Source: Symbiodinium sp. CCMP2592
Lineage: Eukaryota; Sar; Dinophyceae; Suessiales; Symbiodiniaceae
DNA length: 64,000 nucleotides
NCBI GenBank assembly: GCA_905221615.1
Contig: CAJNDT010003157.1
Coordinates: 667,501-731,500, forward strand
Direction of reading: 5' to 3'
Position 1 is the stretch's first letter; the number at the start of each line of letters is the position of its first letter. The notes beneath the pieces were generated by a model that had not been told where the DNA came from, did not search any database, and saw nothing but the letters and a program-made list of their open reading frames with translations. The position numbers and the translations under genes were made by a program. Shown one piece after another: positions 1 to 64,000 of this stretch.

Positions 1-254
1 TCGCAATCATGTGACTCTTACTGCTACTACCGATACTATGCTCCTCCTACTCCTCCTCCTCCTCCTCCTCCTCATCCTGCTTCTGCTCCTCCTCCTCCTC
101 CTCCTGCTACTACTACTACTCCTCCTGCTGCTGCTAATGCTGCTGCCACTGCCACTGCTAACGCCAATCACTGCTGCTACTCCTGTTTCTACTCCTGCTC
201 CCACTCCTACTCCTATCCCCACTCCTCCGACCACCCTACCACTCCGCTAGTAGC

Positions 255-296
<42 letters not shown>

Positions 297-460
297 CGTA
301 GTCGTAGTCGTAGTGGTAGTGGTAGTGGTAGGGGTAGGGGAAAGGGCAGGGGCAGGGGTAAGGGTAGGGGTGGGGAATAGGGGTAGGGGTAGGGGTAGGG
401 GTCCTGTACGGTGGTGCTACTACTACTGCTACTACTACTGCTACTGCTACAGGCATACAT
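1..460. repeat. Triplet microsatellite and G-rich tract
   Basis: A run of CTC/CCT/CTG triplets (about 38-160) is followed by mixed CAC/TCC triplets, a (TAG)n stretch (about 248-297), a GTAGGG/GGGTAG-rich stretch (about 298-400) and short TAC/TGC triplets to about 450. Open frames across it encode only homopolymeric Leu, Ser or Tyr and are not genes. The G-rich part has regularly spaced G-runs that could form a quadruplex on the plus strand; this is inference. Confidence 0.9.
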
Positions 461-1239
461 CTGTCTGCGTGCTTATATATCTATATATATGTACACAAAT
501 AGACACGTATACCGATGTCTATCATTCGAAGACAAGCATGTCTACAGGTAGAGAGAGACGCTACGGAGCAATACAGGAACATCTCTCCGCCTTGTGATGC
601 AGACTGTCCCGGTGCAGGTAAACTCCTGGACATCCGGTAAGCATCCGGTCACCTTGGTGGGCAAGCTCTTGCAACCCGTCCCCGTTATCTACGCCCCTCT
701 AAGGATCCTGATCGTAACCCTGTGGAAACACCTACACCTCCTTGCAAGCTTGAGGGTCCTTAAGCGATCAGCTGCTAGTTCTGGATCGACTACACCATGA
801 TAAGCTAAGCTGAACAAATTATAATATACTTTCGGATCCTATATAGATTTTAATATGCTAACATACTCAAATCTACAGGATAAACTGCGGCTTGGTCTTG
901 CTGACGAAGGTGCAGCACAGAAGTGCATATTCAGAGCTATCCACAACTAATTTAAGCATGTTTTCTTCCACGCCGTTCTACTGCTTTGAGGCTCGCCCAC
1001 TCCCGCAACTGTGATCCAGCTGTAGCGCTGTTGCAGCGCCATTTCGCCTCTTGGGCTGTTGCCTGTGATCACGTTCTACCGAGCATTACGTGGCTGTGGT
1101 GCTGGCTGCATGCAGCCAGAAAGCCGCCGCAAAGGCAAAAGTGGCACGGAGAACAAAATTTGCGAGAATCAATCAAAAAATGGACCTGCGCCAACAATGC
1201 ACTGCTGCTCGTGTCGATCATGCTGACGATGCCAGCGAA
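461..1239. other. Intergenic, nothing recognised
   Basis: AT-richer single-copy sequence with short frames only. No domain, RNA gene or clear regulatory element is visible. Confidence 0.6.
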
Positions 1240-1545
1240 GATGGCGAGAATGGCGACGATGATTATGACGATGACGGCGATGGTGATGTTGGTGATGATG
1301 TAAGTTGGCGATCATGATGAGGATGAGGATGACGATGACCATGCTGATGAGGATGAGGATGAGGATGACCATGCTGATGAGGATGAGGATGAGGATGAGG
1401 ATGAGGATGAGGATGAAAAATCAGGATCGAGGTGATGATGGTGATAATGATGGTAACGGTTATGAGGATGAGGACGAGGAGGATGATTATGATGGCGATG
1501 ACGATGATGATGACGATGATACTGATGCTGATGGTGACGATGACG
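1240..1545. repeat. GAT/GAG (GATGAG)n imperfect microsatellite
   Basis: Imperfect repeats of GATGAG, GATGAC and GATGATG. The GATGAG core is densest at about 1310-1420. Translations are Met/Arg or Asp/Glu runs in every frame, so no gene is called. Confidence 0.9.
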
Positions 1546-2045
1546 ACTCTCGCGGCAAACATGGCTGCCACATCGTTGACATTTAATCTTCTTAGCACAG
1601 CGCCATTTGCTATCTTTGCACGATTAGTGGAAAATAATGGACTAATATCAGCAACGCTAACCATAACTTGGGTCAGTTGCCTTTTGACTCGTCACTGCTG
1701 GGGAAGAGCTCTCCATGGTATATGATGGAGTACAGAGCCTGGGCGCCGGTTACAATGAAGGGCTTGGCATTCATAGAAAGCAGCAAATCTGACGGCTTGA
1801 AATACTTAGGAACTTGAAGTGATTGTCGGTGTGTGTAGAGGCGTGCTTCTAGACACGGATGTTCTCGAACCACGGCATCGACAACTACCGGGCACAAATG
1901 TGTCTTTGCAGATGGTGTTGCTACGCTGTTCAAGAATTGTTGTTTGCTGCTTTACTTGCTGCTCTGTTTGCTTGTTCTTCGTCTTGCCACTTCACTCATT
2001 CCGACTGCTGACTATTGTCATCTGGGGGGAGATGTTTTTTTCACA
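1546..2045. other. Intergenic, 3' flank of the PDZ gene
   Basis: No recognisable feature. It lies immediately downstream of the minus-strand PDZ gene and probably contains its 3' UTR, but no processing signal can be pointed to. Confidence 0.5.
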
Positions 2046-3446
2046 TCAGGCCTCCATCTTGCAGCCGTGCCAGCCACGCTGCCAGCCGCCCTTGCGCAGC
2101 AATTCGCGCTGCGAGTCCTCCATCGGAATCCACGGGATGCGCCACCAACCGTCGTTGTACGGCGCCTCGGAAGGAGCGGTCCAGGCGGACATGCAAACCT
2201 GAACCACGCCCAAAACCCTGAACTGCAGCCCAGCTGCAGGTTCCCCAAGCAAGGATTCGAGGGACTTCCCGTCTGGACCTTTCCGTGTCTCGAAGAAGCT
2301 TTTTAGAAAACGATCCACGTCGGCAGTAACTGCCGGAGAACTCGGCGGCTGTGGTAGCTGATACCTGGCATTGGCTCCCCAGGCCAACACCCGTTCTGGC
2401 GAATAAGGCCCGGCTACATCGGCCAGATTCCACTCGTAAGGGCCACCATGCGATGCAGAGTCGAAATCCGGGGCTGGCTTCCGTTCCGCTGTTGGCATCG
2501 CCTCGACTGCTGCAGATTCCGCGGGCCTGTGATGCGGAATAGGCTGCCGGAGGGGGTCCACTCCTCGTTGCCAGCGATTTCTTTTGGGTGCTGCATGGGC
2601 CTGTGGCTGCATTTCGGTATTGCAGGCTTGCGGGGGGGCTGCATTCCCTTCATTCAGAAGGGCATCTGCACAGATGTCCAGGGATGCTGATCCTTCAACC
2701 AGCTTAACCCGCTGCAGTTCCTCTGTCGACGTGGCCTTATGGGGCACCATCTTCACAAAGATGAGCTGCAGAGGCCGTGCGCTGAGTGCAGTCTGGAGCT
2801 CCTCTGGGGAGCGCATCTGGTAAGTCCTCACGCCGTTGATGCGCACGAGCTTGTCGCCTCTGCGTAAGCCCTTCTTCTCTGCCCAGCTGCCTGGAGGGAT
2901 CATGATGTTGTCTTTACGTGGAAGGTCCGGGCACTCCAACTCGAGAGGGCTCTGTTCCTCCCTCTGAACCCAGATCTCCTCGAAAGAAGGGGAAAGTGGC
3001 CTCTCCAGGGCCCCAATGACACAGCCCTCTGAGAAGATCAGCCTGCAGATCTCGAAGTTGGAGTCGGCTCTGAAGGCAGGGAAGGGCCGTCCCTTCTTCA
3101 TCCGGTTCTTCCCCTCAAAGGTGATGGTCTTCCCCAAGCGAGTTGTCAATGTAAGGGTGTGGCAGAGGTACATTTTTGTACCACCAATAGGCTTGGAGCC
3201 ATGACCACAAACTTTGACTATGAAGTCATCTGCTTCGATTGCATGCCATTTGACTTTGCGCTTCTTGCACGCAGCATTATCACAAATGTCCATCTTCGTG
3301 CAGTCATCATCCAACAGGCACCCCTTCCGGATGCCACCCTCGAATTCGAAAATTAATCCATGCAGGACGTAACCCACTCCGGCCCCGATGCGCCTGAGCT
3401 GTGCAGGCTGCGCCTCAAGGTCTTCGGCAGTGGGCGGAGTCACCAT
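2046..3446 (-). CDS. PDZ-domain protein of unknown function
   Basis: An uninterrupted frame of about 466 codons from the ATG at 3446; the frame is open 11 codons further upstream, but that codon is GTG. Residues about 172-236 form a PDZ-like domain: a PGSWAEKKGLRRGDKLVRIN core, which is the usual small-residue/GLxxGDxLxxINGV signature, followed by a hydrophobic beta strand (LQLIFVKMV). The N-terminal ~160 residues are rich in beta strands with a GAGVGYVLHGLIFEFEG segment and several Cys; they loosely recall a beta-prism (jacalin-like) fold, but this is weak. The C-terminal half is Pro/Ala-rich and ends in a Trp-rich tail. PDZ domains bind C-terminal peptides, so a scaffold or adaptor role is likely; the partner is unknown. 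An upstream exon cannot be excluded. Confidence 0.62.
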   Translation of the reverse strand: MVTPPTAEDLEAQPAQLRRIGAGVGYVLHGLIFEFEGGIRKGCLLDDDCTKMDICDNAACKKRKVKWHAIEADDFIVKVCGHGSKPIGGTKMYLCHTLTLTTRLGKTITFEGKNRMKKGRPFPAFRADSNFEICRLIFSEGCVIGALERPLSPSFEEIWVQREEQSPLELECPDLPRKDNIMIPPGSWAEKKGLRRGDKLVRINGVRTYQMRSPEELQTALSARPLQLIFVKMVPHKATSTEELQRVKLVEGSASLDICADALLNEGNAAPPQACNTEMQPQAHAAPKRNRWQRGVDPLRQPIPHHRPAESAAVEAMPTAERKPAPDFDSASHGGPYEWNLADVAGPYSPERVLAWGANARYQLPQPPSSPAVTADVDRFLKSFFETRKGPDGKSLESLLGEPAAGLQFRVLGVVQVCMSAWTAPSEAPYNDGWWRIPWIPMEDSQRELLRKGGWQRGWHGCKMEA

Positions 3447-5323
3447 GGCATCGAGAGCAAACTGCTCCGAATTAGCCACGATTTCCCTCTTAGTCTTAGT
3501 TTCGCCAGTCTGTGAAACAGGGTGAAGTCAGTGGCTGGTGGCTTGCCGACATGCTCCGACAGACGGTTGCAAATCACAGCATGGCTAGCTTTCCACGATG
3601 GGCTGGGGCCATCACCGATGCAGATAACATGAATGTGAGGAGATGGTGCAAGAAAACCCAGCAGGAAAGGCATTTCAAACTCACGCCGCGTGCTAAGCCT
3701 CCACCCCCTGCCCAAAGCGCCTGGTTGACAGGCAGCCCCTCCTGCGGCAGCCTCGGGCCATGCGAAGATCTGATGAATGCAACACAACCCCGATGGAAGG
3801 CTGAGAGGAGCTGTTCGGGCATCCTTCCGTAGCCACATCCAACGGCCTGCGTCCCAGCTCCCGTCGGAGGCTAACCCTTCAACTTTCACAAACGGCTGCA
3901 GGTTGCTACGTCTCCAAAGACCTAAGCTGCTGAAGCCTGAATCCACAAAGTCTAAGCCCCCTTGGAAGCTTTGCTCTGCGAGGCTTGGGCTCGGGCTCCT
4001 TCAATCGCCTGGTGCCCTCAAGGATTCACCTCATGGCAACTGCGAAACCGCCTCTCAAGCAAAACTGCCTCTCTACGGAAGTGCTTTAGGTTTAAGACGA
4101 ACCGTGCAAGATAGTTATAGCGATGAGTCAACACGGGCACCTTCAGAGCTCGAAGCAACGGCCACGGCCTAATCTCAGTATTAACGGCTATTCATTATTA
4201 TTTAATAACAATTCCTTGCTCTAAATAACTATTCATTCTAACTGATTATGAATTATCATTAAGTATCCCTTTCAGGAAGACGAAGCCCTAACCAAGGCAA
4301 GATTCCAGAATGTGGGATTCCCTGATTTGTTTGTACGGATCCGTTCTGGTGCGCTCTCCTCTGTTCAGAAAAGCGAGTGCTTCGGGCGTGGGTTGGAGAG
4401 CTATGTATGTTTCTGAGAGGCTTCGGTTGCAACAACCTCGAGCCCTTCAGTCACAAGCTACACTGCCACACCCTCCTGCACCTGGCGGTACGAGGCCACC
4501 GCTTCCGAGGCCTCGCTGCTCCTTCTGTGCGCTTTGATGGAAGTTGCCGGGTGCACACGGAGAGCTTCTGAGCCTCAGCCTCCGGTGCCGTCCAAGCTTG
4601 GCCCGGCCATGCCTGGCCTGCCGGTTTCACTCCATCACGCCGCCTACCCTCTGCTACAGTACACGCATCCATCACTCCACACTCACACCGTAGCCTGCCT
4701 GAAGGTATGGGCCACCGAAGCACAGTTGAAGCTCGCCGCCGGCATCGGAATCCTGTGTGCAAGAGTGGGAATACGAATGCACTTCGCTTTGCCAACCACT
4801 AACTCAGGGTTATTACGGCTGCTATCCGACATACTGACATACTGGCCTGGTGGAGTACTTGGCATGTTTGGGAGTCATCGAGGGCTTGCAGCTTAGCGTT
4901 TGGGTTGGATTGGGTGGCGACACGAGTATATAGTAGAGCAGCGGCTGCTGAACGAATCGTCTGATCGCTGTTTTTGTTCCTCGCTTGCCGTCTCAACAGC
5001 ATAGTGAGCATGGCGGCTCGTGAGTAATCCAAGTCAAGAGTTCATGAAGGAACCTCCAGAGGTGTCCTGAATGGCACCTTCAAAGGGAGCCTTGTCTGAA
5101 CATGTGTTCTACAACGCTGGTGGAAGTAGAAGAAACAGCTAGCTGTACACGTCACAGCCCCACCGTGGGCTAGAATTGTGAGGCTGGGACGACGGCCAAA
5201 GGAAAGTGAGTCTCCAACTGGGACCATGAAGAATCTGCGAGAAGACCAGCTCCGTCAAACGAGGGAATTTGAAAACGTCTGGCCCTCTACAAGGCCCTGA
5301 CATTTTGCAGGTTCGAGGAAACA
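3447..5323. other. Intergenic with one half of a diverged duplication
   Basis: No credible coding frame. About 3630-4640 is related to 7465-8300 (separate entries). 4190-4260 is a short AT-rich patch. The interval separates two minus-strand genes and should hold the promoter or 5' UTR of the PDZ gene and the 3' UTR of the HYR gene; no motif is identifiable. Confidence 0.5.
3630..4640. repeat. Diverged ~1-kb repeat, copy 1
   Basis: Collinear with 7465-8300. Shared anchors include GGAGATGGTGCAAGA versus GAGATGGTGCGAGA, CTACGGAAGTGCTTTAGGT versus CTACGGAAGTACATTAGGT, CCTAACCAAGGCA, TATGTTTCTGAGA and CAACCTCGAGCCCTTCA. Numerous substitutions and indels mark it as an old duplication or two copies of a dispersed repeat. 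No coding content recognised. Confidence 0.6.
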
Positions 5324-7093
5324 TCATGAAGCATCGGCATAAGATTGCAATTGTCGACGACGCCACCGTGGGCGTGGCCTGGTACACGACACTTTGACCT
5401 CGAAGCTCATGCTGTCATTGCCAACTTCGTTGGATGCCGTACAGGTCACCTTGGTGATTCCCAGCGGAAACAAGGAGCCGGAGGGGGGTACGCAAACGGA
5501 TTCAGCTCCACAGCCTGCCACCACGGAGACATCAAAACTGACCTGGGCTGTGGTACAGGAGGGGGACTCGGCATCGATGCTGGGAATATCCGGAAGGCTC
5601 GGCACCGAATCACACGGAGGGCTCCACGGAGGGGAGGAGGAGTTGCAACCAACATCTCCGGCCACGCCCACCCGAAAGCTGGACGTGGCAGTGTTTCCGG
5701 ACGGATCAGTTGCCGTGCACTCCACTGTCGTGTTTCCTACCGGGAAGAGGGAGCCGGATGCGGGAGTGCAGGTGATCTCCGTGGAACAGTCGTCCGTGGC
5801 CGTGGCCTCGAAGAAAACTTGCTTTATGCCCTGGCAACCCGCATTGACAGTCACGTTCGGAAGGGTGTCAAAGACGGGCGGCTGCGGGTCGACGACCGTG
5901 ATCTCAAAGTTGTACACATTGTCTGGTCCACGGCTCCGGGCACCACGGAATCTACTGCTAGTGCTACTGTTCCTATCCTTTCCCACGCACTCCACTGTAG
6001 AGGTCCCCAAGGGCAAAGTGCTCGGGGTGCAGGTGTAGGACAGTGAAGGGATGCAGATGTCATCAAAGGCGAAGGAGTGGCTGCACTGCCCTTGGTCCGT
6101 GGAGACCCGCGACGCCGGGATCGGAGCTTGGCAGGTCGCGAGCTCGTCCACTTGGCGATCCCCGTCGAGCCATACGGACGAAGTCCCAGATTGGGAGATC
6201 GTGCTACCAAACAGAGACGAGTCTAATTCCTCGTTGTTTCGAGAGCTGCCCAGCCAGAAATTGTGCCACGCTGCTAGCCGAAAGTCTCCGAAGTAGTCGT
6301 AGATCCTCGCCCACACAATCTGACCTTGAAGGACGGTTATCAAAACTCTAATCCACTCTTCGTCCGCATTGAAAAACTGATAATCCTGGGCCCAATGCCA
6401 AGGACCCTCGAAATCGCTGACTCCATAGAAAGAGGTAACTTCCCCCAACAGGGCTTCTCCAAATCGGACTTCTATGACGTACGGGCCTCTAACCTCTCGC
6501 TGCCGCCGGTTCACCTGCAAATACTTGGCCGAATCTGAGTTGCTGTCGAAGCCGATGTTGATGGGGCCATCACCCTGTCCCGTTGGCGGGAATCGAAGCC
6601 AAGCTTGCAAGGTGGTTCCTACCTTGCTGGTGACCGGTGAATCAAAGATGATGCCTGACACCGGAGTGGATGCTCCAGTCAGGAACCGGTTGGTACCATC
6701 AAACACCACTGTACCAGCACTTGAGGCGTCTATCACCGTCACGTTTGAAGGCGGCCACTGGCCGGGGGAAGTGTACATCTCGAAGTCCTCGAAGACGGTG
6801 TAGCCCGGAGCCGGAGCCTGCGAGGGCTGTGACTCCTTCGCGGAACCTCGACTTTGAAGCTGCAAAAACCCGAAGCTCTCATTGTCGCCTGCAAAGCAAG
6901 AGCTTGAAGCCTGGCATGCCAGTCGACCGGCCGTGAGTCGGGCAAGTGACAGAAGCATCAAGCAGCTCGTTGCCTTGTTCGGCATCTCGCGCGAATTTTC
7001 ACACTTCAAGCTACTGACCGGGGTTGGAGCCACTCTGAAGCAACGACGTGTGTCTGGGACAATGAGTCTGTCACCACCAAGTGCACTGCACAT
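5324..7093 (-). CDS. Secreted HYR-domain (hyalin-repeat) glycoprotein
   Basis: A 589-codon frame. The ATG at 7093 gives a non-hydrophobic start; the in-frame Met at codon 37 (6985) begins MPNKATSCLMLLSLARLTAG, a convincing signal peptide, and is my preferred start. After a linker, residues about 95-310 form a beta-rich region rich in aromatic residues (YTVFEDFEMY, WLRFPPTGQGDGPINIGF), compatible with a concanavalin/LamG-like jelly roll; this is tentative. From about 312 to 575 there are three HYR-type repeats: a first degenerate copy with TCTPSTLPLGTSTVEC, then CTPASGSLFPVGNTTVECTA and CVPPSGSLFPLGITKVTCTA, each in the canonical C..PsGs.FpvG.t.V.CtA form. HYR domains are Ig-like adhesion modules of extracellular proteins. 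The last ~18 residues are basic and may be read-through of an intron or an alternative end. Confidence 0.72.
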   Translation of the reverse strand: MCSALGGDRLIVPDTRRCFRVAPTPVSSLKCENSREMPNKATSCLMLLSLARLTAGRLACQASSSCFAGDNESFGFLQLQSRGSAKESQPSQAPAPGYTVFEDFEMYTSPGQWPPSNVTVIDASSAGTVVFDGTNRFLTGASTPVSGIIFDSPVTSKVGTTLQAWLRFPPTGQGDGPINIGFDSNSDSAKYLQVNRRQREVRGPYVIEVRFGEALLGEVTSFYGVSDFEGPWHWAQDYQFFNADEEWIRVLITVLQGQIVWARIYDYFGDFRLAAWHNFWLGSSRNNEELDSSLFGSTISQSGTSSVWLDGDRQVDELATCQAPIPASRVSTDQGQCSHSFAFDDICIPSLSYTCTPSTLPLGTSTVECVGKDRNSSTSSRFRGARSRGPDNVYNFEITVVDPQPPVFDTLPNVTVNAGCQGIKQVFFEATATDDCSTEITCTPASGSLFPVGNTTVECTATDPSGNTATSSFRVGVAGDVGCNSSSPPWSPPCDSVPSLPDIPSIDAESPSCTTAQVSFDVSVVAGCGAESVCVPPSGSLFPLGITKVTCTASNEVGNDSMSFEVKVSCTRPRPRWRRRQLQSYADAS

Positions 7094-7378
7094 CGAGGCT
7101 CAGACCGTGACGAACTCAGAGCTCCGTCCCGCGGGCCTGCAGGCAGCACGATGGACTTGCTATCCCATTCAACTCTGGTAGATAGGGAACACGTCAGCAG
7201 TTGCCACCTGGAGCACTGGAGTATGAGCTAAAGCACAGGCGCTTAGGCGGCTGAGACCGACAAACAACTGGCCCAGTCTCGTCTTGAACCGCAATACAGA
7301 CGGCGTGGCGATTGCAGGGGTCCAGCAAAGCCAATGAATGCTCTTTGCCCAAAACTTCATTTGGCTGTAAGGGAGGAC
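7094..7378. other. 5' flank of the HYR gene
   Basis: Short intergenic stretch upstream of the HYR gene on the minus strand. No motif recognised. Confidence 0.4.
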
Positions 7379-7453
7379 GTCGAACAGAGTGCAGGCCTGT
7401 GGACTCGCGAGGCTTTTTTTCGAGCGAGTCCACAGGCCTGCACTCTGTTCGAC
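7379..7453. repeat. Perfect 30-bp inverted repeat with 15-nt loop
   Basis: The left arm at 7379-7408 (starting GTCGAACAGAGTGCAGGCCT) and the right arm at 7424-7453 (ending GCCTGCACTCTGTTCGAC) are exact reverse complements over 30 bases. The spacer at 7409-7423 contains seven consecutive T. An RNA from either strand would fold into an uninterrupted 30-bp hairpin. It could be a small-RNA precursor, a foldback element or a template-switch scar; the sequence does not decide. Confidence 0.95.
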
Positions 7454-7464
7454 TTCCGATTACG

Positions 7465-8300
7465 AGAGATGGTGCGAGACAACCCGGCGGGCAAGGCAGT
7501 TCAACCTCACGGCCCCTCCTAAGCCTCTACCTCCAAGCCCCTCCCAAAGTTGCCCCAAGCACCTGGCTGGCCGGCACCTGCGACAGCCTTGGGCCACGGG
7601 AAGATCTGGGGCCAGTCGGGTTGAGGTGGACGGCCTGGGGAAATCTACGAAGCCCGGTGGACTTTGCACTGCTAGCAGACAAGCCCCCATAAAGTTGAAG
7701 ACTGCCATGTCCATGGAGTCTCGGACGATCCCACTGAAGGACTTGCTTGATGCTGCCGTAGCGACTGATCCAACAACTAGTCCATCTACGGAAGTACATT
7801 AGGTCTAAACGAACCATATAAGACATTTTAGGGGACATCTCACATCATTCGGGAAAGTTCGCGTTGAGATTAGTTGACAATGGCACCTTCATCGAAAGAA
7901 TACAAAATCCCTTTCCGGAAGACGAAGAGTAGGGCCCTAACCAAGGCATGCAGGGACTCCTCGAAGTCATCAGCTCTTTGGCTGTCCTCCGCAAGAATTA
8001 AACTTCAATCTTCAGAATGCAGGATGTCCATTCTTTGCACGGGAACCGGAGTGCTCTCCCCTGTTCCAACAAGCATGTACAAGCATGCTAGGGGCATAGT
8101 TTGCATAGCCATGTTTCTGAGAAGCGTGGCATCTAGCAACCTCGAGCCCTTCATTCACAAGCTCCTCCGCCCGCTTGCACCTGGCGGTGCAGGGCAGGGT
8201 CTCCGCCTTCTCCAAGCGCTGGTGCTCCTTCCGGGTGTTTTGATGAATTTGCTGGGTGCACTTTCCTGGAGCTTCGTCTGAGCCCGGCCTGCGGAGTCAC
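7465..8300. repeat. Diverged ~1-kb repeat, copy 2
   Basis: The partner of 3630-4640 in the same order and orientation, shortened by internal deletions. It follows directly after the inverted repeat, whereas copy 1 has no such hairpin. No coding function seen. Confidence 0.6.
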
Positions 8301-9429
8301 GCTCTCCAAGTCATCAGTGCCAGATGCGCCCAGCTCAGCTTGGCCCGGCCCTGAAGGCAAAATCTGCCGCGCAGGCGATGTCTGACCAGCAAACCCGAGA
8401 GGAACACCTACGTTACAAGATCTCAAGACCCGAGCCCCTCCTCATTCCACCCCACCACCTCTGCAGGGATCGCTGAGTCAGCATCTGGCGGGCTAAGAAC
8501 CCGGCCTCATCGAGGCATCACCGCGACTCCAGGTGCTTGGGGACTGATGCCGGGTGTTTGCCTGAAGGGCGGTCTAGACTTGATGCATGGTAGTGCCAAC
8601 TCAGCCAATCCCCAACCCCTCTAAACCGTCAACCGTGAAGCCCCACACCCGCGCATCTTAAACCCTGCAGTAAAGATCGAAGGCCCTGCACATGATCTGG
8701 GCGCGCTGCATCACAGAACTCTGGCAGGAAGCGCTGCTCGCGACGCCCCATGCAAGCAAACGGTCGGGGCTGTCTGGACTCTTCGGATCTTACCGCTCTT
8801 TGCAGGTAGACAAGAAGGATCCCAACTGCACAACCCACAGTAAGTTAGCCGTTCATTTCCTGTTTACTCCCGTTTATGCAACCCAGGTGGAAGTTCTCAG
8901 GCTGAGGCACACGAGACCGACTGCCCATGTGGTTTCAGGCATTACGAGGCTTTGCGGCTTTGTGACATGATGGCAGAGAAGACTCGTGTCGAAAGCAATG
9001 GGAAGGCTTCCTTGGCGTTAGGACCGCATGTCAAGCCCAGCTATAGTAAGGTTTGAGATGTGAAGCTGTGATGAGCGCTGCTGCTAGCTGGCCGTGCTAC
9101 GTGAGCGAAGTTGGACAGCTCATAGATCAATTCGGCAAAGAGTTGCAGTCGCAGCTTCCATCCATCGCTCTGACATCGGCAGATCACGTGATGTGGGTTG
9201 GATCATACATCATAACCAAGCATACACGGATCGCCTTTTCTTGGATGCAAGTGGCTGTACAATTGATAGTAGTGTTCTGGTTAGCTTCACATATTTTTGG
9301 CTGTAGACACGGCTTTCTCTTCCACAGCCACAAGGCACGGCTCCAAAAATCTCCTGATGCCCCAGTGCCTCGCAGCCTCCTTTTTGTGAGCGTTGCCTCC
9401 CTTCACTCAGCTCAAAAGGTTCGACATTA
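8301..9429. other. Intergenic, nothing recognised
   Basis: Single-copy sequence with short frames only. It lies between the diverged repeat and the 3' end of AO1. Confidence 0.5.
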
Positions 9430-9444
9430 GCTTGTACCACAAGC
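9430..9444. promoter_or_regulatory. Conserved 3' stem-loop of AO1
   Basis: GCTTGTACCACAAGC is a 6-bp perfect inverted repeat around ACC, located 60 bases past the AO1 stop codon in the transcribed direction. The same element follows AO2 and AO4, appears with one change after AO3, and occurs once more at 17932. A role in 3' processing is inference. Confidence 0.6.
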
Positions 9445-9503
9445 CACCAGTCAAGACTGATAGAAGGCTTGCACCTCACACGAGCAACCAATCCGAGCGA
9501 GCT

Positions 9504-11746
9504 TCACAAGGGCGGGGAGAGCTTCTCGATCACTTCTTGGGCACACCTGTCTAGGAAAATCGAAAGGATGCTTTGGGACGTGTGTCAATACAGCTATTCC
9601 GCAACAAGTTTCAGGCTTGCGGGGTTTCCGTGCGATCTCCAAACTCCCTTTGCCCAGCTTTCTTCGAACCCAGATCCCAGTCCGCGCCTGGCCCCGCTTT
9701 CATACGCACCATGTGCTGTCCCGAAGTACTTTGGGTGCGTATGCTCTCCACCAAAGAAGACTCTTCCAAATGGCTTGCCGAGCATCCCAAACGCATCTAG
9801 CGGCTGACCGGCGGACAGATAGGACCATGAGCCCAAAAAGCGCCGATCTCGCCCCCAGTTCGTCAAGTTGGTCTCTACGGGATCTGGAACATCGCGACCC
9901 AGGCAGCGGCGCAACAAGTTCATGACCTTTTCCGGCGCAGAAGTATTTGAGAAACCGTCTGCCACAATCCAGGCCACCAAAGAGCGGCTCGAACGCGGCT
10001 GGTTGGGGTAGAAGGCCACAATGCTCTGCTCCTCGTATGGCACAACCCAAAGGCAAACTAGACAATCGATTTAAAGAGTCTTGGACCAAGGACTTGAGAG
10101 AGCTTCTCACACATCCTCATCTTCAACAACAACCACAACAAGAATAACAACAGCAACAACAGCAACGGTAACAACCTTTTTGACTGAATATTAGAGTCAT
10201 ATTCGTCACCAACACTGTCATCACCATCATCACCACCATCACCCATCACCAACATCGTCACTATCACCATTACCATCATCATCGCTGCCACTCGCCGCCA
10301 TCGTTATCGTAATTACACCTGTCTTGATCCCGTGCTTGAGCCTCCTCATCATCATCAGCATGTCAATAGAACACGTGCAAGCTAACGTTCATAACCGTCC
10401 ATCCACCAACATACCGATGCCATCGACGCAAAACAATTGGCAGCAATGCTTGTTCAAGCACACTTATTGCATGGATGCTGCGTGAAGTAAGAGGCTACCA
10501 GCCTGCCACAGAAGCCCGGCAAGGGCTTGTGCCAAGGCTCCCAATCGTTCAGGACGGCATTCCGATATCCATCACGCTCAGGTGGCCACAGACAGTGAAC
10601 TCCATGCTTCAGAGTTTCCCAAGTATCGTTGTCAAACGTCAAGATGCACTTCTCCACATGCCCGAATCCCATCCGTTGAATGGCTTCTTGCTTTTCCTGC
10701 GGAAGCTCCGGCTTGAATCGAATCTGTCCTGACTTCAGCACACCCACGGACACTGTGAACACCACCGTGCGTGCCTGCAGCTTATCCCCATTCTCCAAGG
10801 TGATCTCCACATGGTCATCGTGACTGGTCGCCTCCTTCACTGCTGCACCATGCTGAATCTCCAAGCCCGGAACCTCCTTCAGCATCGCGTCAACGATGGA
10901 AGAATACCCGTGGGGCAATGGGATGCAGTCGTGACCGAAACCGTCTTCGGCCTGGACAAAGCCATTTGCACTCGCGGTGTATAAGTCCGGACTTCCGACA
11001 CCCGACGACATCTCGCGCTTCTTGAATTCAAACATTGTTTGCATCATTGCTGCATCATGCTCTTTCTGCTGTGCCCATTTCTGGAACTCTTCATCCAACA
11101 AAGCCCCCAGTGACTTTTCGTCGGCTTGGTCGCCGACTGCCTCTTTGTCCGTGAAACTGTCAAACGCACTTTCCATTTCTTCGAACGCTTGCTTCTCGGT
11201 GGGGGAAGCTTCCGACCCGTGCAAATGCCTCAACGGCAGTACCTCCCACTGCCACTTAGGATCGGACATCCAATCCTTGTCCAGCATCAAACCTTTCTCT
11301 GTCGCAAAATCATGGATCACCTTCGCAGACAGGTCAGATATACGGTCAGACGCATGCGGATTCTGAGCTAACAGCCCTCTGCATGAAACACATTGAAACA
11401 AGAAACAACACGCAACGCCAAGCGGCATTCCCTGGTCCGCCGTGGATCCAGGTTGTGCCCCAATCGACAATTGAGCCGTCTTTCTGCACGACGGTTTTGG
11501 CGCGTCCTCCTCAATCAGAAGCCGCATGCAGCCAACTCTCACAATCGAAGAATCGAAGACTTCACTACCTAAAGCCGCGCACTTGCTGAAAATCTACAGC
11601 ACTTGTAATCGCAGTGAGAACTGGCCTGTTCTGTCTGTGGCCTCCAGGACTTTGATGCGATGCTGCCGCATGCCATCGCTGGCGCGGATGTGCTTCGCAC
11701 ATGAGATGCCCGATATCCCTGCTCCGACGATCACCACGTCCAGCAT
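9504..11746 (-). CDS. Flavin-containing amine oxidase AO1 (multi-exon)
   Basis: FAD-dependent amine/polyamine oxidase family; members oxidise C-N bonds to imines and release H2O2. Exon 1 (11746-11626) encodes MLDVVIVGAGISGISCAKHI, the dinucleotide-binding motif; the frame stays open upstream with an Arg/Ser-rich stretch that may be a targeting peptide or UTR. Exon 2 (11509-11424) carries the GGRAK...WIHGGPGNA motif. Exon 3 runs from 11320 to about 10480. Exon 4 (about 10031-9688) encodes the C-terminal FAD motif FFGGEHTHPKYFGTAHGAYE. The last exon (9546-9504) encodes CAQEVIEKLSPPL and a stop. Introns 1, 2 and the last begin with GC and end with AG; joining them restores DRTG|GRAK, GNA|VIHDF and ESGAR|CAQE. 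The exon 3 donor is unresolved. The expected protein is about 480 aa, normal for the family. Substrate unknown. Confidence 0.82.
10120..10310. repeat. CAA and CAT microsatellites in an AO1 intron
   Basis: Imperfect (CAA/AAC)n at about 10120-10170 and (CAT/CAC)n at about 10205-10300, within the intron between AO1 exons 3 and 4. Confidence 0.8.
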
Positions 11747-12555
11747 CTTGCTGCTGCTTAATACCTTCGCACGAAGCTGAACATGAAACACTTTGGGCAG
11801 TGTTACTTGTCCGAGTGCCCGACGCTGCGCGGGACAGAAGCTGCTGAAGTTGAGGAGCGACCTCGACAAGCTCTGCCGTGCTGAACACCCCGTGGTGGGT
11901 TTATCTTCGTAAAGAGACTGCCGTGAAGTGAAACGCAGAGCCAAATCTGTGACTGAATGCCGACATAGTCACTACGCTCGGAACTCCAGAGTACGACTCC
12001 GAGGAGCAGCAATGCTACCCCGAAACTTCGCCTGCTGCGCTGATCAACCCCACGTGTGTGCTGCATGCTAGCACAGCTTGAGCAAGACAGCTGGTGATCG
12101 AGCATTCGTTGTTGAGCAGCCTATGCTTCATGCTCACAAGAGACTGCCAAATCTTCGACTGTGTACAACTGCACGTCCGCTTCAATTTTGCTCGGATGCT
12201 CTGGGTCACCTGTTGCCGGCACCCTGCTCTTGCTTCTTCTCGCTAACGACTCAACAGAGTCTGTAAACATGCATCTTGCCTACATGGCATGTCTGCCACT
12301 CATGTGCAAGCACCAATCTATGACATAGCTGAAGAGTCTCTGTGAAATACCACAAGCACCCTCCAGTGCCTCTATGAATTCAACAGGCAGTCGCACCGTA
12401 CGAGATTGTACGACCTGCTAAAACCCGCCTTCACAAGTGAAACATCCCGGCATCAGAAAGTGTTAAGAAATCAAACTTCGGAACGCTCAGTGCCCACAAA
12501 CACAACGTGCTTGAGCTGGGGCCCGCATCGCCCGGGCCGTGGTCCATGGCCCTCG
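11747..12555. other. AO1 upstream / GMC-A downstream spacer
   Basis: About 11747-11890 resembles the region upstream of the AO2 and AO3 start ATGs (shared CCCGACGCTGCGCGGGACAG), so it is transcribed 5' UTR or a leader-coding exon. The remainder to the GMC-A stop has no recognised feature. Confidence 0.5.
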
Positions 12556-14428
12556 TCATGCCCTCTCACGTATGAAGTGCGCTGCCCGCTCGCCGATCAT
12601 GATGACCGCGGCGTTGATGTTGGCCGTTACTATGCCCGGCATGACCGAGGCATCAGCCACCCGCAGCCCACTCACGCCACAGACGCGAAGCTTGAGGTCG
12701 AGCACAGCTTCGGTGTCACCATCGCATCCCATCCGGGCCGTGCCACAATGATGGTACACGGTGTTGGCGTGGCGTCGAATGTACTCGGCGATGTACTCCT
12801 CCGAGTCTGGTGGGTGATTAATCAACGGATCCAGCACCTCGCTCTCAAGCCAGCCTTGGAACGCCGGGGCATTGACGACCTCCCGAGCCATGCGGTGTGC
12901 GGCTATACCCACCTGGATGTCATGCATGTCCTTCAGGTAGCAAGGATCCAGTGCCGGATGCTCGGAAGGGCTTTTGGATCTCAGCCACAGGCGCCCGCGA
13001 CTCCTGGTCAAGAGGAGGGTGGGAAATAGCAAGATGCCTTCCGAAACCTCCTGTCGCGCTGGGATCTTTGGCCACAATGACGTAAAGGGAAATTCACTGA
13101 GGAAGAACGGAAGCATGTGGAATTGGACATCGTTTCCCCTCTCCGGCATGCTGCCAGGGGTCTTGGACTGGGTGAAAGCCACAGCCGTCACCGGTGGAAA
13201 GCTGAAGACACCTGTCCCACGAGGGTATTGCCATAGACCTCAGTATCAAGTCATCGGTCAGCTGCCTGAGAAATCTGTCAACTGGACCCAATCAGCCCCG
13301 TAAACTCAGCGCAGAACTGCGGCCGAAGGCCAAGCTGAAGGGTCGAGCGGGGTTGAAGTGCATTGGCCTCTTGGCCTGGAACTTCATCTCCCACATCACA
13401 TGATCTTGAAGATTCTCACCCACGGGAAGATCAACCTCGCATTCGATACCCACATCCGTAAGATGAGCCTTGGGCCCAATGCCTGAAAGCATCAGCAGCT
13501 GTGGCGTTGCAATGGCACCGCAGCATAGGACGACCTCACACCTGGCACGAGCGCATCCAGGTGCCCCCCTCCTTTGGAACATCACCGCGCTGGCGCGCTT
13601 GCCCTCAAGCACGACGCGGGTTGCCAAGGACTCGGTAAGAACCGTCAGGTTTTGGCGGTTCATTGCACCAGTCTTGTAGAGGTACGCAGTTGCCGTGTCG
13701 TACCGCAGGCCATCCTTCACGTTCGCCTGAACCATGGCTGCACCTTCCTGCAGCAGACCGTTGTAGTCCGGATTGGTGGGGATTCCGCACTGGCTGCAAG
13801 CGTCCAGGAAAAGTTGGCACGTGGGCTCACTGGCCAACTCGCCCCTGCTGGCATCGCTGACCTGGATCGGCCCTCCAGAACCCCGTAGGTCGTGTGGGTC
13901 CGGGCCATTGAATTGCTCCGACTTGCGGAAGTACGGCAGCACATCCTTCCAACCCCAACCTTTGCAGTGCAAGCGCTTCTCCCAGTCGTCAAAGGTTCGT
14001 GGATCTCCGCGAACCCAAACCATGGAATTTATCGAGCTGCAGCCTCCAAGAAGCTTGCCTCGTGGACAGTGATGTGATCGACCCCCAGTCACCTCCTGCT
14101 CCACGGTCTCATACTTCCAGTCCCTGTCACTGTGCGGCAGACGGGCACAACCAAAGAAGGGCGACTGCACTGCCCAGTCTTGGTTGCCACCACCGGCCTC
14201 GATCAAGAGAACAGACAAAGTCGGATCCTCGCTGAGCCTAGATGCAACGACACAGCCCGCTGAACCACCACCGACGATGACGTAGTCGTACTGCCCGTCA
14301 CGAGCCTCTGGCTCGGCCGCTCTCGCGGCAACGACGCCCATGTCTGGGACGAAGGAGCTCGCGTTCAGCCTTGCGGTTCCTGCTCGAGCCTGCAATAAGT
14401 GCGATGGAAGGAGCCGATACAAAGACAT
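12556..14428 (-). CDS. GMC-family FAD oxidoreductase A (choline/alcohol dehydrogenase-like)
   Basis: Glucose-methanol-choline oxidoreductase. I place the start at the ATG at 14428 (MSLYRLLPSHLLQARAG); the frame extends to a GTG at 14443. Exon 1 (14428 to about 13305) encodes the FAD motif DYVIVGGGSAGCVVASRL near residue 48, then LLIEAGG, the GMC signature around GGCSSINSMVWVRG, and QLLMLSGIGP. A short intron follows (about 13310-13250; candidate GT donor after ...SSALS and an acceptor before GGTCTATGG), after which the frame runs through RGTGVFSFPPVTAVAFTQS to the stop at 12556. The C-terminal exon has the family's catalytic pair: His in YHHCGTARMG and Asn in TANINAA. Total about 600 aa, the usual GMC length. 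The Arg-rich N-terminus could target an organelle. It lies between two amine oxidase genes on the same strand. Substrate not determinable. Confidence 0.82.
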
Positions 14429-14599
14429 CAAAGCGGAAAACACTCTCTGTCTAACCTTCTCCTCCCACCTCCCTTGTGAAGCTACAGCCTAAAAGCGAAT
14501 GCGAAAACTACATGTATCATGGCAGCAAGAAAAGCAAGTATGCGGAATCCCATGTCCTAGCAAAAGACAGCATCTGCTCCTGTTTCTACTCTGCTCAAA

Positions 14600-14614
14600 G
14601 CTTGTACCACAAGC
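14600..14614. promoter_or_regulatory. Conserved 3' stem-loop of AO2
   Basis: GCTTGTACCACAAGC, identical to the AO1 element, 62 bases downstream of the AO2 stop and preceded on the plus strand by TGTTTCTACTCTGCTCAAA, which is shared with AO4. Confidence 0.6.
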
Positions 14615-14675
14615 CAAGACTAAGAACCAAGGCTGATAGAATGCTTGCCCCTCATGGGTGCAATGAAATAAAGCT

Positions 14676-17001
14676 TTACGAAGGCCGGGAGAGCGCATCG
14701 ATCACCTCTTGGGCACACCTGTGCAGGGAAATCGGAACGTACGTCTGTACAGAAATACAGCTATTCCGCAACAAGTTTCAGGCTTGCGGGGTTTCCACGA
14801 GGGTTTTTTGTCCTTCAGTTCGATCTCCAAACTCCCTTTGCCCAGCTTTCTTCGAGCCCAGATCCCAGTCCGCGCCTGGCCCCGCTTTCATACGCACCAT
14901 GTGCTGTCCCGAAGTACTTTGGGTGCGTATGCTCTCCGCCAAAGAAGACTCTTCCAAATGGCTTGCCGAGCATCCCAAACGCATCTAGCGGCTGACCGGC
15001 GGACAGATAGGACCAGGAGCCCAAAAAGCGCCGATCTCGCCCCCAGTTCGTCAAGTTGGTCTCTACGGGATCTGGAATGTCGCGACCCAGGCAGCGGCGC
15101 AACAAGTTCATGACCTTCTCCGGCGCAGAAGTATTTGAGAAACCGTCTGCCACAATCCAGGCCACCAAAGAGCGGCTTGAGCGCGGCTGGTTGGGGTAGA
15201 AGGCCACAATACTCTGCTCCTTGTATGGCACGAAAACAAGGTCAAGCCGGGAACCCGAAAACCCAGGCGAAGAGAATACTGCCAGACTGGAAGTCCGCAC
15301 GATTCTTTTCTCACGTCCAGCAATCTTCGAGTTGCGGCAGCGTCCTGCCCTTGTCACCCCGCCGTAACCTGCGCACCGTCCGCGCACCCGATATCGCGCT
15401 CCCGCCCCTTGTCCCCGCCCTTCCCCGCGCACCGTCCGCACACCCGATATCGCGCTCCCGCCCCTTGTCCGTGCGCACCGTCCGCGCACCCGATATCGCG
15501 CTCCCGCCCCTTGTCACCGCCCTCCCCCGCGCACCGTCCGTGCACCCGATATCGCGCTCCCGCCCCTTGTCCACGCCCGCGCACCGTCCGCGCACCCGAT
15601 ACCCCGCGCACCGTCCGCGCACCCGATATCAAGGCCCGTCCAGCGGTTAGTCCCCCAAAAGCTCTTCCGTTAAGAGAGGGCCCGACATCGCGCACCTCGC
15701 GTTGGAGCACTAAACGAGAACCCAACCCCAGAGGCGTTTTCGGGAACAAACTAGACAACCACAAAAGACCGTGAACAGCTCGCGCCAAGGCTCCCAATCG
15801 TTCAGGACGGCATTCCGATATCCATCACGCTCAGGTGGCCACAAACAGTGAACTCCATGCTTCAGAGTTTCCCAAGTATCGCTGTCAAACGTCAAGATGC
15901 ACTTCTCCACATGCCCGAATCCCATCCGTTGAATGGCTTCTTGCTTTTCCTGCGGAAGCTCCGGCTTGAATCGAATCTGTCCTGACTTCAGCACACCCAC
16001 GGACACTGTGAAAACCACTGTGCGTGCCTGCAGCTTGTCCCCATTCTCCAAGGTGATCTCCACGTGGTTGTCGTGACTGGTCACCTCCTTAACCGCTGCG
16101 TCGTACTGAACATCCAAGTCCGGAACCTCTTCCAGCAACGCTCGAACGATGGAAGAATACCCGTGGGGCAGTGGGATGCAATCGTGACCGAAACCGTCTT
16201 CGGCCTGGACAAAGCCATTTGCACTCGCGGTGTATAAGTCCGGACTTCCGACGCCCGACGACATCTCGCGCTTCTTAAATTCAAACATTGTTTGCATCAT
16301 TCCTGCATCATGCTCTTTCTGCTGCGCCCATTTCTGGAACTCTTCATCCAACAAAGCCCCCAATGACTTTTCGTCGGCTTGGTCGCCGACTGCCTCTTTT
16401 TCTGTGAAGCCGTCAAATGCCTTCTCCATTTCGTCGAACGCTTGCTTCTCGGCGGGGGAAGCTTCCGACCCGTGCAAATGCCTCAACGGCAGTACCTCCC
16501 ACTGCCACTTAGGATCGGACATCCAATCCTTGTCCAGCATCAAACCTTTCTCTGTCGCAAAATCATGGATCACCTTCGCAGACAGGTCAGATAGACGGTC
16601 AGACGCATGCGGATTCTGAGCCTAACAGCCCTCTGCATGAAACACATTGAAACCAGAAACAACACGCAACGCCAAGCGGCATTCCCTGGTCCGCCGTGGA
16701 TCCAGGTTGTGCCCCAATCGACAATTGAGCCGTCTTTCTGCACGACGGTCTTGGCGCGTCCTCCTTCAATCAGAAGCTGCATGCAGCCAACTCTCACAAT
16801 CGAAGAATCGAAGACTCCATTACCTAAAGCCTCGCACTCGCTGAAAATCTACGGCACGTGTAATCGCAGTGAGAACTGGCCTGTTCTGTCTGTGGCCTCC
16901 AGGACTTTGATGCGATGCTGCCGCATGCCATCGCTGGCGCGGATGTGCTTCGCACAGGAGATGCCCGATATCCCTGCTCCGACGATCACCACGTCCAGCA
17001 T
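14676..17001 (-). CDS. Flavin-containing amine oxidase AO2 (multi-exon)
   Basis: Paralogue of AO1 with the same architecture. Exon 1 17001-16881 (121 nt, FAD motif); exon 2 16763-16678 (86 nt, GGRAKTVVQKDG...GNA); exon 3 from 16573 to about 15770; exon 4 about 15219-14876 (344 nt, GEHTHPKYFGTAHGAYE); last exon 14718-14676 (CAQEVIDALSRPS, stop). The last intron is 157 nt with GC at its 5' end and AG at its 3' end. No internal frameshift is seen, so this copy looks functional. The intron between exons 3 and 4 holds a GC-rich minisatellite (15372-15634) that is absent from the other copies. Exon 3 differs from AO1 at scattered positions (for example ALLEEVPDLDVQYDAAVKEV versus AMLKEVPGLEIQHGAAVKEA). 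An Arg/Ser-rich in-frame stretch precedes the chosen ATG. Substrate unknown. Confidence 0.84.
15372..15634. repeat. GC-rich minisatellite in an AO2 intron
   Basis: Six copies of a core CGCACCGTCCGCGCACCCGA followed by TATCGCGCTCCCGCCCCTTG in the first four, spaced about 46-56 bp with variable linkers; the fifth and sixth are truncated. It lies wholly inside the AO2 intron between exons 3 and 4. Frames through it are non-genic. Confidence 0.9.
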
Positions 17002-17931
17002 CTTGCTGCTGCTTACCTTCGCACGAAGCTGAACATGAACCACTTTGGGCAGTGTTACTTGTCCGAGTGCCCGACGCTGCGCGGGACAGAAGCTGCGAAA
17101 GTTGAACAAAGACCTCGACAAGTGTTGCCGTGCTGAGCCTATCCTGACCAAACCTACGGAAAAGACACACCTCTGGACCGAGGCTGAGCTGAGCAGGCCA
17201 TCGCAAGTGCGCGACTAAACCCCCGTGCGACCACTGAGCTCAAGACCCTGAGAGAGCGAAACAGAAGCGCTCTGAAAGGTGTACAGCAGGTTGCGGCGAG
17301 TGCGATGCAGCTAGAGCCAGACTGCTGCCGTGCGAGCACCACCTTCGTCACTGAATGGTTCTGCACCATGCTCAAACGGCACTCTCAAGACCTTCTGCTA
17401 GACCTTCTGCTATGTGCTTGCTGATTTCTGCTCCAATGGAATGAAATGTGAGATCGAAGTGGTCGGCTCCGGTCACCCGCTTGTATACTGTAATCCATAC
17501 TGCATGCTCCTCGCGGGTGTGGAACACATCCGCGAGGCTGTCCCCTGCAGATTGGCCCTGGCCTGGAACAAACATCTAAGCCTCTCAGCATGCAGCCCTA
17601 AGTTTCCAAAAATGTCACTTCTGCAACTACATGGCCGGCTTCCCACCTTTACATATGTAGAGTAGTTCGCAGCAAAGCGCAAGGACAAATCGGAGGATTC
17701 AGATTTAACAGGGCAGCTGCAGAGTCCAAGACTTTGCAAGCGAGACTTCTGGCCACCAGTACTGGGAATCATTGGCGCCTTTCTTGTTCTGACTCGTCTC
17801 ACCGCTGCGGATGATGAAACCGTAAGTGCAATCTAAGACCTCGCGGTGAAAGACTCCATCTGCTGTCCAAGCTGAACACCGAAACCCCACCTCGATTAGA
17901 ATCTGAAAGGGTTCTACACGCGCTTGTACCA

Positions 17932-17946
17932 CAAGCCAACGTCTGT
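17932..17946. promoter_or_regulatory. Orphan copy of the AO 3' stem-loop
   Basis: GCTTGTACCACAAGC, identical to the element downstream of AO1, AO2 and AO4, but about 1.1 kb downstream of GMC-B and upstream of AO2. It is followed on the plus strand by a CAA...GAAGGCC stretch loosely like the AO 3' flank. Confidence 0.5.
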
Positions 17947-18109
17947 CGAAGGCCGAGCCATGCGAACCCTGTGCGTGCGTCATATCAGCTATCTCATCAA
18001 GAGGGCTTTCTAACAACAAGCCAAGCCGCTCTAGAACAGAAGCTGTCTGTCTTGAAATGACATTGACATCGTGTCGAACCCGCAGGAATCCCAACCTCTT
18101 TGTAGCTTT

Positions 18110-18350
18110 TTCAGCACTGGACGACCGTGCCTACTTCCTCAATAGCATGGCATGTCCTCGACTCAGGCACAAGCGCCTGCAGTTTGCTATTGTGACAGTT
18201 CTGGCACAGAGCGCCTGAGCCTGAAGACATGGCCTCACAATCTCCAATAGGAATCGCCGGATTGAAACACTGTCAAGTCACGTATCTGATATCTGTGAAC
18301 TCACAGGACACGTGACAGCCGGCGGCTACAGATGCCTTCGAACTGTGGAC
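18110..18350. repeat. Dispersed duplicate block, copy 1
   Basis: Shares with 27240-27570 the anchors CAGCACTGGACGACC, CATGGCATGTCCTCGACTCA (one change), GGCCTCACAATCTCCAA, CGCCGGATTGAAACACTGTC and GGCGGCTACAGAT, in the same order and orientation. Non-coding. Confidence 0.65.
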
Positions 18351-18988
18351 AACCAAATGCGCAAGCACTTGCGGTTGCGTTGACGCTGGCCATGCGCACG
18401 GCAATATGGGGTGCGAGCGAAGCGGCATCATCCCCAACCCCACAACACTCCAGCTTTTGTCGCTTCGTCAAGCAAACTGCGACAAACTACCACATAAAGG
18501 CTTTCGGGAGTTATCTGTGTTTCAACACTCTGATGTCAACTTAAGCTACAAGATTGTTCCAAGCACGTGCTTGCTTGATCAACAAGTCGTTGGACCCACA
18601 TCCTGCATTTGCATCTGTCGTCAGGCACTGGACGACAATAATGCTTGATGTCCATGACTTCACAAACAACTGACGGTGAACCACTCGGGTGCAAACATGA
18701 CCAGCAATCATCTGCGTATAACTGTCCGGTACCATTGAGGGAAACATGACTGACTTTCGCCAACTACCTCCACTGTAATACTTGCTTTCTAGTCTCTTAC
18801 GCAGCCTTATCCTCTATGTAGGCCTGATCCAGCTCCAGCACCCAGTAGTCAAGACAGAAGACAAAAACACTCTGACAATCTGCACTGGCTGCTAGCAGGC
18901 AGGCCTCAGGACTTTACAACCTCTGCACAATCAACGACAAACAGCTGCATCAGGTGCCCACTCCTCTGAGGCCACAGGGCCTCCACCG

Positions 18989-20872
18989 GCATCGCCCGGG
19001 CCGTGGTCCATGGCCCTCGTCATGCCCTCTCACGTATGAAGTCCGCTGCCCGCTCGCCGATCATGATGACCGCGGCGTTGATGTTGGCCGTCACTATGCC
19101 CGGCATGGCCGAGGCATCAGCCACCCGCAGCCCACTCACGCCACGGACGCGAAGCTTGAGGTCGAGCACAGCTTCGGTGTCACCATCGCATCCCATCCGG
19201 GCAGTGCCACAATGATGGTACACGGTGTTAGCGTGGCGTCGAATGTACTCGGCGATGTACTCCTCTGACTCTGGTGGGTGATTAATCAACGGATCCAGCA
19301 CCTCGCTCTCAAGCCAGCCTTGGAACGCCGGGGCATTGACGACCTCCCGAGCCATGCGGTGTGCGGCTATACCCACCTGGATGTCATGCATGTCCTTCAG
19401 GTAGCAAGGATCCAGTGCCGGATGCTCGGAAGGGCTTTTGGATCTCAGCCACAGGCGCCCGCGACTCCTCGTCAAGAGGAGGGTGGGAAATAGCAAGATG
19501 CCTTCCGAAACCTCCTGTCGCGCTGGGATCTTTGGCCACCATGACGTAAAGGGAAATTCACTGAGGAAGAACGGAAGCATGTGGAATTGGACATCGTTTC
19601 CCCTCTCCGGCATGCTGCCAGGGGTCTTGGACTGGGTGAAAGCCACAGCCGTCACCGGCGGAAAGCTGAAGACACCTGTCCCACGAGGGTATTGCCATAG
19701 ACCTCAGTATCAAGTCATAGGTCAGCTGCCTGAGAAATCTGTCAACTGGACCCAATCAGCCCCGTAAACTCAGCGCAGAACTGCGGCCGAAGGCCAAGCT
19801 GAAGGGTCGAGCGGGGTTGAAGTGCATTGGCCTCTTGGCCTGGAACTTCATCTCCCACATCACATGATCTTGAAGATTCTCACCCACGGGAAGATCAACC
19901 TCGCATTCGATACCCACATCCGTAAGATGAGCCTTGGGCCCAATGCCTGAAAGCATCAGCAGCTGTGGCGTTGCAATGGCACCGCAGCATAGGACGACCT
20001 CACGCCTGGCACGAGCGCATCCAAGTGCCCCCCTCCTTTGGAACATCACCGCGCTGGCGCGCTTGCCCTCAAGCACGACGCGGGTTGCCAAGGACTCGGT
20101 AAGAACCGTCAGGTTTTGGCGGTTCATTGCACCAGTCTTGTAGAGGTACGCAGTTGCCGTGTCGTACCGCATGCCATCCTTCACGTTCGCCTGAACCATG
20201 GCTGCACCTTCCTGCAGCAGACCGTTGTAGTCCGGATTGGTGGGGATTCCGCACTGGCTGCAAGCGTCCAGGAAAAGTTGGCACGTGGGCTCACTGGCCA
20301 ACTCGCCCCTGCTGGCTACGCTGACCTGGATCGGCCCTCCAGAACCCCGTAGGTCGTGTGGGTCCGGGCCATTGAATTGCTCCGACTTGCGGAAGTACGG
20401 CAGCACATCCTTCCAACCCCAACCTTTGCAGTGCAAGCGCTTCTCCCAGTCGTCAAAGGTTCGTGGATCTCCGCGAACCCAAACCATGGAATTTATCGAG
20501 CTGCAGCCTCCAAGAAGCTTGCCTCGTGGACAGTGATGTGATCGACCCCCAGTCACCTCCTGCTCCACGGTCTCATACTTCCAGTCCCTGTCACTGTGCG
20601 GCAGACGGGCACAACCAAAGAAGGGCGACTGCACTGCCCAGTCTTGGTTGCCACCACCGGCCTCGATCAAGAGAACAGACAAAGTCGGATCCTCGCTGAG
20701 CCTAGATGCAACGACACAGCCCGCTGAACCACCACCGACGATGACGTAGTCGTACTGCCCGTCACGAGCCTCTGGCTCGGCCGCTCTCGCGGCAACGACG
20801 CCCATGTCTGGGACGAAGGAGCTCGCGTTCAGCCTTGCGGTTCCTGCTCGAGCCTGCAATAACTGCGATGTG
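18989..20872. repeat. Segmental duplicate of 12525-14408 (GMC-B unit)
   Basis: The sequence from GCATCGCCCGGGCCGTGG to CTGCAATAA.TGCGATG is almost identical to 12525-14408, with about one difference per hundred bases by eye; similarity stops abruptly at both ends. The offset between the copies is 6464 bp. Confidence 0.9.
19020..20862 (-). CDS. GMC-family FAD oxidoreductase B
   Basis: Near-identical paralogue of GMC-A, with the same exon 1 (FAD motif DYVIVGGGSAGCVVASRL, GGCSSINSMVWVRG), the same short intron near 19715-19775 and the same C-terminal exon (YHHCGTARMG, TANINAA, stop at 19020). Replacements relative to A are few, for example Asp to Val in IQVS(D/V)ASRG, Leu to Met in KDG(L/M)RYD and Val to Ala in ADAS(V/A)MPG. 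Homology with A ends just 5' of codon LQARAGT, where the minus strand reads TTATTGCAG|G, a possible 3' splice site; no in-frame upstream ATG is seen here. Either an upstream exon is missing from my model, translation starts at an internal Met (VPDMGVVAAR), or the copy is 5'-truncated. Catalytic residues are intact. Confidence 0.75.
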
Positions 20873-21365
20873 CATCCACGCTAGGGGCCAGAGTACCGAC
20901 TTACACCGTAGCATGATACAGCTGCAAGTTCATAATGATTGCGGCTGACGGTATGGCCACATCTTCGCTTGCACCGCCGCCTGACTCAATGATCGATGGA
21001 AGGCCTGCAACTGCCTCCAGCTTTGAGGAACTGCAAAACGTCGGAGAATGCCCTTCCCTGCATCCCATGCCCACGCTCCTGTGCATGTATCCCAGTTGGA
21101 AAAGTCTTTGCGGAACCGTCCCCTCTCCTCCCACCTCCCTCCGGAAGCCACAGCCTAAATTCGAATCTGTGCAAAGAAGATTCAAGCTGCATGAGAATTC
21201 CAAGCAAACGAATAATGCAGAAAATACTTGGTACTTCCTTGCATTACTCAGCATCTGCATCTGTTTCTGCTCCGCTCGGAGGGTTCATCACAGGAACTTG
21301 TACCACAAGCCAACAACCAAGATTCATAGAATGCTTCCCCCTCACAGGTGCAATGAAATAAAGCT
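20873..21365. other. Spacer between GMC-B and AO3, with the AO3 3' flank
   Basis: Contains the AO3 downstream stem-loop with one change (ACTTGTACCACAAGC, 21296-21310), preceded by CATCTGTTTCTGCTC, which is conserved with AO2 and AO4. The rest should include the GMC-B 5' region. No separate gene. Confidence 0.5.
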
Positions 21366-23143
21366 TCACGAAGGCCGGGAGAGCGCATCGATCACCTCTT
21401 GAGCACACCTGGCAGGATTTCTACGTTGCGAAATTGCAGGGCTTGCGCACAGGATTGCTCTTGCTGCAAATCGAACTCTGTTTGTTCAGCTTCGTTTGAA
21501 ACCACATCCCATTCCTCGCCTGGCCCCACTTTCATACGCACCATGCGCTGTCCCGAAGTACTTTGGGTGCGTATGCTCTCCGCCAAAGAAGACTCTTCCA
21601 AATGGCTTGTTGAGCGCCCCAAATGCGTCTAGTGCCTGACCGGCGCACAGGTAGGACCATGAACCCAAGAAGCGCCGATCTCGCCCCCAGTTCGTCAAAA
21701 TGGTTGAAATAGGATCTGGAACATCGCAACCCAGGCAGCGGCGCAACAAGTTCATGACCTTTTTCGGGGCAGAGGTATCCGCAAAGCCGTCTGCTACAAT
21801 CCAAGCCACCAAAGAGCGGCTCGAACGCGGCTGGTTGGCATAGAAAGCCACGATGCTCTGCTCCTTGATTGTCTTTTCAACAAGAGACAAATAATCTGAA
21901 ATGGAAATGGCCTTCTCCACCCTCAAACACGAAAACCCCTTGAACAGCTTGCGCCAAGAATCCCAATCGTTGAGGACGGCATTCCGATATCCATCACGCT
22001 CAGGTGGCCACAGACAGTGAACTCCATGCTTCAGAGTTTCCCAAGTATCGTTGTCAAACGTCAAGATGCACTTCTCCACATGCCCAAAACCCATGCGTTG
22101 AATGGCTTCTTGCTTTTCCTGCGGAAGCTCCGGCTTGAATCGAATCTGTCCTGACTTCAGTACACCCACGGACACCGTGAACACCACCGTGCGTGCCTGC
22201 AGCTTATCCCCATTCTCCAAGGTGATCTCCACGTGGTTATCGTGACTGGTCACCTCCTTAACCGCTGCATCGTACTGAATGTCCAAGTCCGGAACCTCTT
22301 CCAGCAACGCTCGAACGATGGAAGAATACCCGTGGGGCAGTGGGATGCAATCGTGACCGAAACCGTCTTCGGCCTGGACAAAGCCATTTGCACTCGCGGT
22401 GTACAAGTCCGGGCTTCCAACGCCGGACGACATCTCGCGCTTCTTGAATTCAAACATTGTTTGCATCATTGCTGCATCATGCTCTTTCTGCTGTGCCCAT
22501 TTCTGGAACTCTTCATCCAACAAAGCCCCCAATGACTTTTCGTCGGCTTGGTCGCCGACTGCCTCTTTTTCTGTGAAGCCGTCAAATGCCTTCTCCATTT
22601 CGTCGAATGCTTGCTTCTCGGTGGGAGAAGCTTCCAACCCGTGCGAATGCCTCAACGGCAGTACCTCCCACTGCCAGTTAGGATCGGACATCCAATCCTT
22701 GTCTAGCATCAAACCTTTCTCTGTCGCAAAATCATAAATCACCTTCGCAGACAGGGCAGATATACTAACGGTCAGAAGCATGAGGATTCTTTGCCTAACA
22801 GCCCTCTGCATGAAACACATTGAAACAAGAAACAACACGCAACGCCAAGCGGCATTCCCTGGTCCGCCGTGGATCCAGGTTGTGCCCAGGTCAACAATCG
22901 AGCCGTCCTGCACGACGGTCTTGGCGCGTCCTCCTTCATTCAATTGCTGCGTGCGGCTACATCTCACGATTGAAGACTCCACTCGCTAAAAATCTGCAAC
23001 ACTTGTAGTCGAAGTGAGAACTGGCCTGGTCTGTCTGTGGCTTCCAGGACTTTGATGAGACGCTGCATGCCATTGCTGGCACGGATGTGCTTCGCACAGG
23101 AAATGCCCGAAATCCCTGCTCCGACGATCACCACGTCCAGCAT
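21366..23143 (-). CDS. Flavin-containing amine oxidase AO3 (multi-exon)
   Basis: The most compact AO copy. Exon 1 23143-23026 (118 nt, one codon shorter than AO1: RASNGMQRLIKVLEATDRPG); exon 2 22933-22851 (83 nt, one Lys codon lost; GGRAKTVVQDGS...GNA); exon 3 from 22742 to about 21930; exon 4 about 21863-21520 (344 nt); last exon 21408-21366 (CAQEVIDALSRPS, stop). The two short indels are each three bases and keep frame, and joins across the GC-AG introns restore the family motifs, suggesting selection for function. The intron between exons 3 and 4 is only about 70 nt and happens to be open in frame, so a naive reading gives one long 498-codon frame. C-terminal FAD motif FFGGEHTHPKYFGTAHGAYE intact. 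Substrate unknown. Confidence 0.82.
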
Positions 23144-24244
23144 CTTCCGCCGCTTACCTTTGCACGAAGGTAGACAGAAACCAATCTGGGCAGTGACACA
23201 TGTCCGAGTGCTCCACGCTGCACGGGACGGAAGCTGCAAAAAGTTGAACAGCGACCTCCGTGCTGAAACCCCCATGGGCCTATCTTGACCAAGCCTGCGG
23301 ACGAGACACCGCTGTGGAGTGATGAGCAAAGCAGCTGAGTTTGCAGGGAAGAGTGTTACCACCGAGCCCGGAACCCCAGAGTTTAACTCCAAGGAAGAGG
23401 CGGCTCTCAAAGATGCGGAGTTACGCCGCACGAGAGCGCAGCTGGAGCCAGAACACTAGTGACAAGGCACAACCTGCAACAGTATTCGGTGCTCGGCAGC
23501 CCGAGCCGAGCTCTGCGCCATGCTCACAAGTCGAAACCTTCGACAGGTACTGATACGGTCCGACCCTCCTTGCTGATTTTGTTCGTTGGCTCTGGGTCCA
23601 CTTGATGCTAGACAATGTGCAAGGCTGTACATCATCGTGCACGCAACAAGAAGTCATTCCTCCTCCACTGGTGTGCTGCGTCCGTGTGACAGCAGACTGC
23701 TGACTTGGTCAACAAATCTCCGAACCAGAGTCGGAAGACTGCTGACTTGGTCGAAAGATCTCCGAATCGGAGTCGCCGGCAGCAATACTGCAGGCGCTTG
23801 TACAAACACGTCACATCTGTTATCAGATGAGAGTCTGCGGCATGAATTTTTCTTCTAACCTCCGACCCTCTGACAGTCATGTCGCCCGAAAACCTTTGGC
23901 AACACTGCACTTGCAAGAAAAAAGAACAAGACCCGGGTTCCGCTTATGCAGTAACTCATGCAGTGTTTGCTTCGTGTTCTGGCCCGATCTGTGGACGAAA
24001 CTACTCAATGATACTTCGCAATCACAAGACTCGATTTCGGACGTCAATTTGCATCTGTTTCTACTCTGCTCAAAAGGTTCAACAGCAGCTTGTACCACAA
24101 GCCAAGAACCAAGGCTGACACAATGCTTGCCCCTCATAGGTGCCATGAGTCAAAAGCGGCACAAAGGCGAGGGGAGCTTGTCGATCCACTTCTGGAACTT
24201 TTGGGTGCACTGGTGCACCTCGCAGGATGTCCAGCTGAGATACT
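23144..24244. other. Spacer between AO3 and AO4
   Basis: About 23144-23300 corresponds to the AO leader region. A short direct repeat (CTGCTGACTTGGTC...ATCTCCGAA.C.GAGTCG) occurs at about 23696-23733 and 23742-23774. The AO4 3' stem-loop lies at 24088-24102. No independent gene seen. Confidence 0.5.
24088..24102. promoter_or_regulatory. Conserved 3' stem-loop of AO4
   Basis: GCTTGTACCACAAGC, identical to the AO1 and AO2 elements, about 140 bases past the AO4 stop and preceded on the plus strand by CATCTGTTTCTACTCTGCTC. Confidence 0.6.
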
Positions 24245-26730
24245 TTACGCGGGATACTTCTGCAGGTTCTTCTGTGGTACAGATTGAATCGGGAAGAGCA
24301 TGTCGATCACCTCTTGGGCACACCTGCAGGGACATCCGCAGCAGGATTCTACTCCACGCCCTTCTGTTGAACCCAAATCCCCATGCGCGCCTGGCCCCAC
24401 TTTCGTACGCACCGTGTGCTGTCCCGAAGTACTTTGGGTGCGTATGCTCTCCGCCAAAGAAGACTCTTCCAAATGGCTTGCCGAGAGCCCCAAATGCGTC
24501 TAGTGATTGACCGGCGGACAGGTAGGACCATGAACCCAAGAAGCGCCGATCTCGCCCCCAGTTCGTCAAGTTGGTCTCTACGGGATCTGGAACATCGCGA
24601 CCCAGGCAGCAGCGCAACAAGTTCATGACCTTTTCCGGTGCAGAAGTACTTGAGAAACCGTCTGCCACAATCCAGGCCACCAAAGAGCGGCTCGAACGTG
24701 GCTGGTTAGGATATAAGGCGAATATCCTCCGCTCCTCGTTTCGACAAGCGAGAGCAAGATACGAAACACAGCGACTGCACAAAAAGCCAGTCTAAAGCAG
24801 GCCTTTTGTATCTTTTCACCCCGATGCAACGTGAAACAGTACAGAACCCCGCGAACAGCTCGCGCCAAGGCTCCCAATCGTTGAGGACGGCATTCCGATA
24901 TCCATCACGCTCAGGTGGCCACAGACAGTGAACTCCATGCTTCAGAGTTTCCCAAGTATCGTTGTCAAACGTCAAGATGCACTTCTCCACATGCCCAAAT
25001 CCCATCCGTTGAATGGCTTCTTGCTTTTCCTGCGGAAGCTCCGGCTTGAATCGAATCTGCCCTGACTTCAGCACACCCACAGACACCGTCACCACAACCG
25101 TGCGTGCCAGCAGCTTATCACCATTTTCCAACGTGATCCGTACATGGTCATCGTGACTGGTCACCTCTGTCACCACTGCATCGTACTGAATGTCGAAGTC
25201 TAGAACGCAGCTGTCCCAACTTTTTATGGTGACCTCTCGACTTGAGGAGATGTCTTGGCCATCTTGACTCCTCACTCTCACCTCCTTCACAGATGCATCA
25301 AGAAACTCACTCTTGACGGTCCTCTCTCGGCTGATCTCTGCACGGCCATCGCGAATGGTCACCTCCTTCATGCTGTCCTTCACAGATGCATCAAGAAACT
25401 CACTCTTTCCGGTCCTCTCTCGGCTGATCTCTGCACGGCCATCGCGAATGGTCACCTCCATCATGCTGTCATGCCAGACGTGCGAGTCTGTCAGCAGCCT
25501 GTTGACGATGGATTCGTACGTGTGAATACCCAAGGCCCGAACATCTTCCAGCAACGCTCGAACGATGGAAGAATACCCGAGGGGCAAGGGGATGCAGTTA
25601 TGACCCAGTACATCGTCGGCACTGGCAAAGCCGTTTGCACTCACGGTATATAGGTCCGGGCTTCCAACATCGGACGACAATTCACGCTTCTTAAATTCAA
25701 ACATTGTTTGCAGCGTTGTGGGATCATGCTCCGTGTGCTGCGCCCATTCCTGGAACTTCTCATCCAGCAAAGCTCCTAACGACACTTCATCGGCTTGCTT
25801 GCCGAGCGCCTCTTTGTCCGTGAAACGGTCAAACGCGTTTTCCATTTCTTCAAAAGCTTGCTTCTCGGCCGGGGAAGCTTCTACTCCGAGCAACTTCCTC
25901 GGAGGCTGCCAGCTATGGTCGGACACGAACGTCCTCATCGCATCAGCAGCTATCGCCTCGGCCAGGGTGCGACTCGCGGTTCTGGGCCCTACGGTGACCC
26001 TGCAGCCTTCTGCATGAAGACAACAGACCAAGTCAAGTTGCATTCCATAGCCCAGAGAGCCCTCCTTGCATCCATGGTTTTATGCAAACGTGTCACAATC
26101 ACAACATGCAGCACCTCAGACTGGCTCGGGAAAGTTTTGAATGAACTGGCCTTGTCCGCAAGTTGCCCCAGTGACTTCTGCAATGGCCCGGTGGGCCCGG
26201 TGGAGAACTGACTGCTTGGCTGTGTGTCTGGCAGCCGTTTCTTTCTCAGCTTCAGCAGGAATGCCATTCTGCGCAGACGATACCTTGGGCAAGTGCCGCA
26301 TCGGCCGGTCCTCCCACCTCCATTCAGGGTCGGACATCCAATCCTCCCGCAGCAGACCTCTCCTCATGGCAAAATCATAGATCGCCTCGGGGATCAAGCC
26401 CTGCGCAATGCAGGCCAAGACGCACAAGTTCCGCCAAGAAAACGCCACGAGAGCAGCCAAGAGGCATTCCCCCGTTCGCCATGCACCCAGGCGGCTCCCA
26501 GTTCAATGGTCGAACCGTTGTGAAGAACATGAGTTTTGGCACGGCCTCCTGGACCGGTCAGAGTGCATAAACATCGTTCCTTCGATCCCCGCATACCCCT
26601 CAGGCTGGCCTGGTCTGGATGTGGCTTCCAAGACTTTGATGCGGCGCCGCTGCATGCCATCGCTGGCGCGAAGATGCCTTGCACAGGAAATCCCCGATAT
26701 CCCTGCTCCGATGATTGCCACATCCACCAT
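24245..26730 (-). pseudogene. Rearranged amine oxidase AO4 (probable fusion of two copies)
   Basis: The most divergent AO copy. Exon 1 26730-26610 (121 nt, MVDVAIIGAGISGISCARHL) and exon 2 26548-26463 (86 nt, GGRAKTHVLHNG...GERGNA) match the family, but the base pair where the other copies have the GC donor reads TC. Exon 3 starts at 26385 (AIYDFAMRRGLLREDWMSDP), then leaves the family sequence. From 26043 the same part of exon 3 begins again in a different version (AEAIAADAMRTFVSDHSW then LLGVEASPAEKQAFEEME) and continues normally, so the locus looks like the 5' part of one AO joined to the 3' part of another. Exon 3 also carries a 31-codon tandem duplication. Exon 4 is about 24734-24391 (344 nt). 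The last exon (24323-24245) has a changed C-terminus, CAQEVIDMLFPIQ plus 12 residues. Coding frames are mostly open, so it may still be expressed as a variant. Confidence 0.62.
25284..25469 (-). repeat. 93-bp (31-codon) tandem duplication in AO4 exon 3
   Basis: Two adjacent 93-bp units (25284-25376 and 25377-25469) differ at only a few bases and keep frame. Each encodes MEVTIRDGRAEISRERT-like residues, followed by KSEFLDASVK. A third, more degenerate version (EVRVRSQDGQDISSSR) lies at about 25225-25283. The unit resembles the normal EVTSHDDHVEITLENGDKL beta-hairpin that follows it, so it may have arisen from that hairpin. Confidence 0.88.
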
Positions 26731-27880
26731 CCCGCTCGAACTTGCCTCAGCTTCTCTTGTGATGGAAAGCCTTTCTTTAACTTTGTCATCATGAACAGAT
26801 TATCAAGCTTCTGAGTACCGAGCAGTCCGGCAGGAATTTGCAATTTGGGCCACCTCAGGCTTCCGTCATCTTTCCGACTTGGAAGCGGCGAAATGCAGCC
26901 TTTGAGATTATTCTGATGCATACCCTCAGCGAGAACCGGCACCGTCTGAGCCCACGGCCATGGAGCCCACGGAGGCAGCACCAAGGCTAGTGGGAAGACG
27001 TAGCCCTGCAGCTGGAGCCAGGCAGCGGCTGGTTGAAGCATTTTGAAGCTTTCGAAGTGTCCCCGAGCAGACTGTATCAATGTGTGACCTACCACTGCAC
27101 GACAGGCTCATGTCATCATGTCCTACGGTAAACTTTCTGCTCTTCTTGACCCATAGCATCGGGCGGGTCTCGAATAGTAGCTGTGTGTATGACTACATCA
27201 TGCCGAACGCATCCGAACCCCCGGCACAGCAATGGAACACTCCATGCAGCTTTTTCGTCAGCACTGGACGACCTACTTCGGCAACAATTTGCGGTACAAC
27301 GTTGTGCAACGCAGTCATACAAGGGACCTGCATGGCATGGCCTCGACTCAGGCGTAAGCACCTGCTTGAATGCTAGTGGCAACAACATCACAGAACCGCA
27401 CCCGAATGAGGATGAATGAGGTTTACATGTTACACCAGTCTGCCAGAGTGCTGAAGCCACGGCCTCACAATCTCCAACAGGAAACCGCCGGATTGAAACA
27501 CTGTCAACTCACGCATCTGTGGACTCACAGGATACGTGACTGCTGGCGGCTACAGATCCCTGCCTGAACACTTGCATGCTGGCCGTGCACATACTGTTAG
27601 CGAAGAGGCATCAGCCCCACTGTGTGTGCTGAAAACAAGGGACTGGCACGCCTGAGCATTGGCGACCAGACCCCGTTCCAGCGCAGCAGAACGCCACAAC
27701 ATAGCAGCTCCTGCACAGATCCAAACCACAACGGCAAGCAGACTAGACGGCTGCAGGGTCACTCCCACGATGCCGTCTTCAGGGGCTGTGTTAGCTCGCG
27801 TCACCAGCGCAAGATCTGCAGCTACAGGTGACGAAGTTTGACGAAACAAGCTGTCTTCCAATTACACAAACTATGTGCTC
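26731..27880. other. Intergenic; holds dispersed duplicate block, copy 2
   Basis: 27240-27570 is related to 18110-18350. No credible gene; the remaining frames are short and lack recognisable domains. Confidence 0.5.
27240..27570. repeat. Dispersed duplicate block, copy 2
   Basis: Collinear with 18110-18350 and carries an extra insertion between the CAGCACTGGACGACC and GACTCAGGC anchors. Both blocks lie among the AO/GMC genes, at opposite sides of AO3/AO4/GMC-B. Confidence 0.65.
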
Positions 27881-29000
27881 ACGGGCCCGAAAAGAAGCCG
27901 GCACCTCCAGCATCCAAGGGAGCGTGCTTTGCTTCAGCAGAGCTTCAAGACGGAAGCCACATGCCCGGAGAGGCTGTGGTGTCGCAGGCTTCTGCCAGCT
28001 GGGCCGAGCGGGCAAGCTGAAGGAGGCTGATCGACAAGAAGCCGGCACACACACACACACACACACACACACAAGCGCTTGCTTATTGACAGAAAAACAG
28101 GGCCAACTACTGTAAAAGCTGCAAGGGAGCAGCGTCTCTCTGAACCAGCTGTAGCAACAAAGCGTCTGCCTCGCGCAACGAGCGCAAACGTGCACAGCGA
28201 CATCCGGCTTGCGGGACGTCTCGGCCGTCGGGAGGGCGCACATGCCTTCTTCCGCGTCAAGACACCAAACGTGAAACCTTCTGCAAGCACGAGGTGCTCC
28301 TGAAGCAAGCAAGAACCCGACACGCCGTTTCTACCGACGTCCGCTTCGGCGTGCCTAGCGTGCGAGACAGCCTGTGAAGCGAACCACAACAAGAGCGTGC
28401 TCCAGCTTGGCGGCAACCACGTCCCCCTTGCCGAGATGGCCACACGAGGATCCATCGGTTCGACACTGCAGGTGGCATTTCCGGACATCTCACCTGCCTT
28501 GCGGCCTGGCAAATCAGCAAATTACCGCCAGAATGAAGAGCCACTGCCTCGCAAGTGGAGGGTCTGCAGATTCTGGAAGTTTCCAGATTGTCAAGACCTT
28601 CGGCAGCATGTCAGTGTGCGGATCCTCCTCTGCGGAGAGACTGTATGCAACACGGCTGGATGGAGGAGGCTTGAAGCCAGCAGGCAAGAGGCCTTCTTAC
28701 TCACAGGGCTAACAGGGACGCGTCACACTCAACCATTGCCTGTCACCCTGCCGTGCTTGCACCAGGACCGGAAGTGCGTCAGACCCCAACACTTGTGACT
28801 TGCATCTTCAGCATTCCACGCACGGCATGCCTTGCTAGAAACCAGTGCTAAGAACTCTGGGATACGGTCTGGGAGTTGCATGCGTTAGGCCGTTAGGCTC
28901 GGGTTCTGGCAGTGCTCTCAGGTGACGTGTCCTATGCAATACTTTGTGTGACAGGAAGCCTGCTCGACAGTGGCACAGACATCAGGCTATCGCATGCCGC
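27880..29000. repeat. Unclassified A/B composite repeat, copy 1
   Basis: The 3' half of unit A (from GCCCGGAGAGGCTGTGGT at about 27963) is followed by a (CA)14 tract at 28046-28073 and then unit B (from about 28226: GTCGGGAGGGCGCACATGCC, later TTTCCGGACATCTCACCTGC). Matching copies are at 29642-33460, 61430-62690 and 63075-64000. No conserved open frame across copies, so it is not treated as coding. The family is not recognised. Confidence 0.75.
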
Positions 29001-29641
29001 CACAGGTGAGGAGGGTGAGACAAAAATCAAATCTGCACGCCAACCAGACCTGAACAGCCAGCGTGGTAACTGAGCTTGCCTCACAGGCGAGCAACCTAGA
29101 CAGTCGTGCGGCTCTCGACGCAAAGCGTCGAGAATATGACGACAGGAGACAGAATCCCTTCCGATTCTTTGCTTGTGCCTCTGCGAGCCTTCTTGAACCT
29201 GCGCAGGCTGAGAGCAGCTCTAGGCATCAAGACGCCCCGACAAAGGTCCCGCCCGGTTGTGAATTGTCACCTTTGCCCAATTCCAGGGAAGGCTTCTTTT
29301 GTGCCCGGTCACTCCACTGCAATGCTTCCGGGATTTGAAGAAGAAAAACATCGAAAAAGTGCATGTGAGGTGATGACACACGCGATGTCCACGTTGGAAT
29401 GTCTCAAGAGTCTCAAGAGGGTACCTACATGCACCTGCGGGCACATACGCAGGTGGCAACGTGAAGTAAGCCCCACACATGCACGGCAAAAGGCTGACAC
29501 TGGTGATAAGCAGCGTGTCAACCACAGCTCGCAACGACCTCAGAGACTACACTCTGTGACTAGACCTAGCTCTGCTTCCGTCCGCTGCATAATCAAACCC
29601 TGAAATCCGCGAACACTGGGACTGGGAGCTGTCTGCAATCT
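29001..29641. other. Intergenic between repeat blocks
   Basis: Single-copy-looking sequence. An open frame on the plus strand (29106-29603) has no recognisable domain and is not called a gene. Confidence 0.45.
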
Positions 29642-32602
29642 GAGTATTTTGATGACGTCGCAGTCCTGAGATCTGCAGCAACGGGGACAAAAACAGTGGC
29701 TGTGCTACGCTCACACGCCGGATCCTGCGCCGGCACCTCCGGCGTGGACGAGGGCATGCTTTGCTTAAGCTGAGCTGTGGGGCCGCACTTGTGCTCTCGA
29801 GGCTGCGTCTAGGCGCGCCAACGATCGAAGTCACAGTAGCAGGGACAGCCCCGGCACGTGCACTCAAGTGGTCAAGAGACTGGCTTATGTACAATGTGCG
29901 AGCGCAACGGGCTCTTGACACCTGAGACGAAGCGAACAGCACTATCCCACCGTTTGACCACAAACTTCAAGGCTTGCAGGTTGCACGGACAGGGAGTGCA
30001 CACGGCGAGCGATGCAAGCGCACTTTTGTTCCGACGTGCCCGGAGAGGCTGTGGTATCGCAGGCTTCTGCCAGCTGGGCCGAGCGGGCAAGCTGAAGGAG
30101 GCTGATCGACAAGAAGCCGGAACAACGAAATCACCGAACCGCCGACTCGACTGCTACGCCGGCACACACACACACACACATAAGCCCTTTCTTATTGACA
30201 GAAGAAGAGGGCCAACTACTGTGGAAACTGCAAGGGAGCAGCGTCTCTCTGAACCAGCTGTAGCAACAAAGCGTCTGCCCCGCGCCATGAGCGCAAACGT
30301 GCACAGCGACATCCGGCTTGCGGGACGTCTCGGCCGCGGCTGAAATATCAAACATTGAAGCAAGCAAACAGCCAGGCGAGTATTTTGATGCCGTCAAAGT
30401 CCTGAAATCTGTGGGACGGCATTTGGCAAAAAAAGTCCTCCAGGTACAAGGCCTGTGCATAGCTGTGCTACACTCACACGCCGGATCCTGCGCCGGCACC
30501 TCCGGCGTGGACGAGGGCATGCTTTGCTTAAGCTGAGCTGTGGGGCCGCACTTGTGCTCTCGAGGCTGCGTCTAGGCGCGCCAACGATCGAAGTCGCAGT
30601 AGCAGGGACAGCCCCGGCACGTGCACTCAAGTGGTCAAGAGACTGGCTTATGTACAATGTGCGAGCGCAACGGGCTCTTGACACCTGAGACGAAGCGAAC
30701 AGCACTATGCCACCGTTTGACCGCAAACTTCAAGGCTTGCAGGTTGCACGGACAGGGAGTGCACACGGCGAGCGATGCAAGCGCACTTTTGTTCCGACGT
30801 GCCCGGAGAGGCTGTGGTATCGCAGGCTTCTGCCAGCTGGGCCGAGCGGGCAAGCTGAAGGAGGCTGATCGACAAGAAGCCGGAACAACGAAATCACCGA
30901 ACCGCCGACTCGACTGCTACGCCGGCACACACACACACACACAAGCCCTTTCTTAGTGACAGAAGAAGAGGGCCAACTACTGTGGAAACTGCAAGGGAGC
31001 AGCGTCTCTCTGAACCAGCTGTAGCAATAAAGCGTCTGCCCCGCGCCACGAGCGCAAACGTGCACAGCGACATCCGGCTTGCGGGACGTCTCGGCCGCGG
31101 CTGAAATATCAAACATTGAAGCAAGCAAACAGCCAGGCGAGTATTTTGATGCCGTCAAAGTCCTGAAATCTGTGGGACGGCATTTGGCAAAAAAAGGTCC
31201 TCCAGGTACAAGGCCTGTGCATGGCTGTGCTACGCTCATGCGCCGGATCCTGCGCCGGCACCTCCGGCGTGGACGAGGGCATGCTTTGCTTAAGCTGAGC
31301 TGTGGGGCCGCACTTGTGCTCTCGAGGCTGCGTCTAGGCGCGCCAACGATCGAAGTCACAGTAGCAGGGACAGCCCCGGCACGTGCACTCAAGTGGTCAA
31401 GAGACTGGCTTATGTACAATGTGCGAGCGCAACGGGCTCTTGACACCTGAGACGAAGCGAACAGCACTATCCCACCGTTTGACCACAAACTTCAAGGCTT
31501 GCAGGTTGCACGGACAGGGAGTGCACACGGCGAGCGATGCAAGCGCATTTTTGTTCCGACGTGCCCGGAGAGGCTGTGGTATCGCAGGCTTCTGCCAGCT
31601 GGGCCGAGCGGGCAAGCTGAAGGAGGCTGATCGACAAGAAGCCGGAACAACGAAATCACCGAACCGCCGACTCGACTGCTACGCCGGCACACACACAAGC
31701 CCTTTCTTAGTGACAGAAGAAGAGGGCCAACTACTGTGGAAACTGCAAGGGAGCAGCGTCTCTCTGAACCAGCTGTAGCAATAAAGCGTCTGCCCCGCGC
31801 CACGAGCGCAAACGTGCACAGCGACATCCGGCTTGCGGGACGTCTCGGCCGCGGCTGAAATATCAAACATTGAAGCAAGCAAACAGCCAGGTGAGTATTT
31901 TGATGCCGTCAAAGTCCGGAAATGTGTGGGACGGCATTTGGCAAAAAAAGGTCCTCCAGGTACAAGGCCTGTGCATGGCTGTGCTACGCTCATGCGCCGG
32001 ATCCTGCGCCGGCACCTCCGGCGTGGACGAGGGCATGCTTTGCTTAAGCTGAGCTGTGGGGCCGCACTTGTGCTCTCGAGGCTGCGTCTAGGCGCGCCAA
32101 CGATCGAAGTCACAGTAGCAGGGACAGCCCCGGCACGTGCACTCAAGTGGTCAAGAGACTGGCTTATGTACAATGTGCGAGCGCAACGGGCTCTTGACAC
32201 CTGAGACGAAGCGAACAGCACTATCCCACCGTTTGACCACAAACTTCAAGGCTTGCAGGTTGCACGGACAGGGAGTGCACACGGCGAGCGATGCAAGCGC
32301 ACTTTTGTTACGACGTGCCCGGAGAGGCTGTGGTATCGCAGGCTTCTGCCAGCTGGGCCGAGCGGGCAAGCTGAAGGAGGCTGATCGACAAGAAGCCGGA
32401 ACAACGAAATCACCGAACCGCCGACTCGACTGCTACGCCGGCACACACACAAGCCCTTTCTTATTGACAGAAGAAGAGGGCCAACTACTGTGGAAACTGC
32501 AAGGGAGCAGCGTCTCTCTGAACCAGCTGTAGCAACAAAGCATCTGCCTCGCGCCACGAGCGCAAACGTGCACAGCGACATCCGGCTTGCGGGACGTCTC
32601 GG
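29642..32602. repeat. Tandem array of four A units (~736-761 bp each)
   Basis: Units begin with GAGTATTTTGATG at 29642, 30378, 31139 and 31893. Each holds CGCCGGATCCTGCGCCGGCA, CTTAAGCTGAGCTGTGGGGC, GGCGCGCCAACGATCGAAGT, GCCCGGAGAGGCTGTGGTAT and a (CA)n tract, and ends near GGACGTCTCGGCCG. Units 2-4 are almost identical; unit 1 is more diverged at its start. The CA tracts have 9, 9, 5 and 5 repeats (ending near 30180, 30943, 31697 and 32451). Frames of similar length recur on both strands because of the repetition, not because of genes. Confidence 0.88.
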
Positions 32603-33460
32603 CCGTCGGGAGGGCGCACATGCCTTCTTCCGCGTCAAGACACCAAACGTGAAACCTTCTGCAAGCACGAGGTGCTCCTGAAGCAAGCAAGAACCCGACG
32701 CGCCGTTTCTACCGACGTCCGCTTCGGCGTGCCTAGCGTGCGAGACAGCCTGTGAAGCGAACCACAACAAGAGCGTGCTCCAGCTTGCCGGCAACCACGT
32801 CCCTTGCCGGGATGGCCACACGAGGATCTATCTGGTTCGACGCTGCAGGTGGCATTTCCGGACATCTCACCTGCCTTGCGGCCTGGCAAATTAGCAAATT
32901 ACCGCCAGAATGAAGAGCCACTGCCTCGCAAGTGGAGGGTCTGCAGATTCTGGAAGTTTCCAGATTGTCAAGACCTTCGGCAGCATGTCAATGTGCGGAT
33001 CCTCCTTTCCGGGGGGACTGAATGCATCACGGCTGGATGGAGGAGGCTTGAAGCCAGCAGGCAAGAGGCCTTCAGACTCACAGTGCCAGCTAACAGGGAT
33101 GCGTCACACTCAACCATTGCCTGTCACCCTGCCGTGCTTGCACCAGGACGCGAAGTGCGTCAGACCCCAACACTTGTGACTTGCATCTTCAGCATTCCAC
33201 GCACGGCAGAAACCAGTGCTAAGAACTCTGGGATACCGTCTGGGCGGTGCATGCATCAGGCAGAGGTGCTGGCAGTGCTCTGAGGCCGCACATGGCCACT
33301 CCTATGCAACCGTGGCTTTTGTGCATCTGCCACTGCAGCATGATGGGTGCATATTGTGACTGGAAGAAGACACACAGCTTCAAGAAGGCTATTGAAAGCT
33401 ATCTCAAGCTGCCGCAGCCCAAAGGGGCTGAGCTCCGACCTTTACACTCCCGAAGCTAGC
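32603..33460. repeat. Unclassified B unit following the A array
   Basis: Collinear with 28226-29000, 61945-62690 and 63660-64000. Contains GTCGGGAGGGCGCACATGCC, TTTCCGGACATCTCACCTGC, GATTGTCAAGACCTTCGGCA and CTCAACCATTGCCTGTCACC. Non-coding as far as can be seen. Confidence 0.75.
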
Positions 33461-35127
33461 AAGTGCTGAACTGTGGGCCCGTAGGAGACTTAGGTGCTGA
33501 GCTGTTAAGACGACAAGCCTGGACTAGAGGCTATGGCACTGCAATGTACTGCAGCTGCCGTGCACCTTCCACTGTATCTGACAGTCATACAACGCCAGAG
33601 ACGGGAATGCCGTTTGGCAGCAGGCCTGGTCAGACGAAGGCAGAGCGTCGAGGACGCTATCGCATGCTGCCGAAACGGATGAGATGGCAAAGACCCTGTC
33701 AGAAGCAATCTGCTGCCCCCAAATTGGGCTCCTACCGATCCATGGCTGTGGCAGCTTTGGGCACTGCGGATCACCGACAGGTTCGGAATGCCGCCCTGGC
33801 ATAAACCGAGGAAGCTTCGCATCTCTGGTGGGTGCGGAGAACTCGACACCTGCACCTAGGCAGACATGACCTCCATGCACACTTTGTGATAGCAATCTCC
33901 ACGCAGGCATGTGGGTGCCACCCTCAAGACACAGGCGATGCGTGACGATGAGGCCCGTGCCCGTCAGGACCTCCGTCAGGACCTTGCAGCATGCCCAAAG
34001 GCGATCCATTTTCTCGGACCACCATCGCTTGACGTACGGAAAAAAACAATCACATCTGTTTCGCCCATAAAAACGCAGTTTCGGAAGGGCAGCAGCCTTG
34101 CCTCCTAAAAACTCTCGACGGTGAGAACCACTACTGCAAGCTTTGGGGAAGAGCCAAATGATTTGGGCACGCCGTCTAACGTTTTGCACATCTTCTTCTC
34201 TCCATCTAGGAGTCCATCTCGCAGGCCAACCCGTTCTATCATTTGCCATGTACCTTGCTAGCTGTCACACACAAACAAACACACTTGTTGGACTGTTGCC
34301 TTTCTCTTGCTGTCGCGCTTCGTCTTTCTATTGTCTCTGCTGCATGCCACAACCGAACGCGCCTTGCACTATGGCGGTGCCGGCGAGCAGGTCTGCCAGG
34401 GAGCCGCCAAGGCTCCGTCGAAGGCTTCCCAGCGTCAGCCAGTCTGCAGATGTTGATTTTCGATGCTACGCCCATAGCGTCAGCCACCGACTCGGAATGT
34501 AAAAGCAATTTCACAGAATCTCACATGCTCATCACAACACATTATTTAGCAGCCGATACATCCTCTTGGTTTTGCAACCCGGATATGAATCCAATTCGCA
34601 ACCCCGGTACAACCAAACAGCTTCATTTCCGACCAGATCCGACAACCTTTTGTCATTTGTTGTGCCACATTGTTCATCGACGTTTCAGCTTTATTTGAGC
34701 CCATGCTCTCCCGTTGTGACCATTCAGCGCATGTCAACCCGCTGCAGTACATGAGCTGAGCCGGTCTTCCACGCAGCCTTCAGGAGCCATCCCAACATCA
34801 AAGTTTGTGCTCATCGCGACTGCTCGCACCTAATGCTCGCGACCCCTTCTACCTTAGGCCAGGCTTAGATGCCATGGTCCCCAAGCTGCAACACACCTGA
34901 ACACCCTCCATAACAACAACCCAGTTGCGAATCGAAGCCAAGCTGTTCTGCTGTCATACGTCAAGGGCCGAAACTTGCTCATCGCAAGACCCCGAAACAA
35001 CTCGAACGCATGCTGACTGCGGCTGGCATCCCCCGGTCGGAATACTCACCAGGCTTGCTACTGTACCTGTGCCTGTACATGTACATGTACATGTGCATGT
35101 ATATGTGTATGTACACATACATACACA
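33461..35127. other. Intergenic, left flank of the retrotransposon
   Basis: An open minus-strand frame (33524-34249, about 241 codons) shows no recognisable domain and is probably chance. The end (35060-35127) is a TGTA/CATA-type microsatellite into which the retrotransposon inserted. Confidence 0.5.
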
Positions 35128-35132
35128 CATAC
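35128..35132. repeat. Target-site duplication CATAC (left)
   Basis: CATAC directly abuts the TG end of the left LTR and matches CATAC at 54825-54829 beyond the right LTR. Five base pairs is the usual duplication length for LTR elements. Confidence 0.95.
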
Positions 35133-35564
35133 TGCGTGGGGGATTGATCTCGACTTGGTTGCTGCTCTCCCCACCAGAGCTGTAATGAATGTAGGTGTGG
35201 CTGGCTAGCACTCTCCACAGACTGGACCCTGTCTCTCCCTCTTACTCCCACACGTGCGATCCTATGCAGGCAGAACCGGCGGCCGTTCCTTTTGCACTCA
35301 CTGCCGGCGGCGGTTCGTCTGTGCAACGGGATAGCTCTGATTGCTCAGGATAGAAGACACATATAGCACTTAGCTATGGGCATTGACTTGAGCCAAACGT
35401 TGCGTTGGCGGTCACATAGAAAGGTAAAGATGAGGGATGCGTAGCATGCCCCCTAGAGTCGAGGGACGCGTAGCGTGCCCCCTTCTCTTGCACTTTACAC
35501 GGTCTTGCTCACAGCTCTTATAGTGACACCTTAGAACTTGACAAGGCATCGCAGTCCGTTCGCA
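35133..35564 (-). repeat. 3' LTR
   Basis: 432 bp, identical to 54393-54824 except for one base (TTAGAACTTG versus TTAGAACATG). Contains an internal 29-bp direct repeat (GAGGGATGCGTAGCATGCCC at 35432 and its variant at 35461) and, on the minus strand, TTTGGCTCAAG at 35397-35387. Confidence 0.97.
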
Positions 35565-35570
35565 CCCCCC
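35565..35570 (-). other. Short polypurine tract
   Basis: On the element's sense strand GGGGGG sits immediately before the 3' LTR, where the plus-strand primer is expected. It is short for a polypurine tract; the upstream bases (CAACTCAT) are not purine-rich. Confidence 0.6.
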
Positions 35571-35814
35571 ATGAGTTGCGTCTCCGACGCTGCTCACCCG
35601 GAAGATGGCACGATAGGACAGAAGAAAATTCCGCCGCAACGTTGACATTGAAAATCAGAGCTTTGTATCCCAATTAGAAACGTTGTGACACTCATCTACG
35701 TCAGTAACGATCCCCTGAAATGACAAACGAATCAGGCGTCACCGAAGAAAGAAGCATTCGCGATGGCATTCCACGGGCGAAGCTCAGAGGTCACGAACTG
35801 ATAGGCGAGGAAGA
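35571..35814 (-). other. Retrotransposon 3' untranslated region
   Basis: Between the ORF2 stop and the polypurine tract. No open frame or motif recognised. Confidence 0.6.
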
Positions 35815-38800
35815 TCAGGCGTTGTCTCGCCACCATCTTCGCGTTGACGTAGGATCGCGGTCCCAGGGCCGGAGGTTCTCCTCTGGATACTGGTTCCTTG
35901 GCTTTCCTTTGTCCTTGCCTTTGTTTCGGCCTTTGGCGGCGATGTAGTCGTGGTAGGAATTGGTGTTCCAACCACCATGTTGCTCGCCTCCGGTTCTTCC
36001 ACGCCCTTTTGAAGGTCCCTTGGATGAAGAAGCGCTTTCACGTTCCTCCGTAGTGACAGGCGTGTCCAGGATGGATGTACCACCTGGAGGAAGATAGTCA
36101 GCGGCCGAAATGTGGTGTAGGGCTTCCGTACGCTTTGTCGTCGGGTTTTGCTGTCTCTCAGTTTTGGATCTGTTCAATCTGTCCATGAAATGCGCAGGCA
36201 TTTGCACACTGTGGTCCACCAGCAAGGCGATGGTCTGGACTGACTGATCAGAATGAGTCAGCAGAATACCGACGGGGTCGATGTACAAGAAGTCCACTGG
36301 TCCAGTTGGCGTTGGTCGTAGCACTGAGAATTGTTGGTGTCCCGTCACCATTGGGATCACCTCGCACAGGACGTTCAGGCAACAAAAGTGCATAGCCTTT
36401 ACATCTTCATCCCTGTCGCTCTTCAAGTAAGTAGTAGGGTTGAAGTTGTCCCTGCCAATTCCCATCATGTTGGCTCCCCGTACAAGTAAAGAAAGCATCT
36501 GGTTCGTCCGGAAGCGCTTCAAGGTGTAAGTCCCGTTGGGATCGTACTGTTTGAGGTTCTCAGGTTCCTTTGCAAAGCGAATGATCTCCTCCTCAGTCAC
36601 GTCCCTGCTCACACTCGTTTCCCTATCCACTGCTGCCAAAGATCCCCACTTTCCAAGCACATCATAGCGTTGGCCAAGTGCGAAACTTTCCCTCATCTGA
36701 AACAACGGCATAGTCGCCCACTTTGCGAATCCTGACCAAGCTTTGTAGATGGATCTGCATACCACGTATGCCATGTACGAAAGGGCGGTCATGTTCGCGT
36801 CAATGCAATGGGCATTTCGCTTTCCAGAATAGTAAGATGGCTGCATGGCGGTACGTGCAAGTTGTAGCTCAGGATCGATGTTCAAAGACTGGCCGGTAAT
36901 GAAGACGGGACGACGTTCCTGTGCGATTGCTTCTGGAACTGCGTCATCAAAGTCCTCTCCAGGCTCGACGTCCATTTCTTCATCAGGTTCCTGTTCTGGA
37001 TCGTCTTCCGCGATGACAGATGGTTCTGGGATTTCTTCAGGTTCCGCAACGGTCTCTACCTCCATGGCTTCCTGCTCCTCTTCGGGCGCCTCAGGCACTG
37101 CGGCTGCTGCGGCTTCCATTGTCTGAGCAATGAAGTCACTGGGGATCTCCGTAGGAGTCTCCCGTTGTGGAGAACCTTGGTAATATCCGCTCGAAATGAA
37201 CTGTGACCAGCAAGACGTGCATCGGGAGAAACATGCTGGAACGATGTTGTAGCATGCCGGGCATACCCTCATTCTCCGTCCATCCTCGTCTCTGCGTAGG
37301 TCTTCGGGTCGCCAATTCTTGATGACAAACTTGATTCCTTTGTCCATGTAGTGATGCCGAACCGTGTTCTCCCTGTGGGACTCCAGGACAGTCGTGAGGT
37401 CACGAATGATCTGCTCCTTGCTTGTGTCGTGGGGTCCAGGAGGCATCTCGCAAAGCAATTCCATGATCTTGCTTGGCGTTCGGTATCTCTCGAACTCGGG
37501 AAGCAACGGTGATGCATTGTAGTCCAACACCAGCTCTTTCTCCAACCTTTCATCGTAGATCTTTTCCACCAGAGCGAAAGAGTGTGTATCTCGAGGATCA
37601 GGGACGCAAAACCATACCTCCTTGACGAAATGGAAAGGTATCGTTCGACCAACGATCATGATGCCGCTGTCTGTGATACGTCCATCCTCTCGTGCAAGAT
37701 CTTGCGATGGGACATGAAGGACCGCCAATGGCATGTGCTTGGCGTCTCGTCCGTGTACTCGCATCTTGGTCGTTGCATTCCGGTGATCGAACGGCGCAAA
37801 CACCCCCCAATAGCTGTGGAGTCTGCCGCCTTGGTTGCCTCGGAATTGGCGCCTATGGTCGAAGTCCCCGTCGGGGTCCTCCGAACCAGGCATGATGCCT
37901 TGCGTGACAATGGAATCCAAGTTGCGGCATGCCGTAGCGTGGAACGCACCTCCAAGACGTTGCAAGAGGGTCATAGATGGAGATATTGCGAACCTGTTCT
38001 TGTCCAACTGAAGCAAGTTGTTCTGGGGATCTGAATGCGCAGAGTGACCACTCGTAGCCCGAACTGCCCATGGCTTCACCCAGCCGTTGCATAGGTTCAG
38101 GTACCTCTGGCCATGCCGGCAATGGTCGTTGTTCTGGATCTCCGTGATCTGGTCCCGAACTGATACCAACATGTTCGAACCTGCTGATCCAAGAACTTCC
38201 GTGCCGGGGTCCTTCACTCTCACACCCAGGAACTGCAACCGAATCTTGGCCTTGTTGCGTTTCGTGGCTGCAATCATGTTCCCCTGGAACAATAGCTGAA
38301 GTCTTTCATTGTACACTCTCTTCTTCTGTTGATCATCGGTCCTTGAGACCCCTTCGGTGATGCGTCTGCTTTCATGGGTCCATAGTGGCTCATGCCTCAC
38401 CAAGTCTTCGATCATCACCCATCCTCCTTCATCACATTTGATGACACTGTTGAATGCCACCTGGCACCTGTTGTCAAGCCATTCCGAGCCTGGGCGCCTG
38501 GCGATTCTGTGGCGCAAGTCAGACTGGATGCATGATAGCGCCCAATCCGCGTTCAACCTGCGCTGACGGGTGATGTTGCGAAGGACAACTTCGTTCACGA
38601 TGTCCCACCGATTGTTGATGAAGCTTGCACCCTTGGTTGGGATCAGGTCGAGAATCCCGCACCGGATTGGCCTTCCGCCGCCGATGGATTCATAGCCTGG
38701 ATTGGTGTAGCTATGAGTGTTCTCGTCGTACACAAAGCTAGGACGGTCTCCTCGTTGAGGTAGGCGTCGGTCGCGATGGTCCGAAAGCTGCTCAATGATG

Positions 38801-41800
38801 TCCACCACTCGCTGGCTATTCTCTGGTCCCGATTCCTGCAGTGGTACGCCACAAGCATCATTTAGGCCCCGACGATTCTCCACATCCGTGCAGAGATTGT
38901 GTTTGTTCTCATAACGGATCAAGACCACATCACCCCGTACGGCTTCGCCTCCGCGTCGCGGTCGGGCTTTGGCCTTGGGTCGTCGGTCCGAGGAAGCGAC
39001 ACTCACATGATCTGTGGTGTCAATGTCCATTGGCTCGGCCTCTTGTGTAGATACCCGACGTGGATATCGAAGAAGACTTTCTTTGATAATCTGGACGCCT
39101 CGAAGTACCAGATCCCGGGTTGCAGCATTCTCCGTGCAATTTGACAGAGTGTGTAGGTCACTGCCACAAGCAACACAGAATGTGATGCGATCGCTTCCGA
39201 CTGACATCTCGCCCTGAGCGAGTACGCCAACATAGTCCTGAAGCTGCGTGACAAATCCTTCACGAATTGCATGCCTGGGATCAGGGCCTTCTGCACCTTG
39301 CTCTTCTTCGGGTTGCGCATCCACATCCACATCCTGTGCAGGTATTGGTGGAGCAACTGAGAACCCTGGATCGTCCGTGACGTTGTCAGCGGCCTGTGTC
39401 TCGTCGGTTCTCGCAATCTCTACAGGGTAGATATCACCATCGACGATCACTGTGAAATCAATCACGAGGTCAGCGGACATGTTGTTGACGATCTCAGCGA
39501 CTGCTTCATTCTTCTTGGGCGGTGTCCTTTTGCGCGGGGAGTCAACCGTGATCAGCTCGATGGCTTCGGCCGACGCGTAGCGGAAGAATGACCTTTCGAT
39601 TCCTCTCGCGCACGCATTTGCTCCCTCAAGGCCACCCCAATTCATGAAATGACTTGGGTGTCTCATTGCAATCGTAAGAAGCCCGAGCGCCAGCTCCACT
39701 GTGTCACCCAGGAGCTCTTCCTTGGGCAAGACTGACCCTCGGTAGCATTCTTGGCGCTCTTCTGGAGTCAAAAGCATCCTCATGAAACCAGCATAAGCGC
39801 AGTTCCCGGCGTCGTAGTAGCAGATGTAGCATGTTTTGCCTTCGGAGTCGTACCCTCTGTCCCATGCCAACTGTTTGGCCTTTCCCCATGCCGCGTACTC
39901 GATGGCCTGACTGGCTGTGATTCGGAGACCACCGTAGTGAGAAACCGTCTTGCCGATGTCTTCATAGACCATCTCTGCACAAACTTTGAGGAACTCCTTG
40001 ATGTCCACGCGAGGATCCACGAATTGAAGCCTCAGGTCATAAAGGTGCTTTGCGCAAGCCAAGGTGTACTTCTGGGACGTGATCAAGTCATTGAAGGAGC
40101 TGATTTGATGCTGCATCTTCAAAGCTGAAGTATGCGCGCACCCAATGCAGTGTCCAGGATACCCGTTTCCGGTCGGCTTGAAGAAGGCTTGTGCGTAGCA
40201 CTCAGCCAACTTCATTGCTTCACATCCAGAGCAATAGAACGTTCTCCCTTTGACATAACCAGTGTTCGGGGTCGCATAGGTGTCGATCCTGAACCAGTAG
40301 TGCCTGTTGTCGTAGTAGGCCTCGGGAACGGTCATGGCGATGTCAAAATCCTGCCAGGTGACTGTGGACGACTCAGCGACCGTGTCACCCTGGGCACCCG
40401 ACCTGATCTGTTGCTGCTGTTCCCCCGTAAACCATGTCTGCGAAATCTTGGTGGACGTCTTGACTTCACTCTTGTCCTCCCAAATCTCGACAAGCGACGG
40501 GTGAGCGACTGAGTCGGTTCGGACTGTTTCGTCCCATGAGCGAACTTTCGATGCCTCAACAAAGCACGTGGATACCATCTTCTCGCAGAACAGCTGCTTC
40601 TCATAGATAGCTAGGCCCAATTTGAACCTGACCCGATTGTCCGGTGGTGGCACCTTTTCGACTGACAGTGTATGCACGCCTGACGACGCATGTTTCGCCT
40701 GACTGTACATTCTTGACCAAAACGAAGATCCATGAATCACCACACATGCTCGGGCCCGCAACTCCAGTTCAATATACATTCCCAGCGCGTGGAAACCGTT
40801 GAACATAGAAGCTTTCTGTCGAAGGTAATTGCTGGCTGCTCCTACGAACCGTAAGTCGTGGTTGATGTTGACAATTGGAGGGCGCGTGGTACGCTTCCCT
40901 GCCGCAATGATGGGGTCAACGTACGTGGCCTTGAGCTGTCGCTGCAAATCAGCACGAATCGCTGCTCCGTCTCCGACCTCACTCATCGGAAATGATATGT
41001 TCTCGATGAGGATCGCTTGGAGAGACAGATGGTAGTGCAACGTGACGGTTGCAAGCTGCTCTTCAGTCAAGCCATCCAATGTCTCATTCACAGATTCCAA
41101 CGATCCCTTTGTGACTTGGAAGTTGTAGTTGGCACCTGCGGTGATCGACGGGCTCACAATGTAGATCTCACTCCATCCATGCATGACGAGATTCTCTCTC
41201 ACTGTATGCGATGACCCTCTGGTCCTTGCGACCATGTCAAAGTCTTGGACGAGGATTGTGCATTGAGAGCGCATAGTCGCGGCATCAGGCTTGCCACCCA
41301 TACCCAAACTATTGCGAAATCCGTTCAGCGTGTTCATGGTGTTGATCCTTGCTTCTGCCGGAATTTCATCGTTGTCGACAAGATCGCTGTCTGCCTCGAT
41401 CATCACAGCCGAGGTAAGCATTGGAGGAGAAGGAAGATGCACACACGACACCAATGCCAATGCATGGTACAGCCGCGAATACATCCGTAACCACATCTTC
41501 GTGCTCAGCTTCACGTAGACCTTCAGGTTGAGACCCTTATCGTCACTTTGAGAGACGGATCGAATCCTTGCCAAGTAGGTCACCAGTCTTCTGACGTAAT
41601 GCTGAATTGGTGTGGTCCCCACGTCGTGGTTGGCCACGAACTTTGGCGTCTCATCAATGGTAGGTGGGTACTCGTCTTGATCACGGGTCGTCGCCAGCAA
41701 ACTCGAGCGACAGCCCTTTTCATCGATGTTGACATAATGGTACCAACTTTCCTGAGCGCCAGCGGGGATTGGAGCTTCCTCCCATGTCGGTTGCGATGGT

Positions 41801-43317
41801 TCCTCTTCCGGTTGCGAAGTCGGTGGTTGTGGAGGAGGTGCCGCAGAAGATGATGACGCCGATGCCGTTGCCTCGTCCGTCCTTGCCCTCTTTGGTCCGT
41901 GGCTAGGGGTGGCTCGAGGCTCGGTAGCGGATCCTTGTGATTGTCCCGGCGTTCTTCCATGCTCAGGGTGCACGATTCCTTCCGGTTCGAGGTTGCTTGC
42001 CGTAGGCATCGCCACCCTCCCCGTTGAGTACACCCAGCTAGGATGCCGTTGAAGATTGGGCGGAAATAGGCCATCATCTTGCATAAGCGGTCTTGGTGCC
42101 CCCATCTGTTGGAATTCTGCTTCCCATATGCTCAACGTGGCGCGTTTGGTAGAGCAGTCGACCACATACCCAGATTCAACTCCGCATTGATTCCAGGTGT
42201 AGCTACGGAACGCATCCGGCAATTGGAAGCCGTTCCTGTCTTGATCTGCACATACAGCATCCACGTGGTGCTTGAGGAAAGAGTACGTGGTGTAGTCGGA
42301 ATCAGGGAGCACATCATTGGACCATCTGTAATGCGGGTGTCCAGTGTCTGGATCAACCCATGATACGTAGGAATGAAGCACGTGGAGACAGACACTGAAC
42401 GCCTGGAGCGAGTTCATCGCAAAGGCGAGCGGGTGTCCCATGCCTTGAGGCATTGTGCGCATCATCAGGGCCAGCTGGTGAACGTTGAGTGGCGTAGCGC
42501 CATCGTTGTTCGCAGCACATTCCTGGTTGTAGGTCCGTAGTCCATATCCAGTGTGTTTCGCGAACATGTACATCAGCTTGCACACCCTACATAACGTAGG
42601 CTCCGCCAACAGGTCTGATTGGTCAGGTGCTCTACCCGACATTGGCAACTTGTGGTAGTAGTCCTGATTCACCGTATACCATTGTTGAATTCTCGTGTCT
42701 GTCACAGTCTGGTAGGGCGTCTCCACGGAGTTGATGAGAACGGCGAGGTTGTAGTAGCCGTCCGCACTGACGATGTTCCTTGTTGCAGTGTTCAAGTCGA
42801 ACCGAACTTGCTTTCGTTCTTGTTCCAGTTCAACCACAGCCAATTTTGCATCATCGCGGATCACTTCCTCATCCACCATGAACCTGGTGATGGCATTGAA
42901 CTTCCCCTCGTAGTCAGCAACAATGTGTTTGAGACCTCCACCAAACTTAGTGACCATGGCGAGTATCTCCCCATAGGGTTTGTCCATGTACTCCTCAGGA
43001 GCAGCAAGCAAGCAAGCTTTGAGGATTTCTCGGACTCGAATGGAAAGATCTCCTCCTGACGACAGATTTGCACACGTGAACAGCAAGACCAACGGAGGTG
43101 CTTTGAAAGCTGCCCATGTGCGAATGAGATCATTGTCGACCACTTTGTCTTTCGTAATCTTCGGCGGGAGCGAGACGCTCTGCGACGAATCCCCAGAATA
43201 CATCTCCAGGAACTTGTGGAACTTCAGAAACGTTCGCATCATCCCACCAGACGGGAAAACTTCTTCGTGGTCCACTCCATCGAAGGCCAGCTCGTAGGCA
43301 TTGTAGCTTTCAGCCAT
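35815..43317 (-). CDS. Retrotransposon ORF2: 2,500-aa protein with a Tpt1/KptA-like domain
   Basis: Starts at the ATG at 43317, 112 nt after the ORF1 stop, and runs without interruption. Residues 1-420 have no recognised fold; 420-520 are Pro/Ser/Gln-rich. Zinc-binding-like clusters occur near 1035-1065 (CSGCEAMKLAEC...CIGC) and 2005-2030 (CPACYNIVPACFSRCTSC); 2040-2120 is very acidic; the C-terminal ~100 residues are basic and Gly-rich. Residues about 1590-1905 match the Tpt1/KptA RNA 2'-phosphotransferase pattern in order: DLRHRIARRPG (R1602, H1603), GGWVMIEDLV (1631 on), NKAKIRLQF (~1688), WAVRATSGHS (R1753), GAFHATACRNLDSIVTQGI (H1793) and GRDAKHMPLAVLHV (R1857). In that family an Arg-His-Arg-Arg set binds NAD+ and the 2'-phosphate. 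Such enzymes remove the splice-junction 2'-phosphate from ligated RNA, or ADP-ribosylate or cap 5'-phosphorylated ends. Its role in the element is inference. No transmembrane segment is seen, so it is not envelope-like. Confidence 0.85.
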   Translation of the reverse strand: MAESYNAYELAFDGVDHEEVFPSGGMMRTFLKFHKFLEMYSGDSSQSVSLPPKITKDKVVDNDLIRTWAAFKAPPLVLLFTCANLSSGGDLSIRVREILKACLLAAPEEYMDKPYGEILAMVTKFGGGLKHIVADYEGKFNAITRFMVDEEVIRDDAKLAVVELEQERKQVRFDLNTATRNIVSADGYYNLAVLINSVETPYQTVTDTRIQQWYTVNQDYYHKLPMSGRAPDQSDLLAEPTLCRVCKLMYMFAKHTGYGLRTYNQECAANNDGATPLNVHQLALMMRTMPQGMGHPLAFAMNSLQAFSVCLHVLHSYVSWVDPDTGHPHYRWSNDVLPDSDYTTYSFLKHHVDAVCADQDRNGFQLPDAFRSYTWNQCGVESGYVVDCSTKRATLSIWEAEFQQMGAPRPLMQDDGLFPPNLQRHPSWVYSTGRVAMPTASNLEPEGIVHPEHGRTPGQSQGSATEPRATPSHGPKRARTDEATASASSSSAAPPPQPPTSQPEEEPSQPTWEEAPIPAGAQESWYHYVNIDEKGCRSSLLATTRDQDEYPPTIDETPKFVANHDVGTTPIQHYVRRLVTYLARIRSVSQSDDKGLNLKVYVKLSTKMWLRMYSRLYHALALVSCVHLPSPPMLTSAVMIEADSDLVDNDEIPAEARINTMNTLNGFRNSLGMGGKPDAATMRSQCTILVQDFDMVARTRGSSHTVRENLVMHGWSEIYIVSPSITAGANYNFQVTKGSLESVNETLDGLTEEQLATVTLHYHLSLQAILIENISFPMSEVGDGAAIRADLQRQLKATYVDPIIAAGKRTTRPPIVNINHDLRFVGAASNYLRQKASMFNGFHALGMYIELELRARACVVIHGSSFWSRMYSQAKHASSGVHTLSVEKVPPPDNRVRFKLGLAIYEKQLFCEKMVSTCFVEASKVRSWDETVRTDSVAHPSLVEIWEDKSEVKTSTKISQTWFTGEQQQQIRSGAQGDTVAESSTVTWQDFDIAMTVPEAYYDNRHYWFRIDTYATPNTGYVKGRTFYCSGCEAMKLAECYAQAFFKPTGNGYPGHCIGCAHTSALKMQHQISSFNDLITSQKYTLACAKHLYDLRLQFVDPRVDIKEFLKVCAEMVYEDIGKTVSHYGGLRITASQAIEYAAWGKAKQLAWDRGYDSEGKTCYICYYDAGNCAYAGFMRMLLTPEERQECYRGSVLPKEELLGDTVELALGLLTIAMRHPSHFMNWGGLEGANACARGIERSFFRYASAEAIELITVDSPRKRTPPKKNEAVAEIVNNMSADLVIDFTVIVDGDIYPVEIARTDETQAADNVTDDPGFSVAPPIPAQDVDVDAQPEEEQGAEGPDPRHAIREGFVTQLQDYVGVLAQGEMSVGSDRITFCVACGSDLHTLSNCTENAATRDLVLRGVQIIKESLLRYPRRVSTQEAEPMDIDTTDHVSVASSDRRPKAKARPRRGGEAVRGDVVLIRYENKHNLCTDVENRRGLNDACGVPLQESGPENSQRVVDIIEQLSDHRDRRLPQRGDRPSFVYDENTHSYTNPGYESIGGGRPIRCGILDLIPTKGASFINNRWDIVNEVVLRNITRQRRLNADWALSCIQSDLRHRIARRPGSEWLDNRCQVAFNSVIKCDEGGWVMIEDLVRHEPLWTHESRRITEGVSRTDDQQKKRVYNERLQLLFQGNMIAATKRNKAKIRLQFLGVRVKDPGTEVLGSAGSNMLVSVRDQITEIQNNDHCRHGQRYLNLCNGWVKPWAVRATSGHSAHSDPQNNLLQLDKNRFAISPSMTLLQRLGGAFHATACRNLDSIVTQGIMPGSEDPDGDFDHRRQFRGNQGGRLHSYWGVFAPFDHRNATTKMRVHGRDAKHMPLAVLHVPSQDLAREDGRITDSGIMIVGRTIPFHFVKEVWFCVPDPRDTHSFALVEKIYDERLEKELVLDYNASPLLPEFERYRTPSKIMELLCEMPPGPHDTSKEQIIRDLTTVLESHRENTVRHHYMDKGIKFVIKNWRPEDLRRDEDGRRMRVCPACYNIVPACFSRCTSCWSQFISSGYYQGSPQRETPTEIPSDFIAQTMEAAAAAVPEAPEEEQEAMEVETVAEPEEIPEPSVIAEDDPEQEPDEEMDVEPGEDFDDAVPEAIAQERRPVFITGQSLNIDPELQLARTAMQPSYYSGKRNAHCIDANMTALSYMAYVVCRSIYKAWSGFAKWATMPLFQMRESFALGQRYDVLGKWGSLAAVDRETSVSRDVTEEEIIRFAKEPENLKQYDPNGTYTLKRFRTNQMLSLLVRGANMMGIGRDNFNPTTYLKSDRDEDVKAMHFCCLNVLCEVIPMVTGHQQFSVLRPTPTGPVDFLYIDPVGILLTHSDQSVQTIALLVDHSVQMPAHFMDRLNRSKTERQQNPTTKRTEALHHISAADYLPPGGTSILDTPVTTEERESASSSKGPSKGRGRTGGEQHGGWNTNSYHDYIAAKGRNKGKDKGKPRNQYPEENLRPWDRDPTSTRRWWRDNA

Positions 43318-43429
43318 GGCTCGGGTTTCGGTCCTTCCTCCGTAGGAGGGAAGTCCCTACACCCTACTCGACTTCACGGTTCCGGGTTCTCCGTAAGAGG
43401 CACCCTTCCCCGATCCGTCTGGTCAGACC
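43318..43429 (-). other. Inter-ORF gap with possible stem-loop
   Basis: 112 nt between the ORF1 stop and the ORF2 ATG. CTTCCTCC-GTA-GGAGGGAAG on the plus strand (43332-43351 region) can form a short hairpin with one bulge. Nothing shows how ORF2 is translated; spliced-leader trans-splicing, reinitiation or an internal entry site are all possible. Confidence 0.5.
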
Positions 43430-46400
43430 TTAGTTGTTCCTTAGTTGGGGCTGTCTAATAGCCCCTTCATCAGCGTCTACACACTGATGTTGCTGCCATG
43501 CAATGTCCTCAGATTCATGTGCAACATGACTGACACTGACATGAGCTCGAACAAGGCTGCGAACATTCCTCGCAATTGACCGCCATGAGACATCAATGCG
43601 CTGCGACAAACTGTTCTTCGAATCATGGTCCAAGCAATCATTCAGTCTCATCACCAAACGGTCCGCTTCAGGCATGTTAGAGAACATGATCCTGCGTCCA
43701 CCACCATCGCCATCAGCACCAACATGATCATCAACCTTAACCTTCGTCACCTTGCCACTTGAAACAAGAGCATGCAACTCTGGCCAAGACCAACATGAAC
43801 ATGAAGAAGGCATGTCAAGCGAAAAATAGACGTCGGAAAATTCCGCACACTTCTTCAGCAGGCGTTTGAGAGATTTCAAGACACTTCTGAAAACCTTGTA
43901 CTTCCCACCAGAACGTTTTTCACCCCCCACGCAAGCCCCTTCACTACTTCCAGGACCAGCACCTGATCGCAAAAGCGATGCCACGAATAGCACAGGTGTG
44001 CGCAGGTCGTTCCGGCACGCATCCTTCATCATACCGATAAGGCTGTCCTCATCGGCTTTGGAGCTGATCAGCTCCTTGCAAGTTATGCGAGAGCAACCCT
44101 TAGTGGACTTAGGTACGGCGTAGCCGTTACCCAAGCCACAGAGGTCAACAATCATGCGGTCTGGCTTCCGTCCACCAGCCTTCGACGGCATGGCTACCAA
44201 TCTCCCATCGCCAGTTGCCTGAAATTTCAAGGCTTTAAGCAATCTTCTGGAGATTTGGCTAGTCAACTCGCATTTATCAGATCGATCCTTAGCGTCCGAA
44301 TCAGTCATGTGCAAATGTTTGGACGAGCACACATCAGACGACTTAGGATGCAACGCGACGTTTGCGGCAATGTACTCCCATTCATCCTTGCAGTAGCCGA
44401 GCTCAACGGCGGTTCCAGGAGATACAGGATCCCGAAAGGTATAACGCTGCCCGTGAGTGCATCCTTGGATCTTGATGCTCTTCCACATGGCATCTTCCTG
44501 AAGTCCCTTGTACTGCTTGGTTTCCTGGACTGGTACTCGAGGAGGCACTTCGATGATGATTTGGAACCCCCATGATGCCGCTCTGCGCGCAATTCTTTGG
44601 ACGACCTCCCCCCATGGGTAGTCTGTCCGCAATTTGGCCTTTTCAGGGTTGTCAGCGATTTTCCGACTCAGCCACGAATTCTTGCCCAACACCCCTGCAC
44701 CAATGAAGATTACGGAGTTAGGGTTGTCTTTCTTTGCTTCCACCACATCAAAGATGTAGGCGCACATGGCGTCGTCAACTTCTCGCCCCATACTCAGAAC
44801 ATTTACTTGCAGCCCAGGGTCGTAGTGAGAATCGGGAGCATGCTGGGCGATGCAATCCTTGCCTGGAGCATACTCATTCCACCAGTTCTCCTCATCGACT
44901 CCTATCAATGTCCATACCGTCACTGCCTTTGGAGCATCTTTGATAGTGATACGGTACTTCCACCGGCTGTAAGGATTCTTGTAAGCATGGACCAACCTTC
45001 CATCGTGGTCGAGGAATTGGATCACCAGACCCTCCTTGGGCTTGTTTTCGGCGAAATTGACCACGTGAGGCACAATTGCTCCATCATATCCTTGATATTC
45101 CCTTTTCTGTTCCGCCGCATCATGCCATACATCTTCGTACACCGACGACCATTGGTCATAACCAAATTGAGAGGCTTGACTTTTGGATTGGCCGTTGAAA
45201 CAAAATCCCTGGTGCAATGTAAAGCCCTGGTACCCCCCATGGATGGCACGCGCCAGTGTGACAACCACCGCTCGCCATTTGGCGGGCAGGGCGCGCACAT
45301 AAGACTGGCCTAGAGGCGGTTCAGGAATAGGCAAAAACGGCGGCGCAAGGACGTCCGCAATGGCAGCGGGGCGCAAATGCCCCCGCACGGGATGGTACTG
45401 AAACACAGCACGTTCCACGTAGCGGTCGAACTTGCCCGGTGTGTCAAGGATAGCAGCACGATCCTCCATCTGGTGCCACTGCCCTTCACGAAGAATCCAA
45501 GTCGACCGAAGGTAACGACCAGGCGGCAACGCAGAAGGCGGCCCCCGCAACATGCGCGGGAACTTGACAACCAGGATGGGGTCCACACTGTCATGTTCTT
45601 GCAAGCCTTCCTTACTCGACAATCCAGCGCGATACAACACCTGAGGGAGGATCGGCGTCTGCGTGTAAGGAAAACAAGGCACCTCGCTCTTGAACGAGTA
45701 GTGCTGCTGACCCTTCTCATCCGTACTTTGGGTATGAGTAGGCCGCATCAGATCCATAATCTCTTGGGAGCCGATGAGATCCGGCGGAAAGATGTTGATG
45801 AGCTGACACGCATGTGTCCAGGACACGGAATCCTTGAACGACTTGGTGTGTATGTCCGCGGACATCTTGGCAGTGACCTCATAGGCAAGAGAAACGTAAC
45901 CTTCCTGAAAGATAGAATGCATCCATCCAATGCAGATACCGTGGGTACGTTCCAAGTGACGCATAGTCGGATTCTTGCCCGTGCGAATCACCCCGATCAT
46001 GGTCTGGTTGTCGTCGTAGAAGACGAAGTTGGGGTCTTGCCCCCCAAGCTGCTGCCACAACGTGATAGCAGGCAATCCAAGACGTGACATGGCAAAGTCG
46101 GCCGCGACAATCTCGGCCTCAGGTGTGGAATGACTCAAGCATCCCTGCCTTTTGCTAAGTCCCGCCAAGGGAAATCTTGTGTGAGAACCTTGAATGTGCA
46201 AGTGAGCACCGGAGGTAGATTTCAAACTTTCTCCACAACCTGCATAGTCCGCATCTGCAAACAGCCCGATGGACGAGTCCTCCAAGGAGTTCCCGACCCA
46301 TCCAATCATCATGTGATGTTTGGACTGGTGCACATAGGCCATGAGATGATGAAGAAGAGCATCCTCCTTCTTGGTCCATTTCGTGATCTTGCGTGCGAGA

Positions 46401-49400
46401 TTGTTGATACTGCGCAGAAGATCAAAGCGGCAAATGCGCGCGGCATAAAGCAATTTCATGAGAATGCTGGCTGCCTGCGGAGCAAGTGCGCCGCGATTGG
46501 CCTCGTTGATTTCCTCTTCCTCGGGCGCCTTGGGAATAGGTGGAGGCGGAACGAGCCGACCATCCTTATCAACAGGCATGGTGTGTCCACACCACGTGCA
46601 TCGATGGCTTTTACCTGACTGTGCCGGAGCGCGAGCTGGGTGATTCTTAGTCTCCTCAGCCGGACTCGGCGATGGTACCGTCTTGAATTTTGTCGGATCG
46701 AACCCAGTCACGTCGCAGTACTTCTTGACTGTCATGTCCAGGTACGTCTCCATGTCGTAGGTAACGGTCTGCACCTTCGTTTTGTCATGCAACGTTGCCT
46801 CGCCCTTGGAGATGCGACAACCCAGATACAAGCCCAGCGGCGTTTCTTCTTCCAATCGAAGTTCTTGGCGCAGCATGTCCCAACCCTTGGGTAGATTCTC
46901 TTTGGGTCCTGCCATCTTGAGATCATCCACGTAGATGACAAGTAAGAGCTTCATTTGCGGGTGAAAATACAATGATGGCCATTCATCGCCAATCGGCTTG
47001 AACCCTACTTTCTGTACCGCGGTGTGGCAATGTTGTTCCCACATGGTTCCTGCGTCAGGATGTCCATATAGAGCTTTGATCAGGCGGCATACCGGCCTAC
47101 GGAATTTGTGCCGTTTCGCAGATGGATGCCAGGCTTCATCAGGCAGTTCAACCCAACATGGAGTGCCCGATAATCTAGCCTGAATGTATGCTTGGATAGC
47201 ATCCGCCATCTGGACATCGTTGCCAGGAAGACATCCGTAATAATCTGCCCATCGTGAGGCGTCAAACGTAGCCGGGGAATTCCCCAAATCCTGAAACAAT
47301 GCGGCTTCCATATTCTGGTCTTTGACCTGATCACCGAGTAGTACACCTCGCCCCTTGAACTTCCTGGCAGGATCGTCCTCTTTGAGCTGATAGTTCTTCT
47401 CGTATATCAGTCCATGTACTCGCGCCATGTGTACTTTCTCACCTTTCTTCTTTGCCTCAGCGACGACGTCGTCATATTCACGCGTAGTTGAGAAGTCAAA
47501 CACTTCTTGGTCCCACAATCCCTTCCATTCTTTCATGAAAGCTTCCATGGCCTTGGGATTGTTGATCATCTCTTTGCGTGTGACGGGTCGAGTGACCATG
47601 GCATTGAAGCACGATCCTCCTGCATGATTCTTTTCCCGATGTACGTTTCTGTGAGAAGTCGTACACGGCATAGAAGGAATCCAGTTATCATCCATGACCA
47701 TATGCGCCGGAACGGCCGGCACGACATCTGCCAAGAATTGTTCCTGTGTATATTGATCCACATAGGACTGTGCCCATGACCAACCATCGTCGTCATCAAC
47801 GGACACGTTGAGTTGCAGATCAATTTCTTCACACGGGACAATCTTGGGAAAGATCATGTTGTCCAAAGTCTTGGTAACTATCTTCTTTCCTATCACAGCC
47901 TTCTTCCGGTCTTTCTTGGCAACTCGAGCTTTATCTCGCTTTTCTTTCTTATATGCTGCCTTCTTCTCCGCTTCGCTCATCTTCTTCCATGCTTCCGGAG
48001 AGTAAGAATGGATAGGTCGCCGTGTAGGAAGAGTTCGTCGACCATCACTTCGGATCTTGTACGGAACTCCCCTTTTGTCGATCTTGCAAGCTTCACCGTC
48101 ATCGGTAAGATATACAATGCCGTCTCCTTTCTTCCCCGTACTCCAATGTTCAATCTCCTCGGGAGCCAACTTCTTTTCTTTCAAGATCTTGATAATCTCT
48201 CCAGGTTCTTCGATGTCTCCTTCGGGGATGAGTCTACCGGTTGGACCGACTTCGCGGGGCGATCGTCGATCTTTCCCAGTGACCTTTGGTTCAGAAGGAG
48301 GCGGTGCTGCACGTAGACCCAGCTCTTCGTCTAGTTCTTCGAGTCTTTTGTCTCCTATGGCATCAATAGCTTCATGTTCTGCTGACTTGAAGACTTCGCC
48401 GAGCGGCTCCGTCTCAATGTCAGATGGATCTATGTCCTGTAAGTCAGGATCTTCTCCGGGATCCGGTGGAGGAAGAAGTCCATTTGGATCATCGTCATCC
48501 CCGTCGCCACCATTTCCTCCAGGCGGACCGTCATCACCGTCATCGACGTCTTTTATCTCCTTGCCAGCGAGGTCAACGTTGTCCCTGAGTCCCTCAATGG
48601 TTGAATTCATCCTTTCGTACTCGGCTTTCAGGGGAAACGTTATCTCCTCTGGGAAGTAGATAACTTCTGTCTCGTACGGTCTCATCAACTTCCTGGGAAC
48701 AGATGCGTCCATCGACAAGTTCGCATTGGCAAATTCCTTCATATCCCAAACGCGATACTTCTTGGACCACCCTTGACCAGCAGTGATGATGTATCCGGCA
48801 AAAATGCCTGGAATCCCCTTTGGATCGAATTTGTTGCCATATGTCTTCGGCCTTGTGTCCGTCGGCTTGAAGAAGACTTTGGCCCCAAAGGGTATGGCTT
48901 TTCCCTCGAAGTCCTTTCCAGTCATTCGCTTCCATGCTGAATCACCATCGCCCTCCACGTCTTCAACGTTGAGGTTCTGCATCACGCAATTAAGCGCAAA
49001 GGACCAGTATTGAGCGGGCAATCCGGCGTGTAGCATGGATGCTGCAACTGTGTTGATCACTTCTTGATTCGATCGTTCAGCTAGTGAATTGTTACTGGGT
49101 TTCCCAGGAAGGGAATGATCTATCACGATCTTCAACTGCGCCATAGCTGAATCGAACTCTGGTGCTTCATCACTATACGCCATATGAATCTTGCGTCTTC
49201 CCATAAGGCGTCTGATGGCCATGACGACTTCGTCAGTGCTCCTTGAAGCCGTGGGAATCGCTGCAATCATTTTGGTGGCGATGTCCCTGATGACTAGAAC
49301 TTCACGTGCTCCGTCATCGAGTCCAATGCCTGCTTCGGCGGCCTTGCGCATGTCAAGGAAGTCGAACGTCACAAGATCTCCCCAGTGTTTGATCACACGT

Positions 49401-52400
49401 TGAAATGCACCTCGTTGTGTTCGCAAGTGCTTCATCTTCGCGCGTATGCACGATTCGCAATATGGATTGCGGTAGCGATGAGTACACAGATGTGCCAATG
49501 TCTTAGCTTCGGCTTTCAGTGTTCCGACTCTGGCCTTGCGGCTCGGCGCACCGTCGCCTTCCACATCAATGATCACCTCATCGTCACCATCCAATGGAAT
49601 TTCACCCACTCCTTTTCCTTCGTCGTCGTCCGGAGGGCGTCCGGCCTCGGACTCTGGTACTTCTTCTATAGGAGGTTCTTGGGGTTCAGGATCAGGAGGT
49701 CGTTCATGATCATCACCTTCTTCTTCTGCTTCAATCTCGCTCGGTGCAGCTTCAGCGGCAGCTGCGACGCTGACGTCAACATTGCCCGCTGTCAACGCAC
49801 CCTTGAAGATTTCGGTGATCGCTTTGGCCTCCGGATCATCATGAACCAATGACTTGGAACTCCCGGCACGGACGTACGGGATGTCACCGTTCACGAACAG
49901 AGATATTCTCTTGCCCTGCGGGTTGATCATGAATGGTTCCCTTCCGGGAGGCCACACAAACCCGTAGTTGAAGTTCATACATCTCTTGCCTATGGAAAGC
50001 ACCGACGGCGTGTCGTCCAACACATAAGCGTTGATCGGTTCCTCGAACGACTCAGTCTGGAAATTCGACACGAGATCGGTATCGGTGATTCCATTGGCTG
50101 TCTGAAATGATATGGGCTCTGGAGTCACGAGTGTCTCGAGACTGTGCTTCTCGATCTTCTTCTGAGATATGAGGTCATGACCACATCCAGTGTCCATGAG
50201 AAACTTGATCTTCTTCTTAAGGATGACTGGTTGAACCATGCATTTGAATAAGCCTTGATTGATGATCCGTTTGCTGTGTGCAGCATCGAGTTCGCGCTCA
50301 ACGATGGAATCCTCACCGTCGTAGAACGAAACTTCTTCCACTCGAGACGTTCCTGGGATTCGTACGAATGAAACTCGATCTCCGCATTGATCATCATCGT
50401 CGTCAACCATGTCTCTCATGATCTGTGCCCTCAATCTCGCTTTGTGCTTGGCGAACTCCAAGCTCACGGCGCGATCCTCATCATTGATAAACGCTTCCAT
50501 GTCGACGTACTTCACCTTCCGCTCTTTGTCTTTCTTCGATCGTCTAGGACACGAAGAAATGAACTTCACGTCATTGGCAAATGTCACATTGCGCTTTATC
50601 ACTTTTCGGGTCGACGTAGTCGTTCCCGAGGATTCGTCATCTGTTGAACAATCCGAATCAGCGTCGCTGTCAACGGATGGACAATCTGACTCCTCCTCAT
50701 CTTGTTTTGAAGATCGCTTCCATATAGCCGGAGCTGATGGATTCCACCTTCGACACAATCTGATGGCGGGTGCAGCAGGGAGTGCCTTGGCCTTGGCATT
50801 CGGCTTCGCTGGAGCTGCCTTCGCTTCGGATTTGGCTTTAGCTTTTGCCTTTGGTTCCGGAGCTGGGGTAGCTGCTGCCTCATGCTTGAAAGGACAATTC
50901 TCTCTTGAGCACGAGCCTGTGTTCTTGAACGAGTAGCATATCCTGTTTCCTCCTCCTCCAGATGGACTTGGAGTTCTCGTCCTCGGCGTGAAGGGTCGTT
51001 CTGGAGTCTTCTTCGAGTGACTGAATGGACACTTATCGCCATTTCGACACCCTGCATCTGTGAAATGGAACTTGCAGCGGATTTGCTTCTTGCTTTTGTC
51101 ACCTCTGTTGTCCGCTGACTCACTCCTCGTCTTCTTCTTGGGCTTCGGCTTGGTCTTCGCATGACTCTTCGCTTTGCTTTGAGGTAGTACAGGTGTTGCT
51201 TTGTCCGGCTTGGTCGGCGAAGCCTTGACCTTTGCGGATGGAGCTGCGTTAGGCGTAGGTTTCTCAGGTACCTTGGCCGGTGCAGCAAGCAAATCCTTGC
51301 CCTCAAGCATTTGACGCAAGCCAATTTGAGTCTGAGTGAGATTTGACTGTTCTCGTTTCCGCATGATGGTACGATCAATGATCTTCATCAGGTTGTCGTA
51401 CGATCGATCTTCATGATTGTAGGGCAAGTGTTCGTAATGCATGCCCAAGTCCATTTTCATTGCGGGCGAGTCCTTGATCTTGCTGTACAAGCAATCACGG
51501 AGAGCTGTTTTGGATGGAATGTCCTCTGGTCTCATCCGTCCCAGAACTTCCAACCACGTCTGCTTGAACGTATGGAGCTTGTTGTCGCCTTGGTACTGGA
51601 GCTTCACCAAATACTCAAGAGTGATGATCATGTCAAGACGATCATGCGTTCGAAAACTTTCGTACATCATCGCGATGACTTGTCGCCCTTTGATGATCTT
51701 CACGTCAGGCCTGCTGATGTAATCGTTGGCCTTCCGGTTCACCTCGAGGTACAGGTCAGCTGATTTGTCACCACCGGCACGTAGCATTGCGACCATGGCG
51801 ATCCCCAATTTGACGTCTATGCTCTTGAACTTCTTGTGTCCTGAATCATTCAATGCTTCGACATCAGGGAATGGGTTGAACGCTGGTGCCAGCCATAACA
51901 TCCAGTCCTCATGATGTGGGTCGGCTGATGCCCCTAAGACATTGGCCGTGCACACGGATCGCCAGTTGTTGAGATGAGTGAGAGTAGGCCATGGAGGAAC
52001 GGTCACTTTGTCGGCTTCCCTCCTGGAAATTCTCACCTCTGTGACTTCAGGATCCGCGTCTCCATCAGGATCACGCGCATGCGAGCCAGGATCCGATTCG
52101 GGTTTGCCCCCTCCGCCTTTCTTCTTGTCATCATCATCATCAGGCGGATCTGGAGGATCATACCCCGTGCCGGTACCTTCATCATGCTCTTCCTCTCCGT
52201 TCTCGTCGCCAGCTTCATCACCGTCATCGTCTCCATTGTTTTCCTGAATCGTTTCAGCGAATAATCTCCACTCATCACGATCAGCTCTGAGACGTTGTTC
52301 GGCTTTCTGAGCCTTGAGTACTTCACTTCGCAGATCAGCAATCTTCTCCTCGTACTGTTCCGCGATCTCTTTCTCGATCTGACGCCTCCTTGCCTCATGG

Positions 52401-54328
52401 ATAGAATCGTCATAGGCGACAGGGGGACCAACGAGGTCGTTGCCCTTCGTAGATGCGGTGACACCGTCGATGCCAACAGGTCTTGAGGAGCTGGCCGATG
52501 CTGTGGACTTCGATCCCAACATCCCGCGATCCCCCAAGAGTTCGCGTAGCTGTCGATCACGCACGGCTGCCGCATCACTTTTCCCATGAAATCCGCTTGG
52601 TATGCCAAACAAAGTGGCTGCACTAGGCGTGGAACGCGCAAGTGCTGGGCTGCTAATACCTGGCACGTGGTGCTCGGGCATTGCATCCGCCACGATTGGC
52701 ATCGAACTGCGGCCAGTGAAGAAGTTTCCACCGGTGAATGGAATTCCGTCCATCACAAGGTTCTTGTCCTTGTCCGATTCCGAGAATGCGAACTTCTCTT
52801 TGGCGACTGGACTAACTTGACTTGGGGACCGTATTTCAGGGGATCGTACCTCATCTCCTACGGAAAATGCAGGCATTACATCCTTTCCTACGTGCTCCCA
52901 GCCAGACTCAGTAGTCCTCGATGACATGGGCATGCTCGAAGGTCGCGTCGCTCCTCCTTGATTGGAGTTTCGTGCTGCCTCCAATTCACTGCGTGTCCTC
53001 GCTTGAAGATCTTCTTGCGCTTTGAGCGTTTTCCTGAGTTCACTCAGCTCGTCGTGCAAGGTAGGCAATGATCGCCTTGCATGATCTTCATTCTGATGAA
53101 GTCGTTCCTCTGCTTCTTGCATCCTCTTCACAGCCATTCTGCGGTACTCTTCCTCTTCACCAAGACGTTCGCGAAGCCGAAATCGTTCTTGTTCAATGGC
53201 TGCGCTGTTTCCAGCTAGCCCTTGGATCGCGTTCACAGCCCGCAACTCCTGGTTCTTGACCAAGTGGAATCGTTCCTGCATTGCTTGTAAGGCTTGTTCC
53301 GAACTTGCTGTGTTTGACCGGAGGACCAAGTTCTCTCTGGCGTGTTCATGAAGTTCATGAGTCAGACGCTCATACTCACGTGCCATAAGCTCACCATCAC
53401 CTTGCGCTCTTGCCTCCAACTGCACAAAGTTGGTGGCTGCCTCCGTGCGAAACACGTGTAGCTGTTGAGCTAAATCCTCGGCAACGGCATGTGCTTGACG
53501 TTGTTGAGCAGAGTTCTGTTCATCCATGCGAAACAAAGCTGTTTCATAGTCTCGCTTCATCTCCTGATTGACATTGTTGATGTGCCTCATGGCTAAGCAT
53601 GCATGATCACGTTGTCGTTCCAATTCTTCAATGCGAATTCCAGATCCTTCATCTTCTTGCTGCATCTCCTTGATCTTGTCCATCAGGGTCTGGACGATTC
53701 CTTCGTATTCTTGCACCTGACTGCGATAGTACATCTGCTGTGCAAGGTTCGATGCTTCGAACTGTTGCGAAATCGTCAGTTCCTGGTAGGCATTCGGACC
53801 GTCAGCTATTGCAGGCGTGGCCACGGATGACGCATCACCACGTGCAGGAATCGTATCCAGAGTCATGTCCAGATCGTCAGTATCGCGTGGTTGATTGGTA
53901 ACCATCCGATTCCAAGTCATGGACTTGTCACGCCCACGAGTAGCCGAAGTCCTCGATCGTGCTGAAGAGCTTCTCGAAGATGATGGTCTTGACTTCTTTT
54001 CCAAGGTCTTGACTCCTTTGTCCTTAGCCCTGGACGTAGTCCGAGGTGCCTGAAAACCAGACGCTTCGGCCCGTCGTTCTGAAGCCTTGCCCGTCCTCGA
54101 ACCTGTGGATGTCGGACGTGAAGGCGTAGATGCTCTTGGTAGACTCTTTGCTTTCCCCTTGGGAACTGCCTTTGCAATGGCAAGCGCAGAAGATTGACCT
54201 TTGTCATCTTCCGTGGAGCTATCAACGGATTGCACCACTGTGTCGTCAGCTGTTGACTCACCAACGGCTGGCGCTGCCACATCGGCACCGAAAGTCATTG
54301 TCGTATCTTGGCTTGATCCTGAGTTCAT
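43430..54328 (-). CDS. Retrotransposon ORF1: gag-pol polyprotein, copia type (3,632 aa)
   Basis: ATG at 54328, stop at 43430. Residues 1-200 are basic and low-complexity; 200-460 form a long coiled coil; about 780-1010 resemble a copia gag capsid region. Two CCCH zinc fingers follow (CKFHFTDAGCRNGDKCPFSH near 1084 and CYSFKNTGSCSRENCPFKH near 1129). Aspartic protease LMDTGCGHDLIS has D1379. The integrase has its HHCC finger (HLCTHRYRNPYCESC, ~1612-1626) and catalytic D1656, D1720 and E1751. Reverse transcriptase has IYVDD with Y2466 and D2468-D2469. RNase H contains FADADYAG (~2687), STPEAE (~2733) and a distal H..AD(I)HTK segment. A CTWCGH pair lies between reverse transcriptase and RNase H. 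About 770 residues follow RNase H with no assigned function. Usual copia polyproteins are 1,300-1,600 aa, so both ends are greatly extended. No frameshift or premature stop is present. Confidence 0.95.
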   Translation of the reverse strand: MNSGSSQDTTMTFGADVAAPAVGESTADDTVVQSVDSSTEDDKGQSSALAIAKAVPKGKAKSLPRASTPSRPTSTGSRTGKASERRAEASGFQAPRTTSRAKDKGVKTLEKKSRPSSSRSSSARSRTSATRGRDKSMTWNRMVTNQPRDTDDLDMTLDTIPARGDASSVATPAIADGPNAYQELTISQQFEASNLAQQMYYRSQVQEYEGIVQTLMDKIKEMQQEDEGSGIRIEELERQRDHACLAMRHINNVNQEMKRDYETALFRMDEQNSAQQRQAHAVAEDLAQQLHVFRTEAATNFVQLEARAQGDGELMAREYERLTHELHEHARENLVLRSNTASSEQALQAMQERFHLVKNQELRAVNAIQGLAGNSAAIEQERFRLRERLGEEEEYRRMAVKRMQEAEERLHQNEDHARRSLPTLHDELSELRKTLKAQEDLQARTRSELEAARNSNQGGATRPSSMPMSSRTTESGWEHVGKDVMPAFSVGDEVRSPEIRSPSQVSPVAKEKFAFSESDKDKNLVMDGIPFTGGNFFTGRSSMPIVADAMPEHHVPGISSPALARSTPSAATLFGIPSGFHGKSDAAAVRDRQLRELLGDRGMLGSKSTASASSSRPVGIDGVTASTKGNDLVGPPVAYDDSIHEARRRQIEKEIAEQYEEKIADLRSEVLKAQKAEQRLRADRDEWRLFAETIQENNGDDDGDEAGDENGEEEHDEGTGTGYDPPDPPDDDDDKKKGGGGKPESDPGSHARDPDGDADPEVTEVRISRREADKVTVPPWPTLTHLNNWRSVCTANVLGASADPHHEDWMLWLAPAFNPFPDVEALNDSGHKKFKSIDVKLGIAMVAMLRAGGDKSADLYLEVNRKANDYISRPDVKIIKGRQVIAMMYESFRTHDRLDMIITLEYLVKLQYQGDNKLHTFKQTWLEVLGRMRPEDIPSKTALRDCLYSKIKDSPAMKMDLGMHYEHLPYNHEDRSYDNLMKIIDRTIMRKREQSNLTQTQIGLRQMLEGKDLLAAPAKVPEKPTPNAAPSAKVKASPTKPDKATPVLPQSKAKSHAKTKPKPKKKTRSESADNRGDKSKKQIRCKFHFTDAGCRNGDKCPFSHSKKTPERPFTPRTRTPSPSGGGGNRICYSFKNTGSCSRENCPFKHEAAATPAPEPKAKAKAKSEAKAAPAKPNAKAKALPAAPAIRLCRRWNPSAPAIWKRSSKQDEEESDCPSVDSDADSDCSTDDESSGTTTSTRKVIKRNVTFANDVKFISSCPRRSKKDKERKVKYVDMEAFINDEDRAVSLEFAKHKARLRAQIMRDMVDDDDDQCGDRVSFVRIPGTSRVEEVSFYDGEDSIVERELDAAHSKRIINQGLFKCMVQPVILKKKIKFLMDTGCGHDLISQKKIEKHSLETLVTPEPISFQTANGITDTDLVSNFQTESFEEPINAYVLDDTPSVLSIGKRCMNFNYGFVWPPGREPFMINPQGKRISLFVNGDIPYVRAGSSKSLVHDDPEAKAITEIFKGALTAGNVDVSVAAAAEAAPSEIEAEEEGDDHERPPDPEPQEPPIEEVPESEAGRPPDDDEGKGVGEIPLDGDDEVIIDVEGDGAPSRKARVGTLKAEAKTLAHLCTHRYRNPYCESCIRAKMKHLRTQRGAFQRVIKHWGDLVTFDFLDMRKAAEAGIGLDDGAREVLVIRDIATKMIAAIPTASRSTDEVVMAIRRLMGRRKIHMAYSDEAPEFDSAMAQLKIVIDHSLPGKPSNNSLAERSNQEVINTVAASMLHAGLPAQYWSFALNCVMQNLNVEDVEGDGDSAWKRMTGKDFEGKAIPFGAKVFFKPTDTRPKTYGNKFDPKGIPGIFAGYIITAGQGWSKKYRVWDMKEFANANLSMDASVPRKLMRPYETEVIYFPEEITFPLKAEYERMNSTIEGLRDNVDLAGKEIKDVDDGDDGPPGGNGGDGDDDDPNGLLPPPDPGEDPDLQDIDPSDIETEPLGEVFKSAEHEAIDAIGDKRLEELDEELGLRAAPPPSEPKVTGKDRRSPREVGPTGRLIPEGDIEEPGEIIKILKEKKLAPEEIEHWSTGKKGDGIVYLTDDGEACKIDKRGVPYKIRSDGRRTLPTRRPIHSYSPEAWKKMSEAEKKAAYKKEKRDKARVAKKDRKKAVIGKKIVTKTLDNMIFPKIVPCEEIDLQLNVSVDDDDGWSWAQSYVDQYTQEQFLADVVPAVPAHMVMDDNWIPSMPCTTSHRNVHREKNHAGGSCFNAMVTRPVTRKEMINNPKAMEAFMKEWKGLWDQEVFDFSTTREYDDVVAEAKKKGEKVHMARVHGLIYEKNYQLKEDDPARKFKGRGVLLGDQVKDQNMEAALFQDLGNSPATFDASRWADYYGCLPGNDVQMADAIQAYIQARLSGTPCWVELPDEAWHPSAKRHKFRRPVCRLIKALYGHPDAGTMWEQHCHTAVQKVGFKPIGDEWPSLYFHPQMKLLLVIYVDDLKMAGPKENLPKGWDMLRQELRLEEETPLGLYLGCRISKGEATLHDKTKVQTVTYDMETYLDMTVKKYCDVTGFDPTKFKTVPSPSPAEETKNHPARAPAQSGKSHRCTWCGHTMPVDKDGRLVPPPPIPKAPEEEEINEANRGALAPQAASILMKLLYAARICRFDLLRSINNLARKITKWTKKEDALLHHLMAYVHQSKHHMMIGWVGNSLEDSSIGLFADADYAGCGESLKSTSGAHLHIQGSHTRFPLAGLSKRQGCLSHSTPEAEIVAADFAMSRLGLPAITLWQQLGGQDPNFVFYDDNQTMIGVIRTGKNPTMRHLERTHGICIGWMHSIFQEGYVSLAYEVTAKMSADIHTKSFKDSVSWTHACQLINIFPPDLIGSQEIMDLMRPTHTQSTDEKGQQHYSFKSEVPCFPYTQTPILPQVLYRAGLSSKEGLQEHDSVDPILVVKFPRMLRGPPSALPPGRYLRSTWILREGQWHQMEDRAAILDTPGKFDRYVERAVFQYHPVRGHLRPAAIADVLAPPFLPIPEPPLGQSYVRALPAKWRAVVVTLARAIHGGYQGFTLHQGFCFNGQSKSQASQFGYDQWSSVYEDVWHDAAEQKREYQGYDGAIVPHVVNFAENKPKEGLVIQFLDHDGRLVHAYKNPYSRWKYRITIKDAPKAVTVWTLIGVDEENWWNEYAPGKDCIAQHAPDSHYDPGLQVNVLSMGREVDDAMCAYIFDVVEAKKDNPNSVIFIGAGVLGKNSWLSRKIADNPEKAKLRTDYPWGEVVQRIARRAASWGFQIIIEVPPRVPVQETKQYKGLQEDAMWKSIKIQGCTHGQRYTFRDPVSPGTAVELGYCKDEWEYIAANVALHPKSSDVCSSKHLHMTDSDAKDRSDKCELTSQISRRLLKALKFQATGDGRLVAMPSKAGGRKPDRMIVDLCGLGNGYAVPKSTKGCSRITCKELISSKADEDSLIGMMKDACRNDLRTPVLFVASLLRSGAGPGSSEGACVGGEKRSGGKYKVFRSVLKSLKRLLKKCAEFSDVYFSLDMPSSCSCWSWPELHALVSSGKVTKVKVDDHVGADGDGGGRRIMFSNMPEADRLVMRLNDCLDHDSKNSLSQRIDVSWRSIARNVRSLVRAHVSVSHVAHESEDIAWQQHQCVDADEGAIRQPQLRNN

Positions 54329-54392
54329 TGTGGTCGTAGTAGATCAAGTAGTCGTTGCTGTAGAAAGGCAGAGCCGCGTACGGCTGATAACC
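54329..54392 (-). other. Retrotransposon leader with primer-binding site
   Basis: 64 nt between the 5' LTR and the ORF1 ATG. Directly next to the LTR the sense strand reads GGTTATCAGCCG (54392-54381). It resembles the copia-type site TGGTATCAGAGC with one shift; its complement CGGCTGATAACC also looks like a tRNA anticodon stem-loop (GG-CTGATAA-CC), as in elements primed by a half-tRNA. Which tRNA is used is unresolved. Confidence 0.6.
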
Positions 54393-54824
54393 TGCGTGGG
54401 GGATTGATCTCGACTTGGTTGCTGCTCTCCCCACCAGAGCTGTAATGAATGTAGGTGTGGCTGGCTAGCACTCTCCACAGACTGGACCCTGTCTCTCCCT
54501 CTTACTCCCACACGTGCGATCCTATGCAGGCAGAACCGGCGGCCGTTCCTTTTGCACTCACTGCCGGCGGCGGTTCGTCTGTGCAACGGGATAGCTCTGA
54601 TTGCTCAGGATAGAAGACACATATAGCACTTAGCTATGGGCATTGACTTGAGCCAAACGTTGCGTTGGCGGTCACATAGAAAGGTAAAGATGAGGGATGC
54701 GTAGCATGCCCCCTAGAGTCGAGGGACGCGTAGCGTGCCCCCTTCTCTTGCACTTTACACGGTCTTGCTCACAGCTCTTATAGTGACACCTTAGAACATG
54801 ACAAGGCATCGCAGTCCGTTCGCA
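54393..54824 (-). repeat. 5' LTR
   Basis: 432 bp, TG...CA, one difference from the 3' LTR. It carries the transcription start for the element by position. The sense strand contains TTTGGCTCAAG at 54657-54647, identical to the last 11 bases of the dinoflagellate spliced leader. Confidence 0.97.
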
Positions 54825-54829
54825 CATAC
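54825..54829. repeat. Target-site duplication CATAC (right)
   Basis: Matches 35128-35132 exactly and continues into the interrupted CATACATACA microsatellite of the host. Confidence 0.95.
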
Positions 54830-55765
54830 ATACAGACGTACCTACGCATGTACGTGTCTACATACATCATTGACACCAAACCCCGATCTCACAATGCGGA
54901 AGCAGTCTGCCGCGACTCACAGACGCCGAACCTGCGACTGAAGATGCCAAACGAACAAATGCAATTGCCCATACATGTACAAGTACACTTGCCACATCGC
55001 CCTCCTAACTAGCACTGTTGGTTTATGTCTGCATGACAACTTCGTTTGCATCTTTTCTATGTCCTAGGACCTTTGGTCCAGCACCTCCAACAATCTCATG
55101 CTCAAGACTGTGCAATGCATGGCCCCTGCTTTCCGACGCACGACTTTCAACTGCAGCACCAGAGCAAGCCTACGTTGCTCTTCCACATGCCCAGGGGCCA
55201 CACATTACGCACAAAAGCCCAGTGTTGCAGCCACAAGCGCTCGTGGCCTTGATCAACTAGTCAAAACTGCGGCAACAGGCTTCATCCTCGAAAGCCCTAA
55301 GCCCAGATTTCTGGCTGTTCGTTATCTCGTTCTACACTCGGCCCAGAGCCTGCGAGCGCTGAACTCGGAACCTTACATACTCATCCCCAATCCTGATCAT
55401 GCCGAATGTACGGGGCTACAAAAAGGAATTCAGAGGGCTCGTGCTAAACACCTTTCGAGGACCCAGACAAAAGCCATGTAAACATCTCGTGTGCAAAATT
55501 CCGTGCATGGATTTTCATGCTTGCGGGGATGCAGGCATACACCAACAGTTTGGAGGTTCGCGCAGCCAGGCACTATTCGATGTACAGAAAAACCCAGTCA
55601 TAGGGCATCCAATGCGACGCTCACAAGATCTCAGATGTTTCTCTCTGCATGACAGACCTGATATCAGCGGATCGTGCTGCAGTGTGCATAAAACACTTGG
55701 AACCGTTGCTACACTCTCCTGCGCGCTGCTCTGTTCCCTCCCTACCAGCGATTTAATCAGATCAG
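54830..55765. other. Intergenic, right flank of the retrotransposon
   Basis: Begins with the rest of the CATA/TACG-type microsatellite (to about 54870), then single-copy sequence with only short frames. No gene recognised. Confidence 0.5.
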
Positions 55766-56100
55766 TCAAGTATCCATCATCATCATCATCGCCGGCATCA
55801 CCACCATCACCGCCGCCGCCATCATCATCGACTTTCTTCTTCTCTTGAAGGTTCATCATCCACATCATCGTTGTATCCGACATCAACATGTTCAGCGCAC
55901 CACTGCACGACAAAAACGATAAAGAAAATTAGCAATCAGAACCCAAAGAATCAAGTTTCTCGTGGTAGTGGTAGTGGTCACAGTCGCTGTAGCGGTTGTG
56001 GTCGTGGTGGTGTTAGTGGTAAAGGTGGCCGTGGCGGTCGTGGTAGGGTACCTATACGGAAGTGTGGTAATAGTAGAAGAAGTAGTCGTAGTCGTGGTCG
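55766..56100. repeat. CAT/CAC microsatellite and GGT-rich lead-in
   Basis: CATCATCATC/ACCACC triplets at about 55785-55830 and GGTAGTGGT/GGTCGT-rich sequence from about 55960. No gene in between. Confidence 0.7.
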
Positions 56101-56173
56101 TAGTCGTCGTAGCAGTAGCAGCAGCAGTAGCAGTAGCAGTAGCAGTAGCAGTAGCAACAGCAGTAGCAGTAGC

Positions 56174-56220
<47 letters not shown>

Positions 56221-56942
56221 CAGTGGTGGTAGTGGTAGTGGTAGTGGTAGTGGTAGTGGTAGTGGTAGTGGTGTAGTGGTGTAGTGGTGTAGTGGTGTAG
56301 TGGTGTAGTGGTGTAGTGGTGTAGTGGTGTAGTGGTGTAGTGGTGTAGTGGTGTAGTGGTGTAGTGGTGTAGTGGTGTAGTGGTGTAGTGGTGTAGTGGT
56401 GTAGTGGTGTAGTGGTGCAGTGGTGTAGTGGTGTAGTGGTGTAGTGGTGTAGTGGTGTAGTGGTGTAGTGGTGTAGTGGTGTAGTGGTGTAGTGGTGTAG
56501 TGGTGTAGTGGTGTAGTGGTGTAGTGGTGTAGTGGTGTAGTGGTGTAGTGGTGTAGTGGTGTAGTGGTATAGTGGTATAGTGGTATAGTGGTATAGTGGT
56601 ATAGTGGTATAGTGGTATAGTGGTATAGTGGTATAGTGGTATAGTGGTATAGTGGTAGTAGTGGTAGTAGTGGTAGTAGGTGGCAGTAGTGGTAGTAGTG
56701 GTAGTAGTGGTAGTAGTGGTAGTAGTGGTAGTAGTGGTAGTAGTGGTAGTAGTGGTAGTAGTGGTAGTAGTGGTGGTAGTGGTAGTAGTGGTAGTAGTGG
56801 TAGTAGTGGCAATACCAGCAGTCGTCGTCGTCGTAACCGTGGTTCTACTGGTGGTGACGGTGGTGCTGGTGGTGCTGGTAGTGCTGGTGATAATGCTACT
56901 GCCGCGTCTACGTGTTACAGGCAGTTGCCGATGTCGCAGTGC

Positions 56943-57010
<68 letters not shown>
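56100..57010. repeat. Stacked TAG-type microsatellites and 8/9-bp minisatellites
   Basis: Ordered blocks: (AGC/AGT)n about 56110-56215; (GGTAGT)n to 56270; an 8-bp array (TAGTGGTG)n about 56270-56565; its one-base variant (TAGTGGTA)n about 56566-56655; a 9-bp array (TAGTAGTGG)n about 56655-56815; a GGTGCT-rich bridge; pure (TAG)n 56942-57009. Long frames (poly-Val, poly-Ser, Thr/His/Tyr) are by-products of the repeats. Confidence 0.92.
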
Positions 57011-58849
57011 AGGGACTGTCCTCTTATTGAGCCATAGCTATTCCCGGAGCCGCGCGCCGCTGTGTTCTACCGGGTCCCAATTCCCGGGCCTCTGTCTGCA
57101 GTTATACAACCTTGGCAAGAGGTAAGCGGTAGGGTTCTCACCTTTCCGCGGGGTGAAGGGAGTCGGATCGAGTTCTCTCTTTCCGGCGAAACTAGCGGAA
57201 GGCGCGTCGACTGTGCCTCAGTGCTTTTCTCCTGCCGATGCTTTTACATTTACAAAAGGACCTGCCGCACCAAGCCATTCAAGGGGCGGCCCCAGTCATG
57301 GGTTGGCCATCTTCTGCACCTGGGTATCCTGAAGGAAGCTTTCGAGTTGAGGCCTCGTTCCGCTCCTCTCTTCGACTTTCCAGCTACACGACAAGACACC
57401 CAGGTACAGCTCACGGTCTCTCCTGCGCAGTTTTGCTGGCGCTCTGGTTTTGCGCTTTAACTGGTACACCTCCGCAAGAAGGACACGGATCGTCTGGTAT
57501 TCTCATGCAGTCTTCTTCGAGCACTAGTTTTTCCTTCAACGGCACAGTGGACTGCCACCGGCTGCTACGAAGCCAGTGCGATCGAGAGTTCTTCGTCACG
57601 GTTGAGTGTTTTCTGCGCTTCCCTTCTGTTCAGCCGCCAGCACCTGGGAGCAAGTCAGACTCAGGACAGGCTAGGCGCAACGTGGTGACTCACAACGCGT
57701 CAGCATCCTCCCAATGCTGGCCCCGACGGGCATTCCAGGGACTCCTCTTGCTATGGGGTGCCCTTGTGGGCCTAGAGGGGCTATCCTCTCTGGAGGGGGA
57801 GGCCTCTCGGGGGCCGCCGGGCCAGACTTGGCTACAAGACAAGGCGCAGATTGGGACACTGGGGACTCAGGTTCAACAGAGTTGGCCAACGTCTTCAGTT
57901 CCAGCACGGTGGTACGGCTCCACGTCACATCTGGGTACAGTCGTTAAGCGGACGCGCTTGCTGTGCTATGGGTGTCGGGCTACGGCTACGGCCCTCCCAG
58001 GTGTGTTCGTTACTGTCCTGTTACCGACGGGGTCAGGCAGTGCTAGGAGTGACGGCCCACGTGTTTTTGCTTGACGACGAATTATCCTTACGGCCCATCG
58101 CTGGTAGTCGGGAGTTACCTAGTGTGGGACGCCACTAGACGGGAACTCTGGGAGACGGCTCTTCTGAGTACGACCCACCGGCTGCCAGTTCGTGCGTATT
58201 GGACGCAATGACTCACACTGAGGGTGACGGAGGCTACATGACGACGACTTTGTGAGTCGGGCTGTCACCTTAGGAGTTTCGGGCATCGCTCGCGTAAAAA
58301 ACGGGCAACGCCTTTGTAACTGAAGTCAACTTCTTGTGGCCTATCCCCTAGAGGCTGGTGCCCAAGAGCTGTTGCTGCTGTGTACAGTCTGCAGCGCTGC
58401 TCTTCTTGACTTAGGCCCTTTCTCTTTTATCTCTTTTAACGTTTGTAGCATCGGCTCCTCTTTTTCCTTCAGTGAGGATCCTAAAGGGGTTGCGCGGTCT
58501 TCTCTGTTGGTTTTGTTAGGTCAGTTCGTTTTGGCTTGTTTTACGCGAGGCCTCGGGGCCTGACTTCGGTCGTCGTTCTCAGAAACGGATGAAGGAGGTA
58601 CCTGCGATTCTCGCATGGGCAGTCCCCTCGCGCAAAGCGCCAGTCTGTTTCTTTTTCTTTACAAGGCCGCCGGGCGAAGACCGCGTAGCCTCTATAAGAA
58701 TGTCGGCAGGTCAGATTCTAAGGGAGTGGTGCTGGCTTATGGCTCACCTCGGTGGCGCTGGCTCACGGCACACTCGGGGATGGCACGCTTCCGAAGTTTC
58801 TGCTCGCCCGCAATGAGCAGAGCCCGCTCGCTCAGCGTCCAATAATAAA
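57011..58849. other. 1.84-kb unique block between TAG arrays
   Basis: Non-repetitive sequence interrupting the TAG arrays. Its right end reads AATAATAAA and runs straight into (TAG)n, as a retroposon tail might. A plus-strand frame at 57238-58074 (278 codons) has no recognised domain and an uneven composition. The block could be an inserted element or the original sequence between two arrays; not identified. Confidence 0.5.
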
Positions 58850-58936
<87 letters not shown>

Positions 58937-59027
58937 AGAGTAGTAAGAGTAGTAAGAGTAGTAAGAGTAGTAAGAGTAGTAAGAGTAGTAAGAGTAGTAA
59001 GAGTAGTAAGAGTAGTAAGAGTAGTAA

Positions 59028-59102
<75 letters not shown>

Positions 59103-59109
59103 CAGTAGC

Positions 59110-59147
<38 letters not shown>

Positions 59148-59148
59148 C

Positions 59149-59198
<50 letters not shown>

Positions 59199-59269
59199 AG
59201 TAGTAGAGTAGTAGAGTAGTAGAGTAGTAGAGTAGTAGAGTAGTAGAGTAGTAGAGTAGTAGAGTAGTA

Positions 59270-59332
<63 letters not shown>
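58850..59332. repeat. TAG microsatellite with period-8 and period-9 variants
   Basis: (TAG)n with an embedded 9-bp array (TAGTAAGAG)n at about 58935-59030 and an 8-bp array (TAGTAGAG)n at about 59196-59275. Only homopolymeric frames result. Confidence 0.95.
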
Positions 59333-59392
59333 GCACCCCCCCCCTACCAACTACACTTGCTCTCAACCATGTTAAAGACAACATCCATTTTA

Positions 59393-60000
59393 CTCGGTAT
59401 TTACGGCACTTTCGTCATGTGCGATCATCCTAAAAGGCCTAAAAATCGACTTGTCGAGTTTGCAAACTCGGGCTCTTGATTTTGGACTTGCTTCTGGGGG
59501 TGGGTGGGGGGGTGGAGGGGGGATGATGACGACAGTGTTACGCAAACACACCCAGCAGTATCACCACAAGAGCCGTTTCACTCGGTATTTACGGTACTTT
59601 CGTGATGTCAGACTTTGTTACATATTCTGAGCCCCTACTTCTCGACTATGCGTATTAAACTTTGCTGTTTGGAACTGTTTGCAAAAAGCTCGAAATTGGG
59701 TGGAGGAAAGCATCTTCGGGGATGATCACAACACTGTTTTGCGGACACCCTGAACAATATTTCCACACTCAAGCGCGCACACACCACACACACCACTTCA
59801 AAAACAGACCCTCCTACGCAGAGGTTGGGCGGTAGGGGTGTTGGCGAGCCCCTCCCACGTACAGCTGGCATCTTTGCTCCTGATGTTTAGAAGATGTTGC
59901 GCTTCAGGTTTTAGAAATGTTAAACCCTTCTTGGCAGCACCTGGGTTTTGCACGGTATTTACAGCGTTTTCGTACTATCCGACCACCTGGGGTTTATCAG
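59393..60000. repeat. Degenerate tandem repeat with CGGTATTTACGG motif
   Basis: CTCGGTATTTACGGCACTTT at 59393, CTCGGTATTTACGGTACTTT at 59581 and CACGGTATTTACAGCGTTTT at 59951 start three related units. The first two also share GATGAT.ACRACA.TGTT..GC further on. The spacing is 188 and 370 bp. Function unknown. Confidence 0.7.
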
Positions 60001-60229
60001 TTTCTTCCCCGTCGAGCTTGCAACTCCAGCTGCTGTCTCAGTTTTGGGGCCTGAGCCCCTGCAACTTCACCGGCTGTGACAGTTAAGGAAACTGAGCCTC
60101 TGCAACTTCTGCAGCTGTCACAGATAAGGAGCCTGAGCCGTGCATCTTCTGCAACTATCGCAGTTAAGGCGCCTAGCAGCTACCGCTGCCCAGCCCGGAT
60201 GGAACAAGTGTAGTTGGGAGGGGGGGGGG

Positions 60230-60245
60230 GTGGCTAGTAGTAGTC

Positions 60246-60283
<38 letters not shown>

Positions 60284-60295
60284 CGCAGTCCTCCT
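60230..60295. repeat. Short TAG/TCG microsatellite
   Basis: (TAG)n with interspersed TCG, flanked by G-rich sequence at 60217-60232. No gene. Confidence 0.85.
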
Positions 60296-61429
60296 CTTAG
60301 TGGCAGTATCAGCAGTACTGGCAGTAGTTGTTGCTGCTGTCTTGGCTGCACCGGCGATCGGAGAATATAGTTCGAAATTTCAAGGTGATAGTCTTCGTCG
60401 CCGGTCGTGTGGCCAGGGTCGTCGCCTTCGTCAGGGCCGTCGTTGTCGTCGCCGTCTAAAACACTGGTGAAGACCCAAAGCTCAGCTTCCAGCAGCCACC
60501 AACATCAAATCCCAGTGTCCTGGCACAATTGACACCAAGCAGCTGTGGGAGAAAATGGAACATCTACACCGAGTGATGCTGAATCAGCCGTTGGCGGTTG
60601 CCGGATGCAGCGACTCAATAACGTCACAGTCAGTCCTCCGATGTGGCCATTGTACTGCTAGAACAGCAAATCTGGCTGGTTGATTGCGGTTGTCACATTC
60701 TCCACCCTGGTCTGGACAGAAACCTCGAGGCAACTCCTTCAATCGCAGAAGCCGCTGTCTTCAAAGGCAAAAGCAGTGTCAAAGCCGCTTCATTGCCATT
60801 GTTTGTGGAACGGTGGATGGCACTTGCAAATTGAATTATGGCAGTACTCCTTCAGTTGCGCTGCTGCAGATGGCAACCGCAACCGCTCGTGGGCATATAA
60901 AGCTGAGAATGAAAATCCAGAAAGAAAGTGTTGACCGCTAGGCAGATCCAGACGCACCAAACAAAGCATCAATCCTTATTCAAGAGCTAGTGACAGCTAG
61001 TGGCAACATCGCTGCAACACCCAAAACGTGTGGGGGCATCTGAAGCCACCGACAAGTTTGGCGCGGGACTCTGTCTGCAAGTTCCGCATATAGCTTCTTA
61101 GGCGCTGTGTGCAGCTTCGGTCTGGTAAAGGTTCTTCCAGACGAGAGTCTTTGCAACGCGACGAAAACAGGTGCCGCTGAGGATACCTGCGACGCCCAAC
61201 ATGCCTGCCTTCTTGGAAGCTGCAAGCAAGTGTCGAGCTGCGCCTTGCAACCCTTCAGTTGCAGCAGCAGCGGCAGCAGCAACCCGAGAAGGAGAGAATC
61301 AGAATGGAGGCTATCTCAGGGTTGTCGACAACGCATTGTGGATCAGCTCTGGCATCGGATGTCGTGCATCTGTGATGTGCAGCTACGGGGACAGCATTTC
61401 GCAGAAAAATGAAGTCTTGCGGGTGCTGT
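60296..61429. other. Intergenic, nothing recognised
   Basis: Single-copy sequence with short frames only; a TCGTCG-type patch lies at about 60395-60455. Confidence 0.5.
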
Positions 61430-62690
61430 GCTGACACGCCAGATCCTCCGCCGGCACCTCAGGGCATGCTTTGCATAAGCTGAGCTGTGGGGCCGCACGC
61501 AGGCGCTCGAGGCTGCGTCTAGGCGCGCCAACGAACGAAGTCACATGACGGCAGTAGCAGGGACAGCGGCGGCACCTGTGCCAAAGTGGTCAAGGCTTCT
61601 GTGCAATGCACGGGCTCTTGACACCTGAGATGAGATGAACAACTCTATCCCGCAGTTTGCCCACAAACTTCAAGGCTTGCAGGTTACACGGACAGTGAGT
61701 GCACACGGCGAGCGATGCAAGCGCACTTTTGTTCGGACATGCCCGGAGAGGCTGTGGTATCGCATGCTTCTGCCAGCTAGGCCGAGCAGGCAAACTGAAG
61801 GAGGCTGATGGACAAGAAGCCGAAACAACGAGCTCAAACAGCCGGCTCGACTGCTGCACCAGCACATGCGCCAGCCCGTGCTTCTTGACAGAAGAAGAGG
61901 ACTAACTACTACTATGGAAACTGCAAGGGAGCAGCGTCTCTCCGGACTGTGATCCAGCCTGGCGGCAACCATGTCCCTTGCCGGGGGGATGGCCACACGA
62001 GGATCCGTGCGGTTCGACACTGCAGGTGGCATTGCCGGACATCTCACCTGCCTTGCGGCCTGGCAAATTAGCAAAATTACCGCCAGAATGAAGAGCCACT
62101 GCCTCGCAAGTGGAGGGTCTGCAGATTCTGGAAGTTTCCAGATTGTCAAGACCTTCGGCAGCATGTCAATGTGCGGATCCTCCTCTGCGGAGAGACTGTA
62201 TGCAACACGGCTGGATGGAGGAGGCTTGAAGCCAGCAGGCAAGAGGCCTTCAGACTCACAGTGCCAACTAACAAGGACGCGTCACACTCAACCATTGCCT
62301 GTCACCCCGCCGTGCTCGCACCAGGACGCGAAGTGCGGCAGACCCTAACACTTGTGACTTGCATACTCAGCATTCCTGGCTCGCTTTAGGGCCTTGCTAG
62401 TAACCAGTGCTAAGAACTCTGGGATGCAAAGTGGATGTTGCATGCGTTAGGCTGAGGTGCTTGCAGTGCTCTACGGCCACACATGGCCACTCCTATGCAA
62501 CCGTGGCTTTGGTGCACCTGCCACTGCAGCATCATGGATCATCCTGTGACTGGAAGCAGGCACGCAGCTTGAAGAAGGCTCTTGAAGGCTATCTCAAGCT
62601 ACCGCAACCGAACTGGACCGAACGCAGGCTGAGCTCCAACGGCAACATTCCGACCAAACCTGAAGTTTGGAACTGAACAGCCACAGTAGT
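61430..62690. repeat. A/B composite repeat, copy 3
   Basis: Diverged A unit (from about 61436; GGCGCGCCAACGAACGAAGT, GCCCGGAGAGGCTGTGGTAT) followed by B (from about 61945). Lacks the (CA)n tract of the 28-32 kb copies. Non-coding. Confidence 0.75.
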
Positions 62691-63074
62691 CAGCTGAACA
62701 CGTGTGACTCATTCGCATGATTCTCGAACAAGCCACACATCGCATGAGGGGACAGCGTATCAACGGTAGTGTACAAAAGGCACAAACTAGGTCCGAACAA
62801 CGACGACACTTTTTTGTGCGAGTATCAGCCGGCAAAAAGGTGCCGATGCACCATCAACTGAAGCAAGCGAACACCGGCGGAGGTCGGGGGCCGGGGAGTA
62901 GCTGAGTAGCTGTGTGCAAAGCTGGGGACATCCAAGTACAAGTAAGAATCATATGCCGTCGCAGTCCTGCGCCAACTTAAGTCCCACCCGTTCCCACCCA
63001 CCCGAGAAAGATCTGCAGCTACAGGGCCGGCATTTAGCACAAACTCGACCGATGTCTTCCAGGTATACGAAGTG
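62691..63074. other. Spacer between composite repeats
   Basis: No recognisable feature; separates two copies of the A/B repeat. Confidence 0.5.
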
Positions 63075-64000
63075 TGCTGTGCTGTGCTGACACGCCAGAT
63101 CCTCCGCCGGCACCTCCGGCGTGGACGAGGGCATGCTTTGCATAAGCTGAGCTGTGGGGCCGCATGCAGGCGCTCGAGGCTGCGTCTGGGCGCGCCAACG
63201 AACGAAGTCACATGATGGCAGTAGCAGGGACAGCGGCGGCACCTGTGCTCAAGTGGTCAAGAGACTGGCTTCTGTGCAATGCACGGGCTCTTGACACCTG
63301 AGATGAGATGAACAACTCTATCCCGCAGTTTGCCCACAAACTTCAAGGCTTGCAGGTTGCACGGACAGTGAGTGCACACGGCGAGCGATGCAAGCGCACT
63401 TTTGTTCGGAAATGCCCGGAGAGGCTGTGGTATCGCATGCTTCTGCCAGCTAGGCCGAGCAGGCAAACTGAAGGAGGCTGATGGACACGAAGCCGAAACA
63501 ACGAGCTCAAACAGCCGGCTCGACTGCTGCACCAGCACATGTGCCAGCCCGTGCTTATTGACAGAAGAAGAGGACTAACTACTACTATGGAAACTGCAAG
63601 GGAGCAGCGTCTCTCCAGACCAGTTGTAGCAAACAAGATTCTGCCTTGCGCAAGCAACACAAATGCGGGACGTCTCGACCGTCGGAAGGACGCACATGCT
63701 GGCTTCCGAGTCAACACAACAAACGTGAAACCTTCTGCAAGCACGGGGGGCTCCTGAAGCAGCCAAGAACCCGACATGCCGTTTCTACCTACGTCGGCTT
63801 CGGCGCGCCTGGCGTGCAAAACGGACTGCGAATCGGACCACACTAAGCATACTAGGACTGTGATCCAGCCTGGCGGCAACCATGTCCCTTGCCGGGGGGA
63901 TGGCCACACGAGGATCCGTGGGGTTCGACCCTGCAGGTGGCATTTCCGGACATCTCACCTGCCTTGCGGCCTGGCAGATTAGCAAATTACAGCCAGAATG
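63075..64000. repeat. A/B composite repeat, copy 4 (runs off the window)
   Basis: A unit very similar to 61436-61940, followed by a B unit that keeps the GTCGGAAGGACGCACATGC stretch missing from copy 3. Truncated by the window end. Confidence 0.75.

Follow-up and report, generated by a model that had tools for sequence, protein, structure and literature searches.

A diverged Tpt1/KptA RNA 2'-phosphotransferase domain in the second open reading frame of a copia-order LTR retrotransposon

The 64-kb stretch of DNA analysed here (the window) carries on its minus strand a 19.7-kb LTR retrotransposon with two large open reading frames, of which the downstream one, ORF2, contains in its middle part, between the LTRs, a domain that is almost certainly a true if diverged homologue of the RNA 2'-phosphotransferase Tpt1/KptA. 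The catalytic tetrad of this domain is apparently intact, its fourth member being less surely placed, and we predict from its sequence that the domain is probably active as an NAD+-dependent 2'-phosphotransferase. Tpt1 takes 2'-phosphates off RNA using NAD+, and some members of the family use the same tetrad to ADP-ribosylate 5'-phosphate ends (PMC6582358). The combination of a Tpt1/KptA domain with a copia-order retrotransposon appears to be new. The features of the element are collected in table 1; residue numbers of ORF2 refer to the open frame starting at position 43356 (P0001) and exceed by 13 those of an earlier, sequence-only reading of this DNA.

Table 1. Features of the retrotransposon and of its Tpt1/KptA domain, by position in the window
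Feature	Position	Strand	Basis
Target-site duplication CATAC, left copy	35128..35132	.	Same as 54825-54829
3' LTR, 432 bp, TG...CA	35133..35564	-	Direct repeat, ends read
GGGGGG adjoining 3' LTR, end of possible polypurine tract	35565..35570	-	Sequence read
ORF2, first ATG to stop (open frame 35815..43356, 2,513 aa)	35815..43317	-	Stop-to-stop listing
Cys-rich CxxC...CxxC stretch behind the Tpt1 domain, zinc-ribbon-like	37210..37263	-	Sequence; also in P0008, P0025
Tpt1/KptA domain, residues ~1604-1926 of the open frame P0001	37579..38547	-	Pfam, profile comparison, structure model
Probable tetrad residue R1845 (GRLHSYWG)	37822..37824	-	One alignment, to E. coli R125 = Cth R121; conservation
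HAT motif, counterpart of NAD+-contacting Tpt1 HGT	37933..37941	-	Alignment
Tetrad residue R1706 (KIRLQF)	38239..38241	-	Aligned to E. coli KptA R69
Tetrad residues R1615 and H1616 (LRH)	38509..38514	-	Aligned to E. coli KptA R21, H22
ORF1, 3,637 aa	43430..54343	-	Stop-to-stop listing
Putative primer-binding site GGTTATCAGCCGTACGCGGCTCTGCC	54367..54392	-	First 17 nt complement tRNA-Ile(GAU) anticodon arm
5' LTR, 432 bp	54393..54824	-	Direct repeat
Target-site duplication CATAC, right copy	54825..54829	.	Sequence read

The sequence-only reading had assigned the central part of ORF2 to the Tpt1/KptA family on the basis of six motifs within an open frame. The frame is confirmed and all six motifs occur in the order given, starting at residues 1614 (LRHR), 1644 (GGWVMIEDLV), 1701 (NKAKIRLQF), 1765 (VRATSGHS), 1805 (FHAT...GI) and 1869 (GR....MPLAVLHV), and the family assignment is supported by Pfam, by profile-profile scores compared with shuffles and by structural comparison. 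In the profile search that the reading had proposed, a 379-aa slice with the domain passes the cut-off of PF01885 (28.5 bits against 26, E = 1.9e-6); ORF2 taken whole scores 22.9 bits, under the same cut-off (E = 9.8e-5). A profile of the domain family, built from 29 of 49 aligned rows after the 20 rows with a coverage of 60% or less had been left out, scored 54.1 (probability 93%) against a profile made from seven Tpt1 sequences of bacteria and archaea, whereas 100 column-shuffled Tpt1 profiles reached at most 24.5. This alignment is confident over residues ~1765-1825, and an alignment of three rows with Tpt1 (probability 94%) extends to residue 1903.

Other searches gave weaker signals. The seven-sequence Tpt1 profile, run with hmmsearch over the relatives, scored 13.6 bits at best and 11.7 bits on the window's ORF2 (E 4.4e-4 for that small set), and NCBIfam returned for the slice two weak RNA 2'-phosphotransferase matches (E 0.01 and 0.15) far under their cut-offs. 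Searching the PDB with the domain sequence yielded no match at E<=10, and the three-row profile found there two chance matches to male-specific-lethal-3 protein (E 0.3 and 0.41) and no Tpt1, so that the evidence for homology comes from Pfam, from the comparison of profiles and from the fold. PHROGs gave one match each for ORF2 (E 0.34) and ORF1 (E 0.3), both of unknown function, and none of the 29 stretches of viral contigs that fit peptide patterns of the domain was confirmed.

Structural comparison of the predicted model finds both the winged-helix RNA lobe and the ART NAD lobe in the domain. The best 11 structural matches are all Tpt1/KptA and span both lobes; both lobes are aligned in 17 of the best 50, and every one of these is Tpt1/KptA. 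A chance resemblance, or an ADP-ribosyltransferase fold other than Tpt1, is extremely improbable in view of these two-lobe alignments, of the far lower shuffled controls and of the Pfam matches among the 49 aligned sequences, where PF01885 is the sole family found in more than two members (15 match it at E<=1; the next family matches 2).

The tetrad described for C. thermocellum Tpt1 (Cth) consists of R18, H19, R68 and R121 (PMC6333775). These letters were confirmed in the 6e3a sequence, and their equivalents in E. coli KptA are R21, H22, R69 and R125. A forced full-length alignment places R1615, H1616, K1704 and R1706 of the domain opposite E. coli R21, H22, K67 and R69, and R1845, at which the model has low confidence, aligns with E. 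coli R125 in the three-row alignment and is unaligned in the full-length one. As judged from these alignments, the predicted tetrad comprises R1615, H1616, R1706 and most likely R1845. The catalytic set suggested earlier (R1602, H1603, R1753 and R1857 in the numbering of that reading) thus holds for its first two members; alignment to E. coli KptA and Cth Tpt1 replaces the other two by R1693 and, less surely, R1832. R1753 (R1766 in our numbering) is the arginine of VRATSGHS, present as R in 31 of 33 sequences; its counterpart in the alignment is E. coli R80, a residue outside the tetrad. R1857 (R1870; R in 12 of 20) falls in the forced alignment on E. coli R143, the equivalent of Cth R139, described as an arch arginine over the NAD site (PMC6333775).

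Conservation among the relatives is high at all four sites (R1615, R in 40/40; H1616, H in 37/40; R1706, R in 42/45; R1845, R in 29/32), and RHRR is found in 19 of the 22 rows of the 49-row alignment that cover the four sites, the window's own row being one of the 22. The full-row exceptions are P0020 (RHRL), P0022 (RHRT) and P0039 (RYRR), and six incomplete rows (P0028, P0040, P0043, P0045, P0047 and P0048) deviate at a site that they cover. In the counterpart of the Tpt1 HGT motif, the H and T are kept and the G is replaced by A. The long insertions relative to cellular Tpt1, the HAT in place of HGT and the tetrad losses in some relatives would suit a module of a particle protein that binds RNA or has a structural role and is catalytically dead. 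We consider such a role very unlikely because the family is highly diverged and yet only 43 of 100,000 random four-site sets were as conserved as the tetrad (21 of 100,000 when drawn among 55 Arg/His sites), related rows being taken as independent in both tests. An active 2'-phosphotransferase is the reading that we prefer.

Relatives of the domain were recovered as 2 proteins among 694 long candidates and 46 among 4,668 domain-sized candidates. The tree of the 29 rows totals 9.6 substitutions per site, indicating an old family and not a single odd copy. One relative of 2,490 aa (P0003) shares ORF2 over almost its full length at 75%, with 77% in the domain and 74% in the remainder. Two others come from Symbiodinium: P0004, from Symbiodinium sp. 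KB8, is 42% identical, and P0064, a partial protein from S. microadriaticum, is 97% identical over ORF2 residues 1231-1835 and 98% over residues 1994-2197, and lacks the C-terminal part of the domain including R1845 because its gene model omits residues ~1836-1993. The gene model of P0004 unites RVT_2, the ORF1 tail and the Tpt1 region, which we take as evidence of adjacency and not of a fused protein because gene models in such genomes can join neighbours. Most of the other relatives stand in records that show no context. Elsewhere in ORF2, the region 540-1300 has at least 10 relatives among 8,000 scored candidates, and an alignment of residues 526-1277 contains no Pfam family in more than 1 of its 11 members at E<=0.1. 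Conservation within ORF2 peaks in a 100-residue block inside residues 1101-1300 (39457-40056, minus strand), with 91% to P0003 and 83% to the next relative.

The retrotransposon setting, also claimed by the sequence-only reading, is borne out by the LTRs and by the copia-order domains of ORF1. The LTRs form a direct repeat flanking both ORFs and differ by 1 mismatch in 427 compared positions, 406 bp being identical in one run. That the LTRs are almost identical and the frames open points to a recent insertion. The element is probably autonomous, and its host, judged by the two Symbiodinium relatives, is probably a Symbiodinium or a closely related dinoflagellate; the 5-bp CATAC duplication is weaker evidence than usual because its flanks are CATA-rich. 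By the succession of domains in ORF1, the element is of the Ty1/copia order. CCCH fingers are followed by an aspartic protease (gag-asp_proteas at 1376, E 5.6e-4, under its cut-off), by motifs at 1618-1760 that are presumably those of the integrase, by SH3_retrovirus (at 1819, E 0.017, under its cut-off), by the copia-type reverse transcriptase RVT_2 (at 2415, E 6e-8, over its cut-off) and by motifs at 2692 that are presumably those of RNase H. The tail of ORF1 past the RNase H (43430-45900, minus strand) comprises ~800 aa without a Pfam match, and a similar tail is present in the KB8 gene model.

ORF1 and ORF2 are in different frames and are separated by 112 nt (43318-43429). The predicted RNA fold of this gap is no better than that of shuffles (z -0.20), so there is no case for a structured recoding signal there. 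Trans-splicing may be one option for the expression of ORF2; a search of the 64-kb window for a spliced-leader relic with <=3 mismatches found none.

The surroundings of the element are repetitive in several places. Direct repeats of ~760 bp occur at 30000-32700 to its left (searched from 30000), with related copies at 61423-63986 to its right, so the element sits between two blocks of one repeat family, and 56038-56900 is taken up by long arrays of GTAGTG-type microsatellites with periods of 8 and 9 bp. Farther to the left, a scan of 10 of the 34 listed ORFs found FAD-enzyme ORFs in an apparent tandem duplication at 10457-26079 on the minus strand, comprising amine oxidase ORFs (10457-11593, 15713-16621, 21489-22985 and 24709-26079) interspersed with GMC oxidoreductase ORFs (13295-14488 and 19759-20880). 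An ORF with a HYR domain (5327-7099, minus strand, E 2.9e-15) and a PDZ-domain ORF (2049-3527) were also seen.

The sequence that follows the 5' LTR, whose complement ends in ...GCGTACGGCTGATAACC, has no TGG within 40 nt of the LTR. Since this triplet is missing, the normal 3' end of a tRNA is unlikely to be the primer, and we rejected priming by the CCA end of a full-length tRNA. A 14-base core of the site had at least 120 matches in viral contigs, and the 127 loci examined contained 51 tRNA genes. Among the matches listed, two fall in tRNA genes, both of them tRNA-Ile(GAU) and both exactly on the anticodon arm; one spans 17 nt, 14 of which are given by the construction of the search, and the genes compared come from viral contigs. 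Neither tRNA genes nor Rfam families were found within the 64-kb window. We interpret the site as a likely half-tRNA primer site for a tRNA-Ile(GAU)-like molecule. Such priming has precedents, as copia is primed by a half-tRNA and Ty5 by a tRNA that RNase P cuts in the anticodon loop (PMC5371799). The sequence-only reading had suggested that the element may use the domain to mend or modify its RNA or its primer tRNA, or to escape RNA damage; for the suggestion about the primer, the half-tRNA-like site offers some indirect support.

We infer that the domain is packaged with the element RNA, where it would bind NAD+ and strip 2'-phosphates from RNA in the replication complex of the element itself. 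In one concrete route, a tRNA would be cut in its anticodon arm and its 5' half would prime minus-strand synthesis. If a metal-independent RNase cut this tRNA or the genomic RNA, the ends would carry a 2',3'-cyclic phosphate and then a 2'-phosphate, and Tpt1 would move the latter onto NAD+; the resulting end or junction, with a clean 2'-OH, could then be used in reverse transcription or RNA sealing. That the domain is both active and acts on its presumed substrate, the RNA or primer of the element, is possible at slightly less than an even chance, and the half-tRNA route in particular is rather doubtful. We offer just as tentatively the fuller picture of a dinoflagellate copia-order lineage that has built NAD+-dependent 2'-phosphate removal into its replication, with tRNA halves as primers and Tpt1 cleaning the primer end or the RNA-DNA junction.

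The domain might instead work in the other Tpt1 mode and ADP-ribosylate 5'-phosphorylated RNA or DNA ends, so that an ADP-ribose cap would shield the RNA or cDNA of the element from exonucleases or sensors. On 5'-phosphorylated RNA ends this reaction is carried out by human TRPT1 and by a KptA of Streptomyces, in TRPT1 by means of the same tetrad (PMC6582358) that is largely retained in the window's family. That paper, however, describes the 2'-phosphotransferase activity as conserved among diverse homologues, and no feature of the element indicates a capped 5' end; we therefore regard this mode as unlikely. It is likewise improbable that the domain acts in a conflict with the host and, outside normal replication, mends tRNA or RNA of the element after cleavage by a defence RNase of the host. 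Viral RNA repair or counter-defence has been proposed for the KptA proteins of phages and RNA viruses, including those in polyproteins (PMC9503650), and the capture of DNMTs shows that dinoflagellate retrotransposons acquire host enzymes (PMC5890265), but such systems also require an RNA ligase and end-processing enzymes, and Pfam and PHROGs recognised no RNA ligase, kinase or end-processing enzyme in ORF1 or ORF2, although the host could provide them. Removal of 2'-phosphates from the element's own RNA or primer is the function that we favour.

No description of Tpt1/KptA in a retrotransposon was found in the openly licensed literature, as judged by titles and abstract openings at the top of long result lists, which for these best-ranked results agrees with the sequence-only reading, whose author knew of none. 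Terms for Tpt1/KptA and for retrotransposons both occur once or twice in the available text of two genome papers (PMC4053983, PMC3549820). A survey of viral proteomes reports KptA in a few RNA-virus polyproteins, and the word retrotransposon is absent from its available text (PMC9503650); DNA methyltransferases are present in dinoflagellate LINE and DIRS-like elements (PMC5890265). The domain family is already known, as are the order of the element and the capture of enzymes, and it is only their combination that appears new. Tpt1/KptA is widespread, and what it does beyond tRNA splicing in fungi and plants is an open question (PMC6582358, PMC6333775). A retrotransposon family that has kept the catalytic residues over deep divergence confines the hunt for a substrate to a limited setting, the RNA and the primer of the element, and it adds an RNA enzyme to those known to have been captured by dinoflagellate retroelements. 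If the proposal is true, this would be, as far as found, the first retroelement that carries its own enzyme for the repair of RNA ends, joining the biology of tRNA halves to reverse transcription.

In Drosophila copia and yeast Ty5 the integrase precedes the reverse transcriptase, the copia primer is tRNA-iMet, and to our knowledge neither element has a second ORF with Tpt1. Both resemble the window's element in being LTR elements with a primer site that fits an anticodon arm, and the Ty5 primer is tRNA-iMet (PMC5371799), in contrast to the tRNA-Ile(GAU)-like primer suggested here. With SymbioLINE-Dnmt and SymbioDIRS-Dnmt3 the element shares its nature as a dinoflagellate retroelement bearing a nucleic-acid-modifying enzyme with its key residues kept; those two are LINE and DIRS-like elements concerned with DNA methylation (PMC5890265), whereas here a Ty1/copia-order LTR element carries an RNA 2'-phosphate enzyme. 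A KptA in the polyprotein of an RNA-replicating parasite is also found in Beihai picorna-like virus and Botrylloides leachii nidovirus, which are however positive-strand RNA viruses and not reverse-transcribing elements (PMC9503650). Compared with cellular Tpt1/KptA proteins (E. coli KptA; CthTpt1, 6e3a; TRPT1, 7yw2 and 7yw3), the domain has in common the two-lobe fold, the tetrad (less surely in its fourth member) and the GHS and H-T motifs in the same order, but it lies within a 2,500-aa retrotransposon polyprotein, measures ~320 aa against ~180, and differs by its large insertions, by HAT for HGT and by the Cys-rich stretch that follows it.
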